From IMG/VR virus record IMGVR_UViG_3300008448_000246, positions 1-38,516 of that record: a stretch of 38,516 nt of DNA; one strand, 5' to 3'. The notes under the pieces were generated by a model that was not told where the DNA came from, did not search any database, and worked only from the letters and a program-made list of their open reading frames with translations. The stretch comes from a virus. Within the stretch, counting starts at the first letter, position 1, and each line of letters starts with the position of its first letter. Position numbers and translations under genes: made by a program. Positions 1-38,516 of the stretch are shown in pieces.

Positions 1-1
1 T

Positions 2-577
2 GGAACTGATGAGTTCAATTCTCAACTGCTCACCTATAAGTTCGGTGATGTAGTTTCCCAGCACATTGTTATCGCTCCTCACACTGTGTACGAAGCGAAT
101 GATGATCTGCGCGATAGTTGGGCAGAACCTCTGATGGTCAATCTGCAGAGCGATGATGATGTTCTGTTCGTACAACCTGATGCCTACATTCTGCACGGTC
201 AAACGTCCTTCGCTGATGTAGAGGAAGTCTGCCAGTTTGCCCGTCAAATGGCAACCACTGCAACCTTTGTTTCTGATAAGGAAGCGGCAAAGATCAAACA
301 ACAGATCAATGCCTGCATTCGTGCTGGTGAAGAGATCAACCCTGACGACTTCGATTGTGATACTAACCTGCTGCGTCTGTGGGCGCTTGTGAAGTCTATC
401 AAAGATGACTGCCTCTACCTCTGCCGCAACAATGGTCCTGCAGCATACCTGTACGGCAACAGAATTGATGCTGAGGGTTATGTTCTCTCCAATGAGTTTG
501 GTATGTTCAAACTGGTGAATCGTGAGGTCTTTTCTAACGCTAACTTCAACCACGGGCGCTTTCAGTGTGCCAGTTGA
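2..577 (+). CDS. 5'-truncated gene; possible ligase-like nucleotidyltransferase C-terminus
   Basis: The reading frame is open from the left edge of the window, so the true start lies outside; the GTG at 86 is internal to this frame. About 191 codons are visible. Near the C-terminus there is an EGYVL segment followed about ten residues later by FKLVNREVFSNANF. This resembles motif IV (EGxV) and motif V (hydrophobic-K-hydrophobic) of covalent nucleotidyltransferases such as RNA ligases and related phage proteins. The lysine of motif I, which would decide the matter, would be off the left edge. The middle (HxVYEANDD, LFVQPDAYILHG) is not diagnostic. The base composition is milder than that of the GC-rich small genes that follow. 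The assignment to the nucleotidyltransferase superfamily is inference from two short motifs; that it is a real coding gene is much surer. Confidence 0.6.
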   Translation, partial: GTDEFNSQLLTYKFGDVVSQHIVIAPHTVYEANDDLRDSWAEPLMVNLQSDDDVLFVQPDAYILHGQTSFADVEEVCQFARQMATTATFVSDKEAAKIKQQINACIRAGEEINPDDFDCDTNLLRLWALVKSIKDDCLYLCRNNGPAAYLYGNRIDAEGYVLSNEFGMFKLVNREVFSNANFNHGRFQCAS

Positions 578-618
578 GGCACTGTCCACCAACTGCCCCA
601 TTGCCCCCCATCTGCTGC

Positions 619-643
619 CATACTGATCTCAGTTCACAAGCGA
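619..643 (+). promoter_or_regulatory. Promoter module copy 1 (CATACT -10, dyad, CAGTTC block)
   Basis: CATACT at 619-624 is a -10-like hexamer, followed by the dyad ACTGA-TC-TCAGT and a conserved downstream block (here with an insertion, CAGTTCACAAGCGA). The hexamer begins 30 bp before the ATG at 649. No convincing -35 element is present at 16-18 bp. First of seven such modules. Confidence 0.6.
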
Positions 644-648
644 ACCCA

Positions 649-810
649 ATGCGCTTTGAAGTCCGCTACCAGACCCCCTACAATGCCTGTGAGTGGCGGT
701 CGCAATGGTTCACCACCAAAGAGGAAGCGGACCGCATGGTAGACTTCTATCGCTCCTGCGGTTCCCCCTCTCACATCGCCCCCTCCTCCCTGGCACAACT
801 GGAACGATGA
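649..810 (+). CDS. Small hypothetical protein, 53 aa
   Basis: First gene of a three-gene set linked by ATGA overlaps, starting 30 bp after the first promoter module. The ATG at 649 is chosen because longer in-frame starts (from 565) would run through the promoter motif. The product (MRFEVRYQTPY...) contains a WRSQWFTTKEEADRMVDFYRSCG stretch of alternating aromatic and charged residues, like small phage single-domain proteins that handle row-wise parameters, but I do not recognise a family. GC-rich codon use (CTG, CGC, GCC) contrasts with the structural genes further right. No Shine-Dalgarno sequence is visible in the C-rich leader. It is probably an early gene; the function is unknown. Confidence 0.6.
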   Translation: MRFEVRYQTPYNACEWRSQWFTTKEEADRMVDFYRSCGSPSHIAPSSLAQLER

Positions 811-989
811 CTGAAACCCAACGCTTCGAAATGATCAACGACCTGATTCATTCTGTTAAGGTCTCAATCTATCATCACCAAAGCAAAGGCAACATCAACG
901 CTGCAAATGCCCTGTTTGAAGAGTGGCAGGAATGGGTCGTTGATGGACCCCGTGAAGTTGAATTGATGGACTCCATCCTGCCAGCATGA
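807..989 (+). CDS. Small hypothetical helical protein, 60 aa
   Basis: The ATG at 807 overlaps the stop of the preceding gene as ATGA, the classic arrangement for translational coupling. A longer in-frame reading from 693 would overlap the preceding gene almost fully and is less likely. The protein (MTETQRFEMINDL...) looks like two or three amphipathic helices, with acidic residues and Trp in the second half (FEEWQEWVVDG). No domain is recognised. It shares the next ATGA overlap with the downstream membrane protein, so the three genes 649-1153 are most likely one transcript from the module at 619. Confidence 0.6.
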   Translation: MTETQRFEMINDLIHSVKVSIYHHQSKGNINAANALFEEWQEWVVDGPREVELMDSILPA

Positions 990-1153
990 TCAACGCCCTG
1001 ACCCGTTCCCGCTCCCCTGAGTTTCACCGCGCTACCATGCTCCGCCTGACCGTTGCTGCTCTGCTGCTCTGGTTGCTCTGGGAACCGATCCGCCCCGTGC
1101 GGACTGTGACAGCAGACCTACTGTACACTGCAGGCGACCTGATCGCCCGCTGA
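986..1153 (+). CDS. Small single-pass membrane protein, 55 aa
   Basis: The ATG at 986 overlaps the previous stop as ATGA, and the frame stays open to TGA at 1151-1153. After a basic N-terminus (MINALTRSRSPEFHRAT) there is a hydrophobic run of about 16 residues (MLRLTVAALLLWLLW), then a short polar tail (EPIRPVRTVTADLL). This predicts one membrane-spanning helix, with the N-terminus cytoplasmic by the positive-inside rule. Small membrane proteins of this kind in phage early regions can act in lysis timing, superinfection exclusion or host membrane takeover, but nothing in the sequence chooses among these. It is the last gene of the coupled trio; the next promoter module begins 6 bp after its stop. 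Confidence 0.55.
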   Translation: MINALTRSRSPEFHRATMLRLTVAALLLWLLWEPIRPVRTVTADLLYTAGDLIAR

Positions 1154-1158
1154 CCCCC

Positions 1159-1181
1159 TATACTGATCTCAGTTCAAACGA
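1159..1181 (+). promoter_or_regulatory. Promoter module copy 2
   Basis: TATACT at 1159-1164, then the full dyad ACTGA-TC-TCAGT and the block CAGTTCAAACGA ending at 1181. The hexamer begins 33 bp before the ATG at 1192. A C-rich tract lies immediately upstream and no -35 match is seen. Confidence 0.65.
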
Positions 1182-1191
1182 ACCGCCTCCC

Positions 1192-1422
1192 ATGCTGAAC
1201 TTCCTCCTGGATCACCTGCCCGTGTTCATCAATGTGGACTGCCAGGGCAGCGATGCCTGTGATGCCATCATCCTGTCGCCCCTGACCCGTACCGCGATCG
1301 TCAAGTGGCAGTCGGGCAGCGTTGCAGGTTACCCCTGCCGCCGCCGCGACATGCTGCCCCTGCTGTTCAACCGCGACCTGAGCAGGGGACAGTGGGCAAA
1401 CCGCACCCTCCTGGCATACTGA
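1192..1422 (+). CDS. KTSC-like small protein, 76 aa
   Basis: Single gene behind promoter module 2, with its own promoter-to-ATG spacing of 33 bp and no visible Shine-Dalgarno. The core reads: hydrophobic strand (DAIILSPLTRTAIVKW), a Gly turn (QSGSVAGYPC), then a helix and a terminal S-x-G-QWANRTLL motif. This order (strand, xF/WxSG, Y, helix, SxGxxxNxxI) is the layout of the KTSC domain, a small beta-rich domain common in phage and bacterial proteins and sometimes fused to lysyl-tRNA synthetase. I infer the resemblance by eye; the family's biochemical role is not established. An alternative is an unrelated orphan early protein. Confidence 0.55.
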   Translation: MLNFLLDHLPVFINVDCQGSDACDAIILSPLTRTAIVKWQSGSVAGYPCRRRDMLPLLFNRDLSRGQWANRTLLAY

Positions 1423-1437
1423 GCACTCCTGACCCCT

Positions 1438-1460
1438 TATACTGATCTCAGTTCAAACGA
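1438..1460 (+). promoter_or_regulatory. Promoter module copy 3
   Basis: TATACT at 1438-1443, then the dyad ACTGA-TC-TCAGT and CAGTTCAAACGA, identical to copy 2 across the whole module. The hexamer begins 30 bp before the ATG at 1468. Confidence 0.65.
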
Positions 1461-1467
1461 CCCCACA

Positions 1468-1692
1468 ATGGACACGACCTTCAACGGATGGGCAAACTGG
1501 GAGACCTGGAACGTCGCCCTGTGGATTCAGAATGATGAGTCCCTCTACCATGCTGCCCGCCGCTGCCGCAACTATCAGGACCTGGTTGCCCAACTCTGGG
1601 AGTGTGGCAGCAAGGAGACTCCTGACGGTTGCCGCTGGGATGACCCTGCCATCGACGGACTGGAGATCTGTGAGATGATGGACGATCTCTGA
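1468..1692 (+). CDS. NGWxNxxTW-family small phage protein, 74 aa
   Basis: The N-terminus carries NGWANWETWNVALWIQNDE followed by a Y-x-x-A helix. This is the signature of a widespread family of small phage and bacterial proteins (pattern NGWxNYxTWxVxLWxxND, curated as a domain of unknown function). The rest is an acidic helical tail ending EICEMMDDL. Total length is ordinary for the family. It stands alone behind promoter module 3. A hairpin at 1703-1723 lies just after its stop and could end its transcript before promoter module 4. The function is unknown; its recurrence in phages suggests an early accessory role. Confidence 0.75.
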   Translation: MDTTFNGWANWETWNVALWIQNDESLYHAARRCRNYQDLVAQLWECGSKETPDGCRWDDPAIDGLEICEMMDDL

Positions 1693-1702
1693 ACCGTCCA
1701 TC

Positions 1703-1723
1703 AGGGGGCAGAGTGTGCCCCCT
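1703..1723 (+). terminator. GC-rich stem-loop, possible terminator
   Basis: Perfect 8-bp stem: AGGGGGCA, loop GAGTG, TGCCCCCT, placed 11 bp after the stop of the 74-aa gene and 9 bp before the next -10 hexamer. No U-tract follows, so it may be a weak terminator or a 3'-end-protecting structure. Stem-loop plus early promoter is the layout of T4-type mobile promoter/stem-loop cassettes. Arms of the same composition recur in the hairpin at 3044-3071. Confidence 0.5.
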
Positions 1724-1731
1724 CCCCACCC

Positions 1732-1758
1732 TATACTGATTCAGTCAACCGCAAACGA
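1732..1758 (+). promoter_or_regulatory. Promoter module copy 4
   Basis: TATACT at 1732-1737 followed by ACTGA-T-TCAGT (dyad spacer shortened by one base), then CAACCGCAAACGA. The hexamer begins 30 bp before the ATG at 1762. Confidence 0.6.
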
Positions 1759-1761
1759 CTC

Positions 1762-1953
1762 ATGCGCTACATCCCCAGCACCGACCGCGCCATCTCCATC
1801 GATGAGATCGCCGCCCAGTGTAAGGCAGCAATCCTGAAGGCAGATGAGCAACGCCGCGAACAGCAGGAGTTTGATGCTACGATGCAGCAGATCGCAGACC
1901 TCCTGTTCGATGATCGAATCTACTGGCAGGATGATCAACTGATCTGCGCCTGA
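1762..1953 (+). CDS. Small hypothetical helical protein, 63 aa
   Basis: Starts 30 bp after promoter module 4. The sequence (MRYIPSTDRAISIDEI...) is predicted to be largely helical, with a charged segment (KADEQRREQQEFDATM) that could form a short coiled coil, and it ends in an acidic, Trp-containing tail (FDDRIYWQDDQLICA). I recognise no domain. Its composition and size match the neighbouring small genes. A gene without its own module follows 43 bp later and may be co-transcribed with it. Confidence 0.6.
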   Translation: MRYIPSTDRAISIDEIAAQCKAAILKADEQRREQQEFDATMQQIADLLFDDRIYWQDDQLICA

Positions 1954-1996
1954 CCCTCCCCCCTCTCACCCTTTGACCTTTTACCTTCCTTCCATC

Positions 1997-2164
1997 ATGA
2001 CTGCTGACCTTGCCACCGCTCTCCTGAACCGCGCCGCCAACGGTGCTCAACTCCTGGAGATCCTGGAGACGATCGCCAACGATGAGGCAGACGCCAATAT
2101 CGCGGATGCCGCTGCCCATTATGCTGCCATCAGCGCACCGACTGCCGAACCGATCCAATTCTGA
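1997..2164 (+). CDS. Small Ala-rich helical protein, 55 aa
   Basis: ATG at 1997; an in-frame TTG at 1973 is a weaker start. The protein (MTADLATALLNRAANGAQLLEIL...) is an Ala/Leu-rich alpha-helical peptide with an acidic centre (ETIANDEADANIADAAAHYAAI), with no recognised family. It is the only small gene of this region without a recognisable promoter module before it, so it probably shares the transcript of the gene at 1762. A possible stem-loop with a T-tract follows its stop at 2177-2200. Confidence 0.5.
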   Translation: MTADLATALLNRAANGAQLLEILETIANDEADANIADAAAHYAAISAPTAEPIQF

Positions 2165-2176
2165 TAGTGGCACAAC

Positions 2177-2200
2177 GGAGGGGCATCCCCCTTCCCTTTT
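2177..2200 (+). terminator. Possible weak terminator
   Basis: GGAGGGG pairs with CCCC and TTCC across a 4-nt loop with one bulged base, followed by CCCTTTT. It lies 13 bp after a stop codon and 6 bp before promoter module 5. The structure is judged by eye only. Confidence 0.35.
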
Positions 2201-2205
2201 GCCTC

Positions 2206-2228
2206 TATACTGATTCCAGATCAAACGA
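2206..2228 (+). promoter_or_regulatory. Promoter module copy 5
   Basis: TATACT at 2206-2211, then GATTCCAGATCAAACGA. The right arm of the dyad is degraded (CAGAT instead of TCAGT) while the CAAACGA block is kept. The hexamer begins 28 bp before the ATG at 2234. Confidence 0.6.
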
Positions 2229-2233
2229 CACCG

Positions 2234-2428
2234 ATGACCGAAGACCGCCTGCTCCACCTCTATGATGAACTGCTGGTCCTGGCAGAGCGTCAAGCGGTGG
2301 ACCTCTATGGTTGCGACCTGGACCACCTGGACCCTGAGATCCTGGAGTTCTACGGGTCTAAACTGACGGAGGACAACCTGGAGGAACTGGCATCCGACCT
2401 TGCCCATGAGGCATGGTTCGCCAACTGA
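2234..2428 (+). CDS. Small acidic hypothetical protein, 64 aa
   Basis: Single gene behind promoter module 5. The product is strongly acidic and helical (MTEDRLLHLYDELLVLAE..., YGCDLDHLDPEILEFYG, TEDNLEELASDLAHEAW). High negative charge with small size is a trait of DNA-mimic and host-protein-binding phage proteins, but it is not sufficient to call one. No family is recognised. Its last codons overlap the position of the next promoter's upstream region, so the genes are packed with almost no spacer. Confidence 0.6.
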   Translation: MTEDRLLHLYDELLVLAERQAVDLYGCDLDHLDPEILEFYGSKLTEDNLEELASDLAHEAWFAN

Positions 2429-2440
2429 CCCACGACCTGC

Positions 2441-2463
2441 TACAATACTCTCAGTTCAACCGA
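2441..2463 (+). promoter_or_regulatory. Promoter module copy 6
   Basis: TACAAT at 2441-2446, then ACTCTCAGTTCAACCGA: the left dyad arm is shortened while the downstream block is kept. A poor -35 (TTCGCC, 2417-2422, 18-bp spacer) lies upstream. The hexamer begins 29 bp before the ATG at 2470. Confidence 0.6.
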
Positions 2464-2469
2464 CACCCG

Positions 2470-2640
2470 ATGCGCTTCCCTCTGGCAATGTGCTCTGACC
2501 TCCAGACCCGTCAGATCAAATGGATCTCCCGCGCCGATCAACTGAAGAACGGATCCCGCCCCTCCTCCTACATCCATTGGGGTCTGCCCGCTACCGTCAT
2601 CGCCGCCCAGTACTCTGAGGCACACGCTGGGCGGGGTTGA
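2470..2640 (+). CDS. Small hypothetical protein, 56 aa
   Basis: ATG at 2470; an in-frame ATG at 2413 would place the promoter module inside the gene and overlap the previous gene, so it is rejected. The product (MRFPLAMCSDLQTRQIKWI...) has mixed charge with SRPSSYIHWGLPATVIAAQYSEAH in the second half. No domain is recognised. Its stop codon lies within the TTGACC -35 element of the next promoter, so the transcription units abut directly. Confidence 0.5.
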   Translation: MRFPLAMCSDLQTRQIKWISRADQLKNGSRPSSYIHWGLPATVIAAQYSEAHAGRG

Positions 2641-2680
2641 CCCCTGCCCCCTGACCCTGTACAATTCTCTCAGTTCACCA
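2637..2680 (+). promoter_or_regulatory. Promoter module copy 7 with full sigma70 -35/-10
   Basis: TTGACC at 2637-2642, a 17-bp spacer, TACAAT at 2660-2665, then CTCAGTTCACC. This is the only copy with a good -35 at consensus spacing; its left dyad arm is lost. The -10 begins 30 bp before the ATG at 2690. Confidence 0.7.
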
Positions 2681-2689
2681 CCCCACCCC

Positions 2690-3034
2690 ATGACCTACAC
2701 CATCACCCGCCTTCCCCGTCGCGGTCCCCGTAAGGGTGAGACCTGGATGCGTGGGTCTCAGTCCCATGGCACCTCTGGCGGTGTGCAGTCCGTTCGTGCT
2801 GGCGACGGCGACCACACCCTCACCTCCCGTGGTCGCTCTCAGGGTTCGGGCGATCGTTGCGTTGGTGCTGGTCTGACCCTTAACGCTGTCGGCGGCATCG
2901 GTAAGGTGATGGTCGCTGATCTGGATAGCGTCATCGCCAACGCCAAGGCACAGCATCGCGCCGATCGTATCGCCGCTGCCCGCGATCGTCTGATGCAGCG
3001 CGTCGGGCACTCTGACCTGGCAGTCCGCTTCTGA
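2690..3034 (+). CDS. Gly/Arg-rich hypothetical protein, 114 aa
   Basis: The longest complete ORF of the GC-rich block, behind promoter module 7. The N-terminal half is basic and rich in Gly, Ser and Arg (PRRGPRKGETWMRG, HTLTSRGRSQGSGDRCVGAG). The C-terminal 45 residues form a basic amphipathic helix (DLDSVIANAKAQHRADRIAAARDRLMQRVGH). This suggests a disordered basic N-terminus attached to a helix, which could bind nucleic acid, but no family is recognised. Frame and codon bias agree with the other small genes. It is the last gene before the composition change; two GC hairpins follow its stop. Confidence 0.55.
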   Translation: MTYTITRLPRRGPRKGETWMRGSQSHGTSGGVQSVRAGDGDHTLTSRGRSQGSGDRCVGAGLTLNAVGGIGKVMVADLDSVIANAKAQHRADRIAAARDRLMQRVGHSDLAVRF

Positions 3035-3043
3035 CCCCACCCC

Positions 3044-3071
3044 CTGCCCCCTGCGTGTTCGTGGGGGGCAG
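3044..3071 (+). terminator. Stem-loop ending the GC-rich gene block
   Basis: CTGCCCCC at 3044-3051 pairs with GGGGGCAG at 3064-3071 around a 12-nt loop, starting 10 bp after the last small gene. There is no U-tract. It is a candidate transcription end for the early block. Confidence 0.45.
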
Positions 3072-3090
3072 TCGTTCGTGTTGGGCAGGT
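3057..3090 (+). repeat. Tandem imperfect 17-bp repeat
   Basis: GTTCGTGGGGGGCAGTC (3057-3073) is followed directly by GTTCGTGTTGGGCAGGT (3074-3090). The first unit contributes the right arm of the hairpin at 3044-3071. Confidence 0.6.
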
Positions 3091-3101
3091 CCCCCGTCCG
3101 C

Positions 3102-3123
3102 CGCGCCCCTTAGCGCGGGCGCG
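3102..3123 (+). terminator. GC hairpin at the composition boundary
   Basis: CGCGCCC pairs with GGGCGCG across an 8-nt loop and is followed by TTATAAATT. Together with the hairpin at 3044 it fills the intergenic gap between the GC-rich block and the AT-rich block. The rest of 3124-3244 shows no gene, only a six-base dyad TGGGTC/GACCCA (3136-3163 area) and a short direct repeat. Confidence 0.4.
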
Positions 3124-3190
3124 TTATAAATTCGATGGGTCCCCATAAGCTATAAACGACCCAGATCGACCTCTCAATATCTCTCTAATT

Positions 3191-3264
3191 AAAAAATTCC
3201 GGAGAATATATAATGTTATCAAAAGGTTGAACATTATACTAAAAATGAAAAAAAATTCCGGAGA
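3191..3264 (+). repeat. Direct repeat AAAAAATTCCGGAGA (two copies)
   Basis: The 15-bp sequence occurs at 3191-3205 and again at 3250-3264. The first copy provides a Shine-Dalgarno-like CCGGAG before an ATG at 3212 that opens only a five-codon ORF. The second copy is inside the N-terminal codons of the 56-aa gene. It may reflect a small local duplication at the start of this gene. Confidence 0.6.
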
Positions 3265-3415
3265 TATTTTTGAGTCCGTACAAGTCGATCCAATTACTGG
3301 AGAATATTACATTGTACTTCCAGAACAGATTATCAATGAACTTTTATGGTATGAAGATACTGAGATTAAAATTACACTCGAAGGCAATGAAGTAATTTTA
3401 TCAGATAGAGTCTGA
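3245..3415 (+). CDS. AbrB/SpoVT-like small protein, 56 aa
   Basis: ATG at 3245 is chosen over an upstream in-frame TTG at 3227. After MKKNSGDIFESV the sequence reads QVDPITGEYYIVLPEQIINELLWYEDTEIKITLEGNEVIL. This is the swapped-hairpin AbrB layout: a strand with a Gly turn, then a P-E-x-I-x-x-x-L segment, then a D-x-E-I-x-I-x-L-E-x-x-x-I-I strand. Such proteins bind DNA as dimers (AbrB, MazE). Short proteins of this type are common in T4-like cyanophages. No toxin partner is adjacent, so a phage regulator is likelier than an antitoxin. Fold assignment is by motif; the role is inferred. Confidence 0.65.
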   Translation: MKKNSGDIFESVQVDPITGEYYIVLPEQIINELLWYEDTEIKITLEGNEVILSDRV

Positions 3416-3444
3416 TTGACAACCGCTACATAATATTGTATGAT
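3416..3444 (+). promoter_or_regulatory. Strong sigma70-type promoter
   Basis: TTGACA (3416-3421), a 17-bp spacer, TATGAT (3439-3444). The -35 is perfect and the spacing is consensus. It overlaps the stop of the AbrB-like gene and lies 23 bp before the ATG at 3468. The sequence continues ACTGAAGT, partly recalling the dyad of the early modules. Confidence 0.75.
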
Positions 3445-3467
3445 ACTGAAGTAAACAACTTATCTTT

Positions 3468-4226
3468 ATGGCTAAAGGATTTACAGTTAAAGCAAAAGCT
3501 CCCGTCGTAAATAAAACACAACAAGAATGGGACTATAATCTAGCCAGGGAGATGGTCAGAGGCAAGTCAATTGTTTTCTGTCTTCCTGGACGTGGTGTTT
3601 CTTACACCTATTTGAAGAACTTCGTTCAACTCTGTTTTGATCTTGTGCAGAGTGGGGCAAACATTCAAATCTCGCAAGATTATTCATCAATGGTAAACTT
3701 TGCAAGATGCAAGTGCTTAGGCGCGAACGTCCTGCGAGGACCTGACCAGATTCCCTGGGACGGTAAATTAAAATATGATTATCAATTGTGGATTGATAGC
3801 GATATTGTGTTTACCACTGAAAATTTCTGGCAACTTATCCTCATGGATAAGGACATTGCTGCTGGTTGGTATTGCACCGAAGACGGTCATACAACTTCGG
3901 TCGCTCACTGGTTGGAAGAAGATGACTTCCGCAATAATGGTGGAGTCATGAATCATGAAACTCTAGAGAGTATTGCAAAGCGTCGTAAACCATTCACTGT
4001 TGATTATACTGGATTTGGTTGGCTTCTAATTAAGAATGGTGTCTTCGAGCATCCTGAAATGAAGTATCCTTGGTTTGCACCTAAAATGCAAGTCTTTGAA
4101 TCTGGTGATGTTCAGGACATGTGTGGAGAAGACGTATCTTTCTGTTTAGATGCTAAAGAAGCAGGCTTTGAAATCTGGTGCGACCCTCGCATTAGAGTTG
4201 GTCACGAAAAATCAAGAATTATCTGA
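3468..4226 (+). CDS. GT-A fold glycosyltransferase-like protein, 252 aa
   Basis: Residues 34-40 form a first strand (SIVFCLPGRG), and a DSD motif (LWIDSDIVF) sits at 110-112, where GT-A enzymes bind the metal and nucleotide sugar. Near residues 220-249 the pattern E-D-x-x-F-C-x5-A-G-F-E-I-W-C-D-P-x-x-x-V-x-H matches the acceptor-side acidic motif and terminal strand of family-2-like glycosyltransferases. Length is about that of a minimal GT-A domain. There is no signal peptide or membrane segment, so it should act in the cytoplasm. Similar genes occur in T4-like cyanophages next to baseplate genes. The substrate is unknown: phage DNA, a virion protein or host surface sugar are all possible. 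A consensus sigma70 promoter drives it. Confidence 0.7.
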   Translation: MAKGFTVKAKAPVVNKTQQEWDYNLAREMVRGKSIVFCLPGRGVSYTYLKNFVQLCFDLVQSGANIQISQDYSSMVNFARCKCLGANVLRGPDQIPWDGKLKYDYQLWIDSDIVFTTENFWQLILMDKDIAAGWYCTEDGHTTSVAHWLEEDDFRNNGGVMNHETLESIAKRRKPFTVDYTGFGWLLIKNGVFEHPEMKYPWFAPKMQVFESGDVQDMCGEDVSFCLDAKEAGFEIWCDPRIRVGHEKSRII

Positions 4227-4230
4227 TAGA

Positions 4231-4425
4231 ATGGCTAACGAACGGTATAATATTCTCTGTAAGGGAAAAAGAATTTATAGTTCTCTTACAGAGGAAGAAT
4301 ACTTCAATACAATGGAGGATCTGTCAATTGAGTATTATCAGACAGGTTCTCCAAATCCATCTGACATTGAAACTGAAATTTTACTAGAGGATAATATATG
4401 GCAGCAAAAGCAAAAGGCGGTTTGA
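4231..4425 (+). CDS. Small conserved-looking hypothetical protein, 64 aa
   Basis: ATG at 4231, five bases after the preceding stop; upstream in-frame ATG codons lie inside the glycosyltransferase-like gene and are rejected. The protein begins MANERYNILCKGKRIYSSLTEEEYFNTMEDLS, a beta-hairpin then helix pattern, and ends in an acidic helix. I recall similar short proteins in cyanophage structural regions but cannot name a domain. Its end overlaps the next gene by 28 bp in a different frame, typical of compact phage operons. Confidence 0.65.
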   Translation: MANERYNILCKGKRIYSSLTEEEYFNTMEDLSIEYYQTGSPNPSDIETEILLEDNIWQQKQKAV

Positions 4426-4553
4426 ACAAGCACAGTTCTTATATTCCTGGTCCGCCGAAAAAGTCTCGTCAAGGAGATGGAAATGGAACCAAATACGCCG
4501 CTTCGTCTCGCAATGGGGCACGTAAAAAGTACAGAGGACAAGGTAAAGGGTAA
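4398..4553 (+). CDS. Small basic protein, 51 aa
   Basis: ATG at 4398, preceded by AGAGG seven bases upstream and overlapping the previous gene in another frame; the stop TAA at 4551-4553 overlaps the next start as TAATG. The product (MAAKAKGGLNKHSSYIPGPPKK...) has about 14 Lys/Arg among 51 residues and ends ARKKYRGQGKG, with Gly/Ser between. It is very likely disordered and nucleic-acid binding. The coding case rests on the tight overlaps on both sides and on its similarity in style to short Lys/Gly-rich cyanophage proteins. It could help DNA condensation; this is inference. Confidence 0.65.
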   Translation: MAAKAKGGLNKHSSYIPGPPKKSRQGDGNGTKYAASSRNGARKKYRGQGKG

Positions 4554-5152
4554 TGTATTTACTAGAATGTGATGACGAATGGAATCATATACATTCTAAA
4601 GACCTTTGGGTTTACAATAAATTATTTTTAGCTCGGGTTTTGGGTTATACTTGTGGTCCTGCGGGAACTACAGTACCAAAACCCGATTTTTATATTGTAC
4701 GCCCGTCTTTTAATTTATTCGGTATGAGTCGTTTTGCTCGTAAAGAATGGATTGAAAAGAGAACTGATGATATGCACCCATCAGAATTCTGGTGCGAAAT
4801 CTTCGAAGGTGAACATTTAAGTGTGGATTTCCATCATGAGCAACAAGATTTAACAATATTGGGTACAAAGGACAAAGAGGATCCAATCTACAAATGGTCT
4901 AAATGGGAAAAAATAGATAAAAAAGTTGATTTTCCAAATATTTTAAAAAATTTAAATGGAAATTATGAATGGATTAACTGCGAATTCATTGGTGGGCAAT
5001 TAATAGAAGTTCAATTTCGTAGAAATCCTAATTTTAGGTATGGAAATTCCGTTGCAATACCAATTTGGGGAGAACAAACAGAAGAAAGTACTGGAGAATA
5101 TCAATTTATTAAAGATGAAAGTTATGAACGTAAGGGTTTTTGGATTAAATAA
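4553..5152 (+). CDS. Hypothetical protein, 199 aa
   Basis: Starts at the TAATG overlap with the preceding gene. It contains alternating hydrophobic and aromatic strands (WVYNKLFLARVLGYTCGPAG), a segment PDFYIVRPSFNLFGMSRFARKEWI, and a C-terminal part rich in charged residues (YGNSVAIPIWGEQTEE). The IVRPxxNLxGM stretch faintly recalls the first half of ATP-grasp enzymes, but no glycine-rich loop or metal triad can be pointed out, so no function is claimed. The gene sits in a short operon between the glycosyltransferase-like gene and speD. A late-promoter-like octamer overlaps its stop codon. Confidence 0.65.
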   Translation: MYLLECDDEWNHIHSKDLWVYNKLFLARVLGYTCGPAGTTVPKPDFYIVRPSFNLFGMSRFARKEWIEKRTDDMHPSEFWCEIFEGEHLSVDFHHEQQDLTILGTKDKEDPIYKWSKWEKIDKKVDFPNILKNLNGNYEWINCEFIGGQLIEVQFRRNPNFRYGNSVAIPIWGEQTEESTGEYQFIKDESYERKGFWIK

Positions 5153-5155
5153 ATA
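5148..5155 (+). promoter_or_regulatory. Late-promoter-like octamer AATAAATA before speD
   Basis: It matches NATAAATA, the T4-type late promoter form reported in cyanophages, and lies 37 bp upstream of the speD ATG. It overlaps the stop of the upstream gene. It is a single short motif, so chance is possible in AT-rich DNA. Confidence 0.4.
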
Positions 5156-5191
5156 GATTTTTTATAAAACTTTGAGTTGGAACAGTATTCA

Positions 5192-5518
5192 ATGGGTAAG
5201 CACCTGCTCTTAGAGGTGTATGATGTTCAATTTGACCTAATCAATGACGTAAATTCTCTACAAAACGTTATGATTAGGGGCATAGAACGTGCAAAGATGA
5301 CGATTTTAAATACATTTTCACACTGTTTCCTGCCACAGGGGTGTACAGTTGTAATTGCACTGGCTGAAAGTCATGTTTCTTGTCATACTTGGCCAGAAAA
5401 TGGGTGCTTGGCAGTAGATGTTTATACTTGTGGTGAGGGAAATCCTCGTTTGATCGCATTAGAAATTCTAAAATACTTAGATTCAGACTCTTACTCACTT
5501 AGAGAACTCGATCGTTAA
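5192..5518 (+). CDS. speD: S-adenosylmethionine decarboxylase proenzyme, 108 aa
   Basis: Decarboxylates S-adenosylmethionine to supply the aminopropyl donor for spermidine synthesis. The ATG at 5192 (MGKHLLLEVYDV) is preferred to an in-frame TTG at 5177. The family signature L-A-E-S-H-V-S-x-H-T-W-P-E is at 57-69 and D-V-Y-T-C-G at 76-81. The self-cleavage bond is Glu59-Ser60, with Ser60 becoming the pyruvoyl group; His65 and Cys80 are the expected catalytic residues. These are three less than Ser63, His68 and Cys83 of the Thermotoga enzyme, so spacing is fully conserved. It is a short, prokaryotic class 1B-type enzyme, full length and apparently functional. It is a known cyanophage auxiliary metabolic gene. 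Here it is flanked by structural genes and behind a late-type octamer, so it is likely expressed late. Confidence 0.95.
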   Translation: MGKHLLLEVYDVQFDLINDVNSLQNVMIRGIERAKMTILNTFSHCFLPQGCTVVIALAESHVSCHTWPENGCLAVDVYTCGEGNPRLIALEILKYLDSDSYSLRELDR

Positions 5519-5526
5519 ATAGAAAT

Positions 5527-5546
5527 AAGGAGATAGCAACCTCCTT
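5527..5546 (+). other. Stem-loop AAGGAG/CTCCTT
   Basis: A 6-bp perfect stem with an 8-nt loop, 8 bp after the speD stop. It could shield an AAGGAG ribosome-binding-like sequence or mark a transcript end. No T-run follows directly. Confidence 0.4.
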
Positions 5547-5556
5547 TATAAAAGTT

Positions 5557-5578
5557 CTGTTTTATTCAATTAAAACAG
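5557..5578 (+). other. Stem-loop CTGTTTTA/TAAAACAG before a start codon
   Basis: A perfect 8-bp stem with a 6-nt loop, ending directly in CAGGAG, the likely ribosome binding site of the gene at 5587. The right arm touches the GGAG, so folding may modulate initiation. Confidence 0.45.
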
Positions 5579-5586
5579 GAGCTAAA

Positions 5587-5841
5587 ATGTCAAATTTACC
5601 CGTCGATAGAGACGAAAATTACATGTACCAAATGTGGGGTACAAAAAAATTAGCAACAGATTATACACCTCTTGAAGAAAAAAAAGTTATTCAAGAAATA
5701 ATGCATGATGATATTGGTAAAAAACATCATTTGAAAGAACAATCTAATCTACATCAACAGATTCGCAATGATGAAGACTACGATGATTGGGAATATGGAA
5801 CAGAACCATCATACGGATCTCCCTGGAATCAACATAAATAA
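5587..5841 (+). CDS. Small acidic hypothetical protein, 84 aa
   Basis: ATG at 5587 with a good ribosome binding site (AGGAGCTAAA) just after a hairpin. The product is hydrophilic and charged: MSNLPVDRDENYMYQMWGTKK, then a helix (PLEEKKVIQEIMHDDIGKKHHLKEQ) and a very acidic tyrosine-rich tail (NDEDYDDWEYGTEP). No domain is recognised. It lies between speD and gp25 in the same orientation. The absence of hydrophobic segments argues for a soluble, partly disordered protein. Confidence 0.65.
   Translation: MSNLPVDRDENYMYQMWGTKKLATDYTPLEEKKVIQEIMHDDIGKKHHLKEQSNLHQQIRNDEDYDDWEYGTEPSYGSPWNQHK
5833..5840 (+). promoter_or_regulatory. Late-promoter-like octamer CATAAATA before gp25
   Basis: It matches NATAAATA and sits 22 bp upstream of the gp25 ATG, across the end of the preceding gene. 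This is the expected place for a late promoter of the baseplate operon. Confidence 0.45.
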
Positions 5842-5861
5842 ATAAAGAAATTTTATGTCCG

Positions 5862-6263
5862 ATGGCAGTAACAAGGATATCTAGGTCATTTAAAGATATT
5901 AGTTTATCCTTCGTTCCACATCCTGTGACTAAGGATTTACCTGTATTAAAAAATCAATCAGCAATTATTCGTTCTATCCGTAATTTGGTAGAAACAATAC
6001 CTAATGAAAGATTTTTTAATACATTGTTAGGATCAGATGTACGTTCAAGTTTATTTGATTTTGTCGATTCTGCTACAGCATCTATCATTCAAGATCAAAT
6101 ATTAAATGTCGTATCAAACTATGAACCAAGAGTTGAAAATCTAACTGTTGAAGTAAATCCAAGTCCAGATACAAACACATTTGATGTTTCTGTTATTTTT
6201 GATATCATTGGACAAGAAGTTCCGACACAACAATTTACTTTCATCTTAGAGGCAACAAGATAA
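5862..6263 (+). CDS. 25: Baseplate wedge subunit gp25
   Basis: T4 gp25-like wedge protein, which joins gp6 and gp53 at the inner baseplate and helps start sheath polymerisation. The 133-aa length equals the T4 protein (132 aa). The conserved EPR triad is at residues 88-90 (NYEPRVENLTVEV), following the helix DSATASIIQDQI, as in gp25 and the type VI secretion protein TssE. The start (MAVTRISRSFKDISLSF) is the second of two close ATG codons; the ATG at 5855 opens only nine codons in another frame. It is followed after one base by gp6, its structural partner, which supports the call. Confidence 0.93.
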   Translation: MAVTRISRSFKDISLSFVPHPVTKDLPVLKNQSAIIRSIRNLVETIPNERFFNTLLGSDVRSSLFDFVDSATASIIQDQILNVVSNYEPRVENLTVEVNPSPDTNTFDVSVIFDIIGQEVPTQQFTFILEATR

Positions 6264-6264
6264 A

Positions 6265-8199
6265 ATGCCTTTTACTAAGTTTACTAATTTAGACTTTGAT
6301 CAAATAAAGACCTCTATTAAGTCATATCTTCGTGCAAATTCTAATTTCACGGATTTTGATTTTGAGGGGTCTAATTTTTCAGTATTAATTGATACTTTAG
6401 CATACAACACTTACATTACTGCTTTTAACTCAAATATGGTTGCCAATGAGTCTTTTATAGACTCAGCAACTCTAAGAGAAAATGTAGTAGCGTTGGCAAG
6501 AAATATTGGATATGTTCCTCGCTCCAGGTCTGCAGCTAGTGCTACAGTATCATTTCCAGTTTCAATAAGTCCAAAGAGCCTCAATCCTACAGTATATTCA
6601 TCAACTGTTACTTTGCAGGCAGGATTGGTGTGTACTGGATCAGCATCGGGAAGTTCATATCTATTTTCCATACCAGATAATACAACTGCATTAGTTGTAA
6701 ATGGTGTGGCAACTTTTGAAAATTTAACAATAAGGCAGGGTACATTTTTAAAAAAAACATTTATTGTTAATGGATCTTTAGATCAAAGGTTTATCTTAGA
6801 TAACTCATATATCGATACATCGACAATTAGAGTATATGTTAAGGGTGCAAGTGATTCTGGATTAGGTAGACCATATTCACTTGTTGATAATATTTTCCAG
6901 GTTAATTCCTCTTCAGAGATTTTCTTGATTCAGGAAATTGTAGACGAAAAATATGAGATTCTTTTTGGCGATGGTCTTATTGGAAAAAAACTTGAAAATG
7001 GTTCTATCATAACAGTATCTTATATTACAACTGATGGAAAAGACGGTAATGGTGCAAATGTCTTTTCTTTTGCTGGAACCCTTAAAGATTCGTCAGATGC
7101 TATAGTAATACCAACAAATACAATTTCAGTAACAACTGAAAAAAGTGCTCAGAATGGATCTGATATCGAATCAATTGATTCGATTAAGAATTTTGCTCCA
7201 AGACTTTATTCATCTCAATATAGGGCTGTAACTGCATCTGATTATGAATCAATTATAAAATCAAAAATTTATGCAGAAACAGAATCAGTATCTGTAGTTG
7301 GTGGTGAAGAATTGAGTCCACCACAATTTGGAAAAGTTTTTATCAGCATAAAACCAAAAAATGGAACTTATGTTTCTGATTTTGATAAGCAGCAAATAAA
7401 AAATAAACTTAAATTATATACAGTCACTGGAATTAGTCCAGAAATAATAGATCTAAAAATACTTTATGTTGAGATAGACTCTGCAGTTTACTACAATTCT
7501 TCTTTAGTTGATAGCATTGATTCTTTAAAATCAAGAGTTATAAATTCTTTGAATTTATATTCGCAGTCTACAGATCTCAATGCTTTTGGATCTAGGTTTA
7601 AATATAGTAAAGTTTTACAGACAATAGATAAAACTGATAACGCTATTACATCTAACATCACAAAAGTAATTGTTAGAAGAGATCTAAAAGTAAAAATCAA
7701 TGGTTTAACTGCATATGAACTTTGTTATGGTAACAAATTTCATGTAAATTCTGCCGGAAAAAATATTAAATCAACTGGTTTTAATATTCTAAATGAACCA
7801 GACACCGTGTACTTTACCGATACTCCAAATCCCGATTTAAAAACAGGAATTTTGTCAATTGTAAAAATTGATTCCCAAGCAACAGATGTATCTAAGGCGA
7901 TAAAAGTTATTGTTCAATCGGCAGGAACCATAGATTATGAAAAAGGAGAAATTAAAATAGGAGCAGTTATCATTACATCAACATCTTTACCTCAAGATAT
8001 CATTGAAATACAAGCATTTCCTGAGTCAAATGATATTATCGGATTAAAAGACCTTTATCTGTCTTTTAGCGTTTCCAGAAGTAAAATAAATATGGTTAAG
8101 GATGTAATTGCATCTGGTGATGATATATCTGGAGTTGTATTTTCTAAAGATGATTATTATAGATCTAGCTATTCAAACGGAGAATTAACGAGGTCGTAA
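6265..8199 (+). CDS. 6: Baseplate wedge subunit gp6
   Basis: gp6-like wedge protein that forms the inner ring of the baseplate together with gp7, gp25 and gp53. The length (644 aa) is close to T4 gp6 (660 aa). The N-terminus (FTKFTNLDFDQIKTSIKSYL, then DFDFEGSNFSVLIDTLAYNTY) is the helical wedge-core region shared with gpJ-like baseplate proteins. The central part has the motif EKYEILFGDGLIGKKLENGS, characteristic of this superfamily. It follows gp25 after one base and precedes the giant gene by two bases, so translation is likely coupled. Confidence 0.9.
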   Translation: MPFTKFTNLDFDQIKTSIKSYLRANSNFTDFDFEGSNFSVLIDTLAYNTYITAFNSNMVANESFIDSATLRENVVALARNIGYVPRSRSAASATVSFPVSISPKSLNPTVYSSTVTLQAGLVCTGSASGSSYLFSIPDNTTALVVNGVATFENLTIRQGTFLKKTFIVNGSLDQRFILDNSYIDTSTIRVYVKGASDSGLGRPYSLVDNIFQVNSSSEIFLIQEIVDEKYEILFGDGLIGKKLENGSIITVSYITTDGKDGNGANVFSFAGTLKDSSDAIVIPTNTISVTTEKSAQNGSDIESIDSIKNFAPRLYSSQYRAVTASDYESIIKSKIYAETESVSVVGGEELSPPQFGKVFISIKPKNGTYVSDFDKQQIKNKLKLYTVTGISPEIIDLKILYVEIDSAVYYNSSLVDSIDSLKSRVINSLNLYSQSTDLNAFGSRFKYSKVLQTIDKTDNAITSNITKVIVRRDLKVKINGLTAYELCYGNKFHVNSAGKNIKSTGFNILNEPDTVYFTDTPNPDLKTGILSIVKIDSQATDVSKAIKVIVQSAGTIDYEKGEIKIGAVIITSTSLPQDIIEIQAFPESNDIIGLKDLYLSFSVSRSKINMVKDVIASGDDISGVVFSKDDYYRSSYSNGELTRS

Positions 8200-8201
8200 A
8201 T

Positions 8202-11200
8202 ATGATAGAAACTGGTTTTGAGTATAGAGTAAAGATTCAACAAGTAGTTGAGAATCAACTTCCAGAATTTATTGTCGATGAAAATCCTACTGCCGTAGAA
8301 TTTTTTAAACAATATTACGTCTCGCAAGAATATCAAGGTGGAACTGTTGATATCGCAGAGAATTTAGATCAATATTTAAAATTAGACAATTTAACACCTG
8401 ATGTAATAGTTGGATTTACTACACTTTCCAACAATGTAAGCTCGAGTTCGGATATAATTCAAGTATCAAGTACTAAGGGATTTCCCCAAAGTTATGGATT
8501 ATTAAAAATTGACGATGAAATAATTACATATACTGGATTAACAACAAATACTTTTACTGGTTGTATTCGCGGATTTTGTGGTATTACAACTTATAATGAT
8601 GTTTTAAATCCTGGAGAGTTAGTTTTTTCGGAAAGTTCTGCATCCGAACATTCTGAATTATCACCTGTTCAAAACTTAAGTTCTTTATTCTTAAAAGAAT
8701 TTTATAAAAAGATTAAATATTCTTTAACACCAGGATTAGAGAATAAAGATTTTGTTTCTGAATTGAATGTTGGAAACTTTATAAAAGAAGCAAGAACTCT
8801 TTATCAATCAAAAGGAACTTCCGAATCATTTAGAATTTTATTCAAGATATTATTCAATGAATCTCCAAGAATTGTTGATCTGGAAAAATTTACAATTAAA
8901 CCTTCATATGCAACTTTTGTAAGAAGGGATGTAGTTGTTGCAGAAGTAATTTCTGGTGACCCATTAAATCTAAAAGGTCAAACAATATTTAAAACAACAG
9001 ATCCCAATACGTCAGCATCAGTTTCTGAAGTTGAATTAATTAGAAGAAAGGGTAAGTCATATTATAAATTACTACTTTTTGTGGGATATGACGATTCTGC
9101 TCCTACAATTACCGGAACATTTAATATTACAGGATCTACTAAGAATATAGACTACGTTTCTGCAGGTAGTTCCAGTATAATAGTTGATTCTACAATTGGA
9201 TTTCCTGATAGTGGAATAGTTTATACTGATAACAATACCATAGTTTATGGCAGTAAAAGTATTAACCAATTTTTCGAATGCTCTGGCATAAACGTTGGTA
9301 TTACTACAGCAGAAACAATATATTCAGAAGAAACATATTATGGATATGAAGATGGCAATACTGATAATAAAGTTGTAATTAGAATTTCTGGAGTTTTGTC
9401 CGAATTTGAAGCAGATCAATCAAGTACAACAGCATTAAGTATAGGTGAACAGATATATGTAAAAAATATTGGTGAAAAAATTAAAAATCCATCTTCAAAT
9501 AAAACATATAAAGAAATCTTTGCAAATAGTTGGATTTACAATACAAGCTCAAGATATTACATAGACACATTTGCCCCAGCCTCAACTCCAAACGGCACTC
9601 CTGTAACTACCAACCAATGTATTTTGGCAAGTTCTATTGACAAGTCAAGTTTGAAGGTGGGAGATTCTATTGATGTTCTTAATAGAGATTCTCAAACAAT
9701 AATTAAATCTAATATCAAAATTACTGCGATTAATGGAAATCAAATAACAACTAATTCATCATTTACCTTAACTAAGGGATCAAGTTATGATATTAGAAGA
9801 AGAATTAAGACTGCAAGTAGTTCGGTTGTTCCTCTTCAATTTAATAAAATAACATCAGATATTCAAAATGTATATAATGGTAATGATGATTACATTTATG
9901 TGGCATCAAATTCTTTCCCATCTTATACCATATCTAAAAAGATTTTTTCATATAATATAGTTAACGTTACAGACTTTGATTCGGAAACAGGAACTTATTC
10001 CACGTTAGTTTTTTCCCAACAAGTTTCTTTCTTAACTGGAAGCGAAGTATACTATACACATACAGATTCTCCCATAGAATCACTGAGTGAGGGTATATAT
10101 TATGTTCAAGTTTTGCCCGGAAATACACAGGTTAAATTATATGCTTCTAGATCTGTAATAGGTTCTTCAAACTATTTAACTTTTGGACAAGTTCTATCTG
10201 GAACTCATACTTTAACTTTAAATTCTCAAAGAGAAAGGATACTTTCTCCACAAAAAATATTAAGAAAGTTTCCATTATCTGTAAATTATGATACCGGAGA
10301 TCAGGAGATTGATTTCACTGAACCTGGTCCTGTAGGAATGTTGATTAATGGTGTTGAAATTTATGGATATAAATCTGAAAGTAAAGTTTATTATGGTCCA
10401 ATAGAATCGGTAAATGTTTTAAATGGTGGGACTGATTATGATGTAGTTAATCCACCCATACTGAATGTTTCTTCAGGCATAGCTTCAGTACGTCCTATTG
10501 TTAGTGGAAAAGTTGAAAGAATTTTTGTTGACCCTCAAGAATTTGACGTTGATGTCATAGTCTCTATTGCTATTACTGGTGGAAATGGTAAAGGAGCTTC
10601 ATTCGATCCTATTTTGGAGAGAAGACGGAGAGAAATTTCTTTTGATGCAAGATTATTAACAGATGAAGGTGGTGTTGATGTTGTTAATGATACGATAACA
10701 TTTTTGAATAATCATGGATTAATCAATGGACAACCAATAACTTACAGACCAGGATCGAATCAACCTCTAGGCGTAGCAACATTTTTAGGTGGAGATTCTA
10801 TTCAACCAGGCAATTTCCTAAAAGAAGAAACAGTTTACTATACAAAATTTATTAGTGATACAACAATTCAACTTTATCCTTCACTAAATGACTATAAGAT
10901 AGGAATTAATACGATTGGATTTTCGACCGCAGGAACTTCTGGTATACACAAATTTGCAACCGAACCAAGAAAAACCTTAACAGAAATTAAGGTAGTTGAT
11001 TCTGGAAGTGGATATACCAATAGAAAATTGAGCGTTCTCAGATCTGGAATATCCACCGTAGAGAATATAGTCTTATTCAATAATCATGGATTTAATGATG
11101 GAGATATAATTGTATATTCAAATACTGCTATTGGATCTTCAGTTGCTAGTCCTCTTTCCGGATTAACTACGACAAAACAATATTATGTTCTCAAATTAGA

Positions 11201-14200
11201 CAACAACAGATTTCAGTTAGCTGATGCTGGGATAGGAGCAACAACAACAATAAATTATCTTAGAAGAAAACCAGTAAGCTTTGGATCAACTGGAAATGGA
11301 TACCACAATTTCGCTTATCCAGATATAAGTTTAAAGGTAGACTACACTGCTGTTGGATTAGGTAGTACTCAATTTAGGGGATCTATATCAGCAACTCCTG
11401 TAGTAAAAGGTAGTATTATTGGAGCTTATACAATTAATTCTGGAATTGGTTATGGTTCAACAATAATAGATTATCACTTAAAACCAACAATTAATGTAAT
11501 AACTGGAAAAAATGCAGAAATTAGAGCAGTTGTTACAAATGGGTCAATAACAGATGTTTCTATTTCATATGGGGGTTTGGACTATTATTCAACCCCCACA
11601 ATAGAGATTACTGGTACGGGAAATGGTGCCATTTTAAAACCAGTAATTACTAACTACAGATTAACCGATGTTGTAATTATAAATGGTGGAAGTGGATACG
11701 ATAGTGCTACAAAATTAAAAGTGGTTTCTTCTGGAAAAAATGTAGCATTTGATCCTCAAGTAAGATCAATCACTATTAATAATAATATTGTAAATGATGA
11801 TATCACAGATAATCTTACATCTGCTAACGAATTAATAGTTTCTTCATATGAAAACTTACAATATGGAATATGTGGATATTCTGGTATAGTTCAAACTGAA
11901 TTTAATGATCTCGGAACAGCACATTCTCCAATAATTGGGTGGGCTTATGATGGAAATCCAATATATGGTGCCTATGGATATTCAGATCCTCAAAACAAAA
12001 ACTCAACTATTAAAAAATTAGTTTCTGGATATACTGCAAGTTTATCTAATATAGCAAATAGACCATCTGGATTTAATCTTGGATTTTTTATAGATGATTA
12101 TACCTTTACTGGAGGTGGAGATTTAGATCCATCAAATGGAAGATTTTGCGTTACCCCAGAATTTCCAGAAGGAGTTTATGCATATTTTGCAACTTCTGTT
12201 GTAGATGCTAATAATAATAAAGTGGGAAGTTTTCCATACTTTATTGGTGATAGGTATAAATCAAAATTTATTCAAGAAAACAAAACATTAAATCAGTCCA
12301 TAGATTTCAATAATTCAGGACTCATTCGAAATACATTCCCATACAAAGTTTCAGATCCATATGCAAATAATGACTTTTTAATCGAATCAAATGAGATTTT
12401 ATCACAAACAACAATTATTGAATCAGTAACTTCTGGATCTGTAGAAGGCATTTCAATCATTTCTTCTGGAGATGATTACAAAGTTGGGGATAATATTGTA
12501 TTTGATAACACAGATACTGGTGGTGGGGGATTGATTGCAGAAGTATCTAACATTAAAGGAGAAGAAATTACTCAAATAGATACTTCTACTTTGTCATATA
12601 ATAGTGCAGAATTTACTTGGAATAATGACGATTCAATTAGTGTAAAAATATCACCAAAACACGACTTAAAAAATCTTGATTATGTGAATATATCTGGATT
12701 TTCTACTTCACTTAGTTCTTTAAATGGATTTTATCAAGTTGGTATAAATTCATATACAACTGTCCTCATTCAGGAAGTTCCGGAATATCAACTTTCAGGA
12801 TTTGTCACAGATATTATTTTATCTACTTTACCACAAAGACTTTCTATAGGTAGTAGCATTGGTATTGGTACAGAAACTCTATCTATTTTAAATATCTTTG
12901 AATCTCAAAATATTCTTAGAGTTAGGAGAGGAACAACAGGAACTTCACATACAGCAGGTAAAATAGTTTACTTCAATCCTGACAGATTTACTTTTAACAA
13001 AAAAGTTGGATCATTTAAATCCATCGAGAAAAAGATAGTTTATTTTAATCCAGTATTTTCTGTGGGGGTAGGTACAACATCCGGCACCAGCACAACTGTC
13101 GATTATAATATTGGATTAACAACTAATCAGACTGTACAAATCCCATCCCAATCAATTTACTTACCGAATCACCCATTTGAAACTAATGATAGGGTTATTT
13201 TAAGAAGAGTATCTAGTGCTTCTTCAATTACAGTTCTTAATTATGGTGTTGGAATAGTATCCACTACATTCGAATTAATAGCAGGACTTGCTAGAACAGC
13301 ATTTGTAATTAAAAGATCTCCAGATTACATTGGTCTCGTGACTAGTGTTGGATTAGTGACTTCTACAAATGGATTGTATTTTGTTAATAATGGATCCAAT
13401 GATTACGAATATTCGATAGAAACAACATTGGATAACATAGTTGGAACTGTAGAAAGAATTACTTCAAATGTATCAGTATCAACTTCTCATAATTTGTCAA
13501 CCGGTGATCAAATAAGTTTATCAATTAAACCAAATATTACTGTTGGAATAGGAACCTCTGGTTCTATCCGAATACAAAGAGATCCACTTTCTGGTTATAT
13601 TTTAGTAAATCCGATTTTATTTGGATCATCATCTGTTAATACAACAAATGATACTTTTACTTTGGCGAATCATAATTTAAATACTGGAGATAAAGTAAAA
13701 TATACAGCAACCACACCAGCTGGTGGATTGACCAACAATATATTCTATTTTGTTTACAAACTAGACAATAATAGAATTAAAATATCAGAAACTATAGAAG
13801 ATGTTTTATCGGATCCTCCAATTACTATAGACATTACCAGTGCTGGTAGTGCAGGTGCAACATCGCAAAGTTTTTCATTAGTTAATCCACAATTAGTAGC
13901 AATAAAGAACAACAATCTTTTGTTTAATTTGAGAGACTCTTCTCTAAATGGATATCAATTTCAATTATTCTACGATCCTGCATTTAAAAATAGATTTGTT
14001 TCTGCTGGAGGAACTAGTGTATTCTCAACTTCTGGCGTTGGAACTCCAGGAATATCTACAAATGCTTCTTTACAACTCAATTTCAGTGAAAATGTTCCAA
14101 CCAAGTTATACTATGCTTTAAGTAAAACTGGATTTATCAGTACTGCAGATGTTTCTGTCAAAAATTATTCACAAATTAATTTTATTGATAGCTATTACAA

Positions 14201-17200
14201 TGGCAATTATCAAATTAATTCTATTGGTAGCACTCAATTTACTATATCCCTAAAAAATAATCCAGAAAGACCTTCATATATTAAATCTGAATGTGATTCT
14301 ATAGAATATAAAACCAATTCTTTGACTGCAAGTGGTGGAGTTTCCAAGATTAAAACACTCTCACCTGGATTTAATTACAAAAAATTACCTATATTCTCCA
14401 CAATTGAATCTGAAAGTGGTACTGGAGCATATCTTGTTGCAAATTCAACTAAGATTGGAAACATCAATCAAAGTAGAATTTTAAATGAAGGATTCGGATA
14501 TGCATCAGATAAAACGTTAAAACCTGAAGCTGACGTTTCAAAACTATTAAACTTAGATAATTTATTTACAATAGAGAGAGTAGATATTCTTGATCCAGGA
14601 AAAAATTATACAGCGTCCCCCAATTTAATAATTGTAGATACAACTACTGGCGAAAAAATAGATTCTGGATATTTATCTCCAAACTTTTTTGGAAATTCTA
14701 TTAGATCTGTTTCAATTGAGGTTCCACCAAAAGGTCTACCAGCCACTATAGTAACAATAAAAGCAGTTAATAATACCAATGGTGTGGGAATAAATTCCAT
14801 TTCCTCTTCAAATTCTGGAATAATTACATGCAAATTAGTTACTCCTTTATCTGGATTTGCGGAGGAACCATTTGAAGTTGGCGATAAGATTTACGTTGAA
14901 GGAATTGAAAAATATGGAGTTGATGGGCAAGGATTTAATTCTGAAGATTATGGATATCAGTTTTTTACAATAACTAGTTATGAAAATGCAGGAACATCTT
15001 TACCAAGAAATTTAGAGTTTAGTGTAGTTGGTCTCGGAACCACTACAAATCCAGGAATAGCAAAAACATCTACGGATATTTACGGTTTTGTAATAAATTA
15101 CAAAAATTATCCAAAATTTAATGCCGTACAAAAATATGCTGATTTTATAAAAGGTGAATATTTAGAAGTTAAAAATAGTAGTGGAGTTTATCAACTACAG
15201 GATTTAAGAATAACAGAAACATCTGGAAGTACAATTAAAGTTGCAGGATCTTATGATATTTTATTAAATGATCATATAAGAGGAAATCAGTCTGCAACAA
15301 AAGCTATAATTAATGATATAAGTGCAACGAGTGGTAAATTTAACGTTGATTATGCATCTAGACAAAAGCTAGGATGGTCAGATGATATTGGAAAACTCAG
15401 TGAAGATACTCAGGTCATATCTGACAATGACTATTATCAAAATCTTTCATATAGTATAAAGAGTAAAAAAACATGGGAAGATATTGTAAGTCCAGTCAAC
15501 AATTTATTACATTCCGTTGGATTAAAAAACTTTTCTGATACGGAAATTTCCAATAATGTTGGACTTGGAACAACTGCAACTGAAGAATACTTATCAATTT
15601 TATATGATGTTATAAACGAAGAAAATGTCACTACAATTTCAAATTTTGATTTAGTTAGAGACATTGATACAAATATATCACAAAGTAGTTCTAGATTTGT
15701 GATTTTTGATAATAAAAGATTGGCAAACTATGTGGCAGCTGAATCTAATAGAGTATTGAGTATTGATGATATTAGTCCATTATTTTCAAGCACAAATCAA
15801 GATGTTGCTACTTCTTCAAAAATTACGACGATAGTTCCTAGCGATAAATTTAATTCATATTTGGTTCAAATTAAAAATAAAGATGGTTCAACGTCTCAAT
15901 TGACAGAGACTATTGTTTTGACAGATAATGCTGGTATAACTGGAGAACCAAATGTATATTCTTTTGAAAGGGGATCTTTATCTACAGGAATTACAACTGA
16001 AATTGGATATACTTCAAATTCAATAGGAGAAATTTATGGTGAAGTTGATGAATTAAATAATCATTACTTAAAGTTTGTACCCAATGATCCATATAATAGC
16101 ACATATGATATCAAATTTTTAAATACTAAATTCCCATCTTCAGATGTTGGCGTTGGGTCCACAACAATTGGTTTTATTACCCTATCTGGAATCACATCTA
16201 CAGTTGGTGCAGGATCTACCTTTAGTTTAATTAATCAAGGTCAGTCTACAATAAGATCTGCGTTTTCTCAGATCCATATAACTGATAATGTGACTAATAA
16301 AATGAATTACTATGAATTTTTCTTAGATAATACAAATGGTGTTGATACAAATTTAGGAGAATTTTATTTTGACACCGAAGAAGATACTAGCACACAATCT
16401 ATAGGAATATTTACTGCTTCTTTATCAAGTGGTATTGTTTCCTTTACCTATACAAACAATACAACAAATTCAGTAACTGTTAGATCAAAGATTGTTGGAT
16501 TTGGAGCAACGGCACTTGGAATAGGTACATATAGATTTAAATCGGATGGTCAACCAGATGAAGACGAGAGAACTATTAGTTTAGGTTCAAGTTTTACAAG
16601 AGTTTCTTCATCTTCTACAGTATTTTCCTATAATACGGATTTATACACATCGGCAAAGTCAATCATCAAAATAAGTGTAGGATCGACTAGTGCTTTACAC
16701 CAAGTATTGACTACTGTAGATTTAAATGATGTGTATACTTATCAATATCCATTTATATCTGCAGGAAGTACAACTGGTATAGGAACATTTGGAGGCAGGA
16801 GAAATGGAAATATTGCATCACTAATTTTTTATCCAGATACAAATCTTTCTGGCATTAGCACGACAACAACTTATGAAATATTAAGTTATAATTGTGTCTT
16901 TTATTCTGAAAGTGATTTTATTAATTTACCTCAAAATTTAACATATAAAAATGTTTCTGAATCGGTAGGTATTACTAAGTTTTATGCGGTTAACGATAAA
17001 GAAATTAATAGACTTAATTTTGAAGCATATTATAATCAAACTCCAATATTCATGAAGGAGTTTAATCCTGCCAATACGACAATATTAAATAAATCAACAG
17101 GAACATTTACAATCAATAACCATTTCTTTAATACTGGAGAAAAAATATATTATAGACCAAAATCAACTTTTGTTTCAGTTTCAGCATCCCCTGTAAGTAT

Positions 17201-20200
17201 TGGCGCAACAACTGATTATTTGGGATTCGTCACAAACATTATGCCTCCTGTTGTTTGGGCAATTAGAATTGATAATGATTCATTCCGATTAGCAGCAACA
17301 TTAAATGATGCATTATCTGGAATTGCTATAACATTTACATCTGAAGGATCTGGTAATGCACATGAATTGGAAATGGAAAAGAAAGTTGAAAAAACTATTA
17401 TATCAATTAATAATATAATTCAAAGTCCAATATCATATACAAAATTAAATTACACTCTTGATAATTACGGATCTATCGGAACAGCTTCAACAATTTTCAA
17501 ACTTAGTGGAATTAATTCAATTCGTATTAGTGATATTTTAAAAGTTGATAATGAATATATGAAGGTAGTAAATCTTGGACTTTCAACAACTCCAACTGGT
17601 CCAATTTCTTTTGCTGGAACTTTCCCATTAATTCAGGTTGAAAGAGGATTTGTTGGCACTTCAGCATCAACTCATGTAGATTTTAGTAATGTTTCTCTCT
17701 ATAGAGGATCATATGGCATTAATAAAAATACTATATGGTTTACTGAGCAACCAGAGGGTAATTTACAAGACCAATTATTTTCAGATTTAGACAATCTTCC
17801 AGAGTCTAGAGCATATTTTAATGGAAGAGTTTTCTTAAGAAAAGATTATACCACAAATATAATATATGACGATATTTCTGAAGAATTTAATGGGATAGGA
17901 AGAACTTATACTTTAACAATAAATGGTATTAATACATCTGGATTAGGATCCGATGGATCTAATGGTATTGTTATACTTAATGGAATATTCCAAACCCCAA
18001 CTACACAAAATAACCCAGCAAACAATTACAGCATTGTTGATAATACTACCTTTACTCAGGATCCATTTGCACCATATTATCTTAGACCAGATGAATATAC
18101 TGGATTTAGTGCTGGTCTTACTACCAATCCAGAGTTCACATCCGAAGTTGGTATTAGTAGTATCGTTTTTGCAGGAATTACTTCAGCTGGAACCGGAGAT
18201 TATATAACTTCACCATCTGATGTTAATTTAAATGAAGTTCCTAGGGGTGGTATTATTGTATCATTAGGATCCACTCCAGGACTTGGTTATGCGCCTTTAG
18301 TGGGAGCAAAAGTTAAAGCTACAGTTGGTGCTGGAGGAACCATAACAAATGTTGTTGGAATTTCTTACACAGGACCTTCTGTTGGAGTTAATACTGCTTT
18401 TTATGACCATGAAACTGGAGTAATTACAATAAGAACTTCAGTGGACCATGGTTTAATTGAAAACGATAGAGTTAGATTAGTGGGATTTGCATTTACGTGC
18501 CCTTCTGGTGCAGGAGTAGTTTCATATTTCCCATCACCTAAATTTGGCGCATATTTGTGGGAGGTTACTGGAATTCTCTCGTCTAGAGGATTTACCGCTA
18601 ATGTTGGAACAAGTACATTGCCACACACCTATGTTGGATCCGCATCCCTTGGATTTGGCACTGTATTCCCATGGTATAACTTAAATATTGGATCTGGATA
18701 TAGATCACCAGTATCAATAGCAATATCAGCACCAGTTGGATCTGGAGCAACAATATCTGCAACAGTAGGTGCAGGAGGTACATTATCATTTACTGTAGTT
18801 AATCCAGGATCTGGATACACTTCCATTGGATCAAGTGCTCCTAAATTTTATATTGCTCCACCAAACTATGAGAATCTTGAAGTAGTTGGTGTCTCTAGAC
18901 TGAGTGTAGGTTCAACAACAGATTGTGGATTTGGGTTGCTATTAAATCTTGAAGTTGGAGCAGCCTCAACAACTGGTGTTGGATCTTCTGATTTATTTGA
19001 GGTTAAAAATTTCAAGATTGCAAGAAATGGTTATGGATTCCAACGGGGAGATGTTATTAAAGCTGTTGGACTTGTAACTGCTAAAGGATTAGGAGCTCCT
19101 ATAAAAGAATTCCAATTAACAGTTTTGAAAACTTTCTCAGATTCTTTCTCATGTTGGCAATTTGGCGAAATGGATTATATTGACTCTATTGCCAGTTATC
19201 AAGATGGATCTAGAACAAGATTCCCATTATATTATAACAATGAATTAATAAGTATTGAACAAGGAGACTCACCAGAGTCGGTATTAATTGACTTTGATTC
19301 TTTATTAATTGTTTTTATTAATGGAATATTACAAGAACCTAAAGTTTCTTATGCATTTGAAGGTGGAAGTGCTATAGAATTTACACAAGCCCCTAGACCT
19401 GAAGATAAGGTATCAATATTTTTCTACAGGGGAAGTGATGCTGATAGTAGAGTTTATAATGTAATAGAAACTATAAAAGATGGAGATATTGTTCAAATAT
19501 TTTCAAATAATACTTTATCGGGAGTGACTACCACTCAAGAAGAAAGAACCGTAACCGAAATTTTATTCTCGGATAAAATTCAAACAGATCTTTATATCGA
19601 TCAAGGAGTGGATATTGTCAATAATAAACCAATTTATTGGACTAAGCAAAACACCGATAAAGTTATAGACGGTAAAATAATTTCAAAAGCAAGAGATTCT
19701 ATAGAACCACAAATTTATCCAACAGCAAGAATTATTAAAACCTTTGACAGTTTGTCTAATGAATTGTGGGTAGATAATGCCGAATTTTTCAATTATGAAA
19801 ATGTTGATGTTAATGAATTCTCATGTTCTGGATTAATAGTTACTGGTGAAGATGATCCAGTCGGAGCTGCAGCTAGTGCTACTGTTAATGCGAGTGGTAG
19901 AATTAGTGCGATTTCAATAACGAGTGCTGGTAGTGGATATTTTTCTTTGGGTCCAGCTGGAACAACTGTTCAACTGGAAATTGCAGCACCCACAAAAGTT
20001 GGAGTTGGTATTGGATCAACAGCAATTGGATACGCTGTAGTCAGTTCTACTGGGACAGTTACTGGTCCTGTTGTATCTTTCAGTGGTCTTGGATATACAT
20101 CCACTAATCCTCCAAGAATAATTGTTGAAAAACCTGTACCAGCATATGAATTCATTACTGAAATAACAACAGTTGAGGGATTTTCCGGAACTATTACAAA

Positions 20201-20660
20201 TATTGCAACTTGTCCAGGTATAGGAACAGCATTGGCAATTCAGTTTATATTGAGTCCAACAATGTCTCCATTCCCAAATTTAAATGTCGGAAATCCAGTT
20301 TATGTTTTTGATACTTATGTTGGAAGAGGAGTGACTTCAATTTATACTAATGATAGTGAAAGAATTGGAATAGGAACAACTTTTGCAGATTGCATTTATA
20401 ACGTAAGTGCATTTGATCCTTCTAGCGGAATTCTTACATGCAATATATTATCAACAACAAATGTATCTGGATTAATTACTTCTGGACCTATAGCCGGAAA
20501 AATTTCTTGGGGGAGATTGGCTGGATTTGAAAGAGGATCTGGTCCTATAGGAATAGCTCTTACTGGATATAGAGTTTCTGCGGGGCTCTCTACATTCCCA
20601 ACAATACAAAGAAGAGGTACAGGATTACGTAACATTGGAGGTTTAAAAAAGATCTTATAA
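8202..20660 (+). CDS. Giant baseplate protein at the gp7 position, 4152 aa
   Basis: A single uninterrupted frame between gp6 and gp8, where T4 has gp7 (1032 aa). Residues 1-330 (FEYRVKIQQVVENQLPEF, FFKQYYVSQEYQGG, YLKLDNLTPDVI) look like the wedge-anchoring N-terminus of cyanophage gp7-type proteins. The remainder is beta-rich and repetitive. About 15 GxGY/GxxY modules occur near residues 740, 930, 1076-1160, 1420, 2050-2130, 3355, 3495-3530, 3610 and 3906-3960. About nine 'NHxLxxGDxIxY' modules lie between 590 and 3400. Two NGxxQxP tail-fibre-like modules are near 3250 and 3700. A YHYH-like domain is at about 1235-1355 (GWAYDGNPIYGAYGY, then TPEFPEGVYAYFAT and FPYFIGD). It is likely a wedge protein carrying a long peripheral, perhaps receptor- or polysaccharide-contacting, extension. 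The gp7 identity is by position and N-terminus; the rest is inference. Confidence 0.8.
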   Translation: MIETGFEYRVKIQQVVENQLPEFIVDENPTAVEFFKQYYVSQEYQGGTVDIAENLDQYLKLDNLTPDVIVGFTTLSNNVSSSSDIIQVSSTKGFPQSYGLLKIDDEIITYTGLTTNTFTGCIRGFCGITTYNDVLNPGELVFSESSASEHSELSPVQNLSSLFLKEFYKKIKYSLTPGLENKDFVSELNVGNFIKEARTLYQSKGTSESFRILFKILFNESPRIVDLEKFTIKPSYATFVRRDVVVAEVISGDPLNLKGQTIFKTTDPNTSASVSEVELIRRKGKSYYKLLLFVGYDDSAPTITGTFNITGSTKNIDYVSAGSSSIIVDSTIGFPDSGIVYTDNNTIVYGSKSINQFFECSGINVGITTAETIYSEETYYGYEDGNTDNKVVIRISGVLSEFEADQSSTTALSIGEQIYVKNIGEKIKNPSSNKTYKEIFANSWIYNTSSRYYIDTFAPASTPNGTPVTTNQCILASSIDKSSLKVGDSIDVLNRDSQTIIKSNIKITAINGNQITTNSSFTLTKGSSYDIRRRIKTASSSVVPLQFNKITSDIQNVYNGNDDYIYVASNSFPSYTISKKIFSYNIVNVTDFDSETGTYSTLVFSQQVSFLTGSEVYYTHTDSPIESLSEGIYYVQVLPGNTQVKLYASRSVIGSSNYLTFGQVLSGTHTLTLNSQRERILSPQKILRKFPLSVNYDTGDQEIDFTEPGPVGMLINGVEIYGYKSESKVYYGPIESVNVLNGGTDYDVVNPPILNVSSGIASVRPIVSGKVERIFVDPQEFDVDVIVSIAITGGNGKGASFDPILERRRREISFDARLLTDEGGVDVVNDTITFLNNHGLINGQPITYRPGSNQPLGVATFLGGDSIQPGNFLKEETVYYTKFISDTTIQLYPSLNDYKIGINTIGFSTAGTSGIHKFATEPRKTLTEIKVVDSGSGYTNRKLSVLRSGISTVENIVLFNNHGFNDGDIIVYSNTAIGSSVASPLSGLTTTKQYYVLKLDNNRFQLADAGIGATTTINYLRRKPVSFGSTGNGYHNFAYPDISLKVDYTAVGLGSTQFRGSISATPVVKGSIIGAYTINSGIGYGSTIIDYHLKPTINVITGKNAEIRAVVTNGSITDVSISYGGLDYYSTPTIEITGTGNGAILKPVITNYRLTDVVIINGGSGYDSATKLKVVSSGKNVAFDPQVRSITINNNIVNDDITDNLTSANELIVSSYENLQYGICGYSGIVQTEFNDLGTAHSPIIGWAYDGNPIYGAYGYSDPQNKNSTIKKLVSGYTASLSNIANRPSGFNLGFFIDDYTFTGGGDLDPSNGRFCVTPEFPEGVYAYFATSVVDANNNKVGSFPYFIGDRYKSKFIQENKTLNQSIDFNNSGLIRNTFPYKVSDPYANNDFLIESNEILSQTTIIESVTSGSVEGISIISSGDDYKVGDNIVFDNTDTGGGGLIAEVSNIKGEEITQIDTSTLSYNSAEFTWNNDDSISVKISPKHDLKNLDYVNISGFSTSLSSLNGFYQVGINSYTTVLIQEVPEYQLSGFVTDIILSTLPQRLSIGSSIGIGTETLSILNIFESQNILRVRRGTTGTSHTAGKIVYFNPDRFTFNKKVGSFKSIEKKIVYFNPVFSVGVGTTSGTSTTVDYNIGLTTNQTVQIPSQSIYLPNHPFETNDRVILRRVSSASSITVLNYGVGIVSTTFELIAGLARTAFVIKRSPDYIGLVTSVGLVTSTNGLYFVNNGSNDYEYSIETTLDNIVGTVERITSNVSVSTSHNLSTGDQISLSIKPNITVGIGTSGSIRIQRDPLSGYILVNPILFGSSSVNTTNDTFTLANHNLNTGDKVKYTATTPAGGLTNNIFYFVYKLDNNRIKISETIEDVLSDPPITIDITSAGSAGATSQSFSLVNPQLVAIKNNNLLFNLRDSSLNGYQFQLFYDPAFKNRFVSAGGTSVFSTSGVGTPGISTNASLQLNFSENVPTKLYYALSKTGFISTADVSVKNYSQINFIDSYYNGNYQINSIGSTQFTISLKNNPERPSYIKSECDSIEYKTNSLTASGGVSKIKTLSPGFNYKKLPIFSTIESESGTGAYLVANSTKIGNINQSRILNEGFGYASDKTLKPEADVSKLLNLDNLFTIERVDILDPGKNYTASPNLIIVDTTTGEKIDSGYLSPNFFGNSIRSVSIEVPPKGLPATIVTIKAVNNTNGVGINSISSSNSGIITCKLVTPLSGFAEEPFEVGDKIYVEGIEKYGVDGQGFNSEDYGYQFFTITSYENAGTSLPRNLEFSVVGLGTTTNPGIAKTSTDIYGFVINYKNYPKFNAVQKYADFIKGEYLEVKNSSGVYQLQDLRITETSGSTIKVAGSYDILLNDHIRGNQSATKAIINDISATSGKFNVDYASRQKLGWSDDIGKLSEDTQVISDNDYYQNLSYSIKSKKTWEDIVSPVNNLLHSVGLKNFSDTEISNNVGLGTTATEEYLSILYDVINEENVTTISNFDLVRDIDTNISQSSSRFVIFDNKRLANYVAAESNRVLSIDDISPLFSSTNQDVATSSKITTIVPSDKFNSYLVQIKNKDGSTSQLTETIVLTDNAGITGEPNVYSFERGSLSTGITTEIGYTSNSIGEIYGEVDELNNHYLKFVPNDPYNSTYDIKFLNTKFPSSDVGVGSTTIGFITLSGITSTVGAGSTFSLINQGQSTIRSAFSQIHITDNVTNKMNYYEFFLDNTNGVDTNLGEFYFDTEEDTSTQSIGIFTASLSSGIVSFTYTNNTTNSVTVRSKIVGFGATALGIGTYRFKSDGQPDEDERTISLGSSFTRVSSSSTVFSYNTDLYTSAKSIIKISVGSTSALHQVLTTVDLNDVYTYQYPFISAGSTTGIGTFGGRRNGNIASLIFYPDTNLSGISTTTTYEILSYNCVFYSESDFINLPQNLTYKNVSESVGITKFYAVNDKEINRLNFEAYYNQTPIFMKEFNPANTTILNKSTGTFTINNHFFNTGEKIYYRPKSTFVSVSASPVSIGATTDYLGFVTNIMPPVVWAIRIDNDSFRLAATLNDALSGIAITFTSEGSGNAHELEMEKKVEKTIISINNIIQSPISYTKLNYTLDNYGSIGTASTIFKLSGINSIRISDILKVDNEYMKVVNLGLSTTPTGPISFAGTFPLIQVERGFVGTSASTHVDFSNVSLYRGSYGINKNTIWFTEQPEGNLQDQLFSDLDNLPESRAYFNGRVFLRKDYTTNIIYDDISEEFNGIGRTYTLTINGINTSGLGSDGSNGIVILNGIFQTPTTQNNPANNYSIVDNTTFTQDPFAPYYLRPDEYTGFSAGLTTNPEFTSEVGISSIVFAGITSAGTGDYITSPSDVNLNEVPRGGIIVSLGSTPGLGYAPLVGAKVKATVGAGGTITNVVGISYTGPSVGVNTAFYDHETGVITIRTSVDHGLIENDRVRLVGFAFTCPSGAGVVSYFPSPKFGAYLWEVTGILSSRGFTANVGTSTLPHTYVGSASLGFGTVFPWYNLNIGSGYRSPVSIAISAPVGSGATISATVGAGGTLSFTVVNPGSGYTSIGSSAPKFYIAPPNYENLEVVGVSRLSVGSTTDCGFGLLLNLEVGAASTTGVGSSDLFEVKNFKIARNGYGFQRGDVIKAVGLVTAKGLGAPIKEFQLTVLKTFSDSFSCWQFGEMDYIDSIASYQDGSRTRFPLYYNNELISIEQGDSPESVLIDFDSLLIVFINGILQEPKVSYAFEGGSAIEFTQAPRPEDKVSIFFYRGSDADSRVYNVIETIKDGDIVQIFSNNTLSGVTTTQEERTVTEILFSDKIQTDLYIDQGVDIVNNKPIYWTKQNTDKVIDGKIISKARDSIEPQIYPTARIIKTFDSLSNELWVDNAEFFNYENVDVNEFSCSGLIVTGEDDPVGAAASATVNASGRISAISITSAGSGYFSLGPAGTTVQLEIAAPTKVGVGIGSTAIGYAVVSSTGTVTGPVVSFSGLGYTSTNPPRIIVEKPVPAYEFITEITTVEGFSGTITNIATCPGIGTALAIQFILSPTMSPFPNLNVGNPVYVFDTYVGRGVTSIYTNDSERIGIGTTFADCIYNVSAFDPSSGILTCNILSTTNVSGLITSGPIAGKISWGRLAGFERGSGPIGIALTGYRVSAGLSTFPTIQRRGTGLRNIGGLKKIL

Positions 20661-20665
20661 CCTAG

Positions 20666-20673
20666 TATAAATA
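20666..20673 (+). promoter_or_regulatory. Late promoter TATAAATA before gp8
   Basis: An exact T4 late promoter octamer in the 32-bp gap after the giant gene and 27 bp before the gp8 ATG. It would allow gp8 to be transcribed without reading 12.5 kb of the preceding gene. Confidence 0.6.
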
Positions 20674-20692
20674 TAGAAAAAACTATATCCAA

Positions 20693-22267
20693 ATGTCTGC
20701 ACTTGTAACGGATCAATTTAGAATATTAAATGCATCAAATTTGGCAGATTCTGTAGCAAATTCTTCAAATTCATATTATGTTTTTGTTGGTCTTTCAAAT
20801 CCAACTACACCATCTGGAGGATTTGGGAGATCTGGCACTTGGGACAGTAATCCACCAAATCCAACGGATAATTATGACTATGTAAATCATTACAAGTCAA
20901 CTATTTTATATGGTAAAAAAATAACTAGTGCTAACCTTAGAAGAGTAGTAAGAAGGATTGATTGGACTTCTGGGCAGCAATATGATATGTATCGAGCAGA
21001 TTATAGTATAGAAAATAGATCTTCTTCTGGCGCATTGAGATTATATGATGCAAACTATTACGTTTTAAATTCCGATTATAGAGTTTATATTTGTCTTAAT
21101 AATGGATCTTCTGGAATTAAAACTTCAGGAAATTCTTCTCAGATTGAACCAACCTTTACAGATTTAGAACCAACACAACTTTCCGATGGGTATGTTTGGA
21201 AATTTTTATATACTGTTTCGCCAAGTGATATTGTAAAATTTGATTCGACAGAATACATTGCTATTCCAAATGACTGGGCAACAACTACAGATTCTCAAAT
21301 AACTGCAGTTAGAGAAAATGGAGATTCGACAGTAAATGAAAATCAAATAAAACAAATTTTTATTAAAAGTACCGGACTTGGTTATCCCACACAATCGGGA
21401 AAAGTATGCAACATAGTTGGTGATGGTAGTGGAGGACAAGTTTCGATTGATATTGATGTTGAGGGAAAAGTTTCTAATGCAACTGTCATTGCTGGTGGAA
21501 AGAATTATACCTATGCTTTAATTGATCTAGGTACAACATCTACAAATATTCCAGCATCCTATGCAAATTTAATACCAATCATTCCACCTTCAAGGGGTCA
21601 TGGATATGACATATATCGTGAGTTGGGTGCAGATAAAGTTTTAGTTTATGTAAGGTTTGATGATTCGACAAAAGATTTTCCAATCGATACTAAATTTGCT
21701 CAGGTTGGAATTGTAAAAAATCCTTTTGTTTTTAGCACCACTGGAACTGGGACAACTATCTTTAGTGGAAATGAATTTTCCGCAGTTTACGCCATGAAAT
21801 TTAGTGGCACACCTACTGGCACAGTTTCAATTGGGGATAAAATTGAACAAACCGTAAGTGGTGGTAAAGCATATGGATATGTTGTATCATATGATACTGA
21901 AACAAAGGTTTTAAAGTATTATAGAGATCGTTCAATTTATTACAATGGTGGTAGTGGATCCACTAATGCGGACTTTGTTGGCATGTCATCATTTTTTGGA
22001 TCAACAGGTACTCAACTTACTTTTAATTCCACTAATCAAATTAGCAAATCGGACGGCGGATTTAATGCCACAATTGATAATGGATTTAGTGGAATAACAA
22101 CAACAGTTGGATCAAAAATTGTTAATTTAGGGGTGAACTTCACAAATGGTTTATCAGATCCTGAGATAAATAGTAAGTCGGGCGATGTCCTTTACATAGA
22201 TAATAGACCAACTGTAACAAGAAATTCTAGACAAAAAGAAGACGTTAAAATTATCCTGGAATTTTAA
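20693..22267 (+). CDS. 8: Baseplate wedge subunit gp8
   Basis: gp8-like wedge protein, which dimerises and bridges gp7 and gp10 in the baseplate. The N-terminal region (LVTDQFRILNASNLADSV, YYVFVGLSNPT, then RRVVRRIDWTSGQQYDMYR) and the later segment DGYVWKFLYTVSPSDIVKF are characteristic of gp8 proteins of cyanophages. At 524 aa it is longer than T4 gp8 (334 aa). Residues about 220-280 contain two GxGY-type segments (KSTGLGYPTQSG, AGGKNYTYALIDLG), the same module found in the giant gene and in gp14. An exact late promoter precedes it. It ends three bases before the next gene. Confidence 0.88.
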   Translation: MSALVTDQFRILNASNLADSVANSSNSYYVFVGLSNPTTPSGGFGRSGTWDSNPPNPTDNYDYVNHYKSTILYGKKITSANLRRVVRRIDWTSGQQYDMYRADYSIENRSSSGALRLYDANYYVLNSDYRVYICLNNGSSGIKTSGNSSQIEPTFTDLEPTQLSDGYVWKFLYTVSPSDIVKFDSTEYIAIPNDWATTTDSQITAVRENGDSTVNENQIKQIFIKSTGLGYPTQSGKVCNIVGDGSGGQVSIDIDVEGKVSNATVIAGGKNYTYALIDLGTTSTNIPASYANLIPIIPPSRGHGYDIYRELGADKVLVYVRFDDSTKDFPIDTKFAQVGIVKNPFVFSTTGTGTTIFSGNEFSAVYAMKFSGTPTGTVSIGDKIEQTVSGGKAYGYVVSYDTETKVLKYYRDRSIYYNGGSGSTNADFVGMSSFFGSTGTQLTFNSTNQISKSDGGFNATIDNGFSGITTTVGSKIVNLGVNFTNGLSDPEINSKSGDVLYIDNRPTVTRNSRQKEDVKIILEF

Positions 22268-22270
22268 AAA

Positions 22271-25200
22271 ATGGCTCAAAAAACTAATTTAAATGTAAGT
22301 CCTTATTTTGATGATTTCAATGAACCTATTACTGGGGCGAGGGACAATAATTATTACAAGGTCTTATTTAATCCAGGTAAGCCAATACAGGCAAGAGAAT
22401 TAAATACTTTACAATCAATATTACAAGATCAAGTAGAGTCATTTGGTAGCCATATTTTTAAAGAGGGATCCTTAGTTATTCCAGGAAATATTGCATATGA
22501 TAATCAATTTAGTGCAGTAAAACTTAATCCAACGCAGTATGGAGTAGATATAACTTCATACCTGTCCAATTTTATCGGAAAAACAATTATAGGGCAAGTT
22601 TCTGGAATTAGTGCAAGACTTGTATATGTTCAAGATGTAAATTCCGATGTAGAATATCCAACAATATATGTAAAATACTTAGATTCTGATGCTAATAATT
22701 TAATTTCTCCCTTTGAGGATGATGAATCTTTATATGTAAACGAATCTGTTGGTAATATAGGATCCGGTGTTCCATTTGCAACTACAATTGTATCTGATGC
22801 AACTTCAACAGGATCATCCGCATCTATTGGAGAGGGTGTTTACTTTGTTAGAGGGACATTTGTAAGAGTTGAAAAGCAAACTTTAATATTAGACTATTAT
22901 ACAAATATGCCCACTTATAGGGTGGGTTTATCTGTAGTTGAAGAAATCATTACCGCAAAGGATGATGAAAATTTATATGATAATGCAAGTGGATTTACAA
23001 ATTATGCAGCTCCAGGAGCAGATAGATTTAAAATATCTTTAATTCTTACTAAAAAATCTATAGATGACATCAATGATGTTGATTTTGTCGAATTACTGAG
23101 AGTTAGAAATGGATCCATTCAAAAAATGGATGTGCAGTCATCATATAATTTAATTAGGGATTGGATTGCAAAAAGAACTTATGATGAATCCGGAAATTAT
23201 GTTATAGATCCTTTTGAATTTTCCATAAACAATTCTTTAAATGATAGGATTGGAAATGATGGATTATATTTTGATACTGAAAAAACCGAACAGGGAAATA
23301 TTCCATCTGATGATTTGATGTGTTTAAAATTATCACCAGGTAAGGCTTATGTAGAAGGATATGATATAGAAAAAACGGGAACAGAAGTACTTGATTTTGA
23401 TAAACCAAGAACTACCCAAACTGTCTCCTCAGTAAATATCCCATTCCAAATGGGAAATATACTGAGAGTTAATAATGTAACTGGAGCACCAGCTATAAGA
23501 GGAATTGTTTTCCTACAAAATAGAAGAAAAAATAGTACTATAGCTGGAGCAGGTACAACTATAGGTGCTGCAAGAGTTTATAGTTTTAGCGTAACTGACG
23601 CAGCATATCTGGGATCCCCTACGATATGGGATTTATATCTATATGATATTCAAACATTTACAGAACTTACTATAAACCAATCAGTTTCTTCAGTAGAACT
23701 GCCAGCAACTTCATTTATAAAAGGTAAAAGTAGTGGTGCAACTGCATATACCGTTTCTTCTGGTGGTAGTGGAACTAATACATTAATTTTAAGACAAACT
23801 TCGGGAACTTTTATAATTGGAGAACAAATTTTAATTAATGGAACTGAATTATATCCAAGATCTATTTCTGGAATAAAAGCATATAATGCAAATGATATAA
23901 AATCATTGTATCAACCATCAGCTGTTAGTGGATTTTCGACAGCATTTGTGGCAGATTCGTATTTAGAAAAATTTGCAAGACCGGAAATAATTACGATTAC
24001 TCCTGGAATTGGTGGCATCTCGACTGCAACTGTTGCATCTCCAGCAACTTTTACCGGAATAAAAACAGATGATATTATTAGATATCAGAGACCAGGCATA
24101 ACATCAGAAATTTATAACAGAGTTAGCGGAATTTCGAGTAGTCTAACATCACTAACATTAGTTGCAGAAACTAGTGTTAGTGGAGTTTGTGATGGTACAT
24201 TGGGAATTTCTACACTATACAGTGGTCCATATTCAGTTGGAATCGCTAGAATTAGAAATGACCAACAGGGATTTTTATATGCAAGACTACCAAATGATAA
24301 TGTTTCATCAATTAATTTAAATTTTTCAAATATAACATTCACTGCCCAAAATAATACATCATTTACACCTACAGTGACTGGAAATACCTTAACGGTAGAT
24401 GTGGGTAATTTTAATATTGGTATTACTTCTGCGGTTATAGATTTTGCAGCATTCGATGAAGAAAGATATTCGATAATGTATAATGATGGTAGTATAGAAA
24501 CCTTATCAGCTGATAAGGTTTCTATTACATCAAATCCTAGTAGAGTCACTTTTTCCAATATTCAGAATAAAACAATATCGGTAATTAATGCAACTTTTAT
24601 CAAAAATAATTTACAAAGTAAAATTAAACAATTTGTAAGAAGTAGAACTTTAAATGTAATTTATTCCAAAAACCCAGAGTCTGGTACGGGAATTAATACA
24701 ACATCAAATGATGGACTTATATATAACCAATTTTATGGTTTAAGAGTTCAGGATGAAGAAATTTCTCTCAATTATCCAGATGTAGTATCTGTTCTCGCTG
24801 TTTATGAATCTTTAGATACAAATGCACCAACTTTAGATCAATTAGCGTTTAGTGCTGTAGTTAATGTTGACGCTAACGCTATTATTGGGGAAAAGATCGT
24901 AGGTCAAACAAGCAAAGCAGTCGCAAGAATTGTATCAAAACCATCTTCTAATAATTTAGGTATTGTATACTTAAATTCATCACAGTTTATTGCAGGAGAA
25001 ACTGTTACTTTCAGTGAATCTGATATTACTACCACAATATCATCCATAACTTTAGGTAAATACAGTAATATTACTACTAAATTTACTCTAGATAAAGGTC
25101 AGAAAGAGCAATATTATGATTATTCGAGAATTGTAAGAAGATCCGGAGAAAATTCACCATCTAGACAATTACTAATAGTATTCGATCATTATAGTGTCCC

Positions 25201-28200
25201 AACATCAGATACTGGAGACATTTTTACAGTTAACAGTTATTCTGCAGAAAGATTCTCAACGGACATTCCAAGTATAGGATTCAATAATACTAGAGCATCA
25301 GATACATTAGATTTTAGACCGTATGTTGGTGTTTTTTCTGGAACTACATCATCGCCATTTGAATTTTCCTCCAGATCATTTGGCGCGGAACCAAAGTTAA
25401 TAGTTTCTCCTGATGAAAGTGGTTTAGTTGGATATCAGTTTTATTTGGGGAGAATTGACAAACTTTATATTGATAAAAAAGGATCTTTCACTCTCCTTCA
25501 AGGTACACCTGCACCAGATCCAAAAGAACCAAGTAATCCAAATAATGTAATGGAAATCGCTACCATTACATTGCCCCCATACTTATATAATCCAGCAGAT
25601 GCTCAAGTATCTCTTAATGATAATAGAAGATATACAATGAGAGATATTGGAAAACTTGAAGATAGAATTGAAAATTTAGAAAAAACAACATCGTTAAGTT
25701 TGTTGGAGTTAAATACATCAACTTTACAAATTCAAGATGCTAATGGGTTAACTAGATTTAAATCTGGATTTTTTGTAGATGATTTTAAAAATTATGATTT
25801 AATTGACAACAGATATTCAAAAATAAGAATAGATGAGCAAAATACACAGTTATGCACACAAGAAACTAGAAATAGTATAAATTTAAGACCAGTTCCAGCA
25901 ACTAATGCTCCAGATAGCACTATTGATCTAAATTCAAATTATAGTTTAGTAGATAATAATGTAAAGAAAGTTGGAGATGGTATACTTTTAAACTACGAAT
26001 CGGTAGCATGGTTAAATCAACTTTTTGCTACTAAAGTAGAAAATGTTAACCCATTCCATGTAATTTCATACAGTGGAACCGTAAAATTAAATCCATCTTC
26101 AGATAGTTGGGTTAGAACAATTCGATTAGCAGATTTAACTGTAAATCAAACTAACTGGCAATGGTTATATGCTACCGGAACATTTTCCATTGTTGGAAGT
26201 AGCACTAATACTAGTGTTCAAGATGTCCTAAGAGCGAGCGGAAAAGAATCTTACATGAGATCCCGTAATACGGGATTTACCGCCGTGAATATGAAACCAT
26301 TTACAAGATTATATCAATTTTTAGATGGAACAAGCGGAGTAGACTTTATTCCCAAACTTATTGAAATTGCATCAGACACATCTTTACAAAATTATGGTGC
26401 ATCTGGAGCATTCACTGTAGGAGAAACTGTAAAAGGATATGTAAATGGAAATGTCCAAATTTCCTTTAGGGTTGCAAAATCTAATCATAAAGAAGGATCC
26501 TATAATGACCCATCTGTGACTTATAGCACCAATCCATACTCCACAAACGAATCTATACCTGCATCATACAGTGCATCATCCAAAGTGCTAAACGTTGATA
26601 TCGATGCCTTATGCACTGCCGCTCAAGGTCTTTATAATGGTTATTTGACAGTTGGCATGAAGTTAGTTGGACAATCTAGTGGATCTGTTGCTTACGTAAA
26701 AGATCTAAGACTTATTACAGATTTAAATGGATTTATTTCAGGATCATTCTTTTTGAGAGATCCAAATACAAATCCACCCCCTGCAGTAAGAATTGCAACA
26801 GGATCAAAAGTTTATAAATTAACTTCAAGTTCCACAAATGCAACGCCATTGCCTGGAAGCACATTGATTTGCTCTGGAGAAACAATTTATAAGGCTGAAG
26901 GAACCTGGGAAGAAAGGCAAAAAGTAACTACGGTCACAACAACAATATATTATGTTGATCCATTAGCACAATCATTCTCTGTTGGCGGAAATGTGGAAGC
27001 AGCAAATGGAAATGTTCCAGGTGAAGACGTAAATGGAGCATTTTTAACTGCAGTAGACTTATACTTTGCTAGCAAAGATGGTGGAAATGCCCCATTAACG
27101 GTTGAAGTTAGAACAGTAAGTCTTGGTACTCCAACTAGAGAAGTATTGGGATCTAAAACCTTATTACCAAATAATATTTTAACTTCTAATGATTCATCAG
27201 TAGCAACTAATGTTGTTTTTGATACTCCAATATATTTAAAACCATTTGAAGAATATGCAATTGTACTTCTTGCACCACAAACTGATCAATATGAAGTTTG
27301 GATTGCAGAGATGGGGCAAAAAACTATCAATACAGCTTCACTACCAGATTCACAAGCTGTTAGATATACACAACAATTTGCTATTGGAAGTCTATTTAAA
27401 TCTCAAAATGGAACAATTTGGACTGCAAATCAATATCAGGATTTGAAGTTTAGATTATATAAAGCAAAATTTACATCAACAACTGGCAGTGCTTTATTTT
27501 CAAATCCAACTTTACATCAAAGTAATGGATATGTGCCAGTTTTATCATCCAACCCAATTACTGTTCTGCCAAGAAAATTAAAAGTTGGAATTACAACTAC
27601 AGATAATACCTCAATTATCGGAATATTAACTACAGGTAGAAAAATTACGGTCCAATCTGCAACTTATCTTTCTGGTACAATTACTGGAACAGGATCTTCT
27701 GCGGTTACGGTAGCAATTACCACAAGCGGGTCTAATTATACAACAGGATCGGTTCAAACTTTTAACTATAATGGTGATGGAACTGGATTAAGATTAAATA
27801 TTACTGCGACAGGTGGGGCAATTACTGGTGTTGGCGTTTCTCAGTCATTCCCAGGAAATGGATATAAAGTTGGAGATGTAGTTGGAATTGTAACTAGTAG
27901 CGTTTCACCAGCATCTGGATCTGGAGCCCGTATTACTATAACCAGTGTTGCAAATAAAATAGATACTTTATACCTCACAAATGTTCAAGGAGATTCACTT
28001 AACGTTGGTGTTGCAACTCTAGGATATTATAATACCTCCGGAACATTAGTATCTCTCGGTAGTACCACAATTTTATCTTCCGCAAACTATGGTAATTATA
28101 GTACTGGCAATTATTTCCAGGTGAACCACTATGATCATAGCATGTATGCTAAAAATAATAAAATTACTCTTTATAATGTACGATCTGATTTTGCGCCAAC

Positions 28201-29461
28201 AACACTATCATTAAAGTTAACAACGTCATTATCTGCAATCAGTATTGCATCTACTACCAATTTTGGAACTTTTGAGGGATTGCCAGTAAGCAATGTGAAT
28301 CCAGGATTTGTACTTATAGAAGACGAGATAATTAAATATACTTCTGTCGGGGTTGGACAACTGTTAGGAATTACCAGAGGTATAGATTCTACTGTCATTG
28401 TAGACCATGAGTTGTCTACATTAGTTTATAAGTACGAACTTGCTGGTGTTTCATTAAAGAGAATTAATAAAACTCATACTATTTCTAGCAGCGGAATTGA
28501 CATTGATGGATATTATCTTGAATTTGATAGAACAAGTTTCGATTCGAATACTACAAATAGAAGTATAGATCAAGGATCTTCGGGATCACCAGCAGATTCT
28601 CCACAATTATCATTTAATCGTGAAGAAGTATGTGGAGGATCGGCAGTTGAAGCTACGGAAAATATTCAATATGAAATAATTAATCCACATTCTGCATCTA
28701 TATCTCCAGAAAATGGCACTTCAATTTCTGCCGAAATAAGAACAACAAGTGGCACAAGTGCAAATGGAACAGAAACTTCATTCAATGATTTACAATATGA
28801 ACCTGTTAAGTTGGATGTACCAAATGCACTAACTTCAACAAGACTGGTTTGTTCTGGAATTAATGAACAAACATATTTAAGTTCTAGAAAATCTTTTACC
28901 TTAAAGGTTAATTTATCCACAGAAGATCCTAATGTATCACCAATGCTTTTATGGAAAAATACAACAGGAGAATTTATTGGAAGTAGGTTAAATAGACCAA
29001 TTGTAGATTATGTTGGTGATGCTAGAGTTAATCAATTTGTAGGGGATCCACATGCCGCAATATACGTTTCGAATTTAGTAAGACTCAAACAGGCAGCAAC
29101 TTCACTAAAAGTGATTGTAAGTGCGTATAGACATAACTCAGCAGATTTTAGAGTTCTTTACAGTTTAATTAGACCAGACTCTAGTGAAATTGGACAAGCA
29201 TTTGAATTTTTCCCTGGTTATCCAAACTTAACTACGGACCAAAGTTCAGATGGATTTTTAGATGTAATTAATCCCGCAAGAAATAGTGGATTACCTGATG
29301 TATTAGTTACTCCAAGTTTGCTGAATGAATTTAAGGATTATGAGTTTAGTGCTAATAATTTGGGAATTTTTACAGGATATCAAATAAAAATAGTGATGTC
29401 AGGAACAAATTCTGCATACCCCCCAAGATTTAGAGATTTGAGGAGCATTGCTTTAGCATAA
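22271..29461 (+). CDS. DUF4815-containing virion structural protein, 2396 aa
   Basis: The N-terminal third begins with the strongly conserved cyanophage/T4-like segment NLNVSPYFDDFNEP, YYKVLFNPGKPIQARELN, FGSHIFKEGSLVIPG, the DUF4815 type found in large tail or baseplate proteins. About residues 1115-1160 hold a short coiled coil (DIGKLEDRIENLEKTTSLSLLEL) followed by FKSGFFVDDFKNYDL. Residues 1580-1780 form another conserved block (DPLAQSFSV, then FKSQNGTIWTANQYQDLKF). GxGY-like segments occur at about 1810-1895. The C-terminus (FTGYQIKIVMSGTN, PPRFRDLRSIALA) is the family's usual ending. The location after gp8 is where T4 has gp9/gp10, so it may be the functional counterpart of gp10, but homology to gp10 cannot be shown here. 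It contains a 32-bp perfect palindrome at codons 742-752. Confidence 0.85.
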   Translation: MAQKTNLNVSPYFDDFNEPITGARDNNYYKVLFNPGKPIQARELNTLQSILQDQVESFGSHIFKEGSLVIPGNIAYDNQFSAVKLNPTQYGVDITSYLSNFIGKTIIGQVSGISARLVYVQDVNSDVEYPTIYVKYLDSDANNLISPFEDDESLYVNESVGNIGSGVPFATTIVSDATSTGSSASIGEGVYFVRGTFVRVEKQTLILDYYTNMPTYRVGLSVVEEIITAKDDENLYDNASGFTNYAAPGADRFKISLILTKKSIDDINDVDFVELLRVRNGSIQKMDVQSSYNLIRDWIAKRTYDESGNYVIDPFEFSINNSLNDRIGNDGLYFDTEKTEQGNIPSDDLMCLKLSPGKAYVEGYDIEKTGTEVLDFDKPRTTQTVSSVNIPFQMGNILRVNNVTGAPAIRGIVFLQNRRKNSTIAGAGTTIGAARVYSFSVTDAAYLGSPTIWDLYLYDIQTFTELTINQSVSSVELPATSFIKGKSSGATAYTVSSGGSGTNTLILRQTSGTFIIGEQILINGTELYPRSISGIKAYNANDIKSLYQPSAVSGFSTAFVADSYLEKFARPEIITITPGIGGISTATVASPATFTGIKTDDIIRYQRPGITSEIYNRVSGISSSLTSLTLVAETSVSGVCDGTLGISTLYSGPYSVGIARIRNDQQGFLYARLPNDNVSSINLNFSNITFTAQNNTSFTPTVTGNTLTVDVGNFNIGITSAVIDFAAFDEERYSIMYNDGSIETLSADKVSITSNPSRVTFSNIQNKTISVINATFIKNNLQSKIKQFVRSRTLNVIYSKNPESGTGINTTSNDGLIYNQFYGLRVQDEEISLNYPDVVSVLAVYESLDTNAPTLDQLAFSAVVNVDANAIIGEKIVGQTSKAVARIVSKPSSNNLGIVYLNSSQFIAGETVTFSESDITTTISSITLGKYSNITTKFTLDKGQKEQYYDYSRIVRRSGENSPSRQLLIVFDHYSVPTSDTGDIFTVNSYSAERFSTDIPSIGFNNTRASDTLDFRPYVGVFSGTTSSPFEFSSRSFGAEPKLIVSPDESGLVGYQFYLGRIDKLYIDKKGSFTLLQGTPAPDPKEPSNPNNVMEIATITLPPYLYNPADAQVSLNDNRRYTMRDIGKLEDRIENLEKTTSLSLLELNTSTLQIQDANGLTRFKSGFFVDDFKNYDLIDNRYSKIRIDEQNTQLCTQETRNSINLRPVPATNAPDSTIDLNSNYSLVDNNVKKVGDGILLNYESVAWLNQLFATKVENVNPFHVISYSGTVKLNPSSDSWVRTIRLADLTVNQTNWQWLYATGTFSIVGSSTNTSVQDVLRASGKESYMRSRNTGFTAVNMKPFTRLYQFLDGTSGVDFIPKLIEIASDTSLQNYGASGAFTVGETVKGYVNGNVQISFRVAKSNHKEGSYNDPSVTYSTNPYSTNESIPASYSASSKVLNVDIDALCTAAQGLYNGYLTVGMKLVGQSSGSVAYVKDLRLITDLNGFISGSFFLRDPNTNPPPAVRIATGSKVYKLTSSSTNATPLPGSTLICSGETIYKAEGTWEERQKVTTVTTTIYYVDPLAQSFSVGGNVEAANGNVPGEDVNGAFLTAVDLYFASKDGGNAPLTVEVRTVSLGTPTREVLGSKTLLPNNILTSNDSSVATNVVFDTPIYLKPFEEYAIVLLAPQTDQYEVWIAEMGQKTINTASLPDSQAVRYTQQFAIGSLFKSQNGTIWTANQYQDLKFRLYKAKFTSTTGSALFSNPTLHQSNGYVPVLSSNPITVLPRKLKVGITTTDNTSIIGILTTGRKITVQSATYLSGTITGTGSSAVTVAITTSGSNYTTGSVQTFNYNGDGTGLRLNITATGGAITGVGVSQSFPGNGYKVGDVVGIVTSSVSPASGSGARITITSVANKIDTLYLTNVQGDSLNVGVATLGYYNTSGTLVSLGSTTILSSANYGNYSTGNYFQVNHYDHSMYAKNNKITLYNVRSDFAPTTLSLKLTTSLSAISIASTTNFGTFEGLPVSNVNPGFVLIEDEIIKYTSVGVGQLLGITRGIDSTVIVDHELSTLVYKYELAGVSLKRINKTHTISSSGIDIDGYYLEFDRTSFDSNTTNRSIDQGSSGSPADSPQLSFNREEVCGGSAVEATENIQYEIINPHSASISPENGTSISAEIRTTSGTSANGTETSFNDLQYEPVKLDVPNALTSTRLVCSGINEQTYLSSRKSFTLKVNLSTEDPNVSPMLLWKNTTGEFIGSRLNRPIVDYVGDARVNQFVGDPHAAIYVSNLVRLKQAATSLKVIVSAYRHNSADFRVLYSLIRPDSSEIGQAFEFFPGYPNLTTDQSSDGFLDVINPARNSGLPDVLVTPSLLNEFKDYEFSANNLGIFTGYQIKIVMSGTNSAYPPRFRDLRSIALA
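24494..24525 (+). repeat. Perfect 32-bp palindrome inside a coding region
   Basis: Each arm is 16 bases with no spacer; the left arm is ATAGAAACCTTATCAG and the right arm is its exact reverse complement. It is in frame and encodes I-E-T-L-S-A-D-K-V-S-I; the opposite strand reads the same core peptide (IETLSADKVSI). As RNA it would fold into a hairpin of about 14 bp with the minimal loop AGCU. Confidence 0.95.
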
Positions 29462-29661
29462 TGATACCAGTAGAAGGACATCCAAATTTGTATAGGGATG
29501 AAAAATCCGGTGCTATTATAAATTATGATACTATTGGATATAATCATTATCAAAAACTAGCACAAAATAAACTCTCAGAAAGACAGGAAATTGATAAAAT
29601 TAAAACCGATATTGCTGAGATTAAATCTTTACTTAAGGAGTTAATTAATGGATCCCGATAA
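29461..29661 (+). CDS. Small coiled-coil protein, 66 aa
   Basis: Starts at a TAATG overlap with the preceding large gene. The N-terminal half (VEGHPNLYRDEKSGAIINYD) forms a beta-hairpin-like motif seen at the ends of several cyanophage virion-associated proteins, and the rest is a helix (LSERQEIDKIKTDIAEIKSLLKELI) with heptad spacing of I/L residues, hence a probable coiled coil. Its end overlaps the following gene by 14 bp in another frame. It is likely a small virion or chaperone component of the tail operon; the function is unknown. Confidence 0.75.
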   Translation: MIPVEGHPNLYRDEKSGAIINYDTIGYNHYQKLAQNKLSERQEIDKIKTDIAEIKSLLKELINGSR

Positions 29662-29821
29662 AATTGAACTGGACAATTTGACTAAAAATTTTGAATATTA
29701 CAAATATGCATCCGAAATAGATAGAATGACTGATATCAATGACTTGAAGAATATAGCCAAATCTTATTTTAAGTTGTACCTTAAACAACAAGAAGTTATC
29801 GGTTCTTTGGCAAAACTCTAA
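29648..29821 (+). CDS. Small helical hypothetical protein, 57 aa
   Basis: ATG at 29648 overlaps the preceding gene, with AAGGAG 14-9 bases upstream as a ribosome binding site. The product (MDPDKIELDNLTKNFEYYKYA...) is fully helical, with SEIDRMTDINDLKNIAKSYFKLYLKQQEVIGSL. Short proteins with this D-x-x-D-L-K-x-x-x-K-S-Y-x-K-L-Y pattern accompany the previous gene in cyanophages as I recall them. The overlap, good ribosome site and helical regularity make it a real gene. A late promoter begins two bases after its stop. Confidence 0.72.
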   Translation: MDPDKIELDNLTKNFEYYKYASEIDRMTDINDLKNIAKSYFKLYLKQQEVIGSLAKL

Positions 29822-29822
29822 G

Positions 29823-29830
29823 TATAAATA
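29823..29830 (+). promoter_or_regulatory. Late promoter TATAAATA before the whisker/neck operon
   Basis: An exact late octamer, 30 bp before the ATG at 29853, in the only intergenic gap of this stretch. The genes from 29853 to at least gp15 are then packed by TAATG overlaps or gaps of a few bases. Confidence 0.6.
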
Positions 29831-29852
29831 AGAAGTAGAGCTTAAAAAATAA

Positions 29853-30194
29853 ATGGCGGCAGTATATGTAAGTAATTTGATCATTAATGCTGGTGCTACT
29901 TTTTCGCAAAGTTTCAACTTAGAAGACACCGCTTCAAATTCTCCATTAAGCCTAACTGGATACACAGCTGCAGCTCAAATGAGAAAATGGGCAGGTAGCT
30001 CTTCATATACAAGTTTTACTTGCACCATTGAAAATCCACCAACTGCCGGAAAACTTACTATTTCATTAACAGGTAGTCAAACAGCAAATTTAAAACCGGG
30101 AAGATATGTTTATGATATTTTGATTACGAGTGGAAATATTAAGAATAGAGTTATAGAAGGAATGGTCCTGGTAACAGAAGGAGTTACTAAGTAA
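29853..30194 (+). CDS. Small beta-sandwich virion-type protein, 113 aa
   Basis: First gene after a late promoter. The sequence alternates beta-strands: AAVYVSNLIINAGATFSQSFNL, then TGYTAAAQMRKWAGSSSY, then LTISLTGSQTANLKPGRYVYDILI and a final strand VIEGMVLVTEGV. The Q-x-F-x-L-x-x-x-x...L-T-G-Y-x-A...M-R pattern followed by G-x-Y-x-Y-D-I is found in small phage immunoglobulin-like or BppU-N-like domains that act as baseplate or fibre adaptors. Stop and next start overlap (TAATG). A structural role is inferred from fold style and from its place between tail and neck genes. Confidence 0.72.
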   Translation: MAAVYVSNLIINAGATFSQSFNLEDTASNSPLSLTGYTAAAQMRKWAGSSSYTSFTCTIENPPTAGKLTISLTGSQTANLKPGRYVYDILITSGNIKNRVIEGMVLVTEGVTK

Positions 30195-30673
30195 TGGCAG
30201 ATATTAGAGTCAGAGTTGGACAACAAAACGGAATAAAAATTGTTTCTAGCAACTCTGGTCTTGCTAATGCAGTAGAGGCTACTAATGTAATAGGTGGAAT
30301 AGCATCTGTAACTGCGCTGAACGTCAGCGGTCTTTCTACATTTATAGGTATTGCAACTTTTTATAATGATGTATATATTACAGGAAACTTAAATGTTTCG
30401 AATGATCTTACATTTGATGAATTTAATGCAACTAATGCAAATATTTCTGGATTTACGACTACCACAAATTTAAATGTAGGCGTAGCAACTGTAACTGGGT
30501 CTCTTTATTATTCTCCCTCATATACTAGTGGGATTGCATATTTCGATTCTAATGGATTAATGGTATCTACTGGTGCAACGAGTTCTGCAATAACTCATAC
30601 AAACTATATACTAACAACAGATGATAATGGCATTCCAACCTGGACAAATGTAATAGATGGAGGATCCTTTTAA
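30194..30673 (+). CDS. Fibre/whisker-like protein at the wac position, 159 aa
   Basis: Lies directly upstream of gp13, where T4 encodes fibritin (wac). The protein has beta-helix-like repeats with regularly spaced N-V-S-G-L-S-T-F and N-L-N-V-S-N-D-L-T-F segments, typical of the shaft part of cyanophage fibres, and a C-terminal block (NYILTTDDNGIPTWTNV) seen at the ends of such fibres. There is no extended coiled coil as in T4 fibritin, so it is not a wac orthologue by sequence. It could be a collar fibre or short tail fibre. Both ends overlap neighbours as TAATG. Confidence 0.65.
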   Translation: MADIRVRVGQQNGIKIVSSNSGLANAVEATNVIGGIASVTALNVSGLSTFIGIATFYNDVYITGNLNVSNDLTFDEFNATNANISGFTTTTNLNVGVATVTGSLYYSPSYTSGIAYFDSNGLMVSTGATSSAITHTNYILTTDDNGIPTWTNVIDGGSF

Positions 30674-31515
30674 TGTCGAAGCCAACAACTAGACAAGAAC
30701 TTGTTGATTACTGCTTAAGAAGATTAGGAGCTCCTATTCTTGAAATCAATTTGGATGACGATCAAATTGATGATATGGTCGATGATGCATTACAATATTT
30801 TCAAGAAAGACACTTTGATGGTGTCGAAAGAATGTATCTAAAATATAAGATCACCGAAGAAGATTTAAATAGAGGACGTGCTCAAGCACCAAATGGGGTT
30901 GGAATTGTTACCACAACAGGTTCTGCAAATATTTCAGGTATTGGAACAACGTCATTTAATTTTTATGAGTCATCAAATTTTATTCAAGTTCCAGATTCAG
31001 TAATTGGTATTGAAAAGGTTTTTAAATTCGATACTAGTTCAATTTCTGCTGGAATGTTTAGTATTAAATATCAATTGTTTTTAAACGATTTATATTATTT
31101 TAATTCTGTTGAACTTTTGCAATATGCAATGGTAAAAACTTATCTGGAAGATATTGACTTTTTGTTGACAACTGATAAGCAAATAAGATTTAACAAACGA
31201 CAAAATAGATTATATCTAGATATTGAATGGGGAGCAAAGTCTAAAGATACTTACCTTATTATTGATTGCTACAGAATTTTAGATCCTAATGATTTTACCA
31301 AAGTTTATAATGACAGTTTTTTGAAAAAATATTTAACTGCATTATTGAAGAGACAATGGGGGCAAAATTTAATTAAATTCAGAGGAGTTAAACTTCCTGG
31401 AGGTATTGAATTAAATGGTAGAGAATTGTATGAGGATGCGGAGAGAGAAATAGAAAATATAAGACAAAGAATGTCTATGGATTACGAATTACCACCTTAC
31501 GATTTTATAGGATAA
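30673..31515 (+). CDS. 13: Neck protein gp13
   Basis: Head-completion/neck protein that with gp14 closes the portal vertex and receives the tail. The N-terminus shows the family signature: LVDYCLRRLGAPILEINLDDDQIDDMVDDALQYFQERH (split here by description: CLRRLGAP at 18-25, then acidic DDDQIDDMVDDAL). The C-terminus (LLKRQWGQNLIKFRGVKLPGG, ELYEDAEREIENIRQRM) is also conserved. Length 280 aa compares with 309 aa in T4. It starts at a TAATG overlap and is followed after one base by gp14. Confidence 0.92.
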   Translation: MSKPTTRQELVDYCLRRLGAPILEINLDDDQIDDMVDDALQYFQERHFDGVERMYLKYKITEEDLNRGRAQAPNGVGIVTTTGSANISGIGTTSFNFYESSNFIQVPDSVIGIEKVFKFDTSSISAGMFSIKYQLFLNDLYYFNSVELLQYAMVKTYLEDIDFLLTTDKQIRFNKRQNRLYLDIEWGAKSKDTYLIIDCYRILDPNDFTKVYNDSFLKKYLTALLKRQWGQNLIKFRGVKLPGGIELNGRELYEDAEREIENIRQRMSMDYELPPYDFIG

Positions 31516-31516
31516 T

Positions 31517-32920
31517 ATGGCACTTAATCCATTTTTTTTACAAGGATCTCCCGGTGAGCAAAGACTCGTTCAAAGTTTAATTAACGAGCAATTAAAAATT
31601 TATGGTGTTGAAGTTGTTTACATTCCCAGAAAATTTGTTAGGAGAGAGACCATAATAAGAGAAGTAACAACTTCCAGATTTGATGATAACTTTGCAATAG
31701 AAGCATATGTAAATAACTATGAAGGTTATAGTGGACAAGGGGATATTCTTTCAAAATTTGGAATGAATTTGAAAGATGAATTAAGTCTAATCATATCAAA
31801 AGAACGATTTGAAGATTTTATATCCCCATTTATAACCAATGATGACCAAGCATCTTTAGAAGTTAGTACTCGACCAAGAGAGGGAGATATTATCTATTTT
31901 CCATTAGGTCAAAGAATATTTGAAGTTAAATTTGTCGAACATGAGCAACCATTTTATCAACTTGGGAAAACATATGTTTATGAACTAAAATGTGAATTGT
32001 TCCAATATGAAGATGAGATGGGAGGATGGAGTAATATTAATACTAGTGAAGAAGAAATTGATACTTTATTGGAAAATGTGGGATATATTACTAAGTTGCA
32101 ACTCATATCTTTTGGATCTCAAGCCTTAGCATCAGCAACGGTAGATTCTGGATACATTAGAAAAATAGTAATATTAAACGATGGATATGATTATACTTCT
32201 ACACCAACTGTATCTATTTCGACGGCTCCTTCTGGAGGTAAAAATGCCGAAGCTGTTGCTATTACCACTTCGATTAATGGAGTTCACTCTATTAAAGAAA
32301 TTTTATTAATAAATGCCGGAGCAGGATATACAGTTTCACCAGGAATTGCAATTACAGGTGGAGGAGGATCCGGAGCAGCTGTTACTTGTGTACTTGTCAC
32401 GGGATATTCTGGAATATCTAGCGTAAGTATTGCATCAACGGCACTTGGATCTGGTTATCCAATATCACCAACAATTGCATTTAGTTCTCCTACTGCTGGA
32501 TTAGCCGTGACCGCAGTTGGTAGAGTTTCAATTGCAGAAACTGGAATCGTTACCAGAGTTTTACTTTCTGATGCTGGTATTGGATATACAACAACACCTA
32601 CCGCTACAATATCTGCACCACCTTTAATCACAGGGATTGGAACATTCATATTTAATGAAGTAGTCACAGGTTCAATTTCTAATGCAACTGGAAGAGTAAA
32701 AACTTGGAATTCTACTACAAATGTTCTTAAGGTCGGAACTACCAATGGAACTTTTGTAGCGGGAGATATTGTAGTTGGGTCAACTTCTAATGCAACATAT
32801 TCATTAGATTATATTGAAGAGGCGAAGTTTAGTGATAAATATGAAGATAATGATCAAATCGAACAAGAGGCAGATCTTATCGTCGATTTTTCAGAATCAA
32901 ATCCATTCGGTAATTACTAA
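31517..32920 (+). CDS. 14: Neck protein gp14 with inserted GxGY module
   Basis: Residues 1-205 match the gp14 core: NPFFLQGSPGEQRLVQSLINE, GVEVVYIPRKFVRRE, IEAYVNNYEGYSGQGDILSKFG, and REGDIIYFPLGQRIFEVKFVEHE. The last ~47 residues (AKFSDKYEDNDQIEQEADLIVDF) are the usual acidic gp14 C-terminus. Between them, about residues 205-420, lies a Gly/Ala/Ser/Thr-rich beta segment with four GxGY-type repeats (NDGYDYTSTPTVSI, NAGAGYTVSPGIAI, ALGSGYPISPTIAF, DAGIGYTTTPTATI). Removing it leaves about 250 residues, the size of T4 gp14 (256 aa). The core role is neck assembly on the filled head; the insertion presumably projects from the neck. Confidence 0.9.
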   Translation: MALNPFFLQGSPGEQRLVQSLINEQLKIYGVEVVYIPRKFVRRETIIREVTTSRFDDNFAIEAYVNNYEGYSGQGDILSKFGMNLKDELSLIISKERFEDFISPFITNDDQASLEVSTRPREGDIIYFPLGQRIFEVKFVEHEQPFYQLGKTYVYELKCELFQYEDEMGGWSNINTSEEEIDTLLENVGYITKLQLISFGSQALASATVDSGYIRKIVILNDGYDYTSTPTVSISTAPSGGKNAEAVAITTSINGVHSIKEILLINAGAGYTVSPGIAITGGGGSGAAVTCVLVTGYSGISSVSIASTALGSGYPISPTIAFSSPTAGLAVTAVGRVSIAETGIVTRVLLSDAGIGYTTTPTATISAPPLITGIGTFIFNEVVTGSISNATGRVKTWNSTTNVLKVGTTNGTFVAGDIVVGSTSNATYSLDYIEEAKFSDKYEDNDQIEQEADLIVDFSESNPFGNY

Positions 32921-33717
32921 TGTTAGGTACTTATTATTATCATCAGATTATTAGAAAAACCATCATTGCGTTTGGAACTCTTTTTAATCAAATTTATATT
33001 AAACATTTAGATGAAAATGGTAGTACATACAATGAAATGCGTGTTCCACTAGCTTATGGACCAATGCAAAAATTTCTTGCTAGGTTGCAGCAACAGGCAG
33101 AGTTGAATAAACCGGTTGCGATTACTCTACCAAGACTATCATTTGAAATGATTTCAATTCAATATGATCCAACAAGAAAGGCTAATGTAACTCAATCATT
33201 TAAAACATTAGATGGTAGTGATTTAAAGAAAGTATATTTACCAGTTCCGTATAACATTGGATTTCAATTATCTGTAATGAGCAAGTTGCAGGATGATGCC
33301 TTACAGATTGTGGAGCAAATTTTACCATATTTTCAACCATCTTTTAATCTTAGCGTTGATTTGGTTGATTCTATAGGAGAAAAAAGAGATATACCAGTAG
33401 TATTGGATAATGTGTCATTTACGGATGACTACGAGGGAGATTTTTCAACAAGAAGAGTTTTAATTTATACCTTTAATTTTACAGCAAAAACATACTTGTT
33501 TGGTCCTATTGCAGATACAACTGATGGTCTAATTCGTAAAGTTCAAGTTGATATGTATAATAGCACAGATACACAGACTGCAAAAAGAGAAGTAAGATAT
33601 ACTGTTGAACCAGATCCTATTACTGCTAATGCAGATGATGATTTTGGATTTACCGAAGAATGGTTAGATTTCAGTGATTCGAAAACTTATAGTCCAACTC
33701 AACAATCGGATATTTAA
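32920..33717 (+). CDS. 15: Tail completion/sheath stabiliser gp15
   Basis: gp15-like protein, which caps the tail tube and sheath and binds the neck. The N-terminus (YYHQIIRKTIIAFGTLFNQIYIKH), the central VPLAYGPMQKFLARL and the segment LPRLSFEMISIQYDPTRK are highly conserved in T4-like phages. Length 265 aa compares with 272 aa in T4. It starts at a TAATG overlap with gp14 and ends six bases before gp16. No anomalies. Confidence 0.93.
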   Translation: MLGTYYYHQIIRKTIIAFGTLFNQIYIKHLDENGSTYNEMRVPLAYGPMQKFLARLQQQAELNKPVAITLPRLSFEMISIQYDPTRKANVTQSFKTLDGSDLKKVYLPVPYNIGFQLSVMSKLQDDALQIVEQILPYFQPSFNLSVDLVDSIGEKRDIPVVLDNVSFTDDYEGDFSTRRVLIYTFNFTAKTYLFGPIADTTDGLIRKVQVDMYNSTDTQTAKREVRYTVEPDPITANADDDFGFTEEWLDFSDSKTYSPTQQSDI

Positions 33718-33723
33718 TAAATT

Positions 33724-34146
33724 ATGAAAAATAATTATGAAAAATTAGATTCATCATTAAATATTGAAAGCGAAATCGTTGAGGTTGATAAATCTATTAG
33801 CGATCTCAATATTACACCTATTAAATCAGATGATATAAAAAAAGATTATGAGTATACTCGCGCAAATTTATATTCTTTGATCGAAAAAGGTCAAGAAGCA
33901 ATCAACGGGATAATGGAACTTGCCGGAGAGGGAGGAAGTCCAAGAGCTTATGAGGTTGCAGGACAACTCATAAAAAGTGTTGGAGATGTCACAGATAAAC
34001 TAATTGACCTTCAAAAGAAATTAAAAGATGTTGAGGAAGATAATACTAAGACCACTAATAATGTTACAAACAATGCGGTTTTTGTTGGATCAACTTCAGA
34101 TCTTTCAAAACTACTCAAACAAGGTTTTCTAAATAATAAAGAGTAA
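33724..34146 (+). CDS. 16: Terminase small subunit gp16
   Basis: Recognises phage DNA and regulates the large subunit during headful packaging. At 140 aa it is similar to T4 gp16 (164 aa). The central region reads DYEYTRANLYSLIEKGQEAINGI, then SPRAYEVAGQLIKSVGDVTDKLIDLQKKLKD. The PRAYEV motif and flanking antiparallel helices are the oligomerisation coiled coil of gp16. The N- and C-termini are acidic and Asn-rich and probably disordered. In this genome three or four genes separate it from gp17, one of them an HNH endonuclease. Confidence 0.9.
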   Translation: MKNNYEKLDSSLNIESEIVEVDKSISDLNITPIKSDDIKKDYEYTRANLYSLIEKGQEAINGIMELAGEGGSPRAYEVAGQLIKSVGDVTDKLIDLQKKLKDVEEDNTKTTNNVTNNAVFVGSTSDLSKLLKQGFLNNKE

Positions 34147-34158
34147 ATATATATTTTA

Positions 34159-35838
34159 ATGAGTTGGTCTAAGGTTTATAAAAAATCAATAGACTGTGAT
34201 AATCCAAAAGGATTTTCACAAAAAGCTCATTGTGCTGCTCGTAAAAAAAGAGCAAAGGGTGAAGAAACAAAATCTAAATCACCATTTAATGAAATGCACG
34301 AAATAAAGTCTCATAAAACAGTTGAACAGATTGCAAAGAAACATCGTTTAGAAGTTTCTTTCGTAAAAAGACAACTTGAAATGGGGATTCCGATTGAACA
34401 TGAACATACAAGAGATAAAGATCTAGCTACAGATATTGCTCTTCAACATTTAGATGAAATTCCAGATTATTACACTCGTTTGAAAAAAATGGAAATAGAT
34501 GCTAAAAAACATCATAAAAAGTTCAAAGATGTAAAAGAAGCAACTGATGGTATTGGGGCATCATCGCCAAAATATAGTTTACATAAATGGTTTGATGATG
34601 GTGGTTGGGTTCAAGCGGGTGGCAAATATGATGGAAAACCATGCGCTAAACAACCAGGTCAAACTACAAAACCATTTTGCCGTGATCCTGATGATCGTAA
34701 AAATATGAGTAAAGAAGAGAGAAATAAAAGATCTGCTAAAAAACGTAGAGAAGATCCAAATCCAAACAGATCAGGAGCTGCAAAAATCGTGACAAAAGAA
34801 GAATACATTCAAGAAAAGAAAGGTGAAAAGGATGCTTGCTACCATAAAGTAAAAAGTAGATATAAAATTTGGCCAAGTGCTTATGCATCGGGAGCACTTG
34901 TTAAATGCCGTAAGGTTGGTGCCGATAATTGGGGTACAAAGTCCGAAGAAGCAATTATTGACGAAGCAAAAAAATGTTGGAAAGGATATAAAAAGGAAGG
35001 AACTCAAACACTTTTTGGTAAAACTTATAATCGCTGTGTAAAAGCAAATGAGGAAACGGAAATGATTAGATATTGTCCCAAGTGTCAAAAAGACGAAACC
35101 CGTAGCGAATGCAAATATGGTCCAAAGTATTGGGATATGTTCTCAATTCCATCAGCACTTACAACTAATCAATTAAAATACAATATCGCTACAGTTCATC
35201 CTGGAAATTTTCCAGAATCTTATGATCATGAATATTCAATGGCTCGCTCAGAACTTTCAACAATTATTTCTGCAGCAAAGAGACTTCGTAAAAAAATGAA
35301 AGGTGAAGGTAATATTGAGGCATGGGTTCAGTCAAAAATTACAAAGGCAGCAGATTATATTGATACTGCAGCAGATTATGTAGATAGTGGTGAAATGAAA
35401 TCTGAAAGTGTTGAGAGTGGTCCAATTCTTCCCAAAGAAAGGGGTAAAAGAATATTTCCTAAAGGACAAGAACCAAAACCAACTGGTGCAAAATTACCAC
35501 CTCTTCAAAATGCACACTATGAACTAGAAGGTGATCTAGTTGAATACTCAAACTGGAGAGCAGATTTTGGATTATCCGAGGATTGGCAAAAAGTAAATCG
35601 TCAAGATAAGACTGATGGATTGAGTCCAGCTGCAGTAAAAGCATACCGTCGTGAAAATCCTGGATCAAAACTTCAGACTGCAGTGACAGAAAAAAATCCA
35701 AAAGGAAAAAGAGCAGGTCGCCGTAAAAATTTTTGCAGTAGAATGAAAGGCATGAAAGATAAACTTACTTCTGCAGAAACCGCAAGAGATCCAGATTCAA
35801 GAATCAACAAAGCACTACGTCGCTGGAGGTGCAGATAA
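34159..35838 (+). CDS. Mosaic basic protein of small phage DUF modules, 559 aa
   Basis: Modules in order: 4-31, KVYKKSIDCDNPKGFSQKAHC Cys/His/Lys motif; 50-112, helical DUF5661-like (HKTVEQIAKKHRLEVSFV, then GIPIEHEHT); 140-208, DUF5872-like (HKWFDDGGWVQAGGKYDGKP, then Lys/Arg-rich); 225-260, a motif with CYHKVKSRYKIWPSAYASG and KCRKVGADNWG; 273-296, CWKGYKKEGTQTLFGKTYNRC; 305-319, a CPKC...C zinc-ribbon-like start; 385-412, WVQSKITKAADYIDTAADY; 465-559, DUF6321-like (VNRQDKTDGLSPAAVKAY ... RRKNFCSRM ... ALRRWRC). These modules recur separately in phages and giant viruses. The protein is very basic and has many Cys. Its place between gp16 and gp17 suggests a packaged or DNA-associated protein; this is inference. 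Confidence 0.8.
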   Translation: MSWSKVYKKSIDCDNPKGFSQKAHCAARKKRAKGEETKSKSPFNEMHEIKSHKTVEQIAKKHRLEVSFVKRQLEMGIPIEHEHTRDKDLATDIALQHLDEIPDYYTRLKKMEIDAKKHHKKFKDVKEATDGIGASSPKYSLHKWFDDGGWVQAGGKYDGKPCAKQPGQTTKPFCRDPDDRKNMSKEERNKRSAKKRREDPNPNRSGAAKIVTKEEYIQEKKGEKDACYHKVKSRYKIWPSAYASGALVKCRKVGADNWGTKSEEAIIDEAKKCWKGYKKEGTQTLFGKTYNRCVKANEETEMIRYCPKCQKDETRSECKYGPKYWDMFSIPSALTTNQLKYNIATVHPGNFPESYDHEYSMARSELSTIISAAKRLRKKMKGEGNIEAWVQSKITKAADYIDTAADYVDSGEMKSESVESGPILPKERGKRIFPKGQEPKPTGAKLPPLQNAHYELEGDLVEYSNWRADFGLSEDWQKVNRQDKTDGLSPAAVKAYRRENPGSKLQTAVTEKNPKGKRAGRRKNFCSRMKGMKDKLTSAETARDPDSRINKALRRWRCR

Positions 35839-36146
35839 TGAAAAGTTTCAAGCAGTTTATTTCTGAAAGTATCAATATTGCTGGAGATTTCAATGGGAAT
35901 CTCTATATGAATGCATCTCAACCAGAGACAACGAGTGAATCCTTTCTTGCAGATGTAGTTTGGCAAGGAAGATTATATCGTATGGAAGTTGAAGGTAAGA
36001 TGATGGATAAAAATCAACTTGCGGAACAATTGCAAAAAGAATATCCTGGAGCAATTGTTCATAACATTTATCCGGCAGAATCTACTTCCATAAAAGTTAA
36101 AAACGCAGAAAGATATAGACCAGAAAGATTATCTTGGAGTGATTGA
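35838..36146 (+). CDS. 102-aa protein with T4-like capsid-targeting N-terminus
   Basis: ATG at 35838 (TAATG overlap with the preceding gene); an in-frame start at 35829 would remove the overlap without better signals. The N-terminus MKSFKQFISES resembles the capsid-targeting sequence of T4 internal proteins (MKTYQEFIAEA). It ends in I-S-E before a small residue, which fits the (I/L)-x-E cleavage preference of the gp21 prohead protease. The rest is an alpha/beta domain: FLADVVWQGRLYRMEVEGKMM, then LAEQLQKEYPGAIVHNIYPAE, and a basic tail. Similar short proteins exist near gp16/gp17 in cyanophages. Whether it is packaged and cleaved is untested. Confidence 0.72.
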   Translation: MKSFKQFISESINIAGDFNGNLYMNASQPETTSESFLADVVWQGRLYRMEVEGKMMDKNQLAEQLQKEYPGAIVHNIYPAESTSIKVKNAERYRPERLSWSD

Positions 36147-36148
36147 TA

Positions 36149-37423
36149 ATGGCTCAGTGGAATAAGAACGAACAAGACTTCCTAAATCAGGAAAGATCTT
36201 TATTTGAAGTTTTTAACATCGCAGATCACTGGGGAAACCAGACAGATTGGAGACCCCAGTTTTCTAATAATAACAGGTTAAAAACTGCACCTTTCCAAAC
36301 AACATTTTTTAATACCTTTCAGTATGGTAAAGAGACTGATGTTTGGGATGAAAGAGTAGTTGGAGTTGGAACTGCAACTTGGAATCAATATTCCAGCAAT
36401 ATAATTATGCAAGTTGGTTCTACTTCTGGTAGTAAAGTCACCAGACAAACCAAGAATGTGATGAGATATATTCCTGGAAGACCCGCAACACTTGCATTTG
36501 CAATTCGTCTTGATACTCCACAAGTTGGTATTCGTAGAAGATTTGGGTTGTTTGATGATAGTAATGGTGCTTACTTTGAGGATGATGGTGGGACTTATTC
36601 TTATGTGATTCGCACCAGCACATCCGGAATTACTACAGAAATAAGAGTTAGTAGAGATCAATGGAATGGTGAAAAGTTTGATGGTAATGGTTGGACTGGT
36701 GTAACTGCAGATCCAACCAAACAACAGATGATTTCCATTAGTTATGAGTGGTATGGTGCAGGAACCGTAGATTTTTCTTGGTTGATGAAAGGAGAAACTA
36801 TCAAGAGTCATACTTTTGATAACTCAAATAATCTTGATAAAGTTTGGTGCTCTACTCCATTCCTTCCAATTCGTTGTGAGATTGAGAATGTAACTGGTGT
36901 TGCAGGAACTCATTATCTTTATCAGGGTTCTAATTCTCTCATTCAAGAAGGTGGTGCAGATAAACTTGGAACTCTTTTGAGTCAATCTAATGGCATTACT
37001 GGAACTACAATGACACTGGCAAATACGTTCTATCCGATTGTAAGTTTGCGTCTTAAATCATCTGCTCTTAATTCGGTAATGCTTGTGAGATCATTACAGG
37101 CGGTGACAAATGATAACACGAATGTTTATTGGAAACTTTTGCAAAATGCAACATTGACTAATCCAAATTGGACAAATCACGCAGATGTAGATTCATTTAT
37201 CCAATATGATACCTCTGCAACTGCACTTTCTGGTGGTAGAGATATTCTTTCTGGATTTGTGGTTTCTGGTGGTTCTAATTTGATTGAGATTGACAGACTT
37301 GCAGATTTGCAGATTGGAAGATCTGGAATTGGAACAATCAGTGATACAATTACACTTGCTTGTGCATCTCCAAACGTAAACAAAGCAGCACTTGCGGTAT
37401 TAAACTGGATTGAGCAAAGGTAA
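36149..37423 (+). CDS. Virion structural protein, lectin-like, 424 aa
   Basis: ATG at 36149, preceded by GGAG 11 bases upstream; a TTG at 36143 would add two residues. The product (MAQWNKNEQDFLNQERSLFEV...) includes a beta-rich region (PGRPATLAFAIRLDTPQV, FGLFDDSNGAYFEDDGG) and VDFSWLMKGETIKSHTF. The pattern resembles concanavalin-type beta-sandwiches in virion proteins of marine T4-like phages. The C-terminal third is Ser/Leu/Ala-rich (SLRLKSSALNSVMLVRSLQA). It has no signal peptide. It precedes gp17 in this genome; its last codons supply a ribosome binding site (AAAGG) for the short gp17-like start at 37429. The exact virion location is unknown. Confidence 0.72.
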   Translation: MAQWNKNEQDFLNQERSLFEVFNIADHWGNQTDWRPQFSNNNRLKTAPFQTTFFNTFQYGKETDVWDERVVGVGTATWNQYSSNIIMQVGSTSGSKVTRQTKNVMRYIPGRPATLAFAIRLDTPQVGIRRRFGLFDDSNGAYFEDDGGTYSYVIRTSTSGITTEIRVSRDQWNGEKFDGNGWTGVTADPTKQQMISISYEWYGAGTVDFSWLMKGETIKSHTFDNSNNLDKVWCSTPFLPIRCEIENVTGVAGTHYLYQGSNSLIQEGGADKLGTLLSQSNGITGTTMTLANTFYPIVSLRLKSSALNSVMLVRSLQAVTNDNTNVYWKLLQNATLTNPNWTNHADVDSFIQYDTSATALSGGRDILSGFVVSGGSNLIEIDRLADLQIGRSGIGTISDTITLACASPNVNKAALAVLNWIEQR

Positions 37424-37428
37424 TTTTT

Positions 37429-37452
37429 ATGAGTGAAGTTTATCTTGTATAA
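37429..37452 (+). pseudogene. Remnant gp17 start, peptide MSEVYLV
   Basis: Seven codons (ATG to TAA) with a ribosome-binding-like AAAGG 10 bases upstream. The first six residues MSEVYL are identical to the N-terminus of gp17 at 37956, but four of the five codons after ATG differ synonymously. It looks like the original start of gp17, now cut off by insertion of the HNH gene. Confidence 0.7.
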
Positions 37453-37455
37453 ATA
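37448..37455 (+). promoter_or_regulatory. Late promoter TATAAATA before HNH and gp17
   Basis: An exact late octamer spanning the stop codon of the MSEVYLV remnant, 30 bp before the GTG of the HNH gene. It may be brought in by the inserted element, or created at the junction, and would drive both the HNH gene and gp17. Confidence 0.5.
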
Positions 37456-37477
37456 ATTTTTAGATTGGGATTGAAAT

Positions 37478-37963
37478 GTGTCTGCTATTATTAAAGTTCC
37501 AAAAGAAAAGTTAAGTCCCAAAACAGTAAGAAATATTGCCCGTAAAAACTGGGGACTATCTTGGGAACAAATGGTAGGTATGGATGTCCACCATCATCCA
37601 CCAAGAAGTGAAGGTGGTAAAGACATTCCAGAGCACTTATATATTTGCAGTAGGGAGAGACACAAAAAAGTATATCATGGAGATGCATATTATATGAAAA
37701 ATTTAAATAAAGCAAGTGCCAAAAATAAAGGTAGTAAACATTCAGAAGAAACTTGTAGGAAAAGAAGTGAATCTCTTAAAGGAAGATCTTTCGGACACAA
37801 ATATGAAGGTGGGGAAAAACATCCAAATAGTAAAAAGATAAGTATTAATGGTAAACAGTATATTTCTCAGCAGGAAGCAGCAGATGATCTAGGTATTACA
37901 ATACAAGCAGTTTCTTACAGAATGAAGAATTGGGGTCCAGAAAGGGGGTATTCCTATGTCTGA
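37478..37963 (+). CDS. Free-standing HNH homing endonuclease with NUMOD3 and NUMOD1, 161 aa
   Basis: GTG start at 37478 (an ATG two bases earlier is out of frame). The HNH core spans residues 36-67: MDVHHHPPRSEGGKDIPEHLY, then a second region with His62 and His67 (ERHKKVYHG). His38-40 supply the metal/base residues, and His53 stands where many relatives have Asn. Residues 85-104 form a NUMOD3 DNA-binding motif (KHSEETCRKRSESLKGR). Residues 120-150 form a NUMOD1-like helix-turn-helix (ISINGKQYISQQEAADDLGI). Such enzymes cut specific sites and spread into alleles lacking them. It lies between the truncated and the intact gp17 start, and its last eight bases overlap gp17. Confidence 0.9.
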   Translation: MSAIIKVPKEKLSPKTVRNIARKNWGLSWEQMVGMDVHHHPPRSEGGKDIPEHLYICSRERHKKVYHGDAYYMKNLNKASAKNKGSKHSEETCRKRSESLKGRSFGHKYEGGEKHPNSKKISINGKQYISQQEAADDLGITIQAVSYRMKNWGPERGYSYV

Positions 37964-38516
37964 GGTCTATTTGGGGAACCCAAACCTTAAGAAGGCAAAT
38001 ACTGCGATTGAATTTACAGAAGAACAGATTATCGAGTTCTTAAAGTGTAAAGAAGACCCTGTTTATTTTGCTAGGAATTATATTAAAATTGTTTCTTTGG
38101 ATCACGGTCTTGTCCCTTTTGAGATGTATCCATTTCAAGAGAAATTAATTGATAATTTCCATAAGAACAGATTTAATATTTGCAAGATGCCTCGCCAGAC
38201 GGGTAAATCGACTACTTGTGTTTCATATTTGTTACATTACGCGGTATTTAACGACAATGTGAATATAGCTATTCTAGCGAACAAAGCATCTACTGCTAGA
38301 GACCTACTTGGAAGATTACAACTTGCTTATGAAAATCTACCAAAGTGGATGCAACAGGGTATTATATCCTGGAACAAAGGTAGTTTAGAATTAGAAAATG
38401 GATCCAAAATTTCATCTAACTCTACTTCGTCATCTGCTGTCCGAGGCGGATCCTATAATGTCATCTTTCTTGACGAGTTCGCTTTCATCCCGAATCACAT
38501 TGCTGATGACTTCTTT
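37956..38516 (+). CDS. 17: Terminase large subunit gp17 (3'-truncated)
   Basis: ATP-driven DNA packaging motor and headful nuclease; only the first 187 residues are in the window. The ATPase domain is clear: adenine-binding region FEMYPFQEKLI (55-65), Walker A PRQTGKST (79-86), and Walker B VIFLDEF (169-175) with catalytic Glu174. The nuclease domain lies beyond the right edge. The ATG at 37956 has a good ribosome binding site (AAAGGGGG) inside the end of the HNH gene. Cyanophage gp17 is shorter at its N-terminus than T4 gp17, where Walker A begins near residue 161. Confidence 0.93.
   Translation, partial: MSEVYLGNPNLKKANTAIEFTEEQIIEFLKCKEDPVYFARNYIKIVSLDHGLVPFEMYPFQEKLIDNFHKNRFNICKMPRQTGKSTTCVSYLLHYAVFNDNVNIAILANKASTARDLLGRLQLAYENLPKWMQQGIISWNKGSLELENGSKISSNSTSSSAVRGGSYNVIFLDEFAFIPNHIADDFF

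Follow-up and report, generated by a model that had tools for sequence, protein, structure and literature searches.

T4 middle promoters have no -35 element and carry a MotA box at -30, and the promoter of the PeSL cassette is strong and sigma-70-like, with both a -35 and a -10. In cyanophages, a novel regulatory element reported by Doron et al. 2016 (ISME J 10:1437) is said to control early genes in Syn9 and P-TIM40 and to be conserved among T4-like cyanophages. PeSL cassettes of T4-type phages (Arbiol 2010, Comeau 2014) are described as an early promoter plus a stem-loop between small genes, in a gene-exchange region, and Puxty 2015 found their density around the ORFanage of S-PM2 too low (both as excerpted from PMC4503421). 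Sullivan 2010 described a hot spot (ii) of "small genes between gp46 and gp25" and searched for sigma-70, late, Pho, and NtcA promoters, with no palindrome named in the excerpt (PMC3037559). T4-like cyanophages are also said to lack motA and/or asiA (PMC5780444, in excerpt).

The DNA analyzed here, hereafter the window, is a stretch of 38,516 nucleotides from a T4-like cyanophage (IMG/VR record IMGVR_UViG_3300008448_000246). An earlier note, made from the sequence alone, had claimed seven repeated promoter modules near one end, and this array was confirmed on the plus strand, with an ATG 28 to 33 nt downstream of each -10. The -10 hexamers start at 619 (CATACT), at 1159, 1438, 1732, and 2206 (TATACT), and at 2441 and 2660 (TACAAT). 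Against an independent profile, built from 441 modules unlike the window's own, six of the seven copies score 23.9 to 40.1 bits: module 1 (-10 at 619 to 624, predicted +1 at 631) 27.6 bits; modules 2 (1159 to 1181, predicted +1 at 1171) and 3 (1438 to 1460, predicted +1 at 1450), which share CAGTTCAAACGA, 40.1 bits each; module 5 (2206 to 2228, predicted +1 at 2218) 29.7 bits; module 6 (2418 to 2463) 34.2 bits; and module 7 (2637 to 2682) 23.9 bits. Module 4 (1732 to 1757) was missed by this 23-mer profile (-32.1) and recognized by its sequence, its leader being the variant TTCAGTCAACCGCAAACGA. None of 1,000 dinucleotide shuffles of positions 500 to 3100 reached 10 bits, the reverse strand has no site of at least 10 bits, and outside the array only one window site, at 11181, exceeds 8 bits. 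The bare 14-mer with three mismatches gave 6 matches in the window against 3.68 expected, which is not significant alone; the seven-module array is real on the strength of the full profile and of relatives. No RNA family was found in positions 1 to 6000.

The same note had the modules driving single small genes, which is right for copies 2, 3, 5, 6, and 7 but not for copies 1 and 4, which lead three and two ORFs. Behind module 1 lie three overlapping ORFs of 53, 60, and 55 aa (649 to 810, 807 to 989, and 986 to 1153), the first from a family of 26 behind modules, and behind module 4 lie ORFs of 63 and 55 aa (1762 to 1953 and 1997 to 2164). Module 2 leads a 76-aa ORF (1192 to 1422; PHROG 7365, unknown function, E 1.3e-09) and module 3 a 74-aa ORF (1468 to 1692) that is DUF7249 (Pfam PF23907, E 5e-20; PHROG 871, E 1.8e-26). 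The ORFs of modules 5 (64 aa, 2234 to 2428), 6 (56 aa, 2470 to 2640), and 7 (114 aa, 2690 to 3034) belong to families of 13, 48, and 35 behind modules; all these ORFs are on the plus strand.

Wherever its position is known (13 of 13 records), the array lies 2 to 10 kb upstream of gp25, and the modules share this genomic place with hot spot (ii) as excerpted above. Next to the S-PM2 ORFanage, 11 modules lie at 21.5 to 24.8 kb, and the modules aid annotation there, as for 8 of the 11 module-led ORFs AJ630128 annotates no gene ending at the same stop. In pairwise comparison, junctions lie within the module for 141 of 153 pairs and for 64 of 84, a place that motif conservation alone would also give them. 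Integron cassette arrays have attC sites, an integrase, and promoterless cassettes; the array cassettes here have promoters of their own. The S-PM2d deletion was considered as a product of module recombination and this was rejected, its left end (5798) lying outside any module.

A 24-bp palindrome, TGKGMCAGTT-N4-AACTGKCMCA, is centered about 54 bp upstream of the predicted start. The stretch marked in the earlier note begins too far downstream, the palindrome starting about 55 bp before the -10 in copies 1 to 5. Including two flanking bases per side, it occupies 564 to 591 (module 1, profile score 25.9, the window's best), 1103 to 1130 (module 2, 14.7, within the end of the upstream ORF), 1383 to 1410 (module 3, 15.1), 1676 to 1703 (module 4, 15.4), and 2149 to 2176 (module 5, 12.9, with a weaker left arm); it is absent from copies 6 (-6.3) and 7. 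With a symmetric profile, the sites of at least 9 in the whole window are those of modules 1 to 4 and one at 19956, and the module 1 palindrome is one consensus match at up to three mismatches against 0.01 expected. Leaders like that of module 4 also occur behind palindromes elsewhere.

Module and palindrome recur in relatives. The module was found in 811 copies (454 non-redundant) at 210 loci, which were reached via seed patterns and are not a census, against 1 to 13 in reversed sequence at thresholds 14 to 12; duplicates of the window or S-PM2 and reference stretches (L001 to L005, L036, and L094 to L101) were left out of this count. A palindrome scan of 330 loci gave 1,711 sites against 36 in the reversed control; for the non-redundant counts, near copies were dropped by identity. 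The palindrome is present, mostly within one base of the same offset, in 215 of 294 upstream-non-redundant module copies and missing from 79. Its distance to the -10 is nearly fixed: among 1,699 non-redundant orientations, a -10-like hexamer follows after 26, 27, 28, and 29 nt in 49, 255, 262, and 91 and after 32 and 33 nt in 28 and 60, every other offset having at most 17. Counts of palindrome plus -10 per genome (control in parentheses) were 19 (3) in Syn9, 28 (3) in S-CRM01, 35 (3) in S-PM2, 24 (6) in Syn1, and 37 (0) in P-SSM2; S-TIM5 has just one or two weak palindrome sites. Promoters of this type appear to be in use across the T4-like viruses that infect cyanobacteria of the ocean and of fresh water. 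On the plus strand of Syn9 from 42 to 59.5 kb, four of seven predictions scoring at least 14 lie 27 to 30 nt before an independently annotated start, while those at 44827 and 48611 lie just past it and that at 53049 lies 63 nt before it. Of the earlier note's proposal, a shared promoter module that belongs to a regulon, with a putative site for a common regulator and with a 5' leader in common, is supported; it occurs in relatives, whose lack of the motif the note had named as a refutation. That this site is the start-site dyad is not supported.

The palindrome promoter is presumably the early-gene element of Doron et al. 2016, to which we liken it by description and not by letters; Syn9 and T4-like cyanophages carry the palindrome promoter found here. 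Our own counts are the source for the array of cassettes, the start with CAGTTCAAACGA, the leaderless genes as a class, and the relation of palindrome to -35. Among the papers listed by literature searches, none names array or palindrome in its title or abstract opening, which is a weak negative.

As the earlier note had observed, the -35 is missing except in copy 7, which has TTGACC-17-TACAAT; copy 6 has a weak TCGCCA and the other copies have none. Across the family, palindrome and -35 are inversely related: TTG stands at the -35 place in 27 of 343 copies with the palindrome (score at least 8) and in 28 of 94 without it (below 2; 7 of 444 intermediates left out), with a Fisher value of 2e-7 that treats copies as independent after near-copy removal, which copies from related phages are not. 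The palindrome accompanies TATACT or TATAAT in 221 of 232 cases and TACAAT in 60 of 129, and the TACAAT subclass, with copies 6 and 7, is often without palindrome and more often has a -35. Among palindrome promoters that do not belong to the module class, 181 of 680 have TTG at -35, so the operator is not in every case a substitute for it.

In 46 palindrome promoters, which are leaderless, the start of the -10 is exactly 12 nt from the ATG; 14 in all have the ATG at 13 to 25 nt, and a broad peak follows at 26 to 36 nt. Because the ATG of the leaderless genes coincides with it, +1 is predicted to be an A, seven bases past the last -10 base.

We think that the modules are probably early-type promoters for the host polymerase with a site for a dimeric activator, packed into short gene cassettes. 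Host RNA polymerase would read each such promoter of T4-like cyanophages, which would consist, from 5' to 3', of a palindromic operator at about -54, a variable spacer that often forms a hairpin and in most cases lacks a -35, the -10 (TATACT or TATAAT), and +1; in the array class, the initial transcript would be AGUUCAAACGA from A(+1), followed by AUG. A dimeric regulator, made by phage or host, would bind the palindrome and substitute for the absent -35 contact, and since it would stand in for that contact it should be an activator, with early expression as the presumed outcome. The array would be what a hyperplastic region looks like in cyanophages, in which short cassettes, many with their own promoter, are gained and lost upstream of gp25. 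The likeness to T4 middle promoters would lie in an activator site that replaces the -35, but the palindrome sits at about -54 and has other letters, and the module logos have no conserved element at the MotA-box place (-30). In place of the T4 late core TATAAAT, the modules have TATACT, TATAAT, or TACAAT with other bases after it. For activation, -54 is an unusual distance. Such a model would provide a precise, testable definition of an early-type promoter for a virus group that ranks among the most abundant and suggests how a -35-less promoter could work in T4-like cyanophages. More tentatively, and with our doubts somewhat outweighing our confidence, T4-like cyanophages may have a phage-wide early regulon of about 20 to 40 promoters, all served by one phage-made or virion-delivered dimeric activator whose binding to the 24-bp palindrome makes up for the -35. 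Any small gene with operator, -10, and AGUUCAAACGA could then join the regulon at the array near gp25, which would be a plug-in site, and leaderless mRNAs would be its second, natural form.

A doubtful alternative, compatible with the activator model, is that CAGTTCAAACGA is mainly a translation element whose leader recruits ribosomes without a Shine-Dalgarno (SD) sequence. The leaders are short (about 17 nt) and A/C-rich, with AGUUCAAACGA making up most of them in the array class, and they are SD-poor, as already noted from the window (12 of 185 SD-like against 7 after shuffling); AAACGA takes the SD place, 5 to 9 nt before the ATG, and AAAGGA variants occur. Conservation nevertheless peaks at CAGTTCA, from -1 to +6, for which we presume a role, and not at AAACGA, and leaderless or differently led genes share the promoter.

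It is unlikely that the palindrome is instead the operator of a repressor that turns off early genes, with the modules as otherwise ordinary weak sigma-70 promoters. Later repression of early promoters is common in phages, and a site upstream of the -35 is compatible with looping repression, but the palindrome overlaps no -10, -35 place, or +1, and a repressor leaves unexplained why the -35 is missing where the palindrome is present, in the counts given above.

Still less probable is that the upstream repeats are RNA stem-loops or terminators, as in T4 PeSL cassettes, and that no DNA-binding regulator is involved. The spacer from palindrome to -10 is somewhat richer in stems than shuffled sequence: stems of at least six pairs occur there in 66 of the 190 promoters of the module class against 24 shuffled and in 210 of 685 other palindrome promoters against 98; copy 5 has a G+C hairpin with a T-rich tail there (2177 to 2195, plus strand), and several AT-rich phage sites have a hairpin and T-run. 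Module-class spacers seldom have T-runs (6 of 190), and positions 500 to 3500 hold 3 terminator-like sites against 2.1 expected. The spacer hairpin is, however, a separate second element. The palindrome itself keeps its near-fixed distance to the -10, can sit in a coding end, as in module 2, and in a covariation test shows no excess of Watson-Crick pairing between its arms over independent columns; at the outermost, 9/18, 10/17, and center mirrored pairs, mutual information is above shuffles and Watson-Crick pairs are below independence. Because its arms lack covariation favoring pairing, the palindrome resembles a protein operator and not an RNA stem. The earlier note held the modules distinct from the T4 cassettes; the sequences are indeed unrelated, but the arrangement, a hairpin and promoter with exchangeable small genes, is closer than it supposed. 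Relative to PeSL, the modules have a -10 but no -35 in most copies, and they add the operator palindrome and a fixed initial transcript; in T4, RB49, KVP40, and two cyanopodoviruses the palindrome was not found.

That the dyad ACTGA-TC-TCAGT at the start site is the operator is highly improbable: it is perfect in copies 1 to 3, as described earlier, and in TACTGATCTCAGT, the class with the most copies (107 of 444), but it is not conserved as a dyad in the family, its left arm ACTGA (144 of 444) owing its presence to the -10, its right arm (TCAGT, 390 of 444) being conserved as CAGTTCA, and its mirrored positions pairing no more than independent columns across the 444 copies.

Under the activator model, the search for the regulator could be reduced to a pull-down with the 24-bp palindrome. 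The AbrB-like protein encoded at 3245, suggested earlier as the binder, has homologues in 11 of the 19 phage records that were examined and a MazE_antitoxin match below Pfam's cut-off. No homologue was found in S-CRM01, S-SSM7, S-RSM4, or Syn9, where overly diverged ones are possible; these four carry 24, 15, 8, and 7 palindromes in this comparison, which makes an AbrB-like regulator unlikely. In a search for the regulator among shared genes, 58 ORF clusters were common to all five genomes compared. A 66-aa protein (PHROG 1920, unknown function, no Pfam match) looks helix-rich to the eye, but no link to the palindrome was seen.

No host regulon was seen: the genome-contig collection has no module at the pattern used, and cyanobacterial palindrome counts are at control level. 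In the cyanobacteria class, 126 of 291 genomes have a palindrome match at up to two mismatches, with per-genome counts of 0 to 5 that resemble the reversed control as judged by eye, not summed. The contig collection has the palindrome in 31 stretches against about 15 expected by a rough estimate. Seven of the 31 are cyanobacterial, with isolated sites in Nostoc (twice), Mojavia, Calothrix, Cyanothece, Microcystis, and Xenococcus.

The window derives from a T4-like cyanophage (38.5-kb virus record) whose closest DNA relatives are the Synechococcus phages S-SRM01 and S-SKS1. Inspection of the sequence placed the seven -10 hexamers (619 to 2660) where an earlier note had located them, and a profile built independently from 441 modules dissimilar to the window's own recovered six copies at 23.9 to 40.1 bits, while none of 1,000 shuffles scored at least 10 bits. 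The leader of copy 4 is a variant. The claim that each module heads one small gene held except for copies 1 and 4, each of which stands ahead of more than one ORF. The modules lie within the first three kilobases, where G+C content is 50 to 61%, compared to ∼29 to 42% in the remainder. The array genes (600-3100) are C-rich (∼59 to 61% G+C, skew ∼-0.16), the structural genes have ∼32% G+C, and a T4-type late promoter core, TATAAAT (3125-3131), sits at the switch to A+T-rich sequence. The baseplate genes gp25 (5862) and gp6 (6265) lie downstream of the array.

Searching relatives for the motif, as the note had advised, showed the module to be present in viral contigs. Three seed scans followed by an iterated profile collected 811 copies (454 nonredundant) across 210 loci, where reversed sequence yielded 1 to 13, and the exact core 20-mer occurs in 88 viral-contig stretches. 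A 40-nt module query matched only three records of the phages collection, all S-PM2 or its deletion mutant, and TAYAMTNNTCTCAGTTCAAACGA had no match in genome_contigs. All modules lie on one strand in 209 of the 210 loci. An ORF is in place behind 778 of the 811 modules (ATG start in 763; median, 64 amino acids), and the 772 complete proteins fall into 86 families. The genes that come next after members of the largest family, DUF7249 (n = 79), belong to 22 different families, and 343 of 569 neighboring module pairs leave no room for a second gene. In S-PM2 (AJ630128, 21570-24802), 8 of 11 module-led ORFs have no annotated gene sharing the same stop, and minus-strand genes p071 and p074 are annotated across some; the S-PM2d record annotates one more (S-PM2d250).

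In all 13 records with known module positions, gp25 lies 2 to 10 kb downstream on the same strand. This location is the hot spot of "small genes between gp46 and gp25" described by Sullivan 2010 (PMC3037559). Only one or two module-like copies occur in S-SKS1 and S-SRM01. In the deletion mutant S-PM2d, ∼370 bp (L442 5799-6172) adjoining the known ORFanage deletion match S-PM2 in register on neither side, so that event may be other than a simple deletion.

Alignment of the copies revealed a conserved upstream box, missed in the earlier note, and realignment on this box brought out its mirror image at a fixed distance. The resulting palindrome, TGKGMCAGTT-N4-AACTGKCMCA, is present in 215 of 294 upstream-nonredundant copies, its offset to the -10 mostly constant to within one base. 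In an RNA stem, mirrored positions are expected to covary. Watson-Crick pairing instead equaled that of independent columns (0.97 versus 0.97, 0.67 versus 0.68, and 0.40 versus 0.39) or, at positions 9/18 and the center, fell below it, which points to a predicted protein operator. Across 330 viral loci we counted 1,711 sites, compared to 36 in reversed sequence. A -10-like hexamer follows 25 to 32 nt (mostly 26 to 29) after the palindrome in 875 of 1,699 nonredundant orientations, about one per site, suggesting that the palindrome is nearly always part of a promoter. Among 870 aligned promoters with the palindrome, the CAGTTCA modules make up one class, with 190 members.

Allowing up to three mismatches (reversed control, 0 to 1 each), we found 24 palindromes in S-CRM01, 17 in S-SRM01, 15 each in P-SSM2 and S-SSM7, 9 in S-SKS1, 8 in S-RSM4, 7 each in S-PM2 and Syn9, 5 in S-T4, 4 in S-CAM7, 3 in S-CAM1, 2 in Sf-CH5, 1 in S-TIM5, and none in Syn1 or Ma-LMM01. 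A slightly wider pattern (control, 0 to 2) gave 13 in P-HM2, 9 in P-SSM4, and 2 in S-TIM5, and none in T4, RB49, KVP40, Syn5, P-SSP7, or Ma-LMM01. Scoring palindrome and -10 jointly gave 24 in Syn1 (control, 6) and 19 to 37 each in Syn9, S-CRM01, S-PM2, and P-SSM2 (control, 0 to 3). Judged by this distribution, the palindrome is characteristic of T4-like cyanophages, among them S-CRM01 from freshwater. Of seven predicted promoters within Syn9 42 to 59.5 kb, four lie 27 to 30 nt ahead of annotated starts and a fifth lies 63 nt ahead of one; the other two fall within annotated genes, close behind their starts. Doron et al. in 2016 reportedly described a novel element that controls the early genes of Syn9 and is conserved in T4-like cyanophages, and the palindrome is probably this element. 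The portions available of three S-PM2 studies (PMC4503421, PMC10976474, and PMC5931967) do not mention it. Literature searches, at the level of titles and abstract openings, yielded no cassette array with a fixed initial transcript, leaderless class, or relation between palindrome and -35.

That relation bears on how a regulator might act. Leaving out 7 intermediate copies, TTG stands at -35 in 27 of 343 modules with the palindrome versus 28 of 94 without it. The palindrome accompanies 221 of 232 TATACT and TATAAT copies, compared to 60 of 129 TACAAT copies. The window repeats this family-wide pattern: copies 1 to 5 have the palindrome and no -35, while copies 6 and 7 have TACAAT and no palindrome, with a weak -35 in 6 and a good one in 7. 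Because palindrome promoters mostly lack a -35 that the others more often have, the sequences favor an activator. Counting against this reading, the palindrome's replacement of the -35 is not strict, since TTG stands there in 181 of the 680 palindrome promoters that do not belong to the module class (6 to 51 at shifted places).

Distances from the start of the -10 to the ATG form two separate peaks, at exactly 12 nt (46 promoters) and 26 to 36 nt, with 14 promoters in all at 13 to 25 nt. The 12-nt class would be leaderless genes, with ATG as the first transcribed codon. These genes place the predicted +1 at position 12, in modules the invariant A of CAGT, and the predicted module leader is thus ∼17 nt, A/C-rich, and SD-poor.

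As for the binder, the simplest guess is a protein made by the phage or carried in its virion, but it may instead come from the host and have few sites in the host genome; a scan of cyanobacterial genomes for the palindrome found no matching regulon. The AbrB-like protein at 3245, nominated in the earlier note, is an unlikely binder, having no homologue, at the sensitivity used, in several palindrome-rich phages. An SD-like 15-mer, AAAAAATTCCGGAGA, very different from the array leaders, occurs twice in identical form, just before and at its ORF (3191-3205 and 3250-3264). Isolated copies of the palindrome (GTGACAGTT-N4-AACTGTCAC) also occur in Nostocales contigs (L224 at 3108 and 5192, L225 at 4977, and L235 at 1893), those in Mojavia lying upstream of two paralogous genes.

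What the first reader, a model, noticed from the sequence alone, without database searches (positions are those of the whole stretch)
24494..24525. Perfect 32-bp palindrome inside the DUF4815 virion gene
A spacer-free palindrome with 16-bp arms has a chance expectation of roughly one in 4^16 per position, far below one in this window. It is in frame and encodes a peptide that fits the surrounding beta-rich sequence, and both strands encode IETLSADKVSI. Possible meanings: a binding or cutting site for a dimeric protein, an mRNA hairpin for pausing or RNase processing of a 7-kb message, or the scar of a template-switch event. Because it lies within codons, synonymous choices must have been used to complete the symmetry.
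Basis: seen in the sequence. Interest (0 to 1): 0.75.

Follow-up and report, generated by a model that had tools for sequence, protein, structure and literature searches.

The report
Coding palindrome in cyanophage-like virion gene
A perfect 32-base palindrome really does lie inside a phage structural gene, but it belongs to one viral lineage, sits where the protein sequence already forces near-symmetry, and is best read as a mutational by-product rather than a working element.

Summary
The palindrome is real. ATAGAAACCTTATCAG/CTGATAAGGTTTCTAT lies at 24494-24525, has perfect 16-bp arms and no spacer, and is in frame (codons 742-752 of a 2396-aa T4-like virion protein). The next longest perfect palindrome in the window has 10-bp arms. 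A second contig, 99.9% identical but with 14 SNPs, carries it unchanged, so an assembly error is unlikely.

It is not conserved. Among about 75 related contigs none keeps the symmetry; the closest (84% DNA identity) has 12/16 pairs, the next 9 and 8. There is no compensatory covariation, so a conserved binding site or processing hairpin is not supported.

The site is primed by the protein. The motif IExL(S/T)(S/A)DKV makes relatives average 8/16 pairs against a gene background peaking at 4. Given the peptide, codon choice alone gives the perfect palindrome 0.6% of the time.

Best reading: a neutral, lineage-specific completion of a protein-coded quasi-palindrome, most likely by template-switch correction, a process first proposed in phages. 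Ordinary substitutions converging by chance is the main rival; the event itself could not be shown. Close inverted repeats exceed synonymous-shuffle expectation about 1.5-fold in genes of related phages. New member of a known kind; low interest.

The parts
24494..24525 (.). perfect 32-bp palindrome, 16-bp arms, no spacer
   Evidence: present unchanged in L003
24494..24509 (+). left arm; carries three bases found in none of the six close relatives (24496 A, 24502 C, 24509 G), each complementary to a right-arm base that at least one close relative has
24510..24525 (+). right arm; one base found in no close relative (24522 C), complementary to a left-arm G that all of them have
24494..24526 (+). 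conserved peptide motif IExL(S/T)(S/A)DKV(S/T)(I/L), here IETLSADKVSI, whose codons are near-palindromic
22271..29461 (+). host gene: 2396-aa T4-like virion protein with DUF4815 (PF16075, phrog_358)

Best explanation
A conserved peptide motif in this virion protein happens to be written in codons that form a quasi-palindrome throughout the family. In the lineage of this virus the two arms have become perfectly complementary. The most likely route is quasi-palindrome correction during DNA replication: the nascent strand folds back or switches template and one arm is copied from the other, fixing several mismatches at once, including the base that gives Ala instead of Ser at the centre. The result is tolerated because the protein accepts it, and there is no need for a function of the symmetry. 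Shown: the perfect palindrome, its lineage restriction, the protein priming, and a group-wide excess of close inverted repeats in coding DNA. Inferred: the template-switch event itself, its direction, and neutrality.
For: Relatives average 8.0/16 pairs at this centre, the same as independent resampling of their codon columns (8.1); the 16-arm pairing distribution across the window's gene peaks at 4. In the closest relative's gene (L085) this centre is the best of about 7,160 (12/16), so a quasi-palindrome exists in the sister lineage. All four bases that are unique to the window within its clade complete pairs; three lie in the left arm and match right-arm bases already found in the clade. In 0.98 Mb of non-redundant genes of related phages, inverted repeats with arms of 8 bp or more exceed synonymous-codon shuffles 1.49-fold at spacers 0-8 and 1.70-fold at 9-17, but only 1.16-fold at 30-38, 1.08-fold at 100-108, and 1.11-fold for mirror repeats. 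For arms of 13 or more: 6 observed, 1.3 expected. The folding excess is nearly equal on sense and antisense strands, as a DNA-level process would give. Template switching at quasi-palindromes was first proposed in bacteriophages, with T4 rII as an example, and makes such sites more perfect (PMC7202029, PMC8604942).
Against: No single one-directional copy explains all differences: 24522 C needs the opposite direction or a separate substitution. The site does not carry an unusual burst of lineage-specific changes (4 against a mean of 2.7 per 32 nt; 28% of windows have 4 or more). A direct scan for reverse-complement copying between close relatives is equivocal: excess at length 9 (45 against 22.8 far control and 17 mirror) but not at 10 or more. 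No intermediate between about 84% and 99.9% identity was found to place the event.
Confidence: 0.6

Rival explanations
1. Ordinary point substitutions completed the palindrome by chance at a site already primed by the protein motif; no template switch was involved.
For: The number of lineage-specific changes is ordinary. Given the peptide, codon choice alone yields the full palindrome with probability 0.006. Such sites are noticed only when perfect, and a genome scan reads many windows, so there is a selection effect.
Against: Evolving the nearest relatives' motifs with observed codon exchange gives 16/16 with frequency 0 to 1.8e-5; resampling codon columns gives 5e-7. Close inverted repeats exceed synonymous shuffles in this phage group.
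Confidence: 0.27
2. The palindrome is a selected element of this lineage: a binding or cutting site for a dimeric protein, or an mRNA hairpin that pauses, protects or is processed.
For: The RNA hairpin is strong (14 bp, -22.9 kcal/mol against a shuffled mean of -6.2), and the palindrome is unchanged in a second contig with 14 SNPs over 14.6 kb.
Against: Absent in every more distant relative read; no convincing covariation; no run of U after the stem, so not an intrinsic terminator; no Rfam match; the 14-bp arm occurs nowhere else exactly in the window. The 20-nt core is found in no other viral contig, and the 22-nt core in one bacterial contig only, as a hairpin followed by a T-rich run. One unchanged 32-bp stretch at 0.1% divergence says nothing about constraint.
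Confidence: 0.1
3. Assembly or sequencing artefact: two unrelated ends joined through a palindromic k-mer.
For: A 32-bp perfect palindrome is a fold-back node for assemblers using short k-mers (general knowledge, not tested here).
Against: The reading frame and homology run straight through on both sides, and a separate contig with 14 differences has the same sequence.
Confidence: 0.03

Closest known systems
Quasi-palindrome correction by template switching (T4 rII, E. coli thyA and rpsL; S. cerevisiae coding genes, PMC8604942)
   Same: imperfect inverted repeat in a coding gene becomes perfect, with both silent and amino-acid changes; first proposed in phages
   Different: here only the product is seen; the single mutational step and the parental sequence are not observed
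Coding palindromes of Nematomorpha mitochondrial genes (PMC6649704)
   Same: perfect inverted repeats inside genes with both arms coding; gained and lost between species; template switching proposed as one possible mechanism
   Different: those are numerous and reach up to 284 bp; this one has 16-bp arms and is isolated
PNP..GFG palindromes in the baseplate wedge gene of related phages (L150, L133, L153)
   Same: perfect arms of 14-15 bp at a peptide whose codons are near-palindromic
   Different: another gene, other phages; the window has no such perfect palindrome there

Membership tests
quasi-palindrome corrected by template switch | quasi-palindrome present at the same site in close relatives | tested here: met
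   12/16 in L005-L007, the best centre of the whole L085 gene
quasi-palindrome corrected by template switch | lineage-specific changes increase arm complementarity | tested here: met
   all four clade-unique bases complete pairs
quasi-palindrome corrected by template switch | several changes arise in one event, explained by copying one arm | tested here: inconclusive
   three of four fit right-to-left copying; no parental sequence; no excess of changes
conserved functional RNA hairpin or processing site | pairing kept across relatives by compensatory changes | tested here: not met
intrinsic terminator | stem followed by a run of T | tested here: not met
   stem followed by TACATCAAATCC, inside the ORF
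operator or recombination site for a dimeric protein | recurs at other sites in the genome or in relatives | tested here: not met
   (the genome record is a 38.5-kb fragment)
operator or recombination site for a dimeric protein | binding or cleavage by a protein | not testable with these tools
   needs bench work
coding palindrome (Nematomorpha type) | many long perfect coding inverted repeats in the same genome | tested here: not met
   only this one above 10-bp arms in the window

The most novel reading that the evidence does not exclude
Structural genes of T4-like cyanophage relatives are reshaped often enough by replication template switching that perfect coding palindromes of about 30 bp arise repeatedly at peptide motifs whose codons are near-palindromic (IExLxxDKV in the DUF4815 gene, PNP..GFG in the baseplate wedge gene), changing amino acids as a side effect.
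Probability: 0.25. Interest if true: 0.45.

Novelty: new member of a known kind. Interest (0 to 1): 0.2.

Why it matters
It shows how an apparently improbable 32-bp palindrome in a gene can arise without function: the protein motif supplies half or more of the symmetry and a known mutational process, or chance, supplies the rest. If template switching is the cause, phage virion genes would offer natural examples of multi-base, protein-altering mutations from a process first described in phages.

Tried and rejected
Assembly error: rejected through the second contig. Conserved RNA structure: no convincing covariation (one search used a mistyped structure and is ignored). Intrinsic terminator, Rfam family, tRNA: none. 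Repeated operator in the genome or other viruses: none. The single bacterial match of the 22-nt core is a hairpin followed by a T-rich run in a Paceibacterota MAG, unrelated. A Markov null for palindrome counts was replaced by synonymous codon shuffles with distance and mirror controls. The first codon-exchange simulation took wrong reading frames and was redone. The window's strongest hairpins look weaker in relatives, but the reciprocal comparison shows mostly the same for relatives' hairpins, so most of this is regression to the mean. PDB search found no solved relative of the stretch around the palindrome.

Full report
What is there. The window is a 38.5-kb virus record with T4-like tail, baseplate and neck genes; the nearest isolates by DNA over this gene are Synechococcus phages S-SRM01 and S-SKS1 at about 66% identity. 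The ORF 22271-29461 encodes a 2396-aa virion protein with DUF4815 matches. At 24494-24525 the sequence ATAGAAACCTTATCAGCTGATAAGGTTTCTAT equals its reverse complement. It is in frame and codes IETLSADKVSI with the next base. The next longest perfect palindrome has 10-bp arms.

Is it an artefact? A second public contig (L003, 15.7 kb) matches the window at 99.90% over 14.6 kb with 14 substitutions and has the same 32 bases. Reading frame and homology continue on both sides. An assembly error is therefore unlikely.

Is it more than chance? Base composition alone gives 3.3e-5 per window, but the right null keeps the protein. Given IETLSADKVSI, random codons by the window's usage give the full palindrome with probability 0.006; no other peptide in 28 kb of its coding sequence has a chance above one in a million. 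The relatives' motif variants that I tested cannot code a perfect palindrome. Resampling codons column by column from relatives gives 16/16 in 5e-7 of draws. Evolving the nearest relatives' motifs with observed codon exchange gives 0 to 1.8e-5. So it is unlikely at this site, yet within reach of a scan over many windows.

Relatives. Of 566 related stretches the best 80 were kept and read. At the homologous codons L005-L007 have 12/16 pairs, L008 9, L009-L011 8, and two more distant contigs 13; none but L003/L004 (one contig) is perfect. The average among distinct relatives is 8.0, against a gene background that peaks at 4. Shuffling the 3' letters leaves the paired fraction unchanged (61.1% observed, 60.4% shuffled), and the covariation score is only slightly high (20 of 500 shuffles reach it), within what relatedness alone can give. 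The symmetry is thus inherited from the amino-acid motif and not kept as nucleic-acid structure. In L085, the same centre is the best quasi-palindrome of the whole gene.

What differs. A tree places the window with L005-L007, then L008, L010 and L011, in a clade with full support. Within that clade four bases in the palindrome are unique to the window: 24496 A, 24502 C, 24509 G and 24522 C. All four complete pairs. Three lie in the left arm and match right-arm bases present in the clade; the fourth lies in the right arm and matches a left-arm base present in all. One of them (24509) makes the Ala where the close relatives have Ser. The count of four is ordinary for 32 nt of this gene (mean 2.7), so there is no mutational burst.

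Group-wide context. In 0.98 Mb of non-redundant genes of related phages, close inverted repeats exceed synonymous-codon shuffles by 1.5 to 1.7-fold, falling to 1.1-1.2 at larger spacing, with mirror repeats at 1.1. Arms of 13 or more number 6 against 1.3 expected, three of them at one other site where the peptide PNP..GFG codes a quasi-palindrome. Folding excess is similar on both strands (-0.63 and -0.52 kcal/mol per 60 nt). This is what quasi-palindrome correction is expected to leave, although weak selection for local structure cannot be excluded. A direct scan for reverse-complement copying between close genomes was equivocal.

Interpretation. Template switching at quasi-palindromes makes them more perfect, was first proposed in phages with T4 rII as an example (PMC7202029; PMC8604942), has been inferred to change coding genes in yeast (PMC8604942), and has been proposed for perfect coding palindromes in hairworm mitochondria, whose repeats also come and go between species (PMC6649704). 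The case here fits that kind. The rival, convergence of ordinary substitutions at a primed site, cannot be excluded because no intermediate sequence was found and the direction of copying is mixed. A selected function is the least likely of the biological readings.

Verdict. Observation confirmed; functional readings not supported; a template-switch scar or chance completion at a protein-primed site. New member of a known kind, interest 0.2.

Noticed in passing
window 24149-24183: A second strong hairpin in the same gene (15 pairs including two G-U, 5-nt loop, SLTLVAETSVSG); partly kept in close relatives.
   Followed up: partly
window 23428-23466: A hairpin around CCCATTCCAAATGGG with an extended stem; the 60-nt window at 23426 folds 5.7 sd better than synonymous shuffles; its core is also present in L085 and L090.
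   Followed up: partly
L150:9070-9099, L133:2066-2095, L153:8493-8526: Perfect inverted repeats with 14-15 bp arms at the homologous place of the baseplate wedge gene in three other phages, over the peptide PNP..GFG; where L150 and L133 differ in the arms, both partners differ together.
   Followed up: partly
L182:5235-5256: The palindrome's 22-nt core occurs in one contig of the genome collection, a Paceibacterota MAG, as a hairpin followed by a T-rich run.
   Followed up: partly
window 8202-20660: A 4152-aa baseplate-wedge-like virion protein (phrog_2885), unusually long.
   Followed up: no
window 22271-29461, residues 1536-1738: This part of the protein resembles a solved DUF4815 virion protein (PDB 9euf and others, E 1.6e-35).
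   Followed up: no

Follow-up and report, generated by a model that had tools for sequence, protein, structure and literature searches.

The locus examined here raises the question of what a long, repeat-bearing insertion does in a phage neck protein, and why the same repeats recur in three other virion proteins encoded nearby. T4-like cyanophages are widespread ocean viruses. The window, the whole stretch of 38,516 nucleotides that was analyzed, is a 38.5-kb virus record with the gene order of T4-like cyanophages such as P-SSM2. All features of gp13, gp14 and the three baseplate-region proteins located below lie on the + strand.

The ORF at 31517–32920 (467 residues) is the T4-type neck or head-closure protein gp14 (Hc2). 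Residues 4–187 match the Pfam family PF11649 (T4_neck-protein) with 106.2 bits against a cut-off of 25, and the protein matches the PHROGs family phrog_460 (head closure Hc2) with an E-value of 3e-124, a match that takes in part of the repeat region. Consecutive ORFs match phrog_211, phrog_460 and phrog_227, corresponding to the order gp13-gp14-gp15. VIA comparison of an AlphaFold2 model recovered the T4 gp14 fold (9lu4–9lu7) with Z-scores of 13–14 over 130–141 residues, all within residues 1–173; the best match (9lu7_M; Z 14.2, rmsd 4.0, 141 residues) stood well above unrelated rows. The assignment to gp14 follows from the PF11649 match, the gp13 and gp15 neighbors and the core fold taken together. 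NCBIfam gave no match for the window gp14 or for the giant protein described below.

The T4-like part of the protein comprises a core (residues 1–188; 31517–32080) and a conserved C-terminal tail (residues 441–467; 32837–32917). T4 gp14 forms a hexamer in which residues 178–256 rearrange and contact gp15 (PMC12270204), and the window tail aligns with the gp15-contacting T4 tail. Between core and tail lies an extra block relative to T4 gp14. The initial annotation had recognized this insertion, and that reading holds; its core limits (residues 1–205 and 420–467) do not, and the insert measures about 250 residues rather than ~215. T4 gp14 (PDB 9mkb, 9lu4–9lu7; PF11649) shares with the window protein the core fold, the tail and the gene position between gp13 and gp15, but it has 256 residues, no detected GE module (see below) and no GxGY units. 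The cyanophage gp14 family phrog_460 is a family profile whose head-closure label omits the arm, its two attachment sites and its unit ladder.

The AlphaFold2 model of gp14, built from 72 window and viral-contig sequences, is nearly all β over residues 190–430, with pLDDT mostly 85–97. Model confidence was poor in the core (block means of roughly 34–77) and the overall pTM is 0.54, so the model does not give the orientation of the arm. Neither open-licence papers nor a PDB sequence search yielded a neck structure of a T4-like cyanophage.

Much of the inserted block is a tandem array of GxGY units. Each unit of ~43 residues runs from alternating hydrophobics through G-x-G-Y, usually followed by P-x-[IV]-x-[IV], to a glycine-rich turn. 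Four units occupy residues 210–384, as had been noted from the letters alone, and score 30–50 bits with a profile HMM that was iterated on relatives' units and afterwards retrained with all window units removed; because the units that entered this retraining had been selected with an earlier profile that included window units, its independence is incomplete. Unit 1 spans residues 210–252 (32144–32272; 49.8 bits, 45.7 with the window left out), unit 2 residues 256–296 (32282–32404; 41.6 and 38.5 bits), unit 3 residues 295–339 (32399–32533; 30.7 and 30.5 bits) and unit 4 residues 342–384 (32540–32668; 53.6 and 50.3 bits). Proteins were searched in 100-residue pieces; a gp14-only HMM run on whole ORFs missed the giant protein. 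Twenty shuffled copies of every window protein averaged 0.05 matches of at least 12 bits, compared with 18 in the real proteins. In the PHROGs collection, which was built by others, residues 210–391 match baseplate wedge, tail-fibre and virion-protein families with E-values down to 4.5e-14. The insert matched no Pfam family up to an E-value of 1, including Ig, Big and FN3. An artificial repeat consensus found no match by tblastn against phages and plasmids, a result that the low-complexity filter may explain and that is uninformative on distribution.

The array is followed by a second inserted module, absent from the initial annotation. This GE module (residues 372–431; 32630–32809), which comprises GTFIFNEVVTGSISNATGRVKTWNSTTNVLKVGTTNGTFVAGDIVVGSTSNATYSL and its flanks and whose start overlaps the end of unit 4, scores 39.4 bits with a model made only from 308-residue gp14s. 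In those shorter proteins, such as that of P-SSM4, GE is the sole inserted module, and their model matches the window contiguously at residues 372–428, after the array. The structure model tentatively suggests that GE and its flanking strands form a small β-barrel, with weak barrel matches over residues 189–440 (Z about 6). A Z of about 6 is a level that the tool warns is common, and the VIA-align rows for eIF2-gamma domain 3 and T4 gp18, also at about 6, were not accepted as a sign of kinship.

The array is placed differently relative to GE in two sister clades of cyanophage gp14. The GE model matches contiguously after the array in clade B and is split around the array in clade A. The 390-residue clade (S-RIM8, S-RIM2) has the GE model split around a two-unit array; in S-RIM8, model positions 1–32 lie before the array and most of the remainder after it, with the alignment of the second piece running into the last unit. 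The two placements suggest two gains of the array, or one gain and a rearrangement.

We examined how widely the array is distributed. A tblastn search of INPHARED with the gp14 insert returned 101 records; among the matches listed, those annotated were neck, head completion or head closure proteins, and a few at the gp14 position were hypothetical or unannotated. Across 345 gp14s, length and unit ladder give 0, 2, 4, 6 or 8 units in cyanophages, by clade; the loci were picked by similarity searches with few queries, and clade frequencies therefore mean nothing. A maximum-likelihood tree was built from 76 gp14 cores (185 columns, insert excluded), in which no single branch set the chosen outgroup apart from the rest and 23 of the 73 inner branches were open. 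On this tree, T4, Vibrio D486, SKML-39, the Melnitz group and the S-H34 group, all outside clades A and B, have no units. Most members of clade A have two. Nearly all sampled members of clade B (52 tree rows) have an array of four units or longer, mostly four, as in S-SM2, P-SSM2 and P-TIM68. Six units are found in L074, L077 and L080, eight in S-PRM1 and S-8S56, and six to seven together with a lectin domain in the Sf-FS3 group; the extra units of these longer proteins sit mid-array. A gp14 of the S-H34 group (L273:3361–4716) carries a different, non-GxGY insertion with repeated GGDA-type motifs in a similar place.

The 308-residue gp14s of P-SSM4 and Syn30, which have no units, are nested inside the two-unit clade A (99/97 with L244) and differ from it in length by 82 residues, equal to two units. 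From this nesting, the P-SSM4/Syn30 group probably lost its units, in a single loss. For the origin of the array, one gain would be simplest on the tree, but its differing placement around GE points to two gains or a rearrangement; the data favor neither account. An insertion that was recent or local is not borne out, the array being widespread in both cyanophage clades. The opposite possibility, that the region is an ancestral part of all cyanophage gp14s, holds in part: it is widespread, but P-SSM4, Syn30 and S-H34 have no units.

One subclade carries a further domain within the array. In the gp14 of Sf-FS3 (763 residues; L252:1501–3789), a Laminin_G_3 domain lies between GxGY units (E 2.9e-7, 31.2 bits, cut-off 27.6). 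A search of viral contigs added about 30 matches that were full or nearly so (L291–L328), as well as relatives about 300 residues shorter (L335–L357) that have the array without Laminin_G_3; the Pfam scan for this domain covered Sf-FS3, and the other contigs were assigned from their length and similarity. Such a lectin insertion suggests that the arm is exposed and able to carry binding domains, in an example limited to one subclade that does not include the window phage.

With moderate confidence, we interpret the insert as a Kyanoviridae-specific neck arm of gp14 that would act as a length-adjustable spacer and display platform. The GE module, which gp14s without GxGY units also have, is seated between the T4-type core and the C-terminal tail, and the tandem β array is attached at GE. 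The number of units varies by clade (0, 2, 4, 6 or 8), the array having grown from its middle, and the units are inherited in register with gp14. Given the T4 gp14 hexamer and the corresponding C-terminal stretch that contacts gp15, six arms are expected per particle; by analogy, these six β arms probably stand out from the neck at the head-tail joint. The array is most likely a rigid spacer that sets reach, with binding domains carried in some lineages, and a plain neck decoration in others, including the window phage.

Instead of projecting, the array could lie against gp15, the portal or the sheath. It lies inside the stretch equivalent to the part of T4 gp14 that contacts gp15, and its ends are conserved in both sequence and position, as might be expected of an internal reinforcement that packs on gp15 or a neighboring gp14 and stabilizes the head-tail joint with no exposed function. 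However, a range of 0–8 units and the tolerance of a whole lectin domain are easier to reconcile with a free arm than with a packed interface, and the 308-residue proteins persist despite the probable loss of their 82-residue two-unit block. We therefore regard reinforcement as unlikely and retain the projecting arm as the preferred interpretation.

GxGY units also occur outside gp14. With the window left out of training, the HMM detected 12 units in the giant gp7-position protein (11.7–30 bits), two in a 2396-residue protein and one in gp8. The best unit in each of the four proteins, gp14 included, scores 15.7–50 bits, gp8 being the weakest case. The occurrence of one GxGY module family in four virion proteins, as initially proposed, is supported; the count of about 15 copies in the giant protein is not, and in gp8, where the module had been placed at residues 220–280, the one clear unit is at residues 257–293.

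The giant protein (4152 residues; 8202–20660) matches phrog_2885, baseplate wedge subunit. Its units include one at residues 731–761 (10392–10484; 14.2 bits), a cluster of three at residues 1069–1188 (11406–11765; 12.8, 30.0 and 21.8 bits), one at residues 1410–1448 (12429–12545; 24.3 bits), and pairs at residues 2042–2150 (14325–14651; 20.1 and 23.1 bits), 3495–3554 (18684–18863; 27.7 and 21.2 bits) and 3896–3979 (19887–20138; 26.6 and 19.1 bits). The unit at 1410–1448 is of the GD variant, which replaces P-x-[IV]-x-[IV] in some units outside gp14. Between units lies a YHYH domain (residues 1239–1334; 11916–12203; PF14240, E 1.5e-25), a domain for which a metal-dependent hydrolase role is a prediction only (PMC7824862). 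An AlphaFold2 model of residues 1000–1440, from only 11 sequences, has a pLDDT of 35, too low for a comparison of folds, although its strand pattern resembles that of the gp14 array.

The GxGY region of gp8 (residues 215–293; 21335–21571) contains the clear unit at 257–293 (15.7 bits) and a weak one at 215–248 (9.2 bits, with an earlier model only). The 2396-residue protein has two units (residues 1807–1839 and 1847–1890; 27689–27940; 18.4 and 20.9 bits) and two GE-like modules, at residues 482–520 (23714–23830; 20.2 bits) and 871–923 (24881–25039; 22.0 bits). A weak GE-like match (8.4 bits) was also seen at residues 375–410 of gp8.

A single unit family in four virion proteins might mean that each unit is itself a binding module, giving neck and baseplate a common weak affinity for glycans or surfaces. 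The PHROGs matches to tail-fibre families would be in keeping with this, as would the other domains found between units (Laminin_G_3 in Sf-FS3 gp14, YHYH in the giant protein). The make-up of the unit argues against it. Strong conservation, assessed over 483 units from gp14 and 81 from elsewhere, is confined to G14, G16, Y17, G32 and the alternating hydrophobics, with P21 conserved mainly in gp14; there is no mostly acidic position, and Y17 is the sole conserved aromatic. Glycines, tyrosine, proline and hydrophobics are not ligand-like, and the shared glycan- or surface-binding property suggested in the initial annotation finds no direct support. The carbohydrate-binding module of the neck fibre of cyanophage A-1(L), moreover, did not bind the host (PMC10966104). 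We consider a common binding role improbable. The baseplate copies are probably the same building material, acquired long ago, and not evidence of one shared ligand. Ig-like accessory domains are likewise β modules on several classes of phage virion protein, in some cases shown to be dispensable, and possibly surface-binding (Fraser et al. 2006, reviewed in PMC9022992). This likeness is a functional analogy only; the GxGY insert has no Ig, Big or FN3 Pfam match, and its unit is ~43 residues long with a GxGY motif.

The relationships among individual units bear on how the family came to be shared. In a sample from four-unit proteins, 162 of 164 gp14 units had their nearest neighbor at the matching position of a gp14 from a different phage; any shuffling was therefore ancient. 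Every unit checked from six- and eight-unit gp14s had its best match among other gp14 units, in one case narrowly. For nine of the ten units tested from the window giant, the best match lay in a different phage, in a protein other than gp14 (the giant of S-SRM01 or P-SSM2); the tenth was marginally closest to another phage's gp14 (68.5 vs 66.5), and none was closest to the window's own gp14. These similarities indicate that each protein's copies have long been inherited with that protein and have not recently been shuffled. Modular shuffling within the operon had been proposed because four proteins encoded in one region share the unit family; a recent event of this kind has left no trace in these comparisons and is highly improbable.

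The neck of T4 provides the closest point of comparison for the arm. T4 fibritin is bound by gp13 residues 190–239 (PMC12270204), and the window gp13 (280 residues; 30673–31515), aligned with T4 gp13, is without most of this segment. The same holds broadly: 322 of 324 gp13-like proteins from the loci have only two residues aligned in T4 195–235. The segment is present in T4 and in Morganella Mm5, Aeromonas 60AhydR15PP and Vibrio D486, three with an annotated whisker gene just upstream, and is absent from SKML-39, SH-Ab 15599, TSW001 and K475. Its absence also outside the cyanophages points to a T4-side feature rather than a cyanophage loss. Queried with T4 wac, phmmer recovered no phage but T4, not even Vibrio D486 with its annotated whisker, and the search therefore does not show that wac is absent from cyanophages.

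Fibritin whiskers on the gp13 ring resemble the gp14 arm in that both decorate the neck and both rely on additional residues within a neck protein. In T4 this involves gp13 residues 190–239 and separate fibritin trimers; in cyanophages most of that segment is missing and the addition is in gp14. From these few phages, it appears that the T4 side and the cyanophages have each extended a different ring of the neck. The neck fibres of A-1(L) (gp80-gp82) are another cyanophage neck appendage, with the carbohydrate-binding module in the distal protein (PMC10966104), but they are separate proteins on a 15-mer ring, whereas the gp14 arm is an insertion in a hexameric closure protein.

A broader proposal, which we offer tentatively and think less likely to be right than wrong, is that marine T4-like phages decorate the other neck ring than T4 does. 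Their built-in gp14 arm, with a reach given by unit number and room for a lectin, would serve in adhesion or sensing and would have arisen separately from the T4 whiskers, with units gained at two loops of one module in two sister clades. If exposed, the arm would be a second possible site of cell contact besides the tail fibres, with a length that can be read from sequence. The protein clearly illustrates how tandem β units, kept in register over a long time, can enlarge a core component of the virion, and is testable by structure. The T4-type gp14 family (PF11649, phrog_460) was known; we found no description of the cyanophage gp14 arm in open-licence papers.

Three minor observations concern neighboring or related records. 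In S-SRM01 (MW015081.1; L089:27134–31095), the labels of the tail sheath and the terminase large subunit seem to have been exchanged, judging from protein sizes and gene order. The window encodes a 559-residue protein with DUF5661 and DUF6321 (34159–35838) directly after the terminase small subunit gene. At 37478–37963, a homing-endonuclease-like ORF (phrog_314; I-TevI DNA-binding domain slightly below cut-off) adjoins the truncated last ORF of the window.
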